Source: Cavenderia fasciculata
Taxonomy: Eukaryota > Evosea > Eumycetozoa > Acytosteliales > Cavenderiaceae
Length of the DNA stretch: 64,000 nt
Direction of reading: 5' to 3'
Assembly (NCBI RefSeq): GCF_000203815.1
Contig: NW_004457690.1
Coordinates: forward strand, 1 to 64,000
Under the pieces are notes generated by a model. The model was not told where the DNA came from, made no database searches, and saw nothing but the letters and a program-made list of their open reading frames with translations. Positions 1 through 64,000 of the stretch are shown piece after piece; the stretch's first letter is position 1, and every line of letters starts with the position of its first letter. A program made the translations under genes and the position numbers.

Positions 1-239
1 TTGGGTCGTACTGACGGTCGTTGCTGAACATGAACCAATCAATAACCTTTTCCAATCTGGTGATTGCCTCGTGACTAGGTGATTCAAGGTACGTAAAATA
101 ATTTAATTGTGACAGACCATATGTTTTGAGCAAAGCTAATTTACCTCTATAGTTGTTGTTGTGTTTAGGTTTCCATCTAATCAAATCGTTGATTACCTTG
201 TCAATACGCTCTGGAAAGTGTGGTACCAAACCAAACTGG
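1..239 (-). mobile_element. 5'-truncated TRE5-like LINE fragment (ORF2 RT region)
   Basis: This stretch is the reverse complement of 13653-13891, the reverse-transcriptase region of the LINE at 12947-15424. The two align without gaps; I saw two mismatches in 239 bases, so the copies are young. Similarity stops abruptly after base 239, and the element continues off the left edge of the window. Its truncated 5' end faces tRNA-Gln (starts at 296) from about 57 bp upstream. That position and orientation are those known for TRE5-type tRNA-gene-targeted non-LTR retrotransposons of Dictyostelium. Family assignment beyond 'TRE5-like' is inference. Confidence 0.9.
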
Positions 240-295
240 GTGCGCGGGTGAGGCGAAATGGGGCCCCAGGGTCAAAAATTTGGAGCATAATCGTA
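240..295. other. GC-rich spacer between LINE fragment and tRNA-Gln
   Basis: This 56-bp spacer opens with a strikingly GC-rich block at about 241-272, including GGGGCCCC, in otherwise AT-rich DNA. It lies where the LINE copy ends. The tRNA-Asp genes also have a GC-rich patch at the matching distance upstream. It may be the target sequence of the insertion or untemplated or foreign 5'-junction sequence; I cannot tell which. Confidence 0.5.
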
Positions 296-367
296 TGCTC
301 TATCATATAAGGGTTAGTATCCTGGACTTTGAATCCAGTCATCTGAGTTCGAATCTCAGTAGAGCAA
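296..367 (+). tRNA. tRNA-Gln (anticodon UUG)
   Basis: A full cloverleaf can be folded by eye. The acceptor stem is TGCTCTA (296-302) paired with TAGAGCA (360-366), with discriminator A at 367. The anticodon stem CTGGA/TCCAG encloses the loop CTTTGAA, giving anticodon TTG. The T arm is CTGAG-TTCGAAT-CTCAG. The D loop contains GGGTTAG, as in eukaryotic A boxes. A T-rich stretch just downstream (about 370-377) could end Pol III transcription. There is no intron and no CCA is encoded. A LINE fragment ends 56 bp upstream. Confidence 0.96.
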
Positions 368-663
368 ATCTGTTTTTATATCATCAAAAAAAGCTCCCCC
401 AAAATTTTTATCTGTTGCATCGCCTTGTCCTCGTCATTATCTATCGTTTGGTAAAGGTTTTATCCATTTCTGACCCTACCTGACCGAGAAATCGTGATTT
501 TTTAAAAAATGTACAAAAATAACAACATCTTTTTTAATCATATGTCAATAAAAAACTTTACTCAGTCAAACAATAAAAATGTAATACATTAATCTTGACA
601 ATTTTCTTTGGCTTGAAAAAAACAATGATAATAAACAACAAGAGAAGATGGTAATGAATCCAT

Positions 664-694
<31 letters not shown>

Positions 695-768
695 TTTCTT
701 CTTGAAAGTGATTTCTTTAAGAAAAACATAATAAAAACTGTATAATAAACAATCTTTTCTTTAATAAG
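368..768. other. Intergenic, AT-rich, with a TTTA microsatellite
   Basis: No gene is supported here. The stretch lies between tRNA-Gln and the 3' end of the carrier gene. It includes a TTTA repeat of about 10 units at roughly 660-697. Confidence 0.7.
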
Positions 769-1991
769 CTACAAAAAGATAAGATGAATGATTAGTAAAC
801 AAAAACATTTATATAAACCTTTTACTATTTTATTTATACATACAAACATGATACTGGCACCCAAAACAGTTTGAATCATCTTTGATCCGATACCCTTGAA
901 AAATCCTGGTAAACCATCCGACTCGTAAATCTTTACGATGGCATCAAAAGTACCAGAGTATGGAGACTCTGAGCTTGATTTCGATTGAAGACGACTCTTT
1001 ACCAACAAGTATGGATAAGTTGTAACACCTGCAATCAATTTTGCAACAAGTGCTAAAATAAAAATCTCTAATCCTCCCTAAAGAAAAAGAAAAGGAAAAA
1101 AAGGTTAATTTATATTATTATTATTATTTTCTTTTTCTTTTTCTTTTTCTTTTTTTTTTCTATTATTTACAAGTCTATTTGAAGTACTACCAGATTGTCT
1201 CTTCCAAAGTGATTTTAATTTTTCATAGGAAACAAATTGAATAGATGGATTAGAGACTAGGATCAAAGCAGGGACGAGACCATTGTAGAGACCCTTGATA
1301 CCCTCTTCTCTGACGATGGTACGGAATTGGCTAACCATACCTCTTGGCTTGCCAGTAGTGTTTAATTGCAATCTAGTATTGACAATCCAGATTGGCAATG
1401 TGGAGACTACATTGGCACAGCCAGCCAAAGCAGCAATCAAAAGATTCTCTACTGTTGAAAGCTCAGTCTTGTTTTTGAGCTTGAGTGAGATGGACTTTAA
1501 AAACGAGTACCAATAGTAATACACAAACGATGAACATCCAATACCAATCAATGCACTCTTTAATCCACTATACAATGATGTCCAATTCTCTTCTGCAATG
1601 ATTCTCTTGAATGCATCAATTGTTCCTTTATATGGTACTGGTAATACACTTGTATCTGATTGTTGTTGTTGTTTTAATGCTTGTTTTTGTTGTACTTAAA
1701 AAAAAAAAAATAGAGTTAAAAACAAACATTAAAACATTATCGTTATCTTTTTTTATATTATTTGTACCTTGTAAACGAGTTGAAACAGTACTAAGAGGAT
1801 AAGTTAAGAAAATGGTAGTCATACCAGCAATACCACCTGCTAATGCATGTCCTATTGCCTAAATAAGAATTATATAAATATAATGATGATTGTTTTTTTG
1901 TTGTTGTTGTTGTTTCTTTTTTTTTTTAAATTACCTCTAAAGAGTGATCAGCACTACTTGATTCTCTTGTTATATGAACTTTATCTGACAT
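769..1991 (-). CDS. Peroxisomal adenine-nucleotide carrier, PMP34/SLC25A17-like
   Basis: The model has four exons: 1935-1991, 1768-1858, 1171-1694 and 769-1077, all on the minus strand. It gives about 326 residues, the usual mitochondrial-carrier-family size. Three family repeats are visible through their signature loops: PLSTVSTRLQ near residue 45, LPIWIVNTRLQ near 145 and TYPYLLVKSRLQ near 250. Stretches such as CSSFVYYYWY, WIVNTRLQL and NPSIQFVSYEKLK match human PMP34 closely, better than typical mitochondrial carriers. PMP34 proteins exchange adenine nucleotides and cofactors across the peroxisomal membrane. A Gln run follows repeat one. The exon 3 donor before the Lys/Glu-coding tail was chosen because it restores frame and a normal third repeat. 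The next gene upstream on the same strand is huntingtin, whose stop lies 178 bp away. Confidence 0.85.
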
Positions 1992-2169
1992 TCTCTCTAA
2001 ATATATATCTCTTTAATAAACTGTGAACAAACAACAAACAAAATTATGAAACACATGTGTTTCTCTTGAGAGAGGGTTTTTAAAATTGGGTGATCACCCT
2101 TTTTTGTCAAAAAAGGAAAATAATGTTGGTATCGGGATTTCAAATTGAACTGATTTAATTTAATTTTAT

Positions 2170-5100
2170 TTATTTTGTTAAAGTTGATAATAAAGATACA
2201 AAAGGTTCAGTCTTTAATTTTGAAAATGAATCTATAAATAATTTCTTTATATCTGGTGAAAGATATTTTGAACTATAAAATTCACTTGCTGCTATAATAA
2301 ATAATTGATCATAACTTTGAATTTTTGATGATAATTCAATTGATCTAAAAAAGAAAAAAAAGGTTAATAAAACTTTCTATTTTTTTTTTTTTAAATTTCT
2401 TACAATAATTGTAAAGATTTTAAAGGAGAAGAACAAAGGAATAAAACTGTAAGAGCCCATTTACAATGAACTTGATTTTGAATTTGGAAAAAGTTTTGTA
2501 AACAAATAGTGATCCAATAATAAATCAATTGTCTATTTGATGCTTCCTTTTCAACCAATAGTTTAAAAACATTACTAACAATTTGACACATCAATTTTGG
2601 ATTTGATTTACTTTGTTTTAAAAATTCTCCCAATATAAATGATAATATTTGATCCACCGATGGATAAATATCAACTATTATTGTTGGTATTACTCTAAAA
2701 ATAAAAATAAATAAATAAATAAATATTAATATTTTTTCTATTTTTCTATTTTTTTTGTCCTTACTCTGAAAGTATAAAAGATTCAAAAGTATAATGAGAA
2801 ACATTTTTAACTTTATCAAAAAGCATTTTAACTTTTTCCATATTATTAATTTGAGAATATTGTAAAGTTTCATCATCATCCATACCAGCAGCACCATTAT
2901 TAAATAAATCATTGTTTGAAAATGATAGAGGGGATTCTGAAGGAGTATAGGTGGTTGGAGTGGTAGGAGGAGATGACATCATTGAATTTTTAGAGTTGGT
3001 ATTGATGGAGGGGGTCATTGCATTACCACTGGTTTCGTCGCCCGTGTACATGCAAGTGACCATGAGACCAAGTCCCAATAGTGATCGAATGGGATTATCC
3101 AGTGGTAGAGATTTGAGAGCAAATTGTGATATGTATTCTCGTTGAGAATGAGATAGGGAAAAGGAAACCAATAGTCGATCAAAACCTCTAAAGATTCCAT
3201 AGACTATGGGAAGTGGTGTGGATGGCATTTGTCCTAGTGACGTACAAATATAGACTGCCTTTTTGGTAAAGCTATTTTCCTCTGCCTCTCTACTATACTG
3301 TTCGATAATAATAAACATGACGGCAAGAACTCGTAGAATGAGACCAACTGGTGGAAGTGGTTGCATTGTTAGACGACTTGGAATCCATCGGAATAAAAAT
3401 TGAATCAGAGGTCCATGAATATAACGATTAACCTTGCCTTCAAGTAGATATAATATAGAGTCTAGTGCACTTTGTTGAAGTGATAGGTTCTTGTGTTCCA
3501 AGGCACTAGATAAAATGTCAAAGATTGTATTTGCATGTGTATCTTGACCAGAATCTTTAGGTGGCAATGTAGCATAAGGTGAAAGTGGTGAAGTCAAATC
3601 ATTTGGATAAATAATGGCAATTGATTTGCAAATACCAAGTACCAAATGTTGTTTAAGTAAAAAGTCATCATTATCATCGACGAGCGTAGTATTATGATAC
3701 ATTGTACAAAAGATACGATACATCCAAAGAATTTGTTCACGATTGAAAAGATCAGACAATAGTACTGTAGTGTTGATAATTTCTTTTCTAAGCATGGGTG
3801 GACACATTGAATTGATGAGAAAGGCTTCAAACGTTTGGAGCAACTTTTCAATGATGGGAGTGAAATTGATTCCCAAATGATAGGGTGATTTGAATTGTTT
3901 GAGATCTGCCAATGATAATTGTCCACTAGTGAATCGATTCAAACTATTCCATCCACGTTCAATATTGAAATGATACGGTGAAATGGGAACTGCCGATGAT
4001 GTATGTGATGCATTGGTTTTGGTTGGTATATCTAAACATTCTCCCATTCTTTCAAGTGGCAACTCTGATTGAGGCAATGATGAATAAATAATAGATTCTA
4101 AACGACTAGCCTTTCTACCACTATTTGTACCAAGAAAAGGTAAATCCTTTTCACGTGGTGTATGTAAAAATTGACGTTTTGTATGTTGATCGTTAAAAGA
4201 GACCGTTTCCAACAAATTGATTTGTTCATTACCAACTTTAATTTCAAAACAAGCCTTTATAATCATATTGGTGATACCATGCAATGCGACACATTTTGAT
4301 TCTTCTGTGATTTCATCGTATCCAACATCGGCATCTCCAAGTGGTGCCATGAATATTGGTTCCAAAATTTGCCAAATTTGATCAAATCTCTCTGCACTGC
4401 TGTCCAAACCAACATAATCTACATATCTAACAAATGCTCTTAGATTATATTCTGGTGAAAATTGATTATTTGAAAATAATGGACAATTTGGTATAATTCC
4501 TCCTCCAAATTCATCATATTGAGAATAGGAAGATAAATGTTCTGTTTCCCTTTCCGTTTCTCTTTCCGTTTCTATTTCTTTTTCATTTTCCATTTCAATT
4601 TCAACAGTAGGATAAATAAAATCTACAGCCTTTTCAGCAAGAGGGATAAGAGTTCTCATAAAAGAGTCAAAGATAAATTGACCAATATGAGAACCAGAAG
4701 TTGGTTTACAAAGATGTGAACTATTCAATAGAGAGACCAAGAATTTGACCATTTCATTACTTTGAGTCAATGATATTTGAGTTGGATCTTGACTATAGTT
4801 TTCTTCCAATTCTCTTTGACCTTGAATAAAACCAAAGTGAGGACGAATCACTAGGCAATAGAATTTGTAGAGACATAGTAATAAAGAGCACCAAGAAAAG
4901 TCATCGGTAATGGTTAGAATGGATGCTTGACTTGACAAGATAATACTACGAGTCAATTCCAAAATGATCTTAAAGTCGTATGGATTGATTACTTGAGCTC
5001 TCCATCTTCTAAATCCTTCAACAAATGACCAAATTGCTAGTCTTAGCAGTTTTTGATCATCTACTCCAACCAATGAACCAAATCGATTGATATAGGTTGC

Positions 5101-8100
5101 GACAGTACGTAAAAGTTCATTCAACTCTTCCCAAAGTGAATCTGTAAGCAATGGTGGTCCACTCTTTAGTGGATCATTGACCAAATCTGACAATTGACTA
5201 GATAGTAGTTTATCGATTCTTTTGATTGTATGATCCAATAATTCTTGTTGATAATCTGCAGACAATGGACTTGTTATAAATGTTGGCAATAACGTAATAT
5301 CCAAATGGCTTGATAATAGTAATTGTTTCATTGCATTTCTATCAATTTGTGATAAAATTGATAATTGATTAAATGCATGATGACTATCCTTGTAATATTG
5401 TCTTTTTATAATATCTATAAATTTTTCATAATTTATAGATTCCAAACTATTATTATTATCTTTTTTATCTTTGTTATCTTTGTTATCTTTGTTATTATCT
5501 TTGATTTCTTTGTTTTTAATTATTAAATTTAATAATTCTAGATTATCCAATTCTTGTTGATTTTTGATGATTTGACCACCTTGTTTTTCAACGATTCCAA
5601 GTGAAAGATTTTTAATCAATTTAATAAAAAGTGATTGAGTTGAAAGATTGGTAGTTGATTTGTAAAAGTTGGACATGAAAATTTCATAAAGATTTTCAAT
5701 GATTACCTTTGAATCTGTTGCTCCATAGGTATCGATAAGAGTATTTAGATGAAGATTTAATATTCTTTCTGCAGCAATTTGAAGTGAAATATCATCAGTT
5801 TGGAGGAAATTGGTGATGAGTAATTCGATAGATTCTCTATTTGCTGGTAGATAAGAGAGTAGACGAAGAAGTTTTTGTTTTTTTCTTAGGTCTAGTGAAT
5901 TTGGATTGGTATTTGAAAAGATCATTTTCAAATGTTTGGTGAGTAGATCCATATTGTTACCAACATTTCTAACAGTATCAATCAACTTTCTCGTTGTTCC
6001 TTCATTGATTAATAAAACAATCTTGTCCATAAATGAAGAGTTGCTTAGATGAATGGGCAGTTTGTGAACGATGGCAAATTGACAATACATCAAAAAGATG
6101 ACATGATGTGTCAAAAAGTGTTCACAATCACATTTTGTCCAATTGGAACTATAGGAATAGTCAAACCATGCATCTACCATTTTCGATGGTGCCAACAACA
6201 TTAGAAAACGTACTCCATGCAATGCTGTGCTTGGTTCACTACATGTAATAAGATTTTTACCAATCTCTTCAAAATAATTCCATTCTATACATGATCTTAT
6301 ACTTGAAAGGAATAATGAAGTAGATAGTAAATTATTATTTGAATTTGATCTACCAATAAATGATAATAATGAATTTGTTTGAGATCCAAGTATTGGTGAA
6401 GTTGAAGAATTATTATTACTATTATTTTGTTGACTAATAGTTGGAATTAAATTCTTATTAAAAAATAAACCAGCAAAATAAAGTAAATGATTGATAAGGA
6501 GACTTGGTAATTTGTGATTTGGTTTCTTTTGACTATAAATATTAACAGCATTTCGAATCAATTTAAATAATACCAAAGAGATGATATTGGCAGATGGTGA
6601 AGGTACTTGTTTGTTGTCATGATGTGATAGATAGAGTGATTGACGAGCAGTTGAAATTCTAGTTTCCTCTGGAATCTTTACACCTGTACGTAATAGTATA
6701 AGCAATGGTGGTAACCAACGCAATTCATTGTATTCCAACAATTCTTCATTGATACCGAGTACACGTCTACGTTGAAGTGGATCATTTTTAAGATGAGATT
6801 GTGGTGATTGAACAAATGATGGAGATGCAGACAAGAGTGCATCACACCAACGAGTTGCAGTTACACTATTTGGATGTAAATGATCTACCAATGAATAGAG
6901 TCTTTTGATACTCTCGATAGATTCTACGATGAAATAGGGTGTTTCAGAGAGTGCCAAACAATTAAATACTCGATTTGCAATCGTTTGAGAGTATTTTAAA
7001 TGAATATTATTATTTGATTTGATTGTCTGTAGCAATGTTATACAAAGATCTACTGCTTCTTCCAAATATAAATGTTCCATTATAAATTTTAATATTTGAT
7101 CTCTAAATTCTTGATCTCCATATTTATCATTTACATCAAATAAATATTTTATAAATGATTGTATTGATTTTAATATTATTATTATATTTGAAGAAGAAGA
7201 AATATTATGATTATTATTATTTTGTTGTTGATTATTAATTTGGATGGGAAGAATTTTTTTTAAATCATCAATATTAATTATATCATTAAATAATTTTCTA
7301 TTTACAACCAAATTACCAAACAAATCAAACATGTATGGTAAAAGTTGAGAAGATTGTGATAATAAACAATTTGTTTCTTTGATTTCATCCAAAATGAATG
7401 GTAATAATTGTTGATCCTTGTCAATCATTGATAGATCCAAACCAAATCTAGAGAATTTACTAAACATGGAAAGGATTTCTTTTTTTAGTTCCACTTGATG
7501 GGTAGTTCTATACTCTAACATAAACGATGCAAAGAGTGGTTCGAAATGACGATAGAGTGATTTCTTGTCCTCTGCCAAAAGAATTCTATTCACTTCTTGA
7601 TTTGAATAGGTATAGTTTAGAGAATGAGCCAATCCAGGCAATTGTACTGGTTCATAGTGTTGTTTGAGGATATTGTTGAAGTTATTATTTCCCATCAAGA
7701 GAAAAGAGGCAAATATCGACTTGTTGTTGCTAAAAAGTTCGTCATGTTGATTTCCTGTAGTACTTGCAGCGTCAACGTCTACCGATCTAGGTTCATAGAG
7801 TTTACCTATATTGGTCAAGTCTCGGGATAGACGGTTTGGATTAATGGTACTGTTGGACATTGAAATCAGTGGTGTCGGTTTGAATGATACCAAAAACAAC
7901 TCGGTAATACATCGACAAGTGGCCAATGGTTCTTGTTCAAAATGTGAAAACAAATAACCTGTAATCTCTTCTGCAAATGGTACAATCGATTTACCAGAAC
8001 ATTTGATAATCACCGACAAACTGTCCAAACATGATTGCCTAAGTTGTGAGAATTTATCTGAATCATCAGATGAAGCAGAGTTTGGTTGATTATTATTACT

Positions 8101-11100
8101 ATTACTATTGTTGTTTGAGCTAGTTGGACCAACCGATAACACGGTCATTGAATTGGTACGAACTTGAAGTAGTTTGGCGTAAATCTTTATATAATGAATA
8201 CTATGAGTAAAGGCACCTGGATGAGTACTAGATGTTTTAATGAGTGATGGACTATTGACAATACCACTATTTGACAAGGTATTTGGTTTGGTTTCCTTTA
8301 ATGGTGGAGTAGGTCTGAATTGTAAAATGTTTGACATTATATTGACAATACGACAAAGATGACGTAGGACATTGTGACAATAACTACCCAATACACTTTC
8401 AGCACCTCTTGCCAAGAAACCAATGGTATCAATAATATCGATATGTAGGTCAAAATCGGTTGCCATCCATGTAATAATACCAACTCGATCCAATGCCAAT
8501 GGTAATATATCTCCAACAAACATCAACATTGGATTTGCCAATGTTGACCCAAGTGTACGACATTGCTTCGTAGTACCAACCGGGAATGAATAGATTGATG
8601 CTATCAATTTTAATGCATGATAACATCCTCTAATCATATCTTCTGGATGTGGATTTGATAATTGATTTATTATCAATCCAATTACATGTGATAAATTTGA
8701 TTGTATCTTATTTTTATTTGTTACCTATATGAAAAAAATAATAAATAAATAAAAATTAGTTATAAATACTTTTTTCTTTTTTTTTTACATACAAAATGAT
8801 CATTATTTAAAACATCAAAAGATTTTCTAATATTTGAAGCTAAAGCTTTCATTGAATGACGTTCAAGAGGAGCAGTAAAAACTAAATTTGGGATGATATT
8901 TACAAGAGAATTTCCTGCACTATTTCGAACTCTATAATCATTGTCACCAAGTTGTTCAATTAAAAATCCCAATACTTTTGTTTGAATTGGTATTGAAACT
9001 GCTCCACCAGAATCACCATTTCCACCACCACCACCACTATTATTAATAGGTGATTGTTGTTGTTGATTTGCAATTGATAAAATATGAGATTTATGTTGAA
9101 TATTTTGTTCCAAATATTCAATGATTACATAATCTATATGAGAGAGGGTATCTAGGATTTCCAATTTGACAAGCCAATAGGTAGAACTACTGACACAAAG
9201 TAAATGTCTAAGAGCTACCAATGCCCATTCTGAACATCTACTACTCTTTGAAATGGGTGACAAACATTCACCAATACCAGTACATGCCAATTTTGCAGTA
9301 ATCGATGATTGATCCAAAAGAGATCTTAATAAATAGGCCATGAGATAGGGTATGGATATGAAATCTTGAAGTAATATTTTCTTGCTACTACCGTCACCAT
9401 TTGAATTGATATGATCGATTTTTAAGAATCCCCTTACAAGACAACCAATCAACAATGCAGTTGAACCACGCAACAATGGATCACTATCATTTAAATATTG
9501 TAAAAATTCTTCTTTTGGTGTACTATCCAATACCAATGTTGAAGTTGATGATCCAAGTGTTGTAGGAGATGAGGAGGATTTATCATTGGTAGGAATTGAT
9601 TGATCAGAAATATTAAATAATTTAAATGAAATATCTGAAACGGTCAAATTTTGATGTGATGTTGGAATGGGTTGTTGATCCTTGTAAAATTCATCAAAAA
9701 ATAATTTTGGGAAATATTTTACAATTTGTGCCAAACTACTAATTACTACTGCTTTCATACCAACTCTTAATGGTGTAAATGAAGAAGAAGGAGTTGATGA
9801 TTCACTACTTTGATCACTTTTTTCTACTTTTTTAAAAGAAGCCAATAAATGTAATTGAGATAGAATAGGTTGTAAAAGATCAAGTGGCCAACAATAATCA
9901 TATTTACCAAAACTTGATAACATTTGTTGAAGTAGTTCCAAACCAGCTCCAACAACATTGTGGTCATAGTTGGTGGGATCATTCGACATGGCCATTCTAA
10001 GAGAATGTTTGCCAATAAATTGTAAAAAGTATTGTACACGCGAGGTGAACAAGTTTACATCCTGCCCAGTCCACTCCTCGGCCAATTTAACCATTTGTAA
10101 ATAGGTAAATAGTATTCCCAAAAGTCTATTGTTTTCACCAGTGGCAGTTGGCGATTGATAGACCGACAAGATATCAATCAACCCTAGATAGAGTGATTTT
10201 GGGTAATGTCTGACAATGGAAATGATGGAAAAGGATGCACTTCTTCGAACGGCTGCCGAAGAGTGGTAGAGGTTTGGAATAAAATATTCGATAAACTCTT
10301 TGACCTCTCCCTCTTTGAGATGAGGCATCAGAATACGTGAGATGGGTTCCATCGTTCCTGCTATCGTGTCTTGGAGTGATTCATCATTGGTCAACCTCAA
10401 CAAATGATTGATGGGTGCTGCCAACGAAGTGATATACTTTCTACATTTGTTTGGTCTGATGAAATGACAAACTTCACCAAACTTTACCAATGCAATACGT
10501 TGTGATTTCAATGGAAATGGTTTTGATAATATAACACTTGCAGTTGATAATACATTTGATGATGATGATAATGATGTTGAAGAAGTAGAAGGAGATGATG
10601 AAGAAGAAGAAGAAGAAGAAGGGGTTGGAGTAAAAGTTGAAGTTGCAGATGGTGCAGGTGATGATAAAACAGATGAAGCATCATTTTGTTTCTTTGTTTG
10701 TGTATTAATCAATAAACTTGAAGTTGTTCCTCCTGTTTGTGTCGTCTTTGATTGTCCTTTAATCACTCTAAATAATTCAAATATGATTCTTTCACTATTT
10801 TGTTGTGTATAAATTAATACCTAATACAAAAAGTAAAAAATTAATATTAAATGTATACTATTTCTTTTTATTTCTATTTCTTACTTTAATAGTTCTATTT
10901 AAAGATTCTTCAGCAACTGAATAAACATTTAAATCCTTGTCACCATGAACTCGTAATAGTAATGATATAGCAACTGATAAGAACCGAGGAAAATCTGTTG
11001 TATTTCTAATGCTTGGTGAACAAATTTGTTCTGCAATCGTTCTACATGCTTCAATCTTTTCTCTACTTGATGCTGCTGCTTGTGTTGGTGAAAAATTGTT

Positions 11101-11163
11101 GTTATTGCTATCATCATAATTACTAGATGTAGAGAGCACATCTAGTGCTCTCAATAAATCCAT
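2170..11163 (-). CDS. htt: Huntingtin homologue (HEAT-repeat scaffold)
   Basis: The model has five exons on the minus strand: 10885-11163, 8793-10820, 2765-8724, 2404-2694 and 2170-2344. The sum is 2911 codons, 2910 residues, close to human (3144) and D. discoideum huntingtin. Landmarks shared with animal huntingtin include the N-terminal KIEACRTIAEQICSPSIRN region, RPNKCRKYI, NVVGAGLELLQQML, SSTYWLVKLEILDTL, VRNSAGNSLVNIIPNLV and, near the C terminus, LGLMVTCMYTG. The last exon ends like the human HEAT array. Huntingtin is a cytosolic alpha-solenoid scaffold for vesicle transport and autophagy; in Dictyostelium its loss is reported to affect chemotaxis, adhesion and osmoregulation. There is no N-terminal polyglutamine: the start reads MDLLRALDVL, and a Thr/Ser/Pro-rich insert follows in exon 2. 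Only 234 bp separate its start from the divergent ATP12 gene, suggesting a shared promoter region. Confidence 0.93.
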
Positions 11164-11397
11164 AACTACTATAAATTAAATAAATATAAAAAAAAGAGTA
11201 TATAATAATAATAGTATGAACAGGTATGATGTCTCTTTGTTTGGTAAGTTCATCTTCATCACATCCTCAACCTTACATTTTTTTTCATTAAAATTTAATT
11301 TTTTTTTTTTACAGTCTTTTTGTTTGAAAAGACGATCATTCTAAAGAGACGTCATTTCATTGCAAATATTAGATATTTGTATCAAATAACAATCAAC

Positions 11398-12549
11398 ATG
11401 TTAAAAAGAATTATTACTACATCAACTAGTAGATCAAATAGTTTACTTGGATTAACGAGTTGTTCAATCAATCAACAACATCAACAACAATTTTGTACTA
11501 CTACTGCTACTTCTAAAACAACTACCACATCTACTACTACAACTACAACAAATGAAGAGATTAAATTACCAAAATTAATCAAACCAAGAGTTCATTATAC
11601 ACCAATCAACGCTAAATTGGCATCTACTATGGCCAATGAAGGTCTTATCGATCCCAAATTATCAAAATTATTTAAAGGTGAAGTTTTATTGGAAGGCAGT
11701 ATGTATATCAATTTTGATCTCTCTCTCTTTATTATTCTCTCTCTAATTCTTGTTTTCTTTTCTTTTTTTTTAGTAAAAAATGATGGTACAACATTAAAAT
11801 GGTATAAACATGTTGGATATACATATGATCAAGAAAAAGGAGGATATGTACCAACATTGGATAATAGAGCAATGAAAACACCATGTGGAAATCATTTTGT
11901 ACTACCAACCAAAGAATTGGCAATGGCTGTAGCTGCAGAATGGCACACTCAAACAACTTATATTAAACCATCAAGACTTCCATTGTCGAGTGCTCTCGCC
12001 ACTTGCGTCGATTTGACACCCGAACAAAGATTAAAATCAATCACTGAAATTGTAGGTCATCTCAAAACCGATCCCGTTTGTAATAGAGAGGCTGACGAAT
12101 CGAGCAAAATGAGAAAGTTGCAAGACGAAAAGTTGGACCCAGTCTTTGAGTTTGCCAATGCCTATTATGGTGGCGGAAAGAACTTTAAAATGTCATATGG
12201 TCTCAACCTCTCCAAGCATTTGCCGGCCACCCTCAAACGTATCCAAGATCATCTCGGCTCGTTGAGCAATTTCCATTTGCTCGCCCTTCAATTCATCACC
12301 TCTTCAAGTAAATCTTTTCTCTGTGCACTCGCCATCTACCATCAACACGTCAGATTGGATGGCATCTATGATACCGTCGCCATCGAGGAGGAATACCAGG
12401 CCGATATCTGGGGTAAAATCCCTTTTGGTCACGATTTGGCTGAAATGGAAACTCTCAATGAAATCGCCCCTGCCCTTTTTATTCTTCGTTGTTTAGATCC
12501 TCTTCCTCTACCTCCTTCAAAACCTAAAAGACAAATTAATAAAAATTAA
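11398..12549 (+). CDS. ATP synthase F1 assembly factor 2 (ATP12/ATPAF2)
   Basis: Two exons, 11398-11698 and 11774-12549, give 358 residues. The 75-bp intron has GTATGT and a T-rich acceptor; an upstream in-frame Met at 11320 was not used because the chosen Met begins a classic Arg/Ser/Thr mitochondrial presequence (MLKRIITTSTSRSNSLLG). The body carries ATP12 family marks: KWYKHVGYTYD, DNRAMKTPCGN, LAMAVAAEWHTQ, LDPVFEFANAYYG and the C-terminal EEEYQADIWGKIPFGHD. ATP12 is a matrix chaperone that binds the F1 alpha subunit before hexamer assembly. It is transcribed divergently from htt. Its stop lies about 270 bp from tRNA-Asp copy 1, so the mobile-element island begins directly behind it. Confidence 0.92.
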   Translation: MLKRIITTSTSRSNSLLGLTSCSINQQHQQQFCTTTATSKTTTTSTTTTTTNEEIKLPKLIKPRVHYTPINAKLASTMANEGLIDPKLSKLFKGEVLLEGSMYINFDLSLFIILSLILVFFSFFLVKNDGTTLKWYKHVGYTYDQEKGGYVPTLDNRAMKTPCGNHFVLPTKELAMAVAAEWHTQTTYIKPSRLPLSSALATCVDLTPEQRLKSITEIVGHLKTDPVCNREADESSKMRKLQDEKLDPVFEFANAYYGGGKNFKMSYGLNLSKHLPATLKRIQDHLGSLSNFHLLALQFITSSSKSFLCALAIYHQHVRLDGIYDTVAIEEEYQADIWGKIPFGHDLAEMETLNEIAPALFILRCLDPLPLPPSKPKRQINKN

Positions 12550-12559
12550 ATCATTTTTA

Positions 12560-12815
12560 AAAAAAAAAATGAATGAAGATAGATCGATAGAAAACGAAGA
12601 GAAGAATACGATAAACATGAAAACATTGATTTTTATTGGTAGACGGTTGATGATTTCCCAGCTAGGATTTGATGAAAATGATTAAAACATTGATGGATCG
12701 ATAGAAAATGAAGAGGAAAACCTTGATAAATCGATAGAAAATGAAGAGGAGAACACGATAAACATGAAAACAGGGGGCTGCGGCGGCAGGGGCAAAAAAA
12801 AAAAGCAAAAAGGAT
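12560..12815. repeat. tRNA-Asp downstream flank, copy 1
   Basis: This is the 3' side of tRNA-Asp copy 1, which is transcribed leftward. Reverse-complemented, it matches 17976-18250 and most of 18700-18812. Shared blocks include a G/C-rich stretch reading CTGCCGCCGCAGCCCCC and the block ATGTTTATCGTGTTCTCC. The second block occurs more than once within the flank, so the flank is itself built of imperfect repeats. A T run directly after the tRNA would serve as the Pol III terminator. Confidence 0.8.
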
Positions 12816-12887
12816 CTCCCCTTCCGAGAATTGAACTCGGGCCTTTCGCGTGACAGGCGAAAATCCTCACCACTAGACCAAAAGGGA
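12816..12887 (-). tRNA. tRNA-Asp (anticodon GUC), copy 1
   Basis: The 72-nt cloverleaf reads TCCCTTT...AAGGGGA with discriminator G and one G-U pair in the acceptor stem. The anticodon arm is TTCGC-CTGTCAC-GCGAA, giving anticodon GTC; the T arm is CCGAG-TTCAATT-CTCGG. The tRNA is identical by eye to copies 2 and 3. A T run follows its 3' end. About 50 bp upstream (to the right) lie the nested LINE insertions. Confidence 0.96.
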
Positions 12888-12937
12888 ACTGATATGTCCA
12901 AATTTGGAAAATTCAAGTCTGCTTCGCCGCTGCGCCC
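12888..12937. repeat. Conserved tRNA-Asp upstream flank and insertion site, copy 1
   Basis: These 50 bases match the upstream flanks of copies 2 and 3 almost base for base: a block reading TCCAAATTTGGAAAATTCAAG followed by a GC-rich patch ending CGCTGCGCCC. The last ten bases (12928-12937) recur at 15906-15915 and are read as the left target-site duplication of LINE-A. Confidence 0.85.
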
Positions 12938-12946
12938 ACGCTCTCA

Positions 12947-14940
12947 GCCCCTACCAAACGGGCTTTGTCCCAGGACGTCTGATCCACGACAATCTGATCG
13001 TCATGAAGCAAGCACTCGAGACAAACAAGGACAACAAAGAGGCCATCACCACTCTCTACGACTTTTCCAAGGCATTTGATTCTGTCTCCCACCCTGCCAT
13101 CCAACGAACCTTGACCAAGATGGGTGCTCCACCACTGATAGTCAACGCTGTTATGTCCATGCTAGCAGACTCTTCAGTCCGTGTACGAGTAGGAGACTCG
13201 CTGTCTGAACCATTCCACACCGTCAGAGGCACAAAGCAAGGTGATCCAATATCACCGACGCTATTTGCCCTCATCGCCGAGCCACTGGCGAGAAGCATCA
13301 TCAATGACGGCCGCATACAAGGTTTGCCAATCGATACCACAACTGCAAAGCCACCAGTCTCTCTCTCTATGCTCCCACCGCCAGCTTTTGGAACCAAACA
13401 GAGAAAGCCACCGCCTCTTGTCCACCTCAACTGGGTAAAGCTACTCCAGTTTGCCGACGACACGTCTACATTTGCCAAAAACATCCGAGAATTTAAACTA
13501 ATGGACGAATGGATTCAGCTATTCTGTAAAGCTACATCATCCAAAGTCAACACTGACAAATGTGTGATCATGTCACCTGGCAGTCCAACCAATTTACCGT
13601 ACCCACTGATGGACAAGGAAAGCAAAGAACGTTACCTCGGCTACTACTTTAACCAGTTTGGTTTGGTACCACACCTTCCAGAGCGTATTGACAAGGTAAT
13701 CAACGATTTGATTAGATGGAAACCTAAACACAACAACAACTATAGAGGTAAATTAGCTTTGCTCAAAACATATGGTCTGTCACAATTAAATTATTTCACG
13801 TACCTTGAATCACCTAGTCACGAGGCAATCACCAGATTGGAAAAGGTTATTGATTGGTTCATGTTCAGCAACGACCGTCAGTACGACCCAACCAAGCCAA
13901 CCAAAAGAACCATGTCCAAGAAACGCTCCATACGATCGATCGACCAAGGTGGTCTCAACCTCTGGGACCTCAACGCTAGATTCCGTGCCCAAAAGGCATG
14001 GATGTTCGAAAGGTTCCTCCACGAGGTAAAGAACGACCGAGTTGCAAAGGTTTCCTTTGCCCAATCATGGATGGACCAACTCAACCAAGACAAACCAAAC
14101 GATTTTGTCCGCCTCTGCCGCAGCGAGTGGGAAAAGCTTACCCAACCCTACGACGTCAGCAGAGAGGCTGTACCCAAGCCAGCAATGGAACCAGACAAAA
14201 GAGGAAGAGTACCTCTCAAACAAGTGAACCTCCAAAGGCTAACCATAGCCAACGAAAAGTGGAATGTGTACGACCCGACCCCAGGCCAAAAGATCTTAGC
14301 AACCGACGACAGAGTGTATCCAATGAATGCACTAGCTGCTCTCTCTACCATCGTACTACCAAAGGGTCGAGATCTGGTTTGGAAGTATGTAACCAAATGT
14401 CTCCCGCTCGTCAGGGGTGACCCAGTCGCTTCAATCTGTGTATCGTGTGGCAAAGATGAATCTTCCAAGCATTTGTTCTTTCAATGCAAGGAGACCACAC
14501 TACCAGTAAAGTTACTGAAAGAGGTTACTGCTGCCAACAACATTACACCACCAGTTTGGGACATCACCCTCCTCAACCTCAAACAAACTCCAATGACTAT
14601 AAACTTGGTCGCTGCAACACTAGAACGAATATGGTTCCGACGTAATGATCTACGTCACCAAAGAGATGAACCTTTCACTGAACAATACCTGCGAGCTAGA
14701 TTGATAAGTGATATGCGACATATTATAAAAGTAAACTGGGACAAGACGTTAGAATTGTGTAATCGATGGCACTTGGCTCTAATGAACCAAACCGATGAAT
14801 CAGTAATACATACGATTACAGAACGAATACAAACTATCATCCTTCGATTCTCCTCCAACTACAACCATCCTACTGTCTACAAGATCGCACTACCTAGTCA
14901 TTTGGAGAGGTACAAGACTCTGCGTACACTACATCTATAA
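12947..14940 (+). pseudogene. Truncated LINE ORF2: reverse transcriptase and CCHC-like finger
   Basis: The reading frame is open for about 665 codons from the 5' truncation to the stop, with no internal stop. It opens at SPYQTGFVPGR, then shows the RT motifs DFSKAFD, GTKQGDPISPTLF and the catalytic FADD (13450-13461), followed by YLGYYFNQFG in the thumb region. A Cys/His cluster, CVSCGKDESSKHLFFQC (14437-14487), matches the zinc-binding domain common in LINE C termini. The N-terminal endonuclease and the first RT motifs are absent, so it should be inactive as it stands. G+C content is much higher than in neighbouring intergenic DNA. An in-frame ATG at 12904 lies in the tRNA flank and is not a native start. 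Confidence 0.9.
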
Positions 14941-15100
14941 TCGATCACCTCAACCTCATTCTTCACATCCTCCTCAACACCTTCATCTTCTTCTATTCTC
15001 TCTTCATCTATCAATAATAATATTAATAATATAATAATTTACTAAATAATAATAACATAGAATAATTATATAACACAATATTACAGCCTATAGTGCTGAG

Positions 15101-15131
<31 letters not shown>

Positions 15132-15424
15132 CGATATCTTTAACCAATTTATTTTTAGAACAAGCAACAACCCAAAACAATCCAACATGCTTGACACTAT
15201 ACAATAAGATACATGATCAACGTCCATATAACATGTATCATAGACATGGACAACCCCCAGAACAAATTAACTTTAATTCTTCTCGAAATTAACTTTAATT
15301 CTTCTTGAGATAATCTTTATTTCTTGCTGGTCAATTAAAATGTATAATTAATAAAACTTTGTAACTTCTGAGTACTACTCTTCCCGATAGGAGAGAACAG
15401 GAAAAGAATTACTTTAAAAAAAAA
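12947..15424 (+). mobile_element. 5'-truncated TRE5-like LINE (non-LTR retrotransposon)
   Basis: The element is bounded by a perfect 15-bp direct repeat, GCGCCCACGCTCTCA, at 12932-12946 and 15425-15439, read as the target-site duplication. It begins inside the reverse-transcriptase domain, so endonuclease, ORF1 and the 5' UTR are missing. ORF2 runs to a stop at 14938-14940. A 3' region follows with an A run of about 30 (roughly 15101-15130), a further stretch of about 290 bp containing AATAAA, and a final A9 tract directly before the right repeat. Its truncated 5' end faces tRNA-Asp copy 1, about 59 bp upstream of it. It lies inside an older LINE (15440-15905). A 99% identical fragment occurs at 1-239, so the family was active recently. 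Confidence 0.9.
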
Positions 15425-15905
15425 GCGCCCACGCTCTCAACTTCACCAAACTGCGAACACATCATAGGCTCTATGTCAATGCTGTTGCTATACTCTTCCA
15501 CCGCACATGGTGTCACCACCTGAATGTGCAATTCGACTTTGATGATGGCGATCGCAACTACTCTCTCGACCCAAACGAAGTAGCAATCGTTACCAAACGA
15601 TTCAAAACTATAATCTATCTTGAATACCTGAAACTAATCCAAAACTGCAAGTCGATCCTAGCTAAATGTCAACCTGATCGATGGTCGGTCACTAATCTCG
15701 AACTGATCGCAAACTTTAGTAAATTCTCTCTCATTTGGGGCAAACTAGCTTCACCCTATCGCATTCCCTCCTTCCTAACTAAAACTAACCACTATCTAAC
15801 AACTACTCCAAATTAAACAACAATTTAATCATTAATTTAAAAATAAACAATATGACTTCAGCGGTGATGAAGAGGTCAAAGATTTTATTAAAAAAAAAAA
15901 AAAAA
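15425..15905 (+). mobile_element. LINE-A: 3' end of a second TRE-like LINE
   Basis: An open frame from 15427 to a stop at 15814-15816 reads AHALNFTKLRTHHR... and ends ...NHYLTTTPN, followed by a short 3' UTR and an A run (about 15891-15905). It matches the minus-strand element at 16913-17795 over protein and 3' UTR, so this is a distinct LINE family C terminus. The 10-bp repeat CGCTGCGCCC at 12928-12937 and 15906-15915 is its target-site duplication, split from the element by the later LINE at 12947-15424. Its 5' junction shares GCCC with the target, suggesting microhomology at truncation. Relative to tRNA-Asp copy 1 it was inserted 50 bp upstream, 5' end towards the tRNA. Confidence 0.8.
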
Positions 15906-15975
15906 CGCTGCGCCCGCCCCATTTTTTTTGGAAGAAATCACTTCAAAAGTAGATCATAATCGATTCAGTTGTGAC
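15906..15975 (+). repeat. Displaced tRNA-Asp upstream flank ('flank B')
   Basis: This begins with the LINE-A target-site duplication and continues with GCCCCATTTTTTTTGGAAG and a block reading AAAAGTAGATCATAATCGAT. The same sequence follows directly after the GC-rich patch upstream of tRNA-Asp copy 3 (18914-18980) and, with changes, copy 2. It is therefore the original upstream DNA of tRNA-Asp copy 1, pushed about 3 kb away by two insertions. Confidence 0.8.
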
Positions 15976-16861
15976 GTGATAGGAATTTTACAGAAATCAA
16001 GTTTCATTGAGAGTTGTATTCATTTTTTACTTGATTGTTGCTCTTTTTTCCAGAAATTCCATCGATCCTTTGTCATGTGGTTCCAAAAACAATAACCTCA
16101 TTTAGGTAGAAGATATTAATTTGGAAGAGATTAGACATATATATTCACGGTGAGGAGAAACTGGTTTAGTTGGTATAATATTTACCAATCAATTGTTAGA
16201 ATAAGACAGTTTAAATTCCAACAAGTCAGATTGAAAAAACTCATGTTTTTCATTTATCAAAAACAATATGGATTATTTTCATGAATACAAATAATCTGTT
16301 TTTTCATAAAAGTAAAAATAATGAGATCCAAAAATATAAATAACAAATTGAAAAGTGATAATGGCAAATAGTAAAAAGATAATGCCAAAGGGTTTGACTA
16401 TAGAGATAAGATTCTCAGTTCTGTAGAATAATAATCTTATTTCAACTCTTCTAATCGATTGATTATGATTGTGATTACTATATAGATACTTGGTAAATAT
16501 AATTAGTTTGAGAGGTATAAAATAATAATAATATATAGATATATGAATATATAGATAGTAATAATGACTTTAGATTAGATTGTAAATGATTATTAATTAT
16601 AGTAATAAAAGATGATAATATTAATTATTTTTATTTTTAGATGATGAAACAATTAAAAAATACTTTCTATAGAATGTCTCTTTATTGGATTATTCTAATC
16701 CTTCTTATAATTGTTGATCCAGACGACTAACTGACGATGGTTAGTCGTTAGTATTTTATCCAAAATACTTTACATATTTGACTTGTCAACCAGGATTGAG
16801 TATATTGAGTTCAATGAGATATCAATGAAATATCATTGAGATATCATTGATTTTAAACAAT
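15976..16861. other. AT-rich spacer at the centre of the inverted arrangement
   Basis: I see no gene. The stretch separates two flank-B copies in opposite orientation. It holds a 9-bp hairpin stem (16723-16731 with 16740-16748, 8-nt loop) and short alternating repeats of ATATCATTGAG type at about 16807-16850. Confidence 0.6.
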
Positions 16862-16912
16862 CTAGATCTAACAATGATCTACTTTTGATGTAATTTCTTC
16901 CAAATTTTCTTT
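16862..16912 (-). repeat. Flank B, inverted copy
   Basis: Reverse-complemented, this reads TTTGGAAGAAATTACATCAA and continues into AAGTAGATCAT, matching 15920-15960 with several changes. It sits next to the A-rich 3' end of the inverted LINE-A' element. Confidence 0.75.
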
Positions 16913-17795
16913 TTTTTTAATTAAATCTTTGACCCTTCACTGCTGGAATCATTTTATTTATTTTTAATTATTGTTTAATAAAGTAGACTGTTTTGGTTAG
17001 GAAGGAGGGAGATGCGATAGTGAGTAGTTGCCCCAGATGATTGAGAATTTATGATCTCGAGATTAGTACCTACCATCTATCAGGTTGACATTTAGCTAGT
17101 TTCGACTTTCAGTTTTGGATTAGTTTCAGATATCGATATTCAATATGGATTATAGTTTTGAATCGTTTGGTAACGGTTGCTATTTTCGTTGTCAAAGTCG
17201 AATGCACCTTCAGGTGCCACCATGGGATGAAAGAGTAAAGCAGCAGCATTGGCGAAACGTCTGTGATGTGCTCTCTGCTTGGTAAAGTTTAGAGCGTGGG
17301 CATTCCACTCCACTCTGTTGTCCGTCCGGTCGAGAAGCAACTTGCTAAAGAGTGGATTGGTTGGAAGTGGTTTATTCAAACAAATAGTGTATGGTACTGT
17401 GTATATTTCACCATCGAATACCGTGTGACATGCATTCCCAGCTGGGAACGTTTCATAATACTGGTAAAGAAACGAAAGAGGGTGTCTATTGCTGTCGTGC
17501 ATTTGTCACTTGTCACGACTTCAAATATTTGATAGATGTTGGTAACAAAGAGGGTCTCAAACACCCTTTGACCAACCGTCCTTTGTTAGTCTGGTTGATT
17601 GGAGAGCAGAGAAGTGGCTCCTTGTCAGAGATGTGATTTGGAAGATAGGGCCCAAATTCGGTGGTTTGTCGTTCACGGTACTGTTGTAACCATCCTTCCC
17701 AGCATGTTTGGAAGTATGTGGAGTTGTAAGAGGGTGCCAGGCATATAATCGTGAGTATATCGTTGGGCCAACACCCTTCACAACACAACTATTCA
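16913..17795 (-). mobile_element. LINE-A': decayed second copy of the LINE-A family
   Basis: On the minus strand this carries the LINE-A C terminus (AHALNFTKQRAHHRRFANAA...) and a 3' UTR matching 15660-15890, ending in an A-rich tail. It extends about 480 bp further 5' than LINE-A. That extra part (17297-17795) is protein-coding-like but split over three frames (17513-17788, 17376-17564 and 17140-17502), so the copy is broken. Its 5' end lies about 109 bp upstream of tRNA-Asp copy 2 and faces it, the same orientation as LINE-A at copy 1. I saw no clear target-site duplication, in keeping with greater age. Confidence 0.75.
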
Positions 17796-17903
17796 AATCG
17801 ATTGATTATGATTGACTGTTGAATCGATTATGGTCTACTTTTGAAAAAATGGCGGGCGCAGCGGCGAACGAGACTTGAATTTTCCAAATTTGGACATATC
17901 AGT
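17796..17903 (-). repeat. tRNA-Asp upstream flank, copy 2
   Basis: Reverse-complemented, this matches the flanks of copies 1 and 3: the AAATTTGGAAAATTCAAG block, the GC-rich patch ending GCTGCGCCCGCC, then AAAAGTAGACCATAATCGAT. The patch lies about 40-55 bp from the tRNA, as in the other copies, but here holds no insertion. Confidence 0.8.
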
Positions 17904-17975
17904 TCCCTTTTGGTCTAGTGGTGAGGATTTTCGCCTGTCACGCGAAAGGCCCGAGTTCAATTCTCGGAAGGGGAG
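17904..17975 (+). tRNA. tRNA-Asp (anticodon GUC), copy 2
   Basis: The sequence is the same 72-nt cloverleaf as copy 1 (anticodon loop CTGTCAC, T loop TTCAATT). It is followed by GATC, a T run, GC and a longer T run that should stop Pol III. It diverges from copy 1 and converges with copy 3. Confidence 0.96.
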
Positions 17976-18250
17976 ATCGTTTTTGCTTTTTTTTTTGCCC
18001 CTGCCGCCGCAGCCCCCTGTTTTCATGTTTATCGTGTTCTCCTCTTCATTTTCTATCGATTTATCAAGGTTTCATTCATTTTCATCAAATCCTCGCTGGG
18101 AAATCATCAAAACCGTCAATCAATAAAAATACATTTTGGTAAAAGAAAGTTTTACTCCTGTCTCAACAGCTGTCTGTTTTAATGTTTATCGTGTTCTCCT
18201 CTTATTTTCCATAGATTCATCAAAGTTTCATTCATTTTCATCAAATCCTC
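17976..18250. repeat. tRNA-Asp downstream flank, copy 2
   Basis: This matches the reverse complement of 12560-12815. A second, shorter copy of the block around TTTATCGTGTTCTCCTCTT begins near 18187, so the flank contains a tandem imperfect repeat. No gene is seen. Confidence 0.75.
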
Positions 18251-18699
18251 GGGGAAAAATAATCAATACTGTCCACCAAGATTATCCATTTCAAATCATT
18301 TTTTTTCTATCTTAAAATATATATATTTGTTAAATATAAATCAATCATATATAAACCAACCAAACCATTTTATCAAACAAAGATCAATTGTTCGAAATCA
18401 TTGAGCTTTGAGATAGGCTCCTTTCCTCACCCTCACGTTTTTTGTAAAACATCTTTTAAAATAAAATACAATTCTTTTAATTTTAAAATTAAAAGTAAAT
18501 ACATGAATTTTTTTTTGGAAAATTGGCAAAAGATTGGATTAATGTCAATCCTGGATATTCAATATTATATAGTTCTTGTTTAAATCGAAGGTTTTCCGCA
18601 CTTTTTATATCTTACATTCATTCTTCTTGGCTCAATTTTTTTTTATCATTGATATTTTTTTTTACTATGTACTTGCTTGAATGATATCTCGTTGAGGAT
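18251..18699. other. AT-rich intergenic between convergent tRNA-Asp genes
   Basis: Nothing recognisable is present. The sequence is A/T-rich with scattered homopolymers and no convincing open frame. Confidence 0.6.
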
Positions 18700-18812
18700 C
18701 TGATAAAAATGAATTAAATCTTGATAAATAGATAGAAAATGAAGAGGAGAACACGATAAACATGAAAACAGGGGGCTGCGGCGGCAGGGGCAAAAAAAAA
18801 AGCAAAAAGGAT
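18700..18812. repeat. tRNA-Asp downstream flank, copy 3
   Basis: This matches the downstream flanks of copies 1 and 2, including GGGGGCTGCGGCGGCAGGGG and the A run that is a T run on the transcribed strand. Confidence 0.8.
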
Positions 18813-18884
18813 CTCCCCTTCCGAGAATTGAACTCGGGCCTTTCGCGTGACAGGCGAAAATCCTCACCACTAGACCAAAAGGGA
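18813..18884 (-). tRNA. tRNA-Asp (anticodon GUC), copy 3
   Basis: The 72-nt sequence is identical by eye to copies 1 and 2, with the same acceptor, anticodon and T arms. It is convergent with copy 2, about 840 bp apart. Its upstream flank carries no LINE insertion, so it shows the empty-site structure. Confidence 0.96.
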
Positions 18885-19095
18885 ACTGATATGTCCAAAT
18901 TTGGAAAATTCAAGTGTGGTTCGCCGTTGCGCCCGCCCCATTTTTTAAAAGAAATCACTTCAACAGTAGATCATAATCGATTCAGTTATGTACTCTTTAG
19001 TTGTGACAAGATAAAAAAATTCAAACCTGCTCCCCGCCGCGCCTTGACCATTTCTTTGGAAGAAAATACATCAAAAGTCGATCATAATCATAGAT
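18885..19095. repeat. tRNA-Asp upstream flank, copy 3, in two tandem units
   Basis: The first unit (about 18885-19005) is the empty form of the site: the AAATTTGGAAAATTCAAG block, GC-rich patch and flank B are contiguous. A second, more diverged unit (about 19017-19095) repeats ATTCAAA, a GC patch CCCCGCCGCGCC and TTTCTTTGGAAGAAAATAC. The flank is therefore tandemly duplicated. Confidence 0.7.
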
Positions 19096-19141
19096 AATTT
19101 ATTGGAAGTTTTGAATTTTTGGTTTTTTTAATATATTTACT

Positions 19142-20421
19142 TTATTTATTTAAAATTGAACCAATTTTTTCACCAACCTTGATTGATTTGTTTGGTTTCA
19201 AGTGGTCAAAAGAAAAGGTTGTATTGTCTGGTAATTCGAAAATAATAATAACAGTTGATCCCATTCTAAAGAATGCAAACTCTGAACCTTTTTGGTTGAA
19301 TAGATTCTGATAACTCTTTTGATAAAACTCTTTTTTATCCAATTCTTGTTGTTGGTGAGGATTGTTTGTTGAAAGGTCCTTGTCAAAATCCAATACTATT
19401 GATCCAACATTTGAAGCACCGACAGGTGTCATTGAAAAGAACCCATATTTCCATTGACCTGTGACAACCACACGTTCATTGAGAGCAAACAACCCAGGAA
19501 TAATACGAGTAGCCATTTTACCAACAGGAAACAAATAACCAGGAAAATGATAACTATTTTCAACTATCCAATCTGTTGGATTGTGGACACCATGATAGTC
19601 CCCTGGTGACAAATAAATTCCAATATGATAAAGATTCTTTCCTGCCAATTGTTTTGATTGAGATTCACCTAGAAATTGTTCCAATGAATAGGATAAACCT
19701 TTTACTTGTTCCAAAGAATCTTTGTTTACTTTTCCAAAATAAATGATTTTCCCATCGACTGGACTAACCAGTGGTGCTTTCATATCAATGTCTCTACAAC
19801 CAGGACACAATCTTCTAGAAAAAAAGTCAGCCATTGATTGATATTCTACCAATGGTTTTTCAACCTCTTTTAAATTTACTCCAAACATTGTTGAATAGGT
19901 TTTATAAACAGATTCTCTCATTGATATTGGTAATATAATATTTGAACATTTTCCCCAAATCGTTGAAGTAAATCTAAAAGGTATTCTTTTTAAATATTCC
20001 ATCTAAAAATAAATAAAATAGAAAAGGAAATTAGAATCGTATACGATTTATTGATCTATTTGAATATTATTCTTACATGAGTTTGAGAATCTTTTAATTT
20101 ATAATAAAATATAGTACCAACTGCAGTAGCACTTGAAAATAAAACAAATGTTTTAAGTAATCCAAGTTTTGTAATTGTTTTCTTTTTATCATCCATTTCA
20201 ATCTTTAATGATTCTATTTTTATTGCATTTTGAAATGATTGGTTTAACGGAATAGCTTTTTGAAATGATAACAGTTGATTCTTTTTCTTTTCTTTTAAAT
20301 AATAATTATGATTATCGTTTCCAATGATTGATTTTTTTAATGATATTATTATTGGTGGTGATGATAAAGATGAAGATGAAGATATTATATTGGTTACATT
20401 ATTAGTTTCTATTATTGCCAT
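19142..20421 (-). CDS. Phosphatidylserine decarboxylase proenzyme, mitochondrial
   Basis: Two exons on the minus strand, 20077-20421 and 19142-20002, give 401 residues. The enzyme converts phosphatidylserine to phosphatidylethanolamine in the inner mitochondrial membrane. It self-cleaves at an LGST-type motif, here MGST with Ser near residue 364 becoming the pyruvoyl group. Other family marks are FFSRRL, VSPVDGKI, HIGIYLSPGDYHGVHNP (with the conserved His) and VGASNVGSI. Exon 1 supplies a low-complexity N terminus and one membrane anchor (LLKTFVLFSSATAVGTIFYY, near residues 85-105). The long Ser-rich start is not a clear presequence, so mitochondrial placement rests on the family. It is divergent from the MoaD-like gene, 225 bp apart. 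The tRNA-Asp repeat flank ends about 45 bp past its stop. Confidence 0.92.
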
Positions 20422-20646
20422 TATATATAAAAATAAAAAAAAGAGAAAGATAATGAAAATGTTCAAAAAAGAGAAGAGAAAAAAAAAAAGATATAAAAAA
20501 AATGTTCATTTTCGATATTGTGTGTTTTTTTAAACACCCACCTTTTACTCGATTAAGATCTTTCACTTTAGTATTAGTAGTATATTACTACTTATTCTTT
20601 GGTTGCACGATACCATTCATTTCGAAAAAGGTTAAAGAGGGGTACC

Positions 20647-20997
20647 ATGGCAATTATAATAGTTAAATGTTTATTATTTGCAAAGATTAAAGATCTATTG
20701 AATAATCAATCATCGATAGATATAGAGTTGGATGATGATCATTGTAAACCAATTGATTTGTTTAATAAATTAAAACAATTATATCCTCAAGCTTCATCTG
20801 TAAGAATGAAATGAAAATGAAATGAAAATGAAATAGTATTATTAAGTATTCATTCTAATACTTGTTTTCTTTTTCTTTTTTAGGTATTAGATATTTGTAT
20901 GCTCGCAATCAACTTAGAATATGTTGATAAAGATGAAAACATTGAAATAAAATCAACTGATGAGGTATCTATTATTCCACCAGTTAGTGGAGGTTAA
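20647..20997 (+). CDS. Molybdopterin synthase sulfur carrier subunit (MoaD/MOCS2A)
   Basis: Two exons, 20647-20799 and 20884-20997, give 88 residues. The protein begins MAIIIVKCLLFAKIKDLL, a beta-grasp strand typical of MoaD, and ends IIPPVSGG. The C-terminal Gly-Gly is the residue pair that is adenylated and thiocarboxylated to deliver sulfur to cyclic pyranopterin monophosphate in molybdenum-cofactor synthesis. The downstream Met was chosen over one 48 bases upstream because family members start at this strand. The intron starts with repeats of GAAATGAAAAT type. The partner large subunit MOCS2B is not in this window. Confidence 0.9.
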
Positions 20998-21073
20998 ATC
21001 ACAATGAACATTCAACATGTTTGATTTTATTATAAAATGATAATATTATAAATTATAAGGTTGAGTTTATAGT

Positions 21074-23334
21074 CTATCTGGAATGATTAACTTTTCCGTA
21101 CATCTCAAAACTATCAAAATTAAATTGATTTTGTTGTTTTGGTTGTGGTTGTTGTTGTTGTTGGTGTCCATTAACATTAACGTTATTATTATACATTCCA
21201 TTATTAATAGAATTAAAATCAATATTATAATTTGGTTTAATATTTTGTTGAGTTGGCATTGGACTATTTGTTCTAGAATTGTTGTTACTATTGTTGGTAC
21301 TATTACTATTGCTCTTGACCGATGAGGATGATGAAGATCCCAAAGATGATGTGGATGAGGATATTGGTTTGAGTACATCTGAAAAGGCTGATGAAGCTGT
21401 ATTGTTGTTGTTTGAAGCAACAGCAGCAGGTTTGAATGAATTGGTTGATGAAACTGGACTTGTATTCCAACCTCCAAAATCATCAAATGATCCATTCATA
21501 CCATTATTATTATTATTATTATTAATATTATTAGTTTTGTTGGGAGTTGATGGAGATGTGTAGTTATTATTAATCTTGTTAGTATTATTATTGTTATAAG
21601 TAGTAGTATTAAAATTATTATTTAATGGTACTGGTTGTTGAATGGTATTATTATTATTATATCTATTATTATTATTAGCGTTGTTGTTGTTATTATTTAA
21701 ATTTAAATTATTTTGGAAATTGTTTGAAAATAAATCAACCTTGTCAAATGTTATTTCTTCCTTTTGTTGTTGTGGTGGTGGTGTTGGTTTGTTTTGAATT
21801 GGTTTGATTGAAGAAGATGATGAAGATGGTGAAGAAACAAAATCATCAAATGGATCAAATGATGACATTGAAGAAACTGAAGATTGTAAATTCTTTGGTG
21901 GTTGTTGTGATTTTGCAGAATGAGCAGAAGAATCAAATTCCCAATCTCCAAAACCATCATCATTATTATTATTATTATTATTTGATTTTGATTTTTGTTG
22001 TTGTTGACCATTATTATTATTACTATTATTGATGTTATTATTATTTCCATCTTGCCAATCCAACATATCAAAAACATTTTGTTTTCTTTGATTTGTAGGA
22101 GTAGAAGGTTGAGATGGAGAATAAGAAGGAGTGCTATTATTTGAACCATTCAAATTACCACTGCTGTTGGATAAAGGTTTTTGAGGAGAAAAGGTTTGAA
22201 GACCACTTCTTCTTGTTGGATTTTTAAAGGTCTCGAGACGATTTAAAACGTCAAAGATGGTTGGACGTTGGGTAGGGTCAGAAACCAAAAGGAATTGAAT
22301 CATTTGGTTAAAAGAGGGAGAGAATTTAGAGTTTTCTGGAATGGGAAGACGGTTGTTTAAAATACCCAATGTTCCATCAAATGGATCATTGTAATAGGCC
22401 ATTTTAAAGAGTACACAACCCAATGCCCAAATATCAACCTTTTCATTGATAACGTGTCGTTGATAGAGATCAACCATTTCCGGTGCACGGTAAACAAGTG
22501 TTGTGAATGTATTGATATCATCCTCTGCCTTTGATCTTTCTCCATCCTTGTTTGTATCGTAAACTCTTGTTGTTGATGATCCAAAATCACATAATTTATA
22601 ACATCTACTTTGTTCACAATATAATATATTTTCAATCTAGGCAAAACAAAAAAGAAATATTTAATTAATAATTAAAAGAAAAGATATTAATATATAAGTG
22701 TATATATACCTTTAAATCTCTATGAGTAATTGATAAATTATGCATTGACATTACGGCATGACAGGTATCAGAAAAGATTGCCAATATTTCACGTTCAGAC
22801 AATCTAGATTGTTCTCTTTGATTCATAATATCCAAAATTGAACCACCAGAACAATACTCTAAAACCATTAAAAATTCAGTTTCATTTCTTGTTTCATTGA
22901 TTTTAAATGTTTCCAATCTAACTATATTCTTTTGATTACCAAGTTTTTTCTAACAATAAAAATAAAAGTTAATAAACATAATAATCAAAGTATTATTTGT
23001 TGTTTGTATTTCTATTTACCATAACATCGATTTCATTTTTAACAGCTAATATTTTTTCACGATCTTGAACAAACATTCTTTTGAGAGCATAGTCTTGACC
23101 ATAGTCATCACGAACAAGATAGACGATACCAAAACCACCTTCGGCAATCTTTAATCTCTCTGTGAATCTTCGACCATTGATTTCATAGACTGCACCTCCA
23201 ACAGCTCCACTCATACCAAGTACATTGCCTGCTCTCTCTGAAATATATCTCTTTGTATCACCAATATTGATATTGTTGATCTTTTCAGATGCAGCTCCAA
23301 TGACACTACTACCAAATTCAAATATCTTATCCAT
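21074..23334 (-). CDS. NAK/AAK1-GAK family Ser/Thr kinase
   Basis: Three exons on the minus strand, 23020-23334, 22710-22949 and 21074-22636, give 705 residues. The kinase domain spans about 55-330: glycine loop IAEGGFGIVYLV, Lys85 in ALKRM, catalytic HRDLK at 181-185 continuing IEN across the second splice junction, DFG at 202-204, and TLVYRAPEM. HRDLKIEN and DFGSS are typical of the NAK (AAK1/BIKE/GAK/Prk1) family, which phosphorylates clathrin adaptors. The C-terminal half is a disordered Asn/Ser/Gln tail with acidic-Phe clusters such as FDPFDDF and DGFGDWEF, resembling adaptor- or EH-binding peptides. The gene is divergent from EMC4 (319 bp). Role in endocytosis is inferred from family and tail motifs. 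Confidence 0.9.
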
Positions 23335-23653
23335 CCTATATATATATAGAAAAACTAATAGTACTAAATTGTAATAGTAATAAGTATAGTAACAAATGAA
23401 AAAGAAAAAGAAAAAAAAAAAAAGTTATATATAAATAAATATATCTGCTTGAAACAACACTCCTAGGAGATACTAAAGTACGAAACATACTTTGTGTTTG
23501 AAGGGTGGTTGGAGCAGAAAAAGATGAAAAATTTCAAAAAAAACAAAAAAGTGGAGTTGACCCCAACGACCACCCGCTGCTGACAATCGATGATGAACAT
23601 CTTATCATGATACCCTTTAATTTATAACATTAAAAAGAAAGAAAGAAAGAAAT

Positions 23654-24293
23654 ATGAGCAACTTTAAAGCAAACAATCAAAAGAGAAAATGGAATCTTGA
23701 AATATCATCATCATCAGGAGGTGGTAATAATAATAGTTTAACAAAACAATCATTACTACTTGGTGGATCATCATCACAAACATATATAGCATCATCGTCA
23801 TCATCATCTACTGGTTCAACACCTTCTACACAAAATACAGACTTGTTGGTTAAAAAAGCATGGGAATTGGCAAAGTCACCGGCAAAGAGTATATTCATGA
23901 CTGGTTTTCTATTGTGGATGATTGGTAATGGTATCAATATCTTTACCATGCCTGTCATTATCTATTCTGTTATCAATCCAATTAAAGCTATTTTTCAAAC
24001 TAATAATGGTAATTCAAAACAAAAAAGAAACAATGAAAGAAAAAGAGAAAGCAAAGAGACAGTATACTTATTATTCCTTTTTCTTTTCTTTTTTTATAGT
24101 ATTTATAAGATTTAAAGAAATTCAAGATAAAATATTTGTTATGAAGATTACATATATAGTTATACAATTGGCATTGTTGGGTGTTGCATTGTATAAATGT
24201 TCAAGTATGGGTCTATTACCAATCACTCAATCTGATTGGATTTCAAGTTTACCATTAAAGAAATCTTTGGAATTTTCAATAGGTGGAAATTAA
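23654..24293 (+). CDS. ER membrane protein complex subunit 4 (EMC4/TMEM85)
   Basis: Two exons, 23654-24008 and 24100-24293, give 182 residues. The conserved core starts near residue 75 with KKAWELAKSPAKSIFMTGF, followed by a hydrophobic segment LLWMIGNGINIFTMPVIIYS and a second one before YKCSSMGLLP, which closely matches human EMC4 (AVYKCQSMGLLPT). The complex inserts tail-anchored and multipass proteins into the ER membrane. The first 70 residues are Ser/Asn-rich and specific to this lineage. It is convergent with the next gene, with only 39 bp between stops. Confidence 0.92.
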
Positions 24294-24332
24294 TAATAAT
24301 AATAATAATAAATAAAAAAAGAATGAATTTTA

Positions 24333-25442
24333 TTAAACCATATTATTTGTTGTTGTTGTTGTTGTTGATGTGGATGTTGATGTTGATGTGGTCGTTGTTG
24401 TTGTACTAGTACTTAATTGATCTTCATTATTTTGATTATTTTGATTATTGATTTGAGTTTGAAATTTACCTTTAAAAGAAAATAAATTATTTAAAAATAA
24501 TTGTCTTGAATTGATTTGAAGTGGAAGGATTCTAGACATTACAAGATTTGATAAGAGTAATTTTGATCTATAGGTATTATTTAAATTTAAAAGTAAAAGG
24601 GCTAGTAATTGGAATTGGGTGGTTCCACTATCGTCATCCTTGACACTTGTGAGGAGGGTGATTAAAATGGTGGAAACCTCTTCGACGAATCCACTAATCT
24701 CTCCTAGTTTACGACGATCGATCGAAAGTGCATCAGACATGTCTGCAAAAATGTCTACCAATACTCTTGATTTACTACGATCTTGGATATCACCAAGAAC
24801 GGCCGGTGGCAGATACAGTAGAATGTCAGAGATGTCTTGGCGTTCACGGTCCGTCTGAATACTAGTTGAAAAGATGATCGATAGGAATGACAGCCATTGT
24901 TCACCAGTTTGAGTCTGTGTCTTTTTCATATAATCAAATACAGCATTGACAATCAAGTATTTAAATCTTTCATTCTCTATTGATTGTCCAAGTATATTTG
25001 AAAATAAATTAATCGTTGATTCATCAGATGAAGAAGTAGAGGATGAATTAGATGAAGGGGAGACTTGACATTGTTGAACAATATTTGCAATGACAGAGTC
25101 TGTATCTATCGTTTCATTCTTTTTCAAATAATCTAATGCTTTCTTTTTATATACTTTATAACTAATTGGTTCCTTTTTATCTATATTCTTGTATGCATTT
25201 ACTATTTGATTTGAACTAGAAGAAGAAGTATTATTATTATTATTATTATTATTCAATGTTGAAGTTGATTGATCTACATTTATAGTTATTTGTTGTTGTT
25301 GTTGTTGTTGTTGGTTGTTTTGATTGTTGTTATTTTGTTGATTGTTATTATTTTCTATATGATTTTGTATTTGATCTCTTCTACCAATAAATAAAGCTAT
25401 CAACCAAATATATATTGATCCTATAAGTTCCAATACTCTCAT
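24333..25442 (-). CDS. Unrecognised protein with N-terminal hydrophobic segment
   Basis: One open exon of 369 codons. I do not recognise a family. Residues 5-20 (ELIGSIYIWLIALFIG) are hydrophobic and could be a membrane anchor or signal. Gln/Asn-rich and Thr-rich stretches surround a folded-looking middle (about 95-320) rich in Leu and helix formers, such as VEEVSTILITLLTSV and FQLLALLLLNLNN. The last 35 residues are almost pure Thr/Ser/Asn. Codon use in the middle resembles neighbouring genes, so it is probably real. It diverges from the small coiled-coil gene at 25618. Confidence 0.7.
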   Translation of the reverse strand: MRVLELIGSIYIWLIALFIGRRDQIQNHIENNNNQQNNNNQNNQQQQQQQQITINVDQSTSTLNNNNNNNNTSSSSSNQIVNAYKNIDKKEPISYKVYKKKALDYLKKNETIDTDSVIANIVQQCQVSPSSNSSSTSSSDESTINLFSNILGQSIENERFKYLIVNAVFDYMKKTQTQTGEQWLSFLSIIFSTSIQTDRERQDISDILLYLPPAVLGDIQDRSKSRVLVDIFADMSDALSIDRRKLGEISGFVEEVSTILITLLTSVKDDDSGTTQFQLLALLLLNLNNTYRSKLLLSNLVMSRILPLQINSRQLFLNNLFSFKGKFQTQINNQNNQNNEDQLSTSTTTTTTSTSTSTSTTTTTTNNMV

Positions 25443-25617
25443 TTCTATATATATATGTATTCTAGTTGTATATCTTTATCTTTATATTATCTTTTTAATT
25501 AACTTTGACTTTTGAGTTTGCAGTTGCAAGGTTGCTCGATTTTAAAACCTTTTTTTTTTTGATGACAAAGCGTGCTTCTTGATGTTCTTTTAATTTATTT
25601 AAAAGTACTAAATAATT

Positions 25618-26006
25618 ATGGATATTCAAAAGATTATTCAAGAAAGAGATACAGCAGTAGAATATCTATTACAACTTGAAACTAGAGCTAAAGTTTTTGA
25701 AAATGCTTTTAAAACTTATCAAAATGAACATTTTATAGAAAAGTATGTAATGATTTGATTGAATAAGAAATGATCAAAAACTAATGAAACACACGTTTAA
25801 AAAGAGAGAAAAATAAAAAGGATTTTGATACATTGTATAGTGGAGTTGGAGAAATGTCAAGGAAGTATAATTTAATGGTAGATCAATTAGACTTTGAAAG
25901 AAATGAAAATGAACAATTAAAATTAAAAAATGAACAATTAATATTAGAATTGAATAAATATAAAGAAGAATTATCATCAAAGGACAATAATAATAGTCCT
26001 ATTTAA
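25618..26006 (+). CDS. Small coiled-coil protein, unrecognised
   Basis: Two short exons, 25618-25742 and 25805-26006, join in frame to 108 residues; neither exon is long enough to stand out alone. The product reads MDIQKIIQERDTAVEYLLQL... and ends ...KEELSSKDNNNSPI. It is strongly helical with heptad-like Leu and charged residues (LKLKNEQLILELNKYKEEL), so a coiled coil is likely. The intron starts GTATGT; the acceptor is A-rich and weaker. It could be a small subunit of a larger complex, but no family is clear. It converges with UBR7, 37 bp between stops. Confidence 0.7.
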
Positions 26007-26043
26007 ATTGTATAAATATATATATATATTATAAAGGTTATTA

Positions 26044-27408
26044 TTATTTTGATAAACCATTAAAAAGTGATTTTATATCTTGTTTGGTAATTACTATATT
26101 TCCATTATTATTACTATTATTATTATTTTCACTTTGTTCTTGTTGTTGTTGTTGTTGTTGTTGTTGTAATTGTTCAGTTTTTGATTTTAAAAAGGAAAAT
26201 ATTTTATCTTTCATTTGTTGGTATCCTTGAACTAGTTTTTCTTGTTGATGATCTGTCAATTTGTTTTGGAATTGTTCTATACTCTTTTCCAAGTTTTGTT
26301 CTAAAAATGGGTTTTCTGGTCTTTTAATTCTTTTTTTCTCTAATCTTTCACCATCTCCTTGAATATCTATTTCATCTTGATCTTCATCCTCATCTTCACT
26401 ATCCAATTCAATTGGTTCAAATAGGAATAATATATTTTCCTTTTCGTATAGTTTTTGACATTGTTGGCATCTACATAATTCATCTCTCCATCCAAATTTA
26501 CAAAATAAATCATTTACAATTTTAATTGATTCCAAATCTCTTTTACATTGTAATGTTGATGTTGATGATGATGAATTGATGTCATTTGTTGTACTATTAC
26601 TACTATTATTATTGTCTTTTAATCTAATTTGAGGATAATCCAATAGAAAAGGTAATTTTTTGAGACAAGGTAAACAAACAAAATCTTGCATTTGATCTGC
26701 TTCTGGTATAGTTGAGACGGTTTCTTTGGTTGTAGAGTTTAAAGCAATACAAGTTTCATGAAACCAATCAAAACAGAATAGACATTGTACCATATCCTCT
26801 TTGTAATCATATGATTGATCACAATAACAATATTTGCCTTGAAAGTTATGATTGTATATGTTTTTATCATTATTGTCTTGATGTACCTTGTCTTGTAGTA
26901 TACATTTTATATCACCTGCAACAGAGGTTCCACAATCACATCTAAATGATCTCTTTTTAAATAATTCATAGATTTCATGATCTATATGACAATGCATTGA
27001 ACATCCATAACAAAATCCAAACTATCATAAATTAAAGAGACAAAGAGAGAGAGAGAGAGAGAGAGAGAGATTCAATTAATATAACAATAACAATAATATT
27101 GTGATAACACTACTTACAGTATTTGGACAATTCTTACAAGCATAAACAGGTTGTGTTATATATCCCTTTTCAAATGTACATTTACTAAATAAAGTAGTAA
27201 TAGTTAATTAGAATAGTATCGTTTTGTCTCTCTCTCTCTCTCTTTATATATCTTACTCTTCTTCACCCCATTTCTGATCATATTGATCTAATGCCTCTTC
27301 ATAGAGTTCTTTATTCTCATCCAATGAATCTTTAAGTGCATCTTCAACTGTTATCAATTCATCATCATTTCTTTTTCTCTTTATAACTGCTTCTTTATCA
27401 CTAATCAT
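26044..27408 (-). CDS. UBR7-like protein: UBR box and PHD finger
   Basis: Three exons on the minus strand, 27257-27408, 27118-27184 and 26044-27021, give 398 residues. After an acidic lead, a UBR-type zinc domain (about 50-105) shows CKNCPNTFGFCYGCSMHCHIDH and RSFRCDCGT. A PHD-type finger follows (about 125-190): CYCDQSYDYKEDMVQCLFC, WFHETCI and CLPCL. This order and the spacing match UBR7/Mlo2 proteins, putative E3 ligases reported to act on histone H2B. The C-terminal part is an acidic stretch and a Gln-rich coiled coil. The first intron holds a CT microsatellite and the second an AG microsatellite (27043-27070). Confidence 0.92.
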
Positions 27409-27788
27409 CTACTACTTATTATCTCTTTAAAAATAAAAAATTTGTGTTTGACGGGATGATGAACTTTGAAAAAATGTTTTCGATCAAATATACTATCAAT
27501 CTCAAAGATCTATGTCATTGAATCCTTTGATAACTTGGTACGGTACCACTGTTGGTTGAATAGGGTGTACCAACCTTGGTAGTAGTATCTGAACGTTTAG
27601 ATGATACTACAGAGATCGGATCACCGTCGGCCAAGAAATCTACTGCCATCCTTACTGCTCTCCTATCACCATTGCTAGACTAACCTCATACTCCAACTCA
27701 AATCAATGTTGAGGTTATGACAAAGACCAAAACATTTGCAACTGTATCAAACTTGCCTCTAGAAGTTCAAACCAAGGTACCAATTGGA

Positions 27789-27903
<115 letters not shown>

Positions 27904-28106
27904 TTTCAATGATTATTATTATTAATATCTATACCCGCCGACGAGCACGTCTGAAAAGGAGAAAGTTATTTGGCTTTGGATAAAATTCATTGCTTGCCTG
28001 GTATCCAAAAGTGATTAAAATTTATTTTTTACAGATTTTTTTCGAGGTCAGCGGGACTCAACTTGTATCGGTTTTCGGAGTCCTCCCAACCTCCTCCTCC
28101 GCTCAA

Positions 28107-28114
28107 TATAAAAG
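28107..28114 (+). promoter_or_regulatory. TATA box of the lysozyme gene
   Basis: TATAAAAG lies 50 bp before the start codon at 28165, the usual spacing for a dictyostelid gene with a short leader, and directly after a GC-rich block. Confidence 0.6.
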
Positions 28115-28164
28115 CGTCGGTACCCTTTCATTCATTCATTACACTCACTACTACTTATTTAATC

Positions 28165-28943
28165 ATGTACAGATTCATTGCTCTCATTGCCTTTATTTTG
28201 GCTTTTATTTCATCTTCATTTGCTGTTTGTATTTAAATTCCAACAACATCAACATCATCACATCACATGACAATGAAATGAAATAGACTTCTTCTAACCT
28301 ACTATACTCTTCTATTTAGTCAACCTATGACTGCGCTCAAATGCAAGCTCTTACCAAGCAATACATTTCTTCTGATATTCATGTTGCTTCCAATATGATT
28401 TGCATCGCCTACTATGAGAGTTCATGGGAAACTAATGCCTATAACCCGAGCTCCGCAACGGGCCTTTGGCAGATACTTTCGGAACACGTATGTCTACTCA
28501 ACAGAAACCAATTAATTAATTAATTAATTGACTGACTACTACTCTTTTCAGTGATATTAATATTTATTTCCAATTTTTGATACTTTTTAGTGTGATGATG
28601 TTTGCTCTGGAATTTGCAGCAACCCAACTCAACTCTACGATCCAGTAGTCAATGCCAAGTGTGCTGCCAAGGTTTTGGCCGCTCAAGGCTACAATGTAAA
28701 TATAAAAACAGAAATATTATATTTAACCTCTTTCTTAATACAAATATACTAATCTCTTTATTATTTATTCATATCTACCCTATAGGCTTGGACTACATTC
28801 TCGAATGGAGACTGTGCAGTACGTTTGATATATACATACATTTAATCATCTGTAACAATTTTCTATTTAATATTAACCTCTTTATTTTTAATTTTTAATT
28901 TTTTTAGACTTGGGACCTTTGTGATCTCCTCAAGACCAATTAA
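28165..28943 (+). CDS. Secreted C-type lysozyme
   Basis: Five small exons, 28165-28224, 28320-28487, 28591-28695, 28786-28818 and 28908-28943, give 133 residues. Residues 1-20 (MYRFIALIAFILAFISSSFA) form a signal peptide. The mature protein aligns with C-type lysozyme: CIAYYESSW, with Glu53 in the place of hen Glu35; TGLWQI, matching YGIFQI; the Cys-rich CDDVCSGIC; AKCAAKVLAAQGYNAWTTF, matching the AWVAW region; and two further Cys near the end. The role is peptidoglycan cleavage in phagosomes or outside the cell. Exon 1 uses the less common donor GTTTGT, the only choice that keeps frame. A broken duplicate lies immediately downstream. Confidence 0.88.
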
Positions 28944-29300
28944 ATCAATAAACAAATGGGAGATTGTGCCTCGTGGGACCTTTTTGATGTCCTCTAGAAC
29001 AATTAAATCAATAAACAAATGGTTAAATACAAATTTAACTAATTACTACAATATTTTCGCACAGACTGCTTAAAATTGTGATCTTACAAAAAATATATAT
29101 CACATCAGAAAAGAGTCTTGTAACCACGATGATTTGTATCGCCTACTATGAGAGTTCATGGGAAACTAATGCCTACAACCCAAGTGGTGATACAGGACTT
29201 TGGCAGATACTTTCGGAACACGTATGTCTACTCAACAGAAACCAATTAATTAAGTTAATTAATTGACTGACTACTACTCTTTTCAGTGATATTAATATTT
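28944..29300 (+). pseudogene. Broken duplicate of the C-type lysozyme gene
   Basis: Two pieces are present. At about 28957-28993 the sequence encodes GDCASWDLFDVL then stops; it matches the end of exon 4 joined directly to exon 5, with no intron between. At about 29064-29222 lies an exon 2 copy: its first half is diverged and has in-frame stops, while its second half from ICIAYYESSW to LSEH, and the following intron from GTATGTCTAC onwards, is almost identical to the functional gene. Exons 1 and 3 are not found, so no working protein is expected. The sharp change in similarity suggests gene conversion. Confidence 0.8.
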
Positions 29301-29348
29301 ATTTATTATCATTTATTTATTAATTTAAATTAGACCTTAAACCTATTT

Positions 29349-31992
29349 CTATTTATTTCTATTTTTAAAAAATTCATCTAAATCTTGATCTTGCATTGTT
29401 TGTTTAATGTAGAGATCCAAATTTTCATTTTCATCGTCATTGTCAATATCGAGATCTTCATCATCATCTTCAAGACCCTTGAAATCAAATTCCTTAAAGA
29501 TTTCACTGTCAAAGTCATCATCGTCACCATCCATTTCCATTCCCTTGAGCATTGATTCAAAGTCTCCACCTTCTTCACCCAAATCCAAATCCTTGTAATC
29601 ATCCAAATTAATATTCTTTGTAATCTCTTCTAAATTGAAACCATGCTTTTCTACTTGTCCCATTAAATCTCTCATCAAATCTTGATTCTTTTGAACAAAA
29701 TCCTTTTCATTGTCTCTTAGACCTGATAAATCTGCAGATTCAAACTGAGACGACTTTGATTTTGATTTCTTTTTTTCTTGTTTCTTTTCCGTTTCTCTTT
29801 CTCTTTCTCTTTCTTGTCTATCTTGTTCTTCTTCTTGTTCAACATCTTGAAATGAAAAATTGAATAATTTCTTTGCTTGTTGGTCATCTGCTTTTGCAAA
29901 TTGAGCCAATAGTGGTTCAATATCTTTGAATTTATCTTCAATGTCTGACATTTCCTGTGCGTCAATATTTTCGGTGAGTTTGAGAATCTTGCTCATATAA
30001 CTTTCCATCAACTCCTTTTCCTCTTCCATATCGGGTTGGATCAATTCCTCTGCATGGTATTGACCAATCTTTTGAAGGTTACTTTGACTGATAGGTTCTC
30101 CAGAATCGGTTGTAGGGGTGGTAATGTGACCATCCTCTGAGAATACCTGGTCAATGACATCGGATGCCTTGTTTTTAATACGACGATCTCTATCGATCAT
30201 TTTGGCTCTTTCAAAGGCCGAGTATTCCTCGACACCTTTACTAAGAAGAGCATCGAGCTTGTTGAGTACAAAGTCACTTGGGTATTTCAACTCCTCTGGT
30301 GACACGAGTGGTTTGTCTAGATGAGATTGATACTTTTTACCCAACTCTTGTTCCTCTTGACTGATTTCACGCATAAATTCATCGTGTGCCTCTTCTTCTG
30401 CTTCCTCGTCTTCTGCATATTTTGATAATTCACTATCCTCTATTGTACCATCATCAATCAATTCTTGTTCTAGTTTAGAGGCTGTTGAAAGTGTTTCTCC
30501 ATACTTTTGTTTTGATGATAAACTATACACTTCTTCTTCAAGTGCTTGTAAATCATCTTGATGAAATTGTGGTTCTGCAAATTGATTTCTTTCCAACTCT
30601 TCCTCCTCCTCGTCCAAATATTCGTCCTCTTGTTCTTCTAGTTCTTGCAATTCAGCCAATTCTTTTAAAGCTTGTAATTCTTTACTTGTACCCTTTTCAT
30701 TGGCAATTTCTTGTGCTAGACGTTCAGCTTCTTGTTCATGTTCTTCCAAGACACCAGGGTATTTTTCACGAATAGAGTTTTCTAGACTTGTCATCATACC
30801 CTCGTTCATTTGTTCGTAGATGGCGGTCTCGTTCTTTTCATTCTCTTTGCCCATCGAGTCCATGAGAATGCTGCCATACTTGTCATTCACCTTTTTGACC
30901 TCTTCATGACGTGCATTCTCGTTGAGCACCTGAATCAACATCATTCCATTATCAACGTTGACTGGATGATCGAGTGGATACAACTTGGTCAAAATACCAT
31001 GAGCAACACGAATAAATGGTTCACTCTCTGGGTACCTCTGTTTGTACACCAAATACTCTGCATGATTTTGATAAGCAACTCCCAATAATTCATCTTTTAC
31101 CCATGATTTTCTAACTGTCGAGGTAGTCTGAGAAGTCAGAGTATTACCAATACTTCTCTTGTTATTTAACTTTTTACCACTTTTTAAAGCTTGTTGTTCC
31201 AATTCTTCTTGTTGTTTTTGTTTTTCTTGTTCCATATCATATTGATTCCTCCAATCTATTTCTAATAGATCGATAGCTTGTTTTGAACGTAGGATTGCAT
31301 CATCGACATTATCCATTCGAGAATGAGTCTCTGCCATGTTGATCATCAAGACTGCGTATTCACGCAATGAAATACGGTTACGGTCTTGACCAATTACATT
31401 TCTAACGTTGAGTAATGCCTTGTTGTACGATTCCATTGCCTCTTTGTAACGACCTTCTGTCTGATGTTCATAACCAATCGATGACAATGCCTTGGCTAGG
31501 TTGACAAACTTGTCAATCTCATCGCGTGAGAATTGTCTTTGACCGGGTGTAATGAGAAAGTCGAGTGTCGCTTGTGTATGATACGGTGCCAATCGAGGTT
31601 TGAATGGTTTAACATTCTCTGGTTCTATAAAATTTACATTCACCTTTTCTCTATCATACAATGAACTTGACTCTAATGCATTATTAAAGTTATCTCTTGA
31701 ATAATATCTAAGAAGTAAAGTTGTAGTTGTAGATGATGTAGATTTTGATGATGAAATTCTATTATCTAATGAAAGTTTAAGAATAAATAAATGAATAAGA
31801 AATCTTATGTATAGTATGAAACATACATGATGAAAGACTACTATTATTACTCAAAGTATGATAATATTTGTTGTTGTTTAAATAATGACTAGTTGTCAAT
31901 GATGATAAAGACTGTGATGACAATGTAGAAGAGGTTGTTAATCTACGACAACAACGAGTTATCGTTGAAATAGTTGAATTGTATCCAACCAT
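29349..31992 (-). CDS. Probable mitochondrial TPR-like protein with acidic tail
   Basis: Two exons on the minus strand, 31827-31992 and 29349-31765, give 860 residues. The N terminus (MVGYNSTISTITRCCRRLTT...) is rich in Ser/Thr/Arg with no early acids, like a mitochondrial presequence. Residues about 120-300 contain helical repeats of tetratricopeptide type, such as ALSSIGYEHQTEGRYKEAMESYNKAL and AVLMINMAETHSRMDNVDDAI. The rest is highly charged, with coiled-coil Glu/Gln runs and an Asp-rich C terminus (DGDDDDFDSEIFKEFDF). I do not recognise a named family. Without the first exon the reading frame has no ATG near the conserved start. It is divergent from the gene at 32626. Confidence 0.75.
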
Positions 31993-32625
31993 CTCTCTAT
32001 TTCTTACTCTCTATCTATCTCTATATCTCTAAAATAGTAGTGTTAACACTCATTTAATTCGTTCATCTTGAAACCAACGACCGACTCGACTATCGTTTGA
32101 CGATTTTCATTAAAAACTACTACTAGCCACATTGTCATTGTTAAAACATCGTGATTGGTTGGATGGGAGGAAGAGGGTGATTGATTGACAATACGATATA
32201 GGATAAATATACCATCAATAATTAATCACCCTCAACAAGTGTGTTGAGAGAGTAGTGAACAGATAACACACACACACATTCGTTCAAACAAATATTTGTT
32301 TGATGGGTAGTTGGGTTTTGTAAAACGACATACACTAAACCCTAACCCTATCCTATCCTACCCATTTATTTCTTCCCTCCCTCTACTTCTATTTCCCACT
32401 CGTTTTGGAAACGATTAATATAAATCATCTCGGTTACATATGTTGTTGTTGTTGTTGTTATGAATTATTTAAATTATTACTTGTTTGGTTGGTCTGGTCT
32501 GGTCTTCTTCCACCTCTCATCCTTCTTCTCTTGTTCTTTATTATACTTTTATTGTTATATTTACTTTTACTAAAATTCTTCTTTGTTTTAAAATAAATAT
32601 ATTTTAAAAAAGATTTAATCAATAA
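31993..32625. other. Divergent intergenic region
   Basis: No gene is seen between two divergent starts. It contains an AC run (about 32268-32279) and a C-rich stretch around 32338-32372 with two CCCTAA-like units and degenerate CCTAT repeats. Pyrimidine-rich DNA close to 32626 probably belongs to the promoter or leader. Confidence 0.55.
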
Positions 32626-33445
32626 ATGGATAAACAAAATCAATATGTAGAGATGGGATTTACATCACCATCAATTTCATCATGGGATAATTGTTCAATG
32701 GGAGAGACAGAAAGTACAGGATGGGAATTGATTGCATCACCAACTCCATACCAACAATCCAATGCAGCACCTCTTCCACAACCATATCCAATTATTTTGA
32801 CAACCATTGATTTGGAAGAACCAACTTTTATGGCAATCGCCACTACTCCAATCCTTATTCCCAAAGCTAGTTCTCCAATTAAATCAACATTGATTGATAC
32901 TACCACTACCACAACCAATAATAATAATAATAATAATAATAATATTACAACAATTGTTAATAATAATAGTAAGAGTGAAATTATGGTACCTGGAACACAA
33001 ACAGCAAGTACTATAGTACGCGGTACAACAACAACAACACCATTCACAACCAGTAGAATATTCACATCATCCTCTATGATTGGTCGACTACAACAAATTG
33101 ATACCTATCGATTCTGTCCATCCATCCTATCAGCGACCGACATTCATTCACTACACCAAAGTTTAGATAAAATGTCCAAAGATGTTAGTAAATGGTATGT
33201 CTATCTATCTATTTATTTAGATTATTATAATAAACCCGAGTTATTAATCACATCTTTCATTCTTTTCTACTAGTTGTGTATATTCATCCAAATCGATATC
33301 GAAACAAGTGAGTGACATATCAAAGCAAGTTCGATTATCATCAAACCCTGGAGGAGGTGGTGGAGTTGCAAGCAGAAGAAACAGTCTTCATCATTCGCGT
33401 AGCAATAGTAATCTTTCAACAACAACTATTGTTCCTGCTATTTAA
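32626..33445 (+). CDS. Unrecognised Ser/Thr-rich protein
   Basis: Two exons, 32626-33194 and 33274-33445, give 246 residues. No family is recognised. An Asn/Thr run lies near residue 90-110. A conserved-looking block follows (about 150-210): IDTYRFCPSILSATDIHSLHQ, then two amphipathic helices with Ser/Lys/Val spacing (LDKMSKDVSKW and SISKQVSDISKQVRL). The C terminus is Gly/Ser-rich and basic (SRRNSLHHSRSNS), a likely phosphorylation region. The splice junction falls inside a Cys codon and restores an open frame to a TAA stop. Confidence 0.65.
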
Positions 33446-33681
33446 ATAGTAGTAGGGTGTAATATTTTAATCATATATCTATCTCTCTGTTGTTCTACTT
33501 GTTTTATTTAAAAATAAAAAAAAAAAAAAAGATAATATTAATTTAATTCTCGTCTTGCTTTTGGATGGAGTTTTTTCATCATCCTTTCGTTCGTTTTTTT
33601 TTTGATACGCTTTTTATTATTACTCAGAGTAATACTTTTTATTTCAAAAGAGAGAGAGAGTAGTAGAGTGTGAATACTAAA

Positions 33682-35704
33682 ATGTCAGCATCATCATCTT
33701 CAACCTATTATTCATTCGACAAGTATTCTAAATACTTTGCATGTGTCGACCAAAAGACCAACCAATTGCTTGTTTGGAATACCACCAACTCTTCTGAACC
33801 ATTACGTACCTATTCAGATGATCGCGAATCTTCAAAGCTTACATGTTTATCTATCTTTACTTCTGTATGTATAAAAATGAATAGATAAGATAGATAGATA
33901 TGTTAGTTATTATTTATTTACACACATTCTTCTTTCTTTCTTTTACATTATTTGTTTGTATTTGTTTTTCTTTAGACAAAAGCAAGTTCAATTCAAAAAG
34001 GAGTGATTGCAATTGGTACAAACTATGGAGATGTATTGATTTATAATATATTGAGTGGAAAGATGGAAAAGAGATTGACAGGTGCTCATGCAGGTTGCAA
34101 GGTGGTAGGTGTTGTATTTGGCACCACTGAAAAGGATATATTCTCATGCGACATTGATGGACGTGTCGCACAATGGCAACACGACGGCAAACCAAACACA
34201 GTGCAAGCAGAGGAAGGCCGCGACGTTGCATCGATCGCTGTCTCTGACAAGGGTACCGTGTTGGTGACTGGAAGCACCCACGTTCGTTTCTGGGATGTCT
34301 CTCAGATGGCTTCATTGCGTAAGCACAAGTTGGCCAAGTCACAAGACAGTCTCACTTTCCTCGCATCACTCGTCGTCTCTGCATCGTCGCAAGACCAATA
34401 CCTCAGTGTCTTTGACACAGACTCTGGCAGTGCCGTCAACAAGAAGCTGCTCCAAACCATCAAGCTTTCCTCCAACATTCAACACCTCTCATCATATAGC
34501 AAGGAGCAACACCAATACATTGCTGCCGTCACCGACAACAAGATGGTTGAAATCCACAAGATCACCCCATCCAAGGTTTTGGACTCTACCAAGGTCACCA
34601 TTGAAAATGCTCAAGCCGTCTCCCTCGTCTCTTGTTCCTTTGTCAATCAATCTGAATTAATCATTGTTCATGCCAACAAAGATAATTTAAAGAAATCTAT
34701 AAAGTTTGAACAATTTGTAAGAATCAAGAAAAGTCAAACAATTAATGATATTATATATATTTATTAACCATTATTTATTTAATTATTTAATTATGTTTAG
34801 GCATTTACAAATAAGGATACTAGTTTTATTAGATATTTACCAGTTAATAAACAACAACAAGATGAACAATCAAAGGAATCAAAGAAATCTACTACTACCA
34901 CCCCACAAGACAACAATAATAATAATAAGAAATCAAATAATACAACAACATCAAATAAGATAATGACAACAATGGGAGATGTACCAATTGAATCACCAGC
35001 ACAATCAGTTGATCGTGCTACCGCAGTCATTGATAACAAACAAAAGAGTTCCACCACTGTCGTCGACTTGGTCGTCCAAGGTTTGACCTCTTCCGATATG
35101 TCACTTTTAGGAAAGGCTTTGGCCTCTAGACAAGAGGTTATCATCAATACCGTCAAGGCTTTACCATCACCATACGCATACAATCTTTTAAAGAAAATCT
35201 CTACAGATATTGCTACTGAATTAAAGAATTCGTATGTCTCAAAACAAAAAGAAAAAGAAAAAGAAAATTAATTACCCTTTACTTACTTATTCTATCTATT
35301 TCTTTTTTTTATATTTATTTAGACATATTTTATTAATGTGGATTAGTAATATTATTAAATATCATTCAGCTTATTTATTGACTGTACCATCACTCAGACA
35401 ACAATTGGCAGTTCTCAACTCGGTGGTTGAGGATAAATATAAACTTCATGAATCAATGACCAAATTGGTTGGAAAATTCGAATTGATTGAAAGCCAAAAG
35501 AATGCTTCCATCGCCGACACTATCGATTATAATCCAACCCTTGTCTACGAAGACAACAGTGATGAAGAGGAAAGTGAAGATGATGATGAAGATGAAGATA
35601 TGCAAGATGACAGTGATGATTCAGAGGCAGAGTTTGACCCTGATCAAGATTCTTTAGATGATGATGATGATGATATTGATGATCTTCTCATGGAAGATGA
35701 TTAA
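33682..35704 (+). CDS. WDR43/Utp5-like U3 snoRNP (SSU processome) protein
   Basis: Four exons, 33682-33864, 33976-34716, 34801-35231 and 35323-35704, give 578 residues. The N-terminal half is a WD40 propeller starting FDKYSKYFACVDQKTNQLLVW, with later blades such as AIGTNYGDVLIYNILSG and DGRVAQWQ. The C-terminal half contains the Utp12 domain (VVQGLTSSDMSLLGKAL to LRQQLAVLNSVVEDKYKL). The end is an Asp/Glu-rich tail (SDEEESEDDDEDEDM) as in WDR43. The protein belongs to the t-UTP/UTP-A subcomplex that starts 18S pre-rRNA processing in the nucleolus. It converges with the ankyrin-like gene, 83 bp apart. Confidence 0.9.
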
Positions 35705-35787
35705 AATAACCAAAAAATAAAATAAATTAATAAAATAAACAACTTAAATATATATTCAAAAAAAAATGATATTGTCAAATTATTTAT

Positions 35788-35837
35788 TTATTTATTATTA
35801 TTATTATTATATAATTGAATTATATTAATTAATGAAC

Positions 35838-35874
<37 letters not shown>

Positions 35875-37764
35875 TAAAGGAGGTTGTATTAAATAATATA
35901 TTTTATACCATTCAATAAAATGTTGTATATCTTTAATTTTACTAGTATTTCTAGTTCCATTTTCTTCTTGATCCAAAATATATTTAATAAAAGAGTAATT
36001 TTCAAATAGTATAGAATAGATTATTAATGAAAGTTTAAAATGTTCTGTTGAATTTTTGTTTGATTCATCATCATCAAATTGAGTTGATAAATAATTTTTA
36101 ATTATTTTGTATACTTGAATGGATCCTTTTCTTGCAATCATCCTAGCCAACTCTTTGGTAAATGATAGATTCTGTGATTCTCTTTGGATTGGATTATTTT
36201 CATAACCTTTTTTAAATTGTTCAACCTTTTTAGAAAATGATTTAGATGCATGATCCAATAGAAGCCAACCTCGATTTCCTATTTGGAAATCAATGGTTTC
36301 TACATGTTTGATATAATAATCAAACCCTTCTCTATCTCTTTTCAATGCTAGTCGATGTGCAAGAGATTGTCCACCTTTAAATGTAGCATCAATATTAAAC
36401 TTGACCATTAACTTGTGCATATCTATACAATCGACATAAACTTTTGAATAGAGTGCAAGTTCTTGTAGTCTGGGGATGATCGATGGGTAGTTGGAGAATA
36501 GAAATGCAACAACATCTAGTGTCAATGTTTCAAGCGAGAATTCGGTGCTTTCAACTGTCAGAGTGTCTAGGTTCATGACATGGTGACACTTTTTAAGTTG
36601 TTGGAGGGTCAGTGCATTCAATACTCTTTCAAGATTGAATGGTACTACATGTCTGACTAAATAGTCACTATTTCTTTCTTGCAACAGTGATTGGACTACA
36701 TTGACAAGGTTATCATACTTGTCGGCCAATTTCAACTCTAATAAAAGGATTGAGGTAATGTGAAAGGGTGTATTGTTGTGTAGATTGAATTGTAGGTAGT
36801 GTCCTACCAACTCGTCCATTGTATCTTGGTCGTATAGGAGACTAGTTAGTCTTGGATGTCTCTTTGTAATCTTGTCAATGTAAAACCAAACCAATTCTTC
36901 ATAGTCGTATTTAATGTCACACATGTGATCCATGATATACTTGGTAACCTTCAATTTCCGCTTGACACTTGCTCGAAAATAAGACATGATGGAAGGACTG
37001 CGTCGACACTCTGCAACATTCGGATCGAATATATCGAGTATGTCAACATCACCATGTACGATGGCCTGATGAGATGGCGACGGGGGATACTCTCTAATAT
37101 CGGTATTCTCGATCAACCAACGAATGGCATCACGGTTACCACTCCGATGTTTGAATTGTTTGCCATGGGCTCTCTTAAAATAATGTCTAAATACACTTGC
37201 AGCTAGTCCATTGAGATTATTCTCTTTGAAACTAATCTTTACTTTCATTTGATTCTTTAAATGATCGAGTATATTGATTTGGTTACTATTGACAGCTCCC
37301 ATGTATGCTGTAATGTCCCATTCAATGAGTGATGATGGTTGTTGTTGTTGTTGACGACATACATAGTCTATAATGTCTGGTGTGTTTTGTGAAAGGTAGT
37401 ATTGCAAGTCATGTGCAGCAGACATTTCGAGATAGAGGATAATCTCGTCTCTATATCTTTCAAAGATATATATAAACGATTGTATGTCTCGCACTCTTTT
37501 AAATAATACAGGTATACATTCGTGACAATCAAACAACAGTCTCTTGTCATTGTTATTGTTCTTATTCTTGATCTTGTCAATTAATAGACCAACATGTCCA
37601 TGTTGTATCATATCCTTTGCATTGACCCATTCTTCATATCTATACAATTCCAAGCAACAATTCATTTCATCTTCTTGAATATCTCTAAACGGTGACAATG
37701 ACTTTATAATTGTTCTAAATAGATATCTATTTGTCAACACTTTTCTTATTATTACTTCCATCAT
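35788..37764 (-). CDS. Dictyostelid ankyrin-like repeat family protein
   Basis: A single exon of 658 codons. The opening (VIIRKVLTNRYLFRTIIKSLS) resembles the N termini of a large dictyostelid family of ankyrin-like proteins with degenerate repeats. Inner pieces such as ECIPVLFKRVRDIQSFIYIFERYRDEIILYLEMSAAHDLQYYL and HGDVDILDIFD show helix pairs spaced like ankyrin units, but few canonical TPLHxA motifs remain. No catalytic domain is seen. The C terminus ends in an Asn run. These families are expanded and fast-evolving; function is unknown. Confidence 0.7.
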
Positions 37765-37837
37765 ATCTTTTTTTGAGAAGAGATAAAATGTTAGTAAATT
37801 GTTTGGAACATGTATATACTACCAATCACCAAAAAAA

Positions 37838-37870
<33 letters not shown>

Positions 37871-38491
37871 CTAATAATAAAGGTACCTTTTTAAAAAGAG
37901 AGAGAGATCATCAATGATGGTGTACTCTCTCAAGAGAATGAAAGTATATAACACAGCAGGCCAATTAATATAGAGTGAGTTAAGTAATGGGTGTGCACAT
38001 ATAGATATTGGCCTGCTGTGTCATGATGTATTTTCATCTCGCCAAGTTGCTATCAGTATTGATGTTCGTTTGCCACTTTGGTCTGTGTCTATTTAATAAA
38101 TTACCAAGTTGCATAATTTACCTGACATTCTGTTCAGAGCCATGTGGTTGTTCCTGGAGGTCTGTAGGGACTTCCACCAGTGTGAGATGCTACTCGAGAG
38201 GAGGGTCCTCCATGATGATATGCTGTCTTTTTATCTTTATCTAGCTATTTGCGTTAAGTATAGATAATAATAAAAATAATGATGCAGTCTTTGCAGTATG
38301 CGTCCTCCATCCTTTTGAAGTTTCCCTCTTTTTTCATTGTCTTTTCCAAAATAAAAACACAATTATTCAAGGTCGCTCATTCAATATTCATTCATAACAA
38401 CTTTTTTATTTATATAAATTAGTAGAGTGAGTGTAGTAGTATATATCTGTAGATAATGAAAATCAAATATAAATAGTATAATATAATAATA
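37765..38491. other. Divergent intergenic region with hairpin
   Basis: No protein gene is supported. It contains a T run of about 29 (37842-37870), a 15-bp inverted repeat (37951-37965 with 38007-38021), and a block richer in G and C at 38130-38225. TFIIIC begins at 38492. Confidence 0.6.
37951..38021. repeat. 15-bp perfect inverted repeat, possible stem-loop RNA
   Basis: ACACAGCAGGCCAAT at 37951-37965 is the exact reverse complement of 38007-38021, with a 41-base AT-rich loop. Seven of fifteen stem pairs are G-C, much more than local composition. It could be a transcribed hairpin or the ends of a very small mobile element. Confidence 0.7.
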
Positions 38492-41400
38492 ATGACAGAT
38501 AATAATAATGCAGATATAATAGCGACGGCACCGTCGTCAGCAACATCAACTACAACAACAACAACAACTAATAATAATAATAATAATAATATTAAGAATG
38601 TGGTACCACAAAAAGCATTACATCTAGATGATATAATTATAAAGTGTTTAGAGGAGATTGCGTTGAATGGGTCGAGGGGATTGACACCCGAGCAAATGTT
38701 TGCAGTTGTGCAAGACACGTTTGGTCCAATCAATGTACATCTCAAAAACTTTATTCATAAACGTATCTTGGATCACAGCTCTATCCATTTGATCGATGAT
38801 AGTACATATCGACAGATGGCACCGTTGGTCAACAAACCAGACACCAATCCAATGTCACTACTTAAAAAGATTGGAGATCAAACTGGAGCCGGTGAAGATG
38901 ATCTAATCATTCTATCTTCACAAAGTACCACTGGCAACAACAAGACACCATCAAAACCAACTCCCTCTACACCAAAAAAGAAACCGGCTGCCAAGAAAGC
39001 AGCGGCAAAGGGGAAAAAGACAAAAGAAGAAGAAGAAAAGGAGAAAGAGGAAGCTGCCAACAACAACAATGAACGTGCACTTGTAACAACTAATAGTAGT
39101 GAGGTGGCATTACCAGACAATTCAATTGGTGTTGTTTATCAAATCGATACTTTAGAGACACCAAAAAAGGCAACTGGAATGGATTGGAGAAAACAACATC
39201 AAACATCCACCGAAGCTAGTATCGTGTCTAAACAAAAGTGTTTGGATTGGAACAATCCAATTGTACCATTCTCCTATGTCGCCAACAAAGATCTCAGACG
39301 AAAGGCTTGTGGTATGGCTGTTGGTGAACCACCTCTAAACGATCTCCAAACAAAGATTCTAGAAGCTGTTGCCAACTCTAGATACAATGGTATTCCTCAA
39401 AGTGAATTATCTGATATGTTTGGTATTGATTCTCGTAATATTTTCAATCCAATTAAAACTTTACATGTTAAAGGTTATATGTATGTAATAGAAAAATAGA
39501 AATATATAGAAATAGAGAATAATAATAATAATAATAATATATTTTTTACTTGTTTGTAGAGTAAAATGTGAAGTTTATAAAAGTGGATTAAAAGTTGTAC
39601 AAACTAGAATGATTTATTTGACAAGATTCTTTAGTAATAGAGTTCCATTGGTTGACCCATGGAAGAGTAAGACTGCTGCACACGAGATGATGACAGACTA
39701 TTTGTCAAAGTGTCCAGATACCACAACAACCAACGCCGACTTAAAGAGCACAATGATAAAGTACACCAAAACACTTGGAACCTACAAATTGGTCAAGAAA
39801 ACATTGATTCAAGAAGGATACATTGAATCGTTCAAGAGAAGAGTAGATGCAAATGGACAGGGTATCATGGGTACTGAAGTATATCCAAATGAAACAACTA
39901 CAACTGCATCATCTCTACCAATTCTATTACAACAGAGAAAAAAGGAAAAAGAAGAGCATGCAAAAGAAGAAAAAGAGGAAAAAGATGAAGATGATGAGGA
40001 TCAAGATTCCCCTCCAACCAACACTAGTGGTAAAAAGACACCAAAGAAAAGAGATAGAGTACCAATTCCTAGATTAGTGGATTATGTAAAGTTGATCAAA
40101 CTCTATGATCCATTGGCAGCAGCTGGAGCAGATGACAATGAAGGTGACGAAGATGAACAAGGTGGAGACATGAATGACCGCGACATGAACGCACCAAATG
40201 AAGCATTCACATGCATCGAGACTGAAAAGTTACAACAAATGTTTGAGTTTATAAAGAATGCACCTCGTTCACTTTTAACAAAGGATATTGCAGAGTGGAT
40301 GGGTCCAAATTATAGTCTCAAGCATATTTCATCGGGTCTTCGTACTCTTGTATGTTACTATAAACTTAGAGTATTCCCATTCTTGCTTGGCAAGGTCATG
40401 GCTTATAAATACTTTGTCAGCGAGGATCAGTTGGATGACCAATACCTCACGGAACATATTACACCCGTTACACCTCCAACCAAATCGATCACCCCCAAAT
40501 CAGCAGCAACAACTAAATCAACTACTACACCAACTAAAAAAGACAAGGAAACACCAGTCAAAGTTAAAAAAGAGTCAGTCAAGACACCAACGAAAACACC
40601 AACCAAACCAGAAACACCCAGTAGTGCAAGTAAAAAGAAAAACAAAAAACAAGATATTCTACCAACTATCGCATCTATAGATGTCGAGCAAGATAAAATG
40701 GATGTGGATAGTTCTACCACCAATGTGGCTAATGTTGAAGATCTCGATGATGATAAACCAACCACAACATCTACAACTTCAACAACATCAAGTACTACAA
40801 CCAATCAAGTTAAAATGGCTATTAAAATTGAAGAGGAAATGGAGCAAAAGGCAAATAAGAATAATAATAATAATAATAAGATTAATCCAATAGTTAGTAT
40901 TGTATCAACACCAAGTAAATCTATGGCTATTACAACGCCACCAGCAACTCCATCTTCACAAATAACATTATTTGGTCAAATTCTAAAGAATATGAGTAGT
41001 CATGGAAGCGTGATCAGCTCATCAAGCACACCTCACAGAAAGTTTGCAAGATCAGTACAATTTTTGGTCAGAAAGAAAATGGTCTATGATCTAATTGTCA
41101 AGGAATTTGGAATGATTACCTACCAACTATTGGAATATTTACATGATTCTGGTGATCCTAGAGTCGATCTAAAGACTCTAAACAATGTACTTACAGACCT
41201 CAAAGGTGAAAATCAAATTAATATCATTAGAATGTATTTCAACAAAAATGCAATCGACAAGACTCTCATCTTTGCATACGATGCTAAATATTCTTTAGAT
41301 GATCCTATCATTAAAAAAAGAATTGGTCAAATTAAAGATAATAATATTAATGTAATGAAAAAAAAAAGAAATAGAAAAAAAAAAAAAGAATAATAATAAT

Positions 41401-44400
41401 CTAACAACTCTTTTTTTTTTTTTAATTTAGATGAAAACAGCAAATGATCAAATGGAAAAAGAAACAATTGAAAGATATACAGATATTCAATTATATTATA
41501 ACAAAAAGGTGGCACTTCAATATGGTATGATTCATGGTCAATTTATGAGAACTAAAGCATACCATATTATGTTGTTTAAATATTGTGCTTCATTATATCA
41601 TGATAGTCTTAATAATACCACTGTGGACAATAATAATAATAACAACAATAATAATAATAATGTAGATTTTGAAAAGATTGTTTTACCAGATGATTATTGT
41701 TTTTATTTAAATTCATTTTTAAAAAGGTAAGATTGGAAAAAAAAGATTGAAAACAAATATTATAATTATAATCTAACAAAGTTTTTATTTATTATAGTTT
41801 AACAACAGGAGATTATTGTAAAGTAATGCCACAATATAAAACTGTTGAAGGATTGATTGAAAAAATCACACAATCTGTCAAAGTTGTTGATTTACCAATT
41901 CAAATGAGATGTAAAATATTTACCAAAAACTTTATGAAACGTTTTGTTGCCAGAATCGAAGACTTGATCAAACTAGGAGCTGCCAGAGCAACATCAACCA
42001 TTTTCTTAAATTCAAGAAGAAAATTAAATGAATTTCAATTATTACATGAAACAAGTAAGTAAACTAAACTAAAAAAAAAGAAAAATATTCGATTTATTTA
42101 TTTTATTTTATTTAGCATTAAATGGACAAGAATACATGTTGAATTCATTAAAAGGTATTACTACATTTTGGACGGCATTGGAGAGATTGGCAGTTGGACA
42201 AACTGACAATCAAGAATTGATTGGAAAGTTTGGAATCAATGTTCATTCTCCATTATTATGGGGTCTTTCATCCAAAGCTTCTCGTTTAGCTCGTCAACGT
42301 ATCATTGCACAATTTGTTTCTCTTGCTCGTCCATTAACAAAGTATGTAAAGCAAACGAAACACATTTTAATTATTGTATTTATTTTTTTTGTTTTTAGTG
42401 ATGAAAAAATTCAATTATCAATAGATGAAAATATTAGAGTTAGTTATATTGATACAATGTATCAGAGATTTTTATACACATTGAATACCAAATCTCAGAA
42501 ACCAGGAGCCAAGCCGAGAAGACCATCTGGTGTACCTCGCGTTCGTAACTTTATGAAAAGGAAACCAAAACCCAGTATCCATCTTATCAGACAACAGAGA
42601 TGGAGTCATATCGATGATAGACGTTTGTTGAATTTTGTTATCGAACTATTTACACCATTTTTCAAATCTTTAAAGGATTTTGACTATACAGTGATTTCAG
42701 CAAATGGAGTTCCCCAAGTCGAAAACCCATTATGGAGTGATGTTGCAGAGGAATTTGAGAGACCTTACTCTATTTGTCACAAACGTGTAAATGTCTTACT
42801 CAAAAAATATCCATCCTACAAACACAAAATATTTGAAATACTTCCATATCATCAAAATACCTCAACTTATGATTTGTAAGTAAAAAAAAAGAATATGATC
42901 ATATTTTTATTTGATTAACTTACTTTACTATTTAGAGTTTTACCAGATTCTATTGATAAAGTTAAAGAAAAATATGATTTCAAGGAAACAAGAACTCGTA
43001 GAGATGTATGGGCCTTTTCAAATTATAATTCTGGTGAATTGGTTAGATTACGTGATAAATGTGTGTTTGTTGTATCATTACCAGAATCAGAATTTGAAGC
43101 TCAAGTTGGTAAAGAGATTTTAGGTGATAAAGATATGTTTGATGTCATTGGCATTTTAAATTCCCTTTTATTAGATAGATTGATTATTAGATTATCTAGA
43201 TCTAATCAATCTAGAAGATATATTCTTCCAAAAAAGTAAATATACGTAAATATAAATATATTCGATCAACTAACTTATTTTTTTATTTTTTTACTATTAG
43301 TTTATTTGCAAAACCAGTTGATGGAGATTTATTCTTTGATGAATGTAAACAACTTTTAAAGGTATACAATAGAGAGAATGAAACCTATTTCACCTTTAAT
43401 CCATATAGTTCTGGTGGAACAGTTGCAGAGGCAATCTATCTCATGGCCAATTCCACACTTATACCATCTGTTTCTGTGCCATCAAGCCTTAAACTTTCGA
43501 TAAGACCTCATTCTCGTTCATCAATCAATCACAAAGTATTTGCAACTGGCAAAATTGATAAACATATTGAACCTGTTTGTAAGTAACAAAAAAAAAAGGA
43601 ATTATATTTACATTTAGTTTTTTATGTATTAATATATTTGATTAGCTATTGGATTTTATAAAAGTTCAATCAATGAATCTTATAGTAAAATTGAAAAGAG
43701 AAGATTTGATGATGAAGAATACATTAAAGGGGAAAGTAGATTTATGGAATTAATCGACGATGATGAGGAAGAGGAAAAGAATTATTCAGTTGAACCAACT
43801 CCTGAAATCGATGATTATGATGAAGATGAAATCTTTAAACCAAAGAAACAAAAAGTTGTAAAGTTGGACAATGAAGAAGAAGAACAAGCAAAGATGACAC
43901 CATTCAAACAATTGGTAGAAGAACAATGCAAGAGTTTTGAATTTGAAGAGATGAAAAGAATCTTTTATCTTGGTGCTATGGTATTGGAGGAGAATGGTGG
44001 ATCGGAGGAATTGGAAAGACGAGGACTGTTGAAACAAACTAAAGAGACTGAATTGATTTGGAAAAAGATCAAATCTGCAGGTCTCAAAGGTATCGATTTC
44101 ATAGAGTTGTGTAAATACATTATCCAACATCGTTTGTCACTCTTGCAAGATGATGGTCAAGATCTTGATGATCAAGACAAAGACAAACGAGACCTAATCG
44201 CTAAAGATTATTCATGTGTTATTGATGTAAAGTCATACATTCAAACACTCAGAACACTCAATTATATCCAACAACTCTATGGATCTTTGAGTATTCTATA
44301 TGTAGATACACTTGAAGTGGCTGATATGATGCTTCCACTCCCTCCTGTCACTGTGATACCAGTACCAGTCACCAATAAGGAACTCTACTCTAAAACCATC

Positions 44401-44790
44401 ATGAGACCATGGGTCAACCTCGATGGAACCATTGACACTGTCCAATTCAACCTTTGTCTCCGTGACATTGCCATGTATGTCATGTCACATCCAGGTATAC
44501 AACTTGCACAGCTTTCCTACCGTTTCAAGATCCCACCTACTCTTTTAAGTTTGTTAATGTCTATTCTCTCGGACCATGGCTACACCAAGACCGAGTGGTA
44601 CATTAGTTCCAAACCATCACTCTTTTCCAAACAAACTCAACCATCATTCCAAGTGATTCCACAACCTACAAACATATTGGAAGATGACTATGACCCCAAC
44701 CTCTCTTTAAATCAATTTTACAATCCACTCCCAAATATCATTAATTTAGAATCTCATTTATCTTATTTAATTTCTTTATATAATCTTTAA
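38492..44790 (+). CDS. TFIIIC largest subunit (GTF3C1, B-block binding)
   Basis: Nine exons: 38492-39480, 39560-41351, 41431-41726, 41798-42054, 42116-42341, 42399-42875, 42936-43235, 43301-43578 and 43646-44790. They sum to 1920 codons (1919 residues), and every junction keeps frame. The N terminus has a winged-helix-like block (HLDDIIIKCLEEIALNGSRGLTPEQMF), then the B-block-binding domain (PPLNDLQTKILEAVANSRYNGIPQSEL to GYIVKCEVYKSGLKVVQTRM). Lys/Glu-rich linkers separate further winged helices (IPQSELSDMFG, LTKDIAEWMGPNYSLKHISSGLRTL). TFIIIC recognises the B box of tRNA genes and recruits TFIIIB. The assignment rests on domain order and size; many Asn, Thr and Lys/Glu linkers are lineage-specific. 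It diverges from the ankyrin-like gene at 37764. Confidence 0.85.
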
Positions 44791-45305
44791 ATAAATCAAA
44801 TATTTTAATAAGTTAATAAATCTAACAAACAAACAAACATTTTAATCTTCGTCTCTCTCTTTTGAGCCAAAACAAAGAAAGAAAGAAAGTTTTAAAAGAA
44901 AAGAAAAAAAAACCATGTGAGGTGATGTGATGTGTCCAAGTTCTTCTTTTTTGCTTATAAAAAACAATTTAAATATTATATGAATATTGGGCAGGCATGT
45001 TTTGGATTAAAAAGTGTCTTTGTTCATTAACTACAATAATCACAGATCATCCCGTCATCTTTCATTCATCATTCATTCATTCTTGTTCACCCTACTTCCT
45101 CTAGTTTAGATTGTAATATTAAATTAATCAGAGTGTAGAAGTATCATCATATATATTTATATAAGAGAGAGATAGATAGTATCAATCACATTCACATTTA
45201 TATTACATATTACATTCATATATATATATATATAAATATTACAATACTATTAGACAACACAATAACAAAAGATTAGTCATCATATTATAAGTAATAATAA
45301 TAAGA
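44791..45305. other. Intergenic / leader of the Furry gene
   Basis: No gene is seen. The stretch is AT-rich with TA repeats (about 45219-45233) and TCAT repeats (about 45060-45085). The last 150 bases probably carry the promoter and leader of the gene that starts at 45306. Confidence 0.55.
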
Positions 45306-45520
45306 ATGGCTTCAAAGCCACGTGCTGGAAGTAGCAGCAGTGGAAATAGTGAGACAGATGCAAAGACTGTATTGCCTGCCGATCACCTAATGTTTCGTCT
45401 CTTGGGTGACTTTAAAGAACATACCAAAGTTAAAATAGATATATTTATAAGAGTATGTTAGAACATTGAAATTGAAAACACATTCTGAATGATTGATCAA
45501 TGATGATTTATACTTACTTA

Positions 45521-45554
<34 letters not shown>

Positions 45555-48500
45555 TACTTTACTTCACTTTACTTTACCTTTACCTTTAATTTTTTAAAGG
45601 ATGATAAAATTAGAATAGAAGATTTCTTTGATGGATCAGATGCAAAGACATTTAATAATGTGTTGGAAGGATTGTCAGAAGTATCTAAATATTATTTGAA
45701 TTTGATCGCGAATGCATTGTTGCAATGGAGATCGTCGCAACATGTCATTCCGGCCAAGAGTATTAGCAAGCCTAAACTAGACGGCTCCGACACTAAAAAG
45801 GATTCCATCACACCATTGGTCGACGAACGATACAAGTTGATTGTCGACTATATCTTTTGTATATCGTTACTGACCATTCTCAACTCTCTCACCAAACACA
45901 ACCTCAACGATCAGATTGGCACACAAATCGAATCAATATGCTTTGACAACTTTAAACTCGAGCGACGTGCTGCCTCTCCCATCATTCCCGATCTCTGTGC
46001 ATCCATTCTTGGACAACTCTCAAAGTATCGTCTGCGTAGTGTATCCACTCGATTCTTTAAAGAGTTTCAATTATGTCAAAGTACAAATACTTTAAAAGCA
46101 AAAGCTTTACCAATTGTACAAGGTATTAGATTTTTTAAAGTAAAGGTAAAAGAAACAAAGTAAAAAAAAAAAAAAGAAAAAAAGATAAAACAACAAAACA
46201 AATTTATATTAATATATTCTATCCTATCTTTTAGATATCATCAAATAACAAATTAAAACAATCATTGGAATTCTTATCATCATATTTGGAGTTTTTTAAA
46301 AATTCAAGAATCAAAGGTGATTTGAGAAGAGCCATTTGTGAAGTATTGGCCAGTATATTGAGACCATTGACAGAGGAGAAATTCGCACCCGATGTACTCT
46401 ATGCTGATTGGGTCAATTGTGTAAAGGAAATGTACGATTTTATTTCAAGAAAAACAAAAAAAACAAAGGATATTTTAGTATGTACAAAAACAAACAAAAG
46501 AAAAGAGATATATATATTATTTATGTATTATTTAATTAATTTATTTTTATTTTATTTTATTTTTTTTAGACATCATATCCATTATTAACAATATTATTAT
46601 GTTGTGGAGATAAAGATTTCTTTATAAAGAATTTTTGGGGATTAATGGATAGTTTTATAAAGATTAAAGACAAGCAGATTAGACCATTTTCATTAGAGTC
46701 TAGTCAATATTTATTAGAGTGCTATCTTTCAAAGTACTCGGAGCAACCCGAAGAGGTACACGAACGATTGCACCAGGTGGTATCACACGTCTTCCCAACT
46801 GGTCACTCGAAAAAGCTGACGATTGGCACAAACGATTCGTTGGATGTATTTATAGACATTATTTGCGTCATTGGCAATTCGCGTATCGACTTTGCCTTTG
46901 AAAAGATTATTTTTGATTTGTTGCGTGGCGGTGACCCCAAAGACATCTACATCACGACGCCCGAGCGTATGATTGTGGGGTTGCGTGCGGTACTGCTGAT
47001 TGACGGAGCCGCATCCAACCCGTTGACACCCAAACTGTTGTCATTTGCCAATGGCTCGGGCCCGTCGCCCGCATCACCCATGCAAGCTGATCCAGCACAC
47101 AAAGCACGCGCAGTGCGTCGCGTGCGATACGGTACGCTCAAGCGCCAAGCCGCGCATAGTTTGCAAGTGGCGTCACCAATCGAACCATACCTCAAGTCAC
47201 TGTCGATCTTTTTGTCACAGATCTTGCAGGCACTCGACAGCACGTTTGGACAGTTGTTGCAGTCGAACCAGACCAAACCACTCAGCGAACTGCTCGAAAA
47301 GTTGCGTCCACCCGGCGCATCGTGTATCGAGCTGCTCAAGATTGCCATCTCGGTCATTCCCATCGCCTTTCCAGCCAAGTTGACTGTTGCCGAACTCGTC
47401 TACATGCTCTCCAAGTATTTGATCCATTTGGACAAGGGTGTATGTGAAAAGGCATCCCTCGTACTCACACAATTGATGGCAAGTCGACCAGACATCCGAA
47501 CCAACATTATTGGCGGGCTTGGCAAGTATGCACTATCCTTGTCGGATCGCATGTCGCCGCTGACCACCGTTGTACTCGACAAGATGCGTGAGTTACTTGA
47601 AATGTGGGCTCGTTCCAAGTTGTCTAAACACCGCCTGGCTGATGACGCTGACGACCTCGTCCGATTCAAACCCGATGTTGAAAACCACATGCTTGATGTC
47701 ACCTTTGTCGAGTCTGTCGGTATTGTCTTTTTGTGCGCTTCGAGTGGTCGTGTACGTCGTGTCGCTCTATCTATCCTCGACTCGATCCGTGCCGTCCATG
47801 AAGCGTTCCTCCACGAACGCCAAGACGACGTCATCGAGATATCTACACATATCCGAGACATTATCGACGAGAATGGTAACGAGTATCTCTACCGACACGC
47901 CCAAACACTCACCAACACCACCGAGAACAAGTACAAAAAGCTAAAGACTCCACAAGACTTTGAGAGAATGTCAGAATCAGAAAGTAAAGAGGATCAGTTG
48001 TTGTGGTCAACGTGTTTGTCGGATATTGCGCGTGCTTCAGCCGAACTATGTCTAGTATCGACACTCAAAGCAACCGAGTTGATCATGCAACGAATCAAAC
48101 CAATCTGGCCAGAAGAGAAACAACAAAATACGACTGGCGACGCAGAAGGATTATCGATTTGGTGGAGAAACTATATTATTGTGGCATGTGCCACCATCCA
48201 AGTGACCGACAACACTGCCATTGACATTAAGAAAAAGATGACTGATATTGTCGATCAGGCACCAGTATCTGCTCGCGAACTCTTTACCATGATCATTCCC
48301 AACCTCAAATCTGCCGATAAATTCTTTGTCGATGCGTCACTCATGGCACTCGAAAAGACTCATCCACGTGTACTCGAGGTGTTATTTGATATTCTCAAGC
48401 CCTACGAACACGAGATTCACGTCAACAAAAAAACCAAGAAAAAGGCAGAGGGTCTTCGATCGGTCATTGCCATCCGTCGTCATTGTCTCGAATCACTCAA

Positions 48501-51500
48501 ACCAGGTGAACTCGTCCAACGAGACATTTTAAAACGTTCCTACATAGAGTTTATTCAAGAGGTACTTCAATTCCTAGCACTTGCCGAAAACAATGGAAAC
48601 GACTATCTTTGGGATACTCTTCATTATATTCGTTTTAATTTTTGTGCTCTTGTTCATCGTACCATTCAACAACTTTATATTGGTGCAAAAGAATTTTTAG
48701 ACAAAGTAAAGAAAAGAAAAAAAAAAAAGAAAGAAAAAATAATAATAATAATAATAATTATAATACTTATACTTTTTAATTTTTTTTTAGAATTTAAGAA
48801 AAGAATTATTTAGAGTATCATCAAAATGGAGTGAAAGTGAAGAATTTTTAGGAGAAGAAAGTACAACTAGAAGATTAGCAATATTCCTTCAACAAGAGGA
48901 AAAAGAATCGGTCAAGAGAAAGGAGTATGAGATGCGGATCATTGAACATGCAACTCAATTGAGTAATGTAGCATCACATGCAGTCAGTGTAATATTATTG
49001 GGACCTCAATTTATAGAGACATTCAAAGACCCAAATGGAGTCATTTTCCAATGGATCAATTTTATGTTTGTCAGTCGTATGAAGAGCAAGATTCGATCGG
49101 TGGCTCGTTTGGCACTACAAAACTTTTTAAAGTGTAATCTTGGCTTTTCAGAACTTATCTACCACTGTGTCAATCAGTGTTATTCGGCAAGTTCAGGTGT
49201 TGCCAGTGGCTATTTCTTGTCATTGGTAGAGTTGTGTCAAGATCAAGTTCTCAAGTTTTCATACTCTGACTCGATCCTCACTAATTTGGTCATATTCAAT
49301 AGTGGATCGAAATTCTCTTCTGTTCGCCAACAGGCAATGCAATTGTTGTATTTTATGAAAGCATCAACCGTTTCAATGACAGGACAAGACTATTCAGATG
49401 GTTATTATCCAAGTGCCATCGGATCGGATATTTCAGATACCTATCTTTATGCTCAGTATGAACTCTCTGAAACGTTGGCACTTGAAAACCCAGAGTTGTG
49501 TTATGAAGTATTTATGGATATTGTTTATCGTCTGGATTCGGGTACCAACCAAGACCATCACAGTCAGATGCTCAACTACGTGTTGCCGTGGGTCGACCAA
49601 ATGAACCTCGAGCAATTGCAGACTGTCAACAGTCCGCTTCTCGACAGTGTTTTACAGGGACTCGTACTCATCACCATGCGATACAGCTCTCACATGCACT
49701 TGGTCGAAAAGATTTGGAAGATACTCGGTAACCGTCAAGAAAACATTCCCACCATCATCGATTTTATCCTTGGCGTCATTGAAAGAACGAGAAACAACGA
49801 TCTCATCCCCTTTTTCAAGCGTATCTGTGTGTTTTTGGGTAGATCCTCTCCTCAAAAGTTGGTCGACTCGCTCGTCTCTGAATTGACATCAACCAGTGCA
49901 TCGCAAACCTTTACCGTAGAGTATGGAGAAGCAAAGTCAATTGGAAAGAACTCCAAGCTGGCGCAACCCGTGCAGATGCAGCGTATGCACACGCAAATAT
50001 TCGATGCCTACAATACTAGTTCGTCGATTAATATGGCTTTCCATCAATCGACCGATGTCATACATCAACAACAGATGCAGCAGCAACAACAACAACAACT
50101 ATTGCAACAACAGCAATTACAACAATCGCAAGCATCACAACCACCAAGTCTACAACAAGCTTCGAGTGGATCAAGCACGACCAATTTATTGGGAGTTGGT
50201 AACTCACAAGCCAATGCATTGGGATCGTCGACCATGATTGTTGGAGGTACCGTTGTAATGGGTGGCAGTGGTGGAAATGTACCGATTGCTCAGACAATGG
50301 TCACTCAAACATCACAGTCTAATTTAGGTCTCGTCAGTAGTGTTGGAGGAGTTGTACAACGAACCAACTATCCACTATCTCGTTTCCAACTACCACTCAT
50401 CTTTTTGTCAGAAGTTGCATTTGAGATTGGTGAAGAGTTTAGAAAACATCTTCCAACGTTGTTGCAACTTATCTTTTTGGGTTTGTATTACCATCAACAA
50501 CCAGTACATGAACATTGTCGTCTGTTGTTACTCAATTTGATTCGTTGTCTGGTCATTAAAAAGTGTCAACAAAATGGAGACACCAACACGATGCTCTACG
50601 AAGATGCCATTCAATTGGCCGACTTTTTGATGCCATCGTCACACCGCTCTCCCGACGACACCAAAGAGATTGCCAAAAAGGAGATTAGCTCGCCCAAGTA
50701 TGTCGTCATGTTGACCAAACGTGTTGTGTCGGTTCTCTCGAGTGGGTCGTCTTCATCATCCGATCTCAAAGAGTACTGGGGTGTCAATGCATTAAACTGG
50801 GCTACCAACAGTCAAAACTACCGTCTTGCTCAACGATCGTACCAGATTCTACGTGGACTTGAGCCAACCACCACGATTGACGCTCTTACCGATGTGCTCA
50901 CCTCTCTAGGCAAGAATCTGGCCACCCTGTCGCAAGACAACATTGGGCTGGTCGGAGAGATTCAAGAGACGTTGTTGGTGATGGTGCGCTGCATCCACCC
51001 CTCCAAGTTGATCCTCTTCCCACAATTGTTTTGGGGCACCATGGCACTACTGCAAAGTGACTTTGAGTCGCAGTTTATCAACGCGGTCAAGTTGCTCTCG
51101 ATCCTGCTCGAAACGGTCAATTTCTCGGACCGTGCCGTTCAAAATGTATTTTTGGCATCGATGCCCAAGGAATGGGACTTTTTCCACGGGCTACAGCCAA
51201 TGGTGTTGCGCGGGCTCATGTCGACAACAACCTCACCCATCACAGTCGAGTTTTTGAGTGCTCTGACACTTCAACCTTGCAACGAGATCTTCCATCCAGA
51301 ACCAATCCGATTCCTCACCAATTTGACGTCGTTGTTGCCATTCTTGTTGTACTCGACTGTAGAGACGGATCCAGACCACTTGGCATACCTAGTGAGCGAG
51401 CGGTTGGCTACAGCGTCAGAGAACCACAACTATCCACGTCTCAGCACAATACTGCAAAACTATAGCCAGCAGCTCTATGTCAATCAGTTGGATGGATTCC

Positions 51501-53650
51501 TCGATGACTTGATCTCACCCCTTTCAGATGTCGTCGTCAAACACTCGACTCTTGTCTTTTCACTACTCTTTAATGTACTCGAGTTTGGTCCACCCGATTT
51601 CAGGTATCCGATCTTGAGACTGTTGTCGCGACTTGTAAAAGGTGGTGTCAACCCGGCTGACACCAAGAGCAGTCGTGTGGCAGACTGGTACGATACAGTC
51701 ACCATCTTTATCAACGATCACAAGACACCCAGCTACATTGTGGCACAGTGTCTGCGCTTTGCAGAGATATCGAGTGAGAAGTCCCCCACGTCCCTTACGG
51801 CCATTGACAATGCCCTGATGAAACCATCGCGATCTGCATTCACCAATGTTAAAAAGTTTTGCAACAAGGTTGATCGTGGCACACAAATCGCGTCAGCGTG
51901 TCTGTCCAAGGTGCTCGACTCGTGCGGTGCCCGTAACACCTCGCTCACCAAATCAATGTACTTTAACACACAGATCTTTGAAAAGTTCTTCTCGTCGACC
52001 GATGACATGGCACCTCCTCAAAAGCCATACGACACGATTGACGACTTGGGATCCGAGTCAAGTTCAAGTGCACCACCACCCGGCTCTGAAAACGACAATG
52101 ACGGTACCGACACGATCCACTCTATGAACGATCTCAACTCTTCGTTTGATATGGGTGACCGAGCCGAGTTTCACAACTTTCCAAATTTCCAAGGGTTCAA
52201 TGATATTCTTGAAGGTCTTGGTGACATGTCTACCATATCATCAACGAGTGGTGTGAACACTAGTACCGCCAACAAATCGACTATTCTAGACCACCACCAT
52301 GACCTGTCAGACTCGTCGTCCAATGAGTCGTCCTCGTCTATGTCATTCTCATCCAACTCTTCGATTCTTGGTATGAATCCACCCATGACACCGATACACT
52401 CTACCAAGTCGCCGTCGTCTTCATCTTTGATCACTCCAACGGCCGACCGTTCCAACGTCAATGTTGGCGGTTCGGTAAGCAACCCACTGTCTCCCACCTT
52501 CCACTCGACCTCGATCACACCTGGCAGTATCAAGAGTAAGATGCAGAGCCAGAGCTCGCCAACACTGTCGCGCAACATGCAGTTCCAGACCACATCCACT
52601 CTTTCTACGCTATCGTACAACATTACGGCTGCCAAGAGCTGGTGGAACAGCTGTGCCGAGCAGATTGACTTCCAGTCGGACAAGGAGTTGTTTGACCTGT
52701 TTGTGGCAGCTGCTCAATTGGTACAGCAGATATCGAGCGAGTACAAGGCACTGTTTACACAGTGTCTGCCGCTGATCAGCTCGGTCGCCTCGGAAGTGTC
52801 TGCCTTGTCGGTCGATATTTTCGAAAAGGCAACCTTTATTGCCGCCATTCAAGAGATCCAGAGCACATCGGCGCTTGCCGAGAAATACAAAAAGGCACAA
52901 GATGCCAAACCCAATCTCAACAAATGGTTTATGGAACAGCGTGAACGCGCCATTGAAGTATTCACCACGCAACTCAACGTCTACACAGAGCAACGTACGT
53001 CGACCAACAACACACGTGCCAAGCTCTTTGAGAATGGTATATCTAATAATGAGCTGCAGATCCAGCTGGCCGAGACGCGATTCTGCTACGCCATCTGCAC
53101 GCTCTACCAACAACTACTTAATTTGTGGACGGCCAACCTCGCACTCGACGAAATTGTCATAGACTATACATCGCAAGGCGACCTACAAATCGAAAAACAA
53201 AGAGACGAAATTAAAAAGGAACTCAACAAATGTAAAGTATTAGCTGTCCTAATCAAGGAAAAGGAAAGTGATTTGACAAGTAAAAATCTTCAATCGATGC
53301 TTTCAAATTCTGGTTCATCTATTCCAATTGTACAACAACAACAAACAACGACGACAACGACTACTACTACCAATTCAACGCCAACTTCATCATCTACCAA
53401 TTCATCTACCAATAATTCATCCAATAATCTAACAGGTATATTACACCAACAAGTTTCTGCATCGTCACCACCGATCTTGTCCACATCCCATCCCGGCCTT
53501 TCATCACCAACTGTATTATCCACACCCACACCCATCACTACATCACCATCACTTAGCTCACCAACTCTACTCGATGAATCAAGTAGATTAACAGGTGCCG
53601 ATAAAAGAAGAAGATCAAGTACCAGACCCGAACCAAATCCAAAGTCCTAA
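45306..53650 (+). CDS. fry: Furry homologue (cell morphogenesis protein, Tao3/Mor2 family)
   Basis: Five exons, 45306-45452, 45600-46145, 46235-46477, 46570-48705 and 48791-53650, give 2643 residues. The conserved N-terminal Furry domain is clear: DHLMFRLLGDFKEHTKVKID, ALPIVQGIRFFKVK, LRRAICEVLASILRPL, TSYPLLTILLCCGDKDFF and FSLESSQYLLECYL. HEAT/armadillo repeats run through the rest, with C-terminal blocks such as VEFLSALTLQPCNEIF and PILRLLSRLVKGG matching animal Furry. These giant scaffolds act with NDR/LATS kinases and Mob proteins in polarity and cytokinesis. A Gln-rich insert (about residue 1435-1470) and a Ser-rich C terminus are lineage features. Exon 4 has high third-position GC. The exon 2 donor was placed after RFFKVK to agree with the family. 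Confidence 0.92.
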
Positions 53651-54893
53651 AAAAAACAAACTAAAAAGATTTGACTCTACTAGACTACTAGACTATTCTT
53701 TTTAATACCATTTTCAAACAAATATACAAATATATAATTTATTTCCCCCCCCAAACCCAACCCAAACCTAAACAACCATTGCATTGTAATTATTATATTT
53801 TAAGAGTTTTGGATTCGAAAAAAATTGATTGATTTGGAAATACAAAAATTACTATTGTTGTATTATTGGTATATTTTTAGATAAATTTGTATTTTGCTTT
53901 AAAACCAAATTGAGGTAACACCATCAATATTTTCTCGTGATGGTAGTGGTTGGTACAGAATAAATTTAATTTGGATTTGGGTGTTTGGGGTTTAATGATT
54001 TATATACTGTTTTGAAAAGCTGCAGCTTGTGACTGACAAAAAAAATCGAAAAGACCAAGAAAACAATATTATTATTATTATTATTCATCAGCATCTGAAT
54101 CTACCTTTTACTATTCCTCTTCTTCCTCATCCATCCTAAATCGAAAATAATATAATTTAATAATAGAAAGTAATATTAAATCAACTGACCGGCAAGACAG
54201 AAATCGAAACCAAACCACCACCCACACACATAAAAACAGAAAGAGAGAGATAGAGAGAAAGAGGAAAAACAGAAAGAGAGAGAATAGATTGATAATTAAA
54301 TTTAAAAATTGGAACTACCAACAGAATTCTTGAATGTAAGTCTGGTTCTTGGTTTGTTGTTCTATTTCTTTATATTACATGTTAGTTTTGTTTGTCTGCC
54401 AAAATTCAATTAGTACAAAAAAAAAAAGGAAGTTAATTATTAATTTTGCAAGCTAGGAGGAAAACAAACAAACACCGAGTTTTTCACACGTACATTAATA
54501 TGAGGCAGCAAGCAGCTCACAACCAACTGACCTTATTATTGTTATTATAAATTTGATCAAATTCATTTATCATTTATTTCTATCATCATTTTATATCTTG
54601 TTTTAAACCTTTTTATTATTAATCACATACATAAATACACTAATCTTCTTCATCTTGTTGTTTAAATATATATATATATTTAATCAATCAACTCATTCAT
54701 TCATTCATCATTGCAGCTGCGATTATTATTATTATTATAATTGTCTATTCATAATCTTTCTTGAACCTAAATATATTTATATATCTTTATCCTTTCCCTA
54801 TAATAATAGATAAATAAACTCTCGCAATTCATTCATCATACAGGTTGTACTCTACTACATACTTCAGGTGACATAGTATATAATATACAACAA
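53651..54893. other. Long AT-rich intergenic region
   Basis: No gene is supported in 1.24 kb. It contains a C run (53742-53750), purine-rich AG repeats (about 54240-54285) and A/T tracts. The long pyrimidine-rich and TATA-like DNA before 54894 suggests a complex promoter or a leader with an intron for the F-box/ankyrin gene. Confidence 0.55.
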
Positions 54894-54923
54894 ATGAAAG
54901 ATAAGAATAATAACAACAACAAC

Positions 54924-54954
<31 letters not shown>

Positions 54955-57395
54955 GATATGTTAATCCTTGGACAAGCATTTCCTCAACTTCTTCAACCTC
55001 TTTAAATGACTTGAATAATAATAATAATAATAACAATAATGGTAATTATGGATTGTCGTCGTCGTCGTCGTCGTCAACATCTATAGGTAGTATACCAATA
55101 CCTATTATAACGACGACTAGTGTTACAACATCGACTAGTCCCTCATCAAATGGAGCAGCTATAACGTCGATATCATTAAACAGTAATAAGGTACAGAGAA
55201 GTGGTAGTAATAGTAATCTTGGTGCTGCGTCAGTACCTACAGGCAACAACACCTCTTCTTCTTCTTCTCTGCAAACACTACAAACACCTACAACACCAAC
55301 CAACAGTTTGAAAAAGAAACATTCCTTTTCTTCACCATCACCTTCATCGCCAACCTTTTCAACCATATCAAACAAGATTATGAATATATTTTCATCGTCA
55401 TCCAACAACAACAATGGCAATGCATCAACCTCTCCTACATCTCCGAGATACAATAAACACCATAACAATCACAGCAGTAGCAGTAGCAGTTGTCACAACA
55501 ACCACAATCACAAAGATACCGCTGCATTGGAAGAAATGGCTAGACAAATGAAAATACTTGGTCTCTCTCCAAATGGTGCTGCCAATGACCTCTATAGCTC
55601 ACCCTTTGACTTTTTGGCTCTACCAAGCGAAATCCGAATGCACATTCTTTCTTTTTCCGATGCTAAAGATTTATCTCGATCAACATGTGTCTCTAGGATT
55701 TGGCAGGAAATGGCCGAAGACGAACAAATATGGTTGAGTCTCAGTAAACGAGAGTTTGGTGATTCCTTAAAAATGGAAACTGTAAGGAGAATAATATAAT
55801 ATTGGATATAAGATTGGTTTGATTAATATATGTATTTATTTATTTATTTGTAGACATGGAAATTTACAGTGATTAAAAATACGGTACATTTAAGAACATT
55901 TGCAGAAGATGATTTGGAAGGAAAACTGTTGTGGGCATGCGAGAATGGACATCATCAATTATTGCAACGAGTGTTTGACAGCAAGAGAATCACGTGTCCA
56001 AATAACCCAGCCACTTGCATGTGTGGCAGCTGTGTTGCCAACAGACCAACCTATTTGAATTTAAATGATGATGGTACTAACCCCCCATTGTCGTCGTCAT
56101 CGACCCCATCATCTCAACAACAACAACAGACATCATTAAACTCTTCACAACAAATGTCATCTCCAAACAATAATAATCAAAACACTGATGATTTGGATAT
56201 GGAAGAGATTGATGTTGGACCATCTCCATCGGGTGGATCCAGTCCTAAAATCAACGATACTACAGGACTGTCGCTGCGAAAGAGAAACAAGTTTTTATTA
56301 AAGGCGTCGTACAAGGGACACCGAACCGTCGTAGAATGTTTGTTGAAAAATGGAGCCGAGGTGGAAGCTGTCACGAGAAGTGGATTCACCGCACTGCATA
56401 TGGCCTGTGGTAAGGGACATGTAGGCGTTGCAGAGTGTCTTCTCACCTACAATGCACGCATCGAATACAAAAATAAGAATGGGTCGACCCCCTTGCACAC
56501 TGCCGCTCAAAAGGGACATGTTGGCGTAGTCGAGCTATTAATCCAACATGGAGCCAATATTGAGGCAACTAATCTCAACGGTGTCACCCCACTAAACTCT
56601 GCCGCGCACAATGGTCACACCGAAGTGGTTGAATGTTTACTTCAACGTGGTGCAAACATGGAAGCTACCAATAAAAATGGTATCACTCCTTTATATTCTG
56701 CTGCTCATAGAGGTCATGTAAGTAAAATAGAAATAGAAAAGAAAAAGAAAACAAATATTAAATAATTAATTATTTATTTTAATTGTTTCTTTTTCATAGT
56801 ATAAAGTAGTAGAATGTTTATTAAGACATAATGCAAACATTGAAGGAACCACCAAGAATCATGGAGCAACCCCTTTGTATATTTCAGCTCAAGAAGGGTA
56901 TACTGATATTGTTAATTTGTTACTCCATCACAATGCCAATGTAGAGGCAAAGATTAGATCCGGCATGAGAAGCGGTGCAACTCCACTCTATACTGCTTCA
57001 CATAGAGGACATGTAAAAATTGTAGAATTGTTATTAAAAAGAAACGCAAATACTCAAGTAACTGATAGAAATGGTTTCACTCCTCTTCATAAAGCTTCTT
57101 ATGAAGGTCATCTGTATGTAAAAAGAAAGAAAAAGGAAAATCAAAATGATTCAATGTATTTATATTAACAATTTTATTTAAATATATTAGTTGTGTTGTT
57201 GAATGCTTATTAAAAAATAAAGCAGATGTTTTTGCTAGATCAAGAGAAGACCCACCTCGAACACCAAATGATATTGCACATAAAAGCGTTAAAAAGATAT
57301 TAAAAGCTCATATTGCATCACTCAATATACAAAATGAATCCTCTCATCATACCAATACCCCTCCAGTTAATCATAGTGGATGTAAATTAATGTAA
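54894..57395 (+). CDS. F-box and ankyrin-repeat protein with C-terminal CaaX box
   Basis: Four exons, 54894-55781, 55854-56717, 56800-57113 and 57191-57395, give 756 residues. About 230 residues of Asn/Ser-rich sequence precede an F-box (about 238-285: FDFLALPSEIRMHILSFSDA, STCVSRIWQEMAEDEQIW). After a linker come at least eight ankyrin repeats (about 455-710), for example GFTALHMACGKGHVGVAECLL, GSTPLHTAAQKGHVGVVELLI and GATPLYTASHRGHVKIVELLL. The protein ends SGCKLM, a CaaX motif whose Met favours farnesylation. F-box proteins recruit substrates to SCF ubiquitin ligases; ankyrin repeats would bind the substrate. Lipidation would place the ligase at a membrane, which is inference. Confidence 0.87.
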
Positions 57396-58359
57396 ACCAT
57401 ATTCCAAAGAAACCCCAAACACATAACAGTATACAGTACCCCAATAATAATAATAATAATATTAATATTAAATTATTAACTATTGAATAAATTTTAATAT
57501 TCTCTATATATAAATATATTTGGAATGATGTAATTATATATAATAAATTTATCTATTGTCTTCTAAAGAACATCAACATCAACCATCAACTATCAACACC
57601 AACAACATTGGAATTAATTATTTATTTTTTGTTTATTTAAAAAAAAGAAATCAATATATTTATCCCCGATGGATCATCCAAACCCAAAATGATTGTATCA
57701 ATTGATAACCCCACCTAAAAGAATTGAATGAGATGATATTATATTTATATCTAATTTAGTTTTTAAAATTACGATGGTATCACGATTGAACGAGAGACAA
57801 CTCAAACAACCCAATAAACCCAAACATTGGATTTTCGAGTAGCAGTGTGATAAATCATGTATAATCCTATGCTTTTCACTTTTGTTTGTACAAATAGAAA
57901 AAGATAGAGATTTAGAATGGATGGATTGAATACTCATCTCTCTCTATACTATTAATAATAATAATGATTGGATGGATCAGCCAAGAGTATGATGCTGAAT
58001 CTCAGACGACAATGGGTAATCTCCATCTCATGGTGTTAGAATGAGAAAAAAACTGTCATCAAAAAAACCACCAGCAGCCTATAAATAGGGGATGTTTCGA
58101 GCTGTTTAATAAAAAAACCATTTTATCACCTAAAATCCAAAAAAAACTTTAGCTCAGAGAGAGGAGAGTGTGGAAAAAAAGATAATAACTGTTGTCATCA
58201 TCAAAATCATAATAAATAATAATAATAATAATAATAGCGTAGTAGTAGTAATTAGTAGTTACCTCATAATAGTGAACTGTATTATTTGTATCATCATTGA
58301 CCAAAGACAACAACAAACATATTATATATATATATATTAAACTACTATAATAAATAGAA
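57396..58359. other. Intergenic upstream of erkB
   Basis: No gene is supported. A TATA-type box lies at 58080-58087. Around 57960-58050 a less AT-rich patch contains short complementary segments (GAGATGGAGATT-like) but no recognisable ncRNA. Confidence 0.55.
58080..58087 (+). promoter_or_regulatory. Candidate TATA box for erkB
   Basis: TATAAATA followed by GGGG, in a GC-poor region, 273 bp before the erkB start codon. This would imply a long leader. Confidence 0.4.
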
Positions 58360-59979
58360 ATGGCATCAAGTGAAGACATTGATAAACATGTACTCAGAAA
58401 ATACGAAGTATTACAGAAATTAGGTAAAGGTGTATGTATATATTGCTTTAGGGTCGATTGATTGCAGGCAGGGTTATGATATCTAACTTATCATCTATCA
58501 TCTATCTACTATCATCATTATTATTATTATTATTATTATCATCTAGGCATATGGTATTGTATGGAAAGCAATTGATAAAAAGACAAAAGATGTTGTAGCA
58601 TTAAAGAAGATTTTCGATGCTTTCCAAAATGCAACAGATGCTCAAAGAACATTTAGAGAAATCATGTTCCTTCAAGAATTATATGGACATGAGAATTTAA
58701 TCAAACTATTAAACGTTGTTAAAGCTGATAATGATAGAGACATTTATTTGGTATTTGAATATATGGGTGTGTATCAATCAAACAATCAATCAATCAACAA
58801 AGACAGTAGGATAGACAGGGATACTACTGCTACTACTACTACTACTACGTACGACTGTAGTGTTAGCATTGGTTCTCTTTCTTTCTTTCTTTCTCTCTCT
58901 CTCTCTCTTTTCGTGCAAGGTTAAAAAAAGAAAAGAAAAGACGAGCAGATACAAAAGAAGAGGGATCTGAACGAATCGACAAATTTATATAACCACTTGC
59001 CAAAGAGAGAGAGGCCGAATCATTGAAATCAGATCTCACTCTTGCGTGATTTCAAACAAAACAATTAACTCTATTTTTTTTTTTTTTTTTTTTTTTTTCA
59101 TTACCATTTTTAGAAACTGATTTACATGCAGTGATTAGAGCCAATATTCTAGAGGATATACATAAACAATATACAATCTATCAAATACTGCGAGCTCTAA
59201 AGTATATGCACAGTGGAAATGTGTTGCATCGTGACATTAAGCCATCGAACCTCTTGCTCAACAGCGAGTGTTTGGTTAAAGTGGCCGACTTTGGTTTGGC
59301 ACGTAGCATTGCGTCGTTGGAGAATGTGACCGAGGCAAACCCGGTCTTGACAGAGTACGTTGCCACTAGATGGTACCGTGCACCCGAGATTTTACTCGGC
59401 TCTACCAAATACACCAAGGGTGTCGACATGTGGTCGATCGGATGTATCCTTGGCGAGTTGCTTGGTGGCAAGGCCATGTTCCCAGGCAACAGCACCATGA
59501 ACCAGTTGGATCTTATTATCGAGGTCACTGGCCGTCCCACACCAGAGGATATTGAAGCCATCAAATCACCATTTGCGGCCACCATGCTCGAGTCGTTACC
59601 ACCAACCAACCCAAGATCTCTGTCTGAGATGTACCCACACGCTTCACCAGAAGCTTTGGACCTACTCCGCAGACTACTCCAATTCAACCCAGACAAGCGT
59701 ATCACCGCCGAGGAAGCTCTCCTCCACCCATACGTCTCACAGTTCCACAACCCCACCGACGAACCATCGACCGATCGTATCATCAAGCTCCCCATCGACG
59801 ACAGTCAAAAATACCCAATTTCAGAGTACCGTAACAAACTCTACAATGATATTATAAAAAAGAAAAAGGAAACCAGAAGACGCCAAGCTTCCTCTTCCCG
59901 AGCATCTGGAGATGGAGATAGTCAAATGTCAAATTCTTCTTCTTCAGCTCCAGCTTTTCCTGCAGTTCAACCAGTTTAA
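58360..59979 (+). CDS. erkB: MAP kinase ErkB (Erk2)
   Basis: Three exons, 58360-58431, 58547-58766 and 59114-59979, give 385 residues. Kinase motifs: [12 protein letters not shown] crossing the first junction, Lys44 in [15 protein letters not shown] at 136-143, DFG at 156-158, and the MAPK activation lip TEY at 177-179 followed by [10 protein letters not shown]. Overall it resembles the ERK7/8-type atypical MAP kinases, and the extra residues [12 protein letters not shown] before TEY are as in Dictyostelium ErkB. D. discoideum ErkB works in chemoattractant cAMP relay. The second intron (347 bp) is long and has a T run of about 28. The C terminus is Lys/Arg then Ser-rich. Confidence 0.93.
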
Positions 59980-60503
59980 ACAAACAACAAACTAATATCT
60001 AAAAAACAAAACAAAAAAAAACAATATTAAAAAAGGCAAACCATCCATCCATATAGAATAACCAAAAAGTCAACAACAAGACTCTTGGAACAAAAAAGTA
60101 AATAATAATTATAATAATAATAATATATAGGAGAAACAACATAAATGTAGGCAATAATAATAATCAGTAATAATAATACTTTCACCAACTTCCAATCAAA
60201 CCAAACCTTTTTTTTTTCCTCTGAATACCCAAACCTCAAAAAAAAAAAAACCTTTAGATTGAAATGAAATCAATCAACCCCATCCATCCGTCATAATATA
60301 ATAATCTTATTTAATTTGTATATATAGTAATAATAAATATTCATAAAAGAATAGTAGTAATAATACCCCCCAATATAATTCATTGTAAATCCTAAAAAAA
60401 AAAATTAACCTTATCAAATGATTTGAAAATAAATAAAACAAAACAATTTTCTTTTTTGATATAACCAATAATATAATGATTGTTTAGACCATACTATGAC
60501 TAT
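59980..60503. other. Convergent intergenic region
   Basis: Nothing recognisable beyond A/T homopolymers and a C6 run; this is the shared 3' region of erkB and malate synthase. Confidence 0.6.
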
Positions 60504-62251
60504 TTAAAGTTTGGCAACTGGTTTATAAATGGTTGTAATAAATGGATAAAGAATGGATGGCATAAAATCTATACATGGTCGACTTGTCAATAGGATGGTG
60601 ATGGCTTGATCCAAATACTCTTTTTCTCTAATGTTCATATACATTTTTTGTGTAATCTGATCCATAAATGATCTAACCAATGAAAATGTAATAACATAAC
60701 CTTCTGTTGTTTTTGAATGATATTTTATCCATTTCCATAATAATACCTAAATAAAAAAAAGTAAATAAATGATGATTTGTCAATGTGATTTGTTTTCTTT
60801 TTCTTTTTTTTTTCTCATACTCTATTAATTTCAGCAGTAGCTAAATCTTCAACTATATTATTAAGAGGTAATGCACCTTGACCACGAATCCAAGATAAAA
60901 TATAATTACAAAGAATATAGGTTGAAGCGTAAACCTCTTTGGTTGAGATGGTTCCTTTTGGTACTTGGGTAACCATTTGGTAGAGTTGTGCATGGTCAAT
61001 GTTGACACGTTTATCCATTTGATTGACACTTGTGGTGGTTGGGAAATACTTGGTAAATGCTTCTTTGCAAAGAGAGACTGCTTGATAATAGGCAACTAAT
61101 GCTCCGTCAAATCCCATGGCAGCTTCTGTTTCTTTACCTTTGGTAACCAGTGCCAGTTCTTCGGCCGATAGATGGGTGGTCGATGATGGGTATTGTGGTG
61201 CCATCCCTCCAGTTGCAAGACATCCACGACGGTGACAAACATCGACGAGCAGACGATAGTAGGATGCTAGGAATGGCTGGTCGAGACCCATACACGACCG
61301 GTCTGGGAAGATGTGTTGAGTAGACTGTCCAAACTTTTTAATAAATGAAAAGATGTAATCCCAACGACCGGTATTGAGTGCAACGATATAGTCACGCAAG
61401 TAATAGATGATTTCCTCCATTTCAAAGGTTGCCAAGATATTTTCAATCAAAACGATGACTTTGCTAGTTCCATGAGTCAAGTTGAGAAGTTGCTCACCAT
61501 AGACGATTACTCCATTCCACCATATTGCTTCGCGATGGTTTTCCAACTTTGGTAGGTAAAAGAATGGACCGCGGCCCTGACTGGCAAGTGCACGACCATT
61601 GTGAAACATAAACATGGCATAGTCAAACAATGCACCGGCTACAGGTTGTCCGTCGACCAGTACATGACATTCATCGAGGTTGAGTGAACGTGGACGCATA
61701 ATGAGGAGAGCGTCAGTCTCTTGAAAACACTCTTTGGCCAATTCGTTAATATTAGAGTGTGCACGTAACCCATTGTCCCAGGTGGGAGCATACCCATCGT
61801 CAAAGTCTACTTGTACTCCATTGGCACCACTCTTTATACACTCTAATAGATTGTACTTTGATGTTACATCCAAACAAACAATATCACACCTTCTATCCAT
61901 CAATACACCAGGTATCTTTTCAACTCTCCAATTCTTATCATTTCGAATAAATTCAGTTTCCTTTAATAATGTTGGTAACTTTAATGATGGTGATGATGTA
62001 GATGTCGATGATGTAGATGGATTAGAGTTTGCTACAAATGAAGTATCTAGGATTGATTGAATATTGATTCTATTGTTGAGTAGTTGTAATCTATCATTAT
62101 TAAACTTTCGATGAAGAAGAGATAGGAAACGCAATGAATCAACTGTAAGCACTGTTAGTCCAACGGTTGCACATGTCATTGATGATGCTGCTACTACACA
62201 AACTCCATCATTCTTTAATGATTCATTTAATGTATCAAACATCCTCTTCAT
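60504..62251 (-). CDS. masA: Malate synthase, peroxisomal (glyoxylate cycle)
   Basis: Two exons on the minus strand, 60821-62251 and 60504-60746, give 557 residues. The enzyme joins glyoxylate and acetyl-CoA to malate. Family signatures of the A-type enzyme are present: MRPRSLNLDE, GQPVAGALFDYAMFMFHN, FFYLPKLENHREA, VLIENILATFEMEEI, LNTGRWDYIFSFIKKFG and CHRRGCLATGGMAPQ. The protein ends PVAKL, and AKL is an accepted PTS1 peroxisome-import tripeptide. A Ser/Thr insert (about 78-90) is lineage-specific. The start could also be the Met three codons later. The gene converges with erkB. The symbol follows D. discoideum usage from memory. Confidence 0.93.
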
Positions 62252-63570
62252 TCTTTTCTTCTTCTTCTTTTTTATATCTTTTAGTCAAAAGAAGATTAGT
62301 GATTATTATTATAAGGTATGATTAATCAATGGGGTGGATTTTAGTCTGGTGCATTGAATCATACCAAATTAAAATTAAATTTTAAATTGATTTTTTGAAA
62401 CAAATATCAATTAAAGAAAGGAACTTCACCGGTTTATATGCATTCGGCAAAATAAGAAAGAATAACCTTTGGTAAAAGATTTATTAAATGAAACTTTGAT
62501 CTTTATTTCATTTCTTGTGTGTCTTTTGAATCATCTAAAGATGATTGAATAAGAATAGAATAACTAGTTATGATACTACATACTTGAGTTTCTTCAGCCA
62601 GACTTTTACAATGATAACATGAGATGATGATACTCTATTATGATTAGGGACATTTGGTTGTTTCGTGTTTGGGCAACCGGGAACAACCGACTTTGGCATT
62701 TTGCAGGTGCACGATCCTATTACCACCCCTAAATAAAGTTCCTATTTTTTTGTTATTTCCATCTATTTTAAGTATATAGGAAAATGTGAAAGATGTTGCA
62801 TAGCACTGCTTCAAAACGGAGTAAGATGCACTCTCAAGACCTGGATTATATTTATCATTTGGTTCCATTCAAGTTTGACTGTTTTGCTATGGCTAGTAGT
62901 TCTTTTGTATTCGTTAGTTAGTATTCTTTTCTATGTCATCTAATAGTTGTGGTGAAGATTTTTCTTATCAATCAATATATATATATTAATAATGAAGAAT
63001 AGTAAAGAATGAAATATGTGTGTGATGCGATATCGAACTGGTTGAACACTAAAAAAAGAAAGAAATGATGAGAGGGAAGATTTTTTTTTTTTTTTTTAAT
63101 ACCACAAGGATAGACATCGTTTGATGGATATTATCTCTTGGGAAAACAGGGATATTTATTTGTCTTTGTTTTAAAATTTCATCCACCCCTCAATTCACAC
63201 TACTATTTGTAAGTGATTCCTTTCTTTTTTTTTCATTTCTTTCTCCAACTTTAAGGTTTTCTTTCTTTCTTTATTTATTAGATCCATATTTATAGTTTAA
63301 TTTATAACTAAACCAGTTTTAATTAACGCAACGTTTTTTAAAAAATTAAAAAAAATTAAAAAAATCTAGAAAAAAAGAAGCAGCAACTTCCGCTTCTCCA
63401 CCTCAGCAACCAAAGTTATCGTCCAATTAATTTGTTCGTTGTGTTTTCGAAAAAGATAGATAGTTTAGAGTTATTGTAATTGCGTTCGTTTGTACTATAG
63501 TTAGTAGACAGAACAGAAATCATATATAGATTGATAGTAGTACAACAACAATAACACATCAACTTACAAA
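62252..63570. other. Long intergenic region, no supported gene
   Basis: I see no gene with confidence. A 75-codon minus-strand frame (62644-62868) lies in a patch less AT-rich than its surroundings but resembles nothing known. A T run lies at 63080-63098. A/T-rich DNA before 63571 is probably the promoter of the ketoacyl-CoA synthase. Confidence 0.5.
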
Positions 63571-64000
63571 ATGACAGAAGAAAAGAAAGATAATGGAGCA
63601 GCCAAACCAACAACTGCCAAGACTGCATCAGGTGCAGCTTCAGCAGCAACAACACCACAAGAAGAAGAGGATATGAAGAGTTACTACTACCCAGAAAGAG
63701 AGGCCAACTTGGGAGAGGTAAAGAGAGGATACGGTGTGTGGCGTAGCAACACGATACTCAGCATGATTATGATTCTCGTGCCTGTTATCGCTGTCAACCT
63801 CTACTATGTCTATGGCAAGTCGGATCTCTTTGTTGACGTCTTTTACAAGTTTAGCGAGATGGTTTTACAAGAGTTTGAGTCACAACCCAAGACCATCTAC
63901 TTGATCATCTCGGTAGCATTCCTCACACTGATGTTGTTGGTACTCGTCATCTCGGTCGTCATGTCAAAGCGTCGTCGTCCAGTATACCTAGTAGACTTTG
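63571..64000 (+). CDS. 3-ketoacyl-CoA synthase (FAE1/KCS-type elongase), 5' part
   Basis: An open frame of 143 codons runs off the right edge. After a Thr/Ala-rich cytosolic lead there are two membrane segments, ILSMIMILVPVIAVNLYYV (about 62-80) and a longer one TIYLIISVAFLTLMLLVLVISVV (about 108-130). It then reads RRRPVYLVDF, the start of the conserved catalytic part of plant-type FAE1/KCS enzymes, which condense malonyl-CoA with acyl-CoA in very-long-chain fatty-acid synthesis at the ER. The catalytic Cys/His/Asn residues would lie beyond the window. The assignment rests on the twin membrane segments plus that motif. Confidence 0.8.
   Translation, partial: MTEEKKDNGAAKPTTAKTASGAASAATTPQEEEDMKSYYYPEREANLGEVKRGYGVWRSNTILSMIMILVPVIAVNLYYVYGKSDLFVDVFYKFSEMVLQEFESQPKTIYLIISVAFLTLMLLVLVISVVMSKRRRPVYLVDF

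Follow-up and report, generated by a model that had tools for sequence, protein, structure and literature searches.

Two stacked LINEs with readable target-site duplications upstream of a tRNA-Asp gene in Cavenderia fasciculata

How do two retrotransposons come to lie at almost the same point upstream of a single tRNA gene, and which of them arrived first? We address these questions at a tRNA-Asp locus of Cavenderia fasciculata, within a window of 64,000 nucleotides (contig NW_004457690.1, positions 1 to 64,000). Distances upstream of tRNA-Asp copy 1 are counted from its first base at 12888, with 12889 as +1. The features of the locus, with target-site duplication abbreviated as TSD, are the following.

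12815..12888, minus strand: tRNA-Asp(GTC) copy 1, the target gene (ARAGORN; first base 12888)
12928..12937, plus strand: near copy of the LINE-A TSD, CGCTGCGCCC, +40 to +49
12932..12946, plus strand: near copy of the LINE-B TSD, GCGCCCACGCTCTCA, +44 to +58; includes the first 9 bp of LINE-A
12938..12946, plus strand: initial 9 bp of LINE-A (itself truncated), severed from the remainder by LINE-B
12947..15424, plus strand: LINE-B, the younger element, cut short at its 5' end inside the reverse-transcriptase domain (Pfam RVT_1)
12949..14940, plus strand: partial open reading frame of LINE-B, covering the reverse transcriptase and the region that follows it, without internal stop
15101..15131, plus strand: LINE-B internal A-tract; the layout recurs in other copies
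15132..15415, plus strand: LINE-B 3' module, 284 bp; at least 49 matches genome-wide, some in short elements without a LINE body
15416..15424, plus strand: LINE-B terminal poly(A)
15425..15439, plus strand: far copy of the LINE-B TSD, GCGCCCACGCTCTCA, directly after the poly(A)
15440..15905, plus strand: 3' remainder of the older LINE-A (C-terminal part of the reading frame, 3' UTR, poly(A))
15890..15905, plus strand: LINE-A poly(A)
15906..15915, plus strand: far copy of the LINE-A TSD, CGCTGCGCCC, directly after the poly(A)
17854..17976, plus strand: tRNA-Asp copy 2, likewise empty at +40 to +58
18812..18980, minus strand: tRNA-Asp copy 3 and the unoccupied flank upstream of it, the reference empty site

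The two elements are non-LTR retrotransposons that terminate in poly(A) and are truncated at their 5' ends, which face the tRNA-Asp gene. The original prediction had placed their starts about 50 and 59 bp upstream of this gene, and the first base of LINE-A is indeed found at +50 and that of LINE-B at +59. Both repeats, one of 15 bp (12932-12946 and 15425-15439) and one of 10 bp (12928-12937 and 15906-15915), are exact and positioned as described there, and the remaining elements of that description, namely two LINE families, their orientation, a TRE5-like position and preserved duplications, are all borne out. In strict terms the two elements form a tandem in which the nesting is limited to 9 bp, as the tRNA side holds just the first 9 bp of LINE-A. 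The two elements share no DNA similarity beyond matches of 11 bp. What is left of LINE-A in the window is the C-terminal piece of its reading frame, which runs from 15442 to a stop, and a genome search returned at least 29 matches from 26 candidates.

The LINE-B fragment contains a reverse-transcriptase domain (Pfam RVT_1, E 5.9e-23) that matches the profile from position 30. Its 284-bp 3' module has at least 49 matches in a genome search in which 40 of 90 candidates were scored, and the order of A-tract followed by 3' module is the same in all 29 copies that were selected through the stretch immediately preceding the A-tract. We therefore regard the module as part of LINE-B. For the same reasons we rejected 3' transduction, in which the 284 bp would be carried flanking DNA. 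LINE-B's own 5' end was not found; among six places matching an extension one spans it, reaching about 400 bp past the window copy. The longest LINE-B copy recovered is about 2.9 kb, nothing 5' of the reverse transcriptase was found beyond this copy, and the endonuclease domain and ORF1 are missing from these truncated copies.

The order of arrival is recorded in the duplications themselves. The LINE-B TSD contains the first 9 bp of LINE-A, and thus LINE-A was inserted first and LINE-B second, as originally claimed. The TSD scores (10 for LINE-A and 15 for LINE-B, both at positions within the genome-wide range) can be set beside a chance control in which 3' flanks were paired with tRNA-near regions of other loci. 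Among 1424 such mispairings a score of at least 8 occurred in 32, a score of at least 10 in 13, and the maximum of 15 in three. The reverse order, LINE-B before LINE-A, found no support and has practically no probability, given that the first 9 bp of LINE-A sit in the tRNA-side TSD of LINE-B, that the remainder of LINE-A resumes immediately past the far LINE-B TSD, and that LINE-B is nearer in sequence to its other copies than LINE-A is to its own. Specifically, the 3' part of LINE-B occurs at three further genome places with 100% identity over 460 bp, and all other genome matches of LINE-A longer than 36 bp are at most 98% identical. These identity levels, with LINE-B copies closer and LINE-A copies more diverged, fit the order in which LINE-A came first.

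An alternative to two insertions at this gene would be recombination or segmental duplication of tRNA flanks that had already been filled. There is a basis for such an account in that the flanking sequences on either side are common to all three tRNA-Asp copies of the window, and hence a unit was duplicated. However, copy 1 has both TSDs undamaged, neither copy 2 nor copy 3 holds an element at the corresponding spot, and a chimera is not expected to retain two matching duplications beside poly(A) runs, which makes this account very improbable. When the two elements are removed, 46 of the 49 bp ahead of the junction in the joined flank of copy 1 are matched by copy 3 and 47 by copy 2; for the 58 bp spanning the junction the matches number 55 and 53, respectively. 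The prediction that removal restores exactly the flank of copy 3 consequently holds for continuity but not for letter-perfect identity. Copy 2 also has an older relative of LINE-A farther out (16910-17297, minus strand, 72% identical), for which the TSD search gave no duplication.

The placement seen at this locus recurs at other loci. These were picked by similarity to the LINE-A or LINE-B families or, in 12 cases, by tRNA-Asp, which makes the sample non-random, and some 5' sides were covered by more DNA than 3' sides. Within this sample a divergent tRNA gene lies on the 5' side of 72 of 79 element 3' ends. No such gene was found in the sampled DNA for the other seven ends, and the three other tRNA placements within 3.2 kb were seen for 4, 4 and 7 element ends. 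The TSD search was confined to +25 to +75 and is therefore blind to distant insertions. Within that range LINE-B-type TSDs start at +41 to +49 (45.5 +/- 1.6; readable in 41 of 56; average TSD 13 bp), and LINE-A-type TSDs, for which element ends were assigned with a permissive 3'-end pattern (at most 3 differences) that may admit a few relatives, start at +38 to +44 (41.1 +/- 2.1; readable in 7 of 16; average TSD 9 bp). A TSD with a score of at least 8 was not found in this range at 15 of the 56 B-type and 9 of the 16 A-type ends that have a tRNA gene. The first bases of the elements lie at +54 to +66 for the B type and +47 to +55 for the A type. The tally of LINE distances from tRNA genes proposed in the original prediction thus comes out as anticipated. 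This family difference in TSD start and length, based on 7 A-type and 41 B-type duplications, goes beyond the original observation. The offset of about 4 bp together with the different TSD length suggests that the proteins of the two families take up somewhat different positions on a shared pol III complex.

Stacking is also repeated. Among 53 sampled tRNA sites with such elements, 15 hold at least two element ends and eight have two readable TSDs. The preserved double record was correctly recognized, with both TSDs readable, but it is not a rarity; such stacks are present at these eight sites and tandems are already in print. The double-stack site is a further case of a known TRE5 kind that is not rare in the sampled loci.

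We conclude with high confidence that two successive TRE5-type insertions, LINE-A and then LINE-B, took place at one tRNA-Asp gene with distance-based targeting. The start of a TSD is read as the position of the first-strand nick. On this basis LINE-A would have entered through a nick at +40, generating a 10-bp TSD and a first base at +50, and LINE-B would have followed through a nick at +44, with a 15-bp TSD and a first base at +59. Since the LINE-B TSD starts inside the LINE-A duplication and ends in the first bases of LINE-A, site choice appears to follow distance and not local sequence. Most likely, pol III machinery at the tRNA gene sets the distance at which the endonuclease is held, and reverse transcription primed at the nick would yield 5'-truncated, poly(A)-ended copies. 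The duplications, the order, the orientation, the distances and their recurrence at the sampled loci are observed directly. Published work on D. discoideum TRE5-A is the basis for inferring both the pol III tether and target-primed reverse transcription, from which the nicks are placed. Each insertion would spare the approximately 45-58 bp nearest the tRNA gene, such that a later arrival gauges its distance in the same way and displaces the older element outward. Because these nearest bases stay in place, the tRNA site remains usable. The locus thereby illustrates the repeated use of one tRNA gene, with the gene-proximal bases retained at every insertion.

The tail of LINE-B is also found on a second kind of element. 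At least 27 short elements have this tail joined to one non-coding body of about 450 nt with a perfect pol III B box, and at the sampled loci 27 of 28 copies of the body are joined in this way. The body ends at the same GCGTC in 26 of 28 sampled copies, and the LINE joint varies, lying at 2028 in 19 copies, 1627 in five, 1908 in two and 2058 in one. From one TSD to the other, two of the copies with the 1627 joint span 1282 and 1285 bp. When searched with the pol III box consensus, the body has the perfect B box GGTTCGAATCC at 58, which shuffles reproduce in 34 of 20000 cases anywhere and in 2 of 20000 at 46-71. This box is found in 18 of the 28 copies, the other 10 being truncated, deleted or cut at that place. 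No A box matching at 6 or more of 9 positions was found in the first 40 positions of the body. Its best alignment with tRNA-Arg(TCG) scores 40, a value reached by 1 of 1500 shuffles and by none of 537 GC-matched pieces. Masking the B box lowers this score to 23, which 336 of 500 shuffles attain; the resemblance is thereby removed, and the case for descent of the body from a tRNA is weakened. An Rfam search of the body gave no identity and no tRNA, 7SL or 5S match, with a lone snoRNA match far below the gathering score. Two candidates for a host source gene of this GC-rich body, the most diverged copies (C18:660 kb and C14:1778 kb), were rejected; both carry the LINE-B tail and are thus old element copies.

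In sequence, these short elements resemble a SINE that travels with TRE5, and they may well be one. Two SINE traits, a 3' tail in common with a partner LINE and the lack of a protein of their own, are present in them; of the internal pol III promoter boxes that a SINE would carry near its 5' end, the B box was found. Template switching is the general model of SINE birth, and the fuller account would be that a discrete non-coding RNA of about 450 nt with a tRNA-type B box was joined repeatedly to the LINE-B tail (at 1627, at 1908 and at 2028 or 2058), always at the 3' end of the RNA, as the TRE5 reverse transcriptase switched templates, with the products inserted about 45 bp upstream of tRNA genes. 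We judge this account to be evenly poised between right and wrong. The short elements could instead be internal-deletion derivatives of a full-length TRE5-A.1 in which the GC-rich body is the 5' UTR and has no separate RNA origin, a reading that is plausible if on balance doubtful. It draws on a precedent, as D. discoideum has a non-autonomous TRE5-A.2 derived from TRE5-A.1 (PMC5633606, PMC5391098), and on the facts that the true LINE-B 5' UTR is unseen, with the longest copy at about 2.9 kb, and that the body yields neither a tRNA in Rfam nor an A box of 6/9 or better in its first 40 positions. Set against this reading is the constant body end (GCGTC, 26/28) beside four different LINE joints. 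Independent deletions are expected to vary at both sides, yet later joints could copy earlier ones via short matches. Furthermore, no ATG frame that overlaps the body is longer than 44 aa (copy L013), and thus the body is not ORF1. If a full-length TRE5-A.1 began with GGGCATGGCG, the short elements would be deletion derivatives. If they are a SINE, this compact amoeba genome would harbor a three-layer parasitism of SINE on LINE on pol III machinery, the short element being a tRNA-gene-targeted SINE with a pol III box. In searches of an open-licence library, no paper listed appeared to describe a dictyostelid SINE.

These observations can be placed beside published TRE5 elements, for which both the insertion window and the orientation at tRNA genes are in print (PMC5006619 Table 1, PMC5391098, PMC5911963). 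That table lists TRE5 families for D. fasciculatum, whose TRE families insert 31-98 bp upstream of tRNA genes. TRE5 insertion is reported at approximately 40-54 bp upstream, close to the TSD starts seen here (+41 to +49 for B, +38 to +44 for A). A poly(A) end and a TSD are features of TRE5 that LINE-A and LINE-B both possess. TRE5 ORF2 comprises an APE endonuclease, a reverse transcriptase and a zinc finger, of which the reverse transcriptase is found in the truncated LINE-B. LINE-B is most likely Df_TRE5-A.1, a non-LTR element reported 45-88 bp upstream of tRNA genes (LINE-B-type first bases, +54 to +66) with a partial consensus of 2587 bp, as compared to 2478 bp for LINE-B (PMC5006619); the assignment is based on species, position, copy number and length. 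LINE-A would be Df_TRE5-B or another Df_TRE5; our guess is Df_TRE5-B rather than A.3, with 27 copies at 44-90 bp upstream in PMC5006619 beside at least 29 matches and first bases at +47 to +55 here. The short elements are probably catalogued in part as Df_TRE5-A.2, whose consensus of 1275 bp (PMC5006619) is near the 1282 and 1285 bp measured here, both kinds lying upstream of tRNA genes. In the main text of PMC5006619 Df_TRE5-A.2 was found only as a row of Table 1, with no mention found of SINE or non-autonomous, and the pol III box, fixed body end and several joints of the short elements were not seen there for it.

Orientation toward the tRNA gene, in print for D. discoideum TRE5, is likewise seen in LINE-A and LINE-B. 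Repeated use of one target also has its counterpart in the TRE-TRE tandems of D. discoideum, where a later TRE joins an already occupied tRNA gene, as here; for example, a LysCUU gene that was already occupied received a new TRE5-A 46 bp upstream (PMC5391098). In contrast to those tandems, both TSDs are readable at the tRNA-Asp site, that of LINE-B reaches 9 bp into LINE-A, and the order of the two insertions is thereby fixed.

Two 5'-truncated non-LTR retrotransposons are stacked upstream of tRNA-Asp copy 1 in the window, the older being termed LINE-A and the younger LINE-B. Positions are counted from the first base of the tRNA gene, with +1 at 12889, and the features in and around this region are as follows.

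2761-10766, minus strand: pair of long frames bearing huntingtin HEAT domains, which probably belong to a single huntingtin-like gene
11320-12549, plus strand: ATP12 chaperone gene, adjoining the huntingtin-like frames
12815-12888, minus strand: tRNA-Asp copy 1 gene, with its upstream side towards rising coordinates
16910-17297, minus strand: older relative of LINE-A (72% identical) behind tRNA-Asp copy 2
18905-19090: upstream flank of tRNA-Asp copy 3, seemingly in part self-repeated and diverged (18905-18975 and 19025-19090, by eye)

The target-site duplication (TSD) of LINE-A is 10 bp long and starts at +40, while that of LINE-B is 15 bp long and starts at +44; both repeats are exact and lie as originally predicted, and in each case a poly(A) run directly precedes the far copy. 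As also predicted, both elements have their 5' ends towards the tRNA-Asp gene and read away from it. LINE-A and LINE-B have no DNA similarity other than 11-bp chance matches and thus, at the DNA level, classify as the different families that had been proposed. The 5' truncation of LINE-B falls in the reverse-transcriptase domain (Pfam RVT_1 is matched from profile position 30), and its open frame runs to 14940. Removal of both elements had been claimed to restore exactly the empty flank seen at tRNA-Asp copy 3. The join is indeed continuous, with "exactly" being slightly strong as up to 5 of 58 letters differ from the two empty copies. The joined flanks agree with copy 3 at 46 of 49 bp ahead of the junction and at 55 of 58 bp over the stretch that spans it; for copy 2 the corresponding counts are 47 of 49 and 53 of 58 bp.

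The nested events also provide the predicted record of order. Since the LINE-B TSD includes the first 9 bp of LINE-A, LINE-B was the second insertion. Divergence agrees with this later arrival, as LINE-B is closer to its copies than LINE-A is: the LINE-B 3' part occurs at three other genome places with 100% identity over 460 bp, whereas other LINE-A matches longer than 36 bp are 98% identical or less.

Searches of the assembly (31.0 Mb in 21 contigs) returned at least 44 matches for the LINE-B 3' part and at least 29 for that of LINE-A. Merging 97 loci with window positions 10000-21999 gave 68 stretches (228,429 bases, 73 tRNA genes) without conflicting letters; these are not a random sample, since loci were picked by family similarity and, for 12, by tRNA-Asp identity. 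Patterns identified 79 element 3' ends, 59 of LINE-B type and 20 of LINE-A type, the latter by a loose pattern. Tallied against tRNA genes, as the original prediction had proposed, 72 of the 79 have a divergent tRNA gene on their 5' side and 7 have none within the merged stretches, while the other three tRNA placements within 3.2 kb account for 4, 4 and 7 ends. With the TSD search confined to +25 to +75 and a score of 8 or more taken as readable, 41 of 56 LINE-B-type ends gave TSDs starting at a mean of 45.5 (range 41-49) and 7 of 16 LINE-A-type ends gave TSDs starting at a mean of 41.1 (range 38-44); no TSD of this score was found in that interval for the remaining 15 and 9 ends. Mispaired controls reached it in 32 of 1424 trials. 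The starts differ between types (Mann-Whitney p 1.0e-4; 3.2e-4 with the window left out, 6 vs 40), as do mean TSD lengths of 9.1 for LINE-A type and 13.2 for LINE-B type (p 2.6e-4; 5.8e-4 with the window left out), in a comparison that includes only seven LINE-A-type TSDs and in which A-runs may blur some ends. The window pair (+40 with 10 bp, +44 with 15 bp) is typical of the respective types.

Upstream of tRNA genes, some sites carry yet another family, the third, whose 5' end is constant (AGTTTGGAATTTTT...; 46 matches from 28 candidates), starting 60-71 bp from the gene at eight sites compared by coordinates. One locus, L018, includes the following.

L018:236-640: poly(A)-ended third-family copy, seemingly without some 170-190 bp found in many other copies
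L018:236-2248: one tRNA-Glu gene with three successive element insertions and near-identical GCCGATTGGCC copies beside the junctions

The LINE-B tail recurs in short elements, where it is joined to a GC-rich, non-coding body of ~450 nt.

L013:987-1437, L078, L081, L046 and others: short-element copies, 28 in all

A 419-base body query gave 31 matches from 29 places, of which 28 were classed, one from partial sequence. The joint lies at LINE-B position 1627 in 5 copies, 1908 in 2, 2028 in 19 and 2058 in 1, and one body copy has no adjoining LINE-B tail; the body ends with the same GCGTC in 26 of the 28. The copies lie mostly upstream of tRNA genes. Such a gene was identified for 25 of the 28, and in 22 of these the available body sequence starts 57-71 bp from it, the other three being at 147, 681 and 1277. 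Body G+C is 52%, versus 36% in the merged stretches, and TTTT is absent. A perfect pol III B box is present at body position 58 (by chance in 34 of 20000 shuffles, and in 2 of 20000 at that place), and no stretch of the first 40 positions agrees with the A box at 6 or more of its 9 bases. Alignment of the body with tRNA-Arg(TCG) scored 40, a value reached by 1 of 1500 shuffles and by none of 537 GC-matched pieces, and fell to chance level once the B box was masked; an Rfam search of the body returned no tRNA. In the 2028 joint type (L081, L090, L092), the final ~20 nt of the body sequence (AATTAGAAGAAGATGGGTG) resemble, by eye, a near-reverse complement of the LINE tail immediately after the joint, and the two could form a hairpin.

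Because a single body end meets several LINE positions, the short elements are interpreted as a SINE-like parasite of TRE5 and a candidate dictyostelid SINE. Such an arrangement would be expected had the reverse transcriptase left the LINE RNA at various points and continued on a single discrete RNA from its 3' end. Alternatively, the body may be the unseen 5' UTR of an autonomous TRE5-A.1, with the short forms being deletions like D. discoideum TRE5-A.2. We consider this somewhat less than an even chance; it stands because the longest LINE-B copy found is only ~2.9 kb, but the joining of one body end to several LINE-B positions is what would be expected of a template jump to a discrete RNA. 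Two 1627-type copies, of 1282 and 1285 bp, are close in length to Df_TRE5-A.2, printed as 1275 bp (PMC5006619).

The observation at tRNA-Asp copy 1 is confirmed and its interpretation supported; the kind of event was already known, and the analysis adds numbers for the rulers and for how often stacks occur, as well as a possible SINE. Among 53 tRNA sites with at least one such end in the merged stretches, 15 have two or more and 8 keep at least two TSDs scoring 8 or better, including one tRNA-Met with three. Were each new element to enter between the gene and the earlier element, the youngest would lie nearest. For Dictyostelium (Cavenderia) fasciculatum, whose genome is described as 31 Mbp long, with an A+T content of 66.2%, and split into 25 supercontigs (PMC4334915), several TRE5 families are given in Table 1 of PMC5006619. 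A footnote to that table also mentions further elements arriving later at one and the same tRNA gene. In D. discoideum, 80.2% of 1,003 tagged insertions are reported at 47 +/- 3 bp, always with the element 5' end towards the tRNA gene, and later TREs build tandems at an already occupied gene (PMC5391098). The window site likewise holds a later element at an occupied tRNA gene and, since stacks are frequent here and TRE tandems are in print, it clearly illustrates a habit that is already known.
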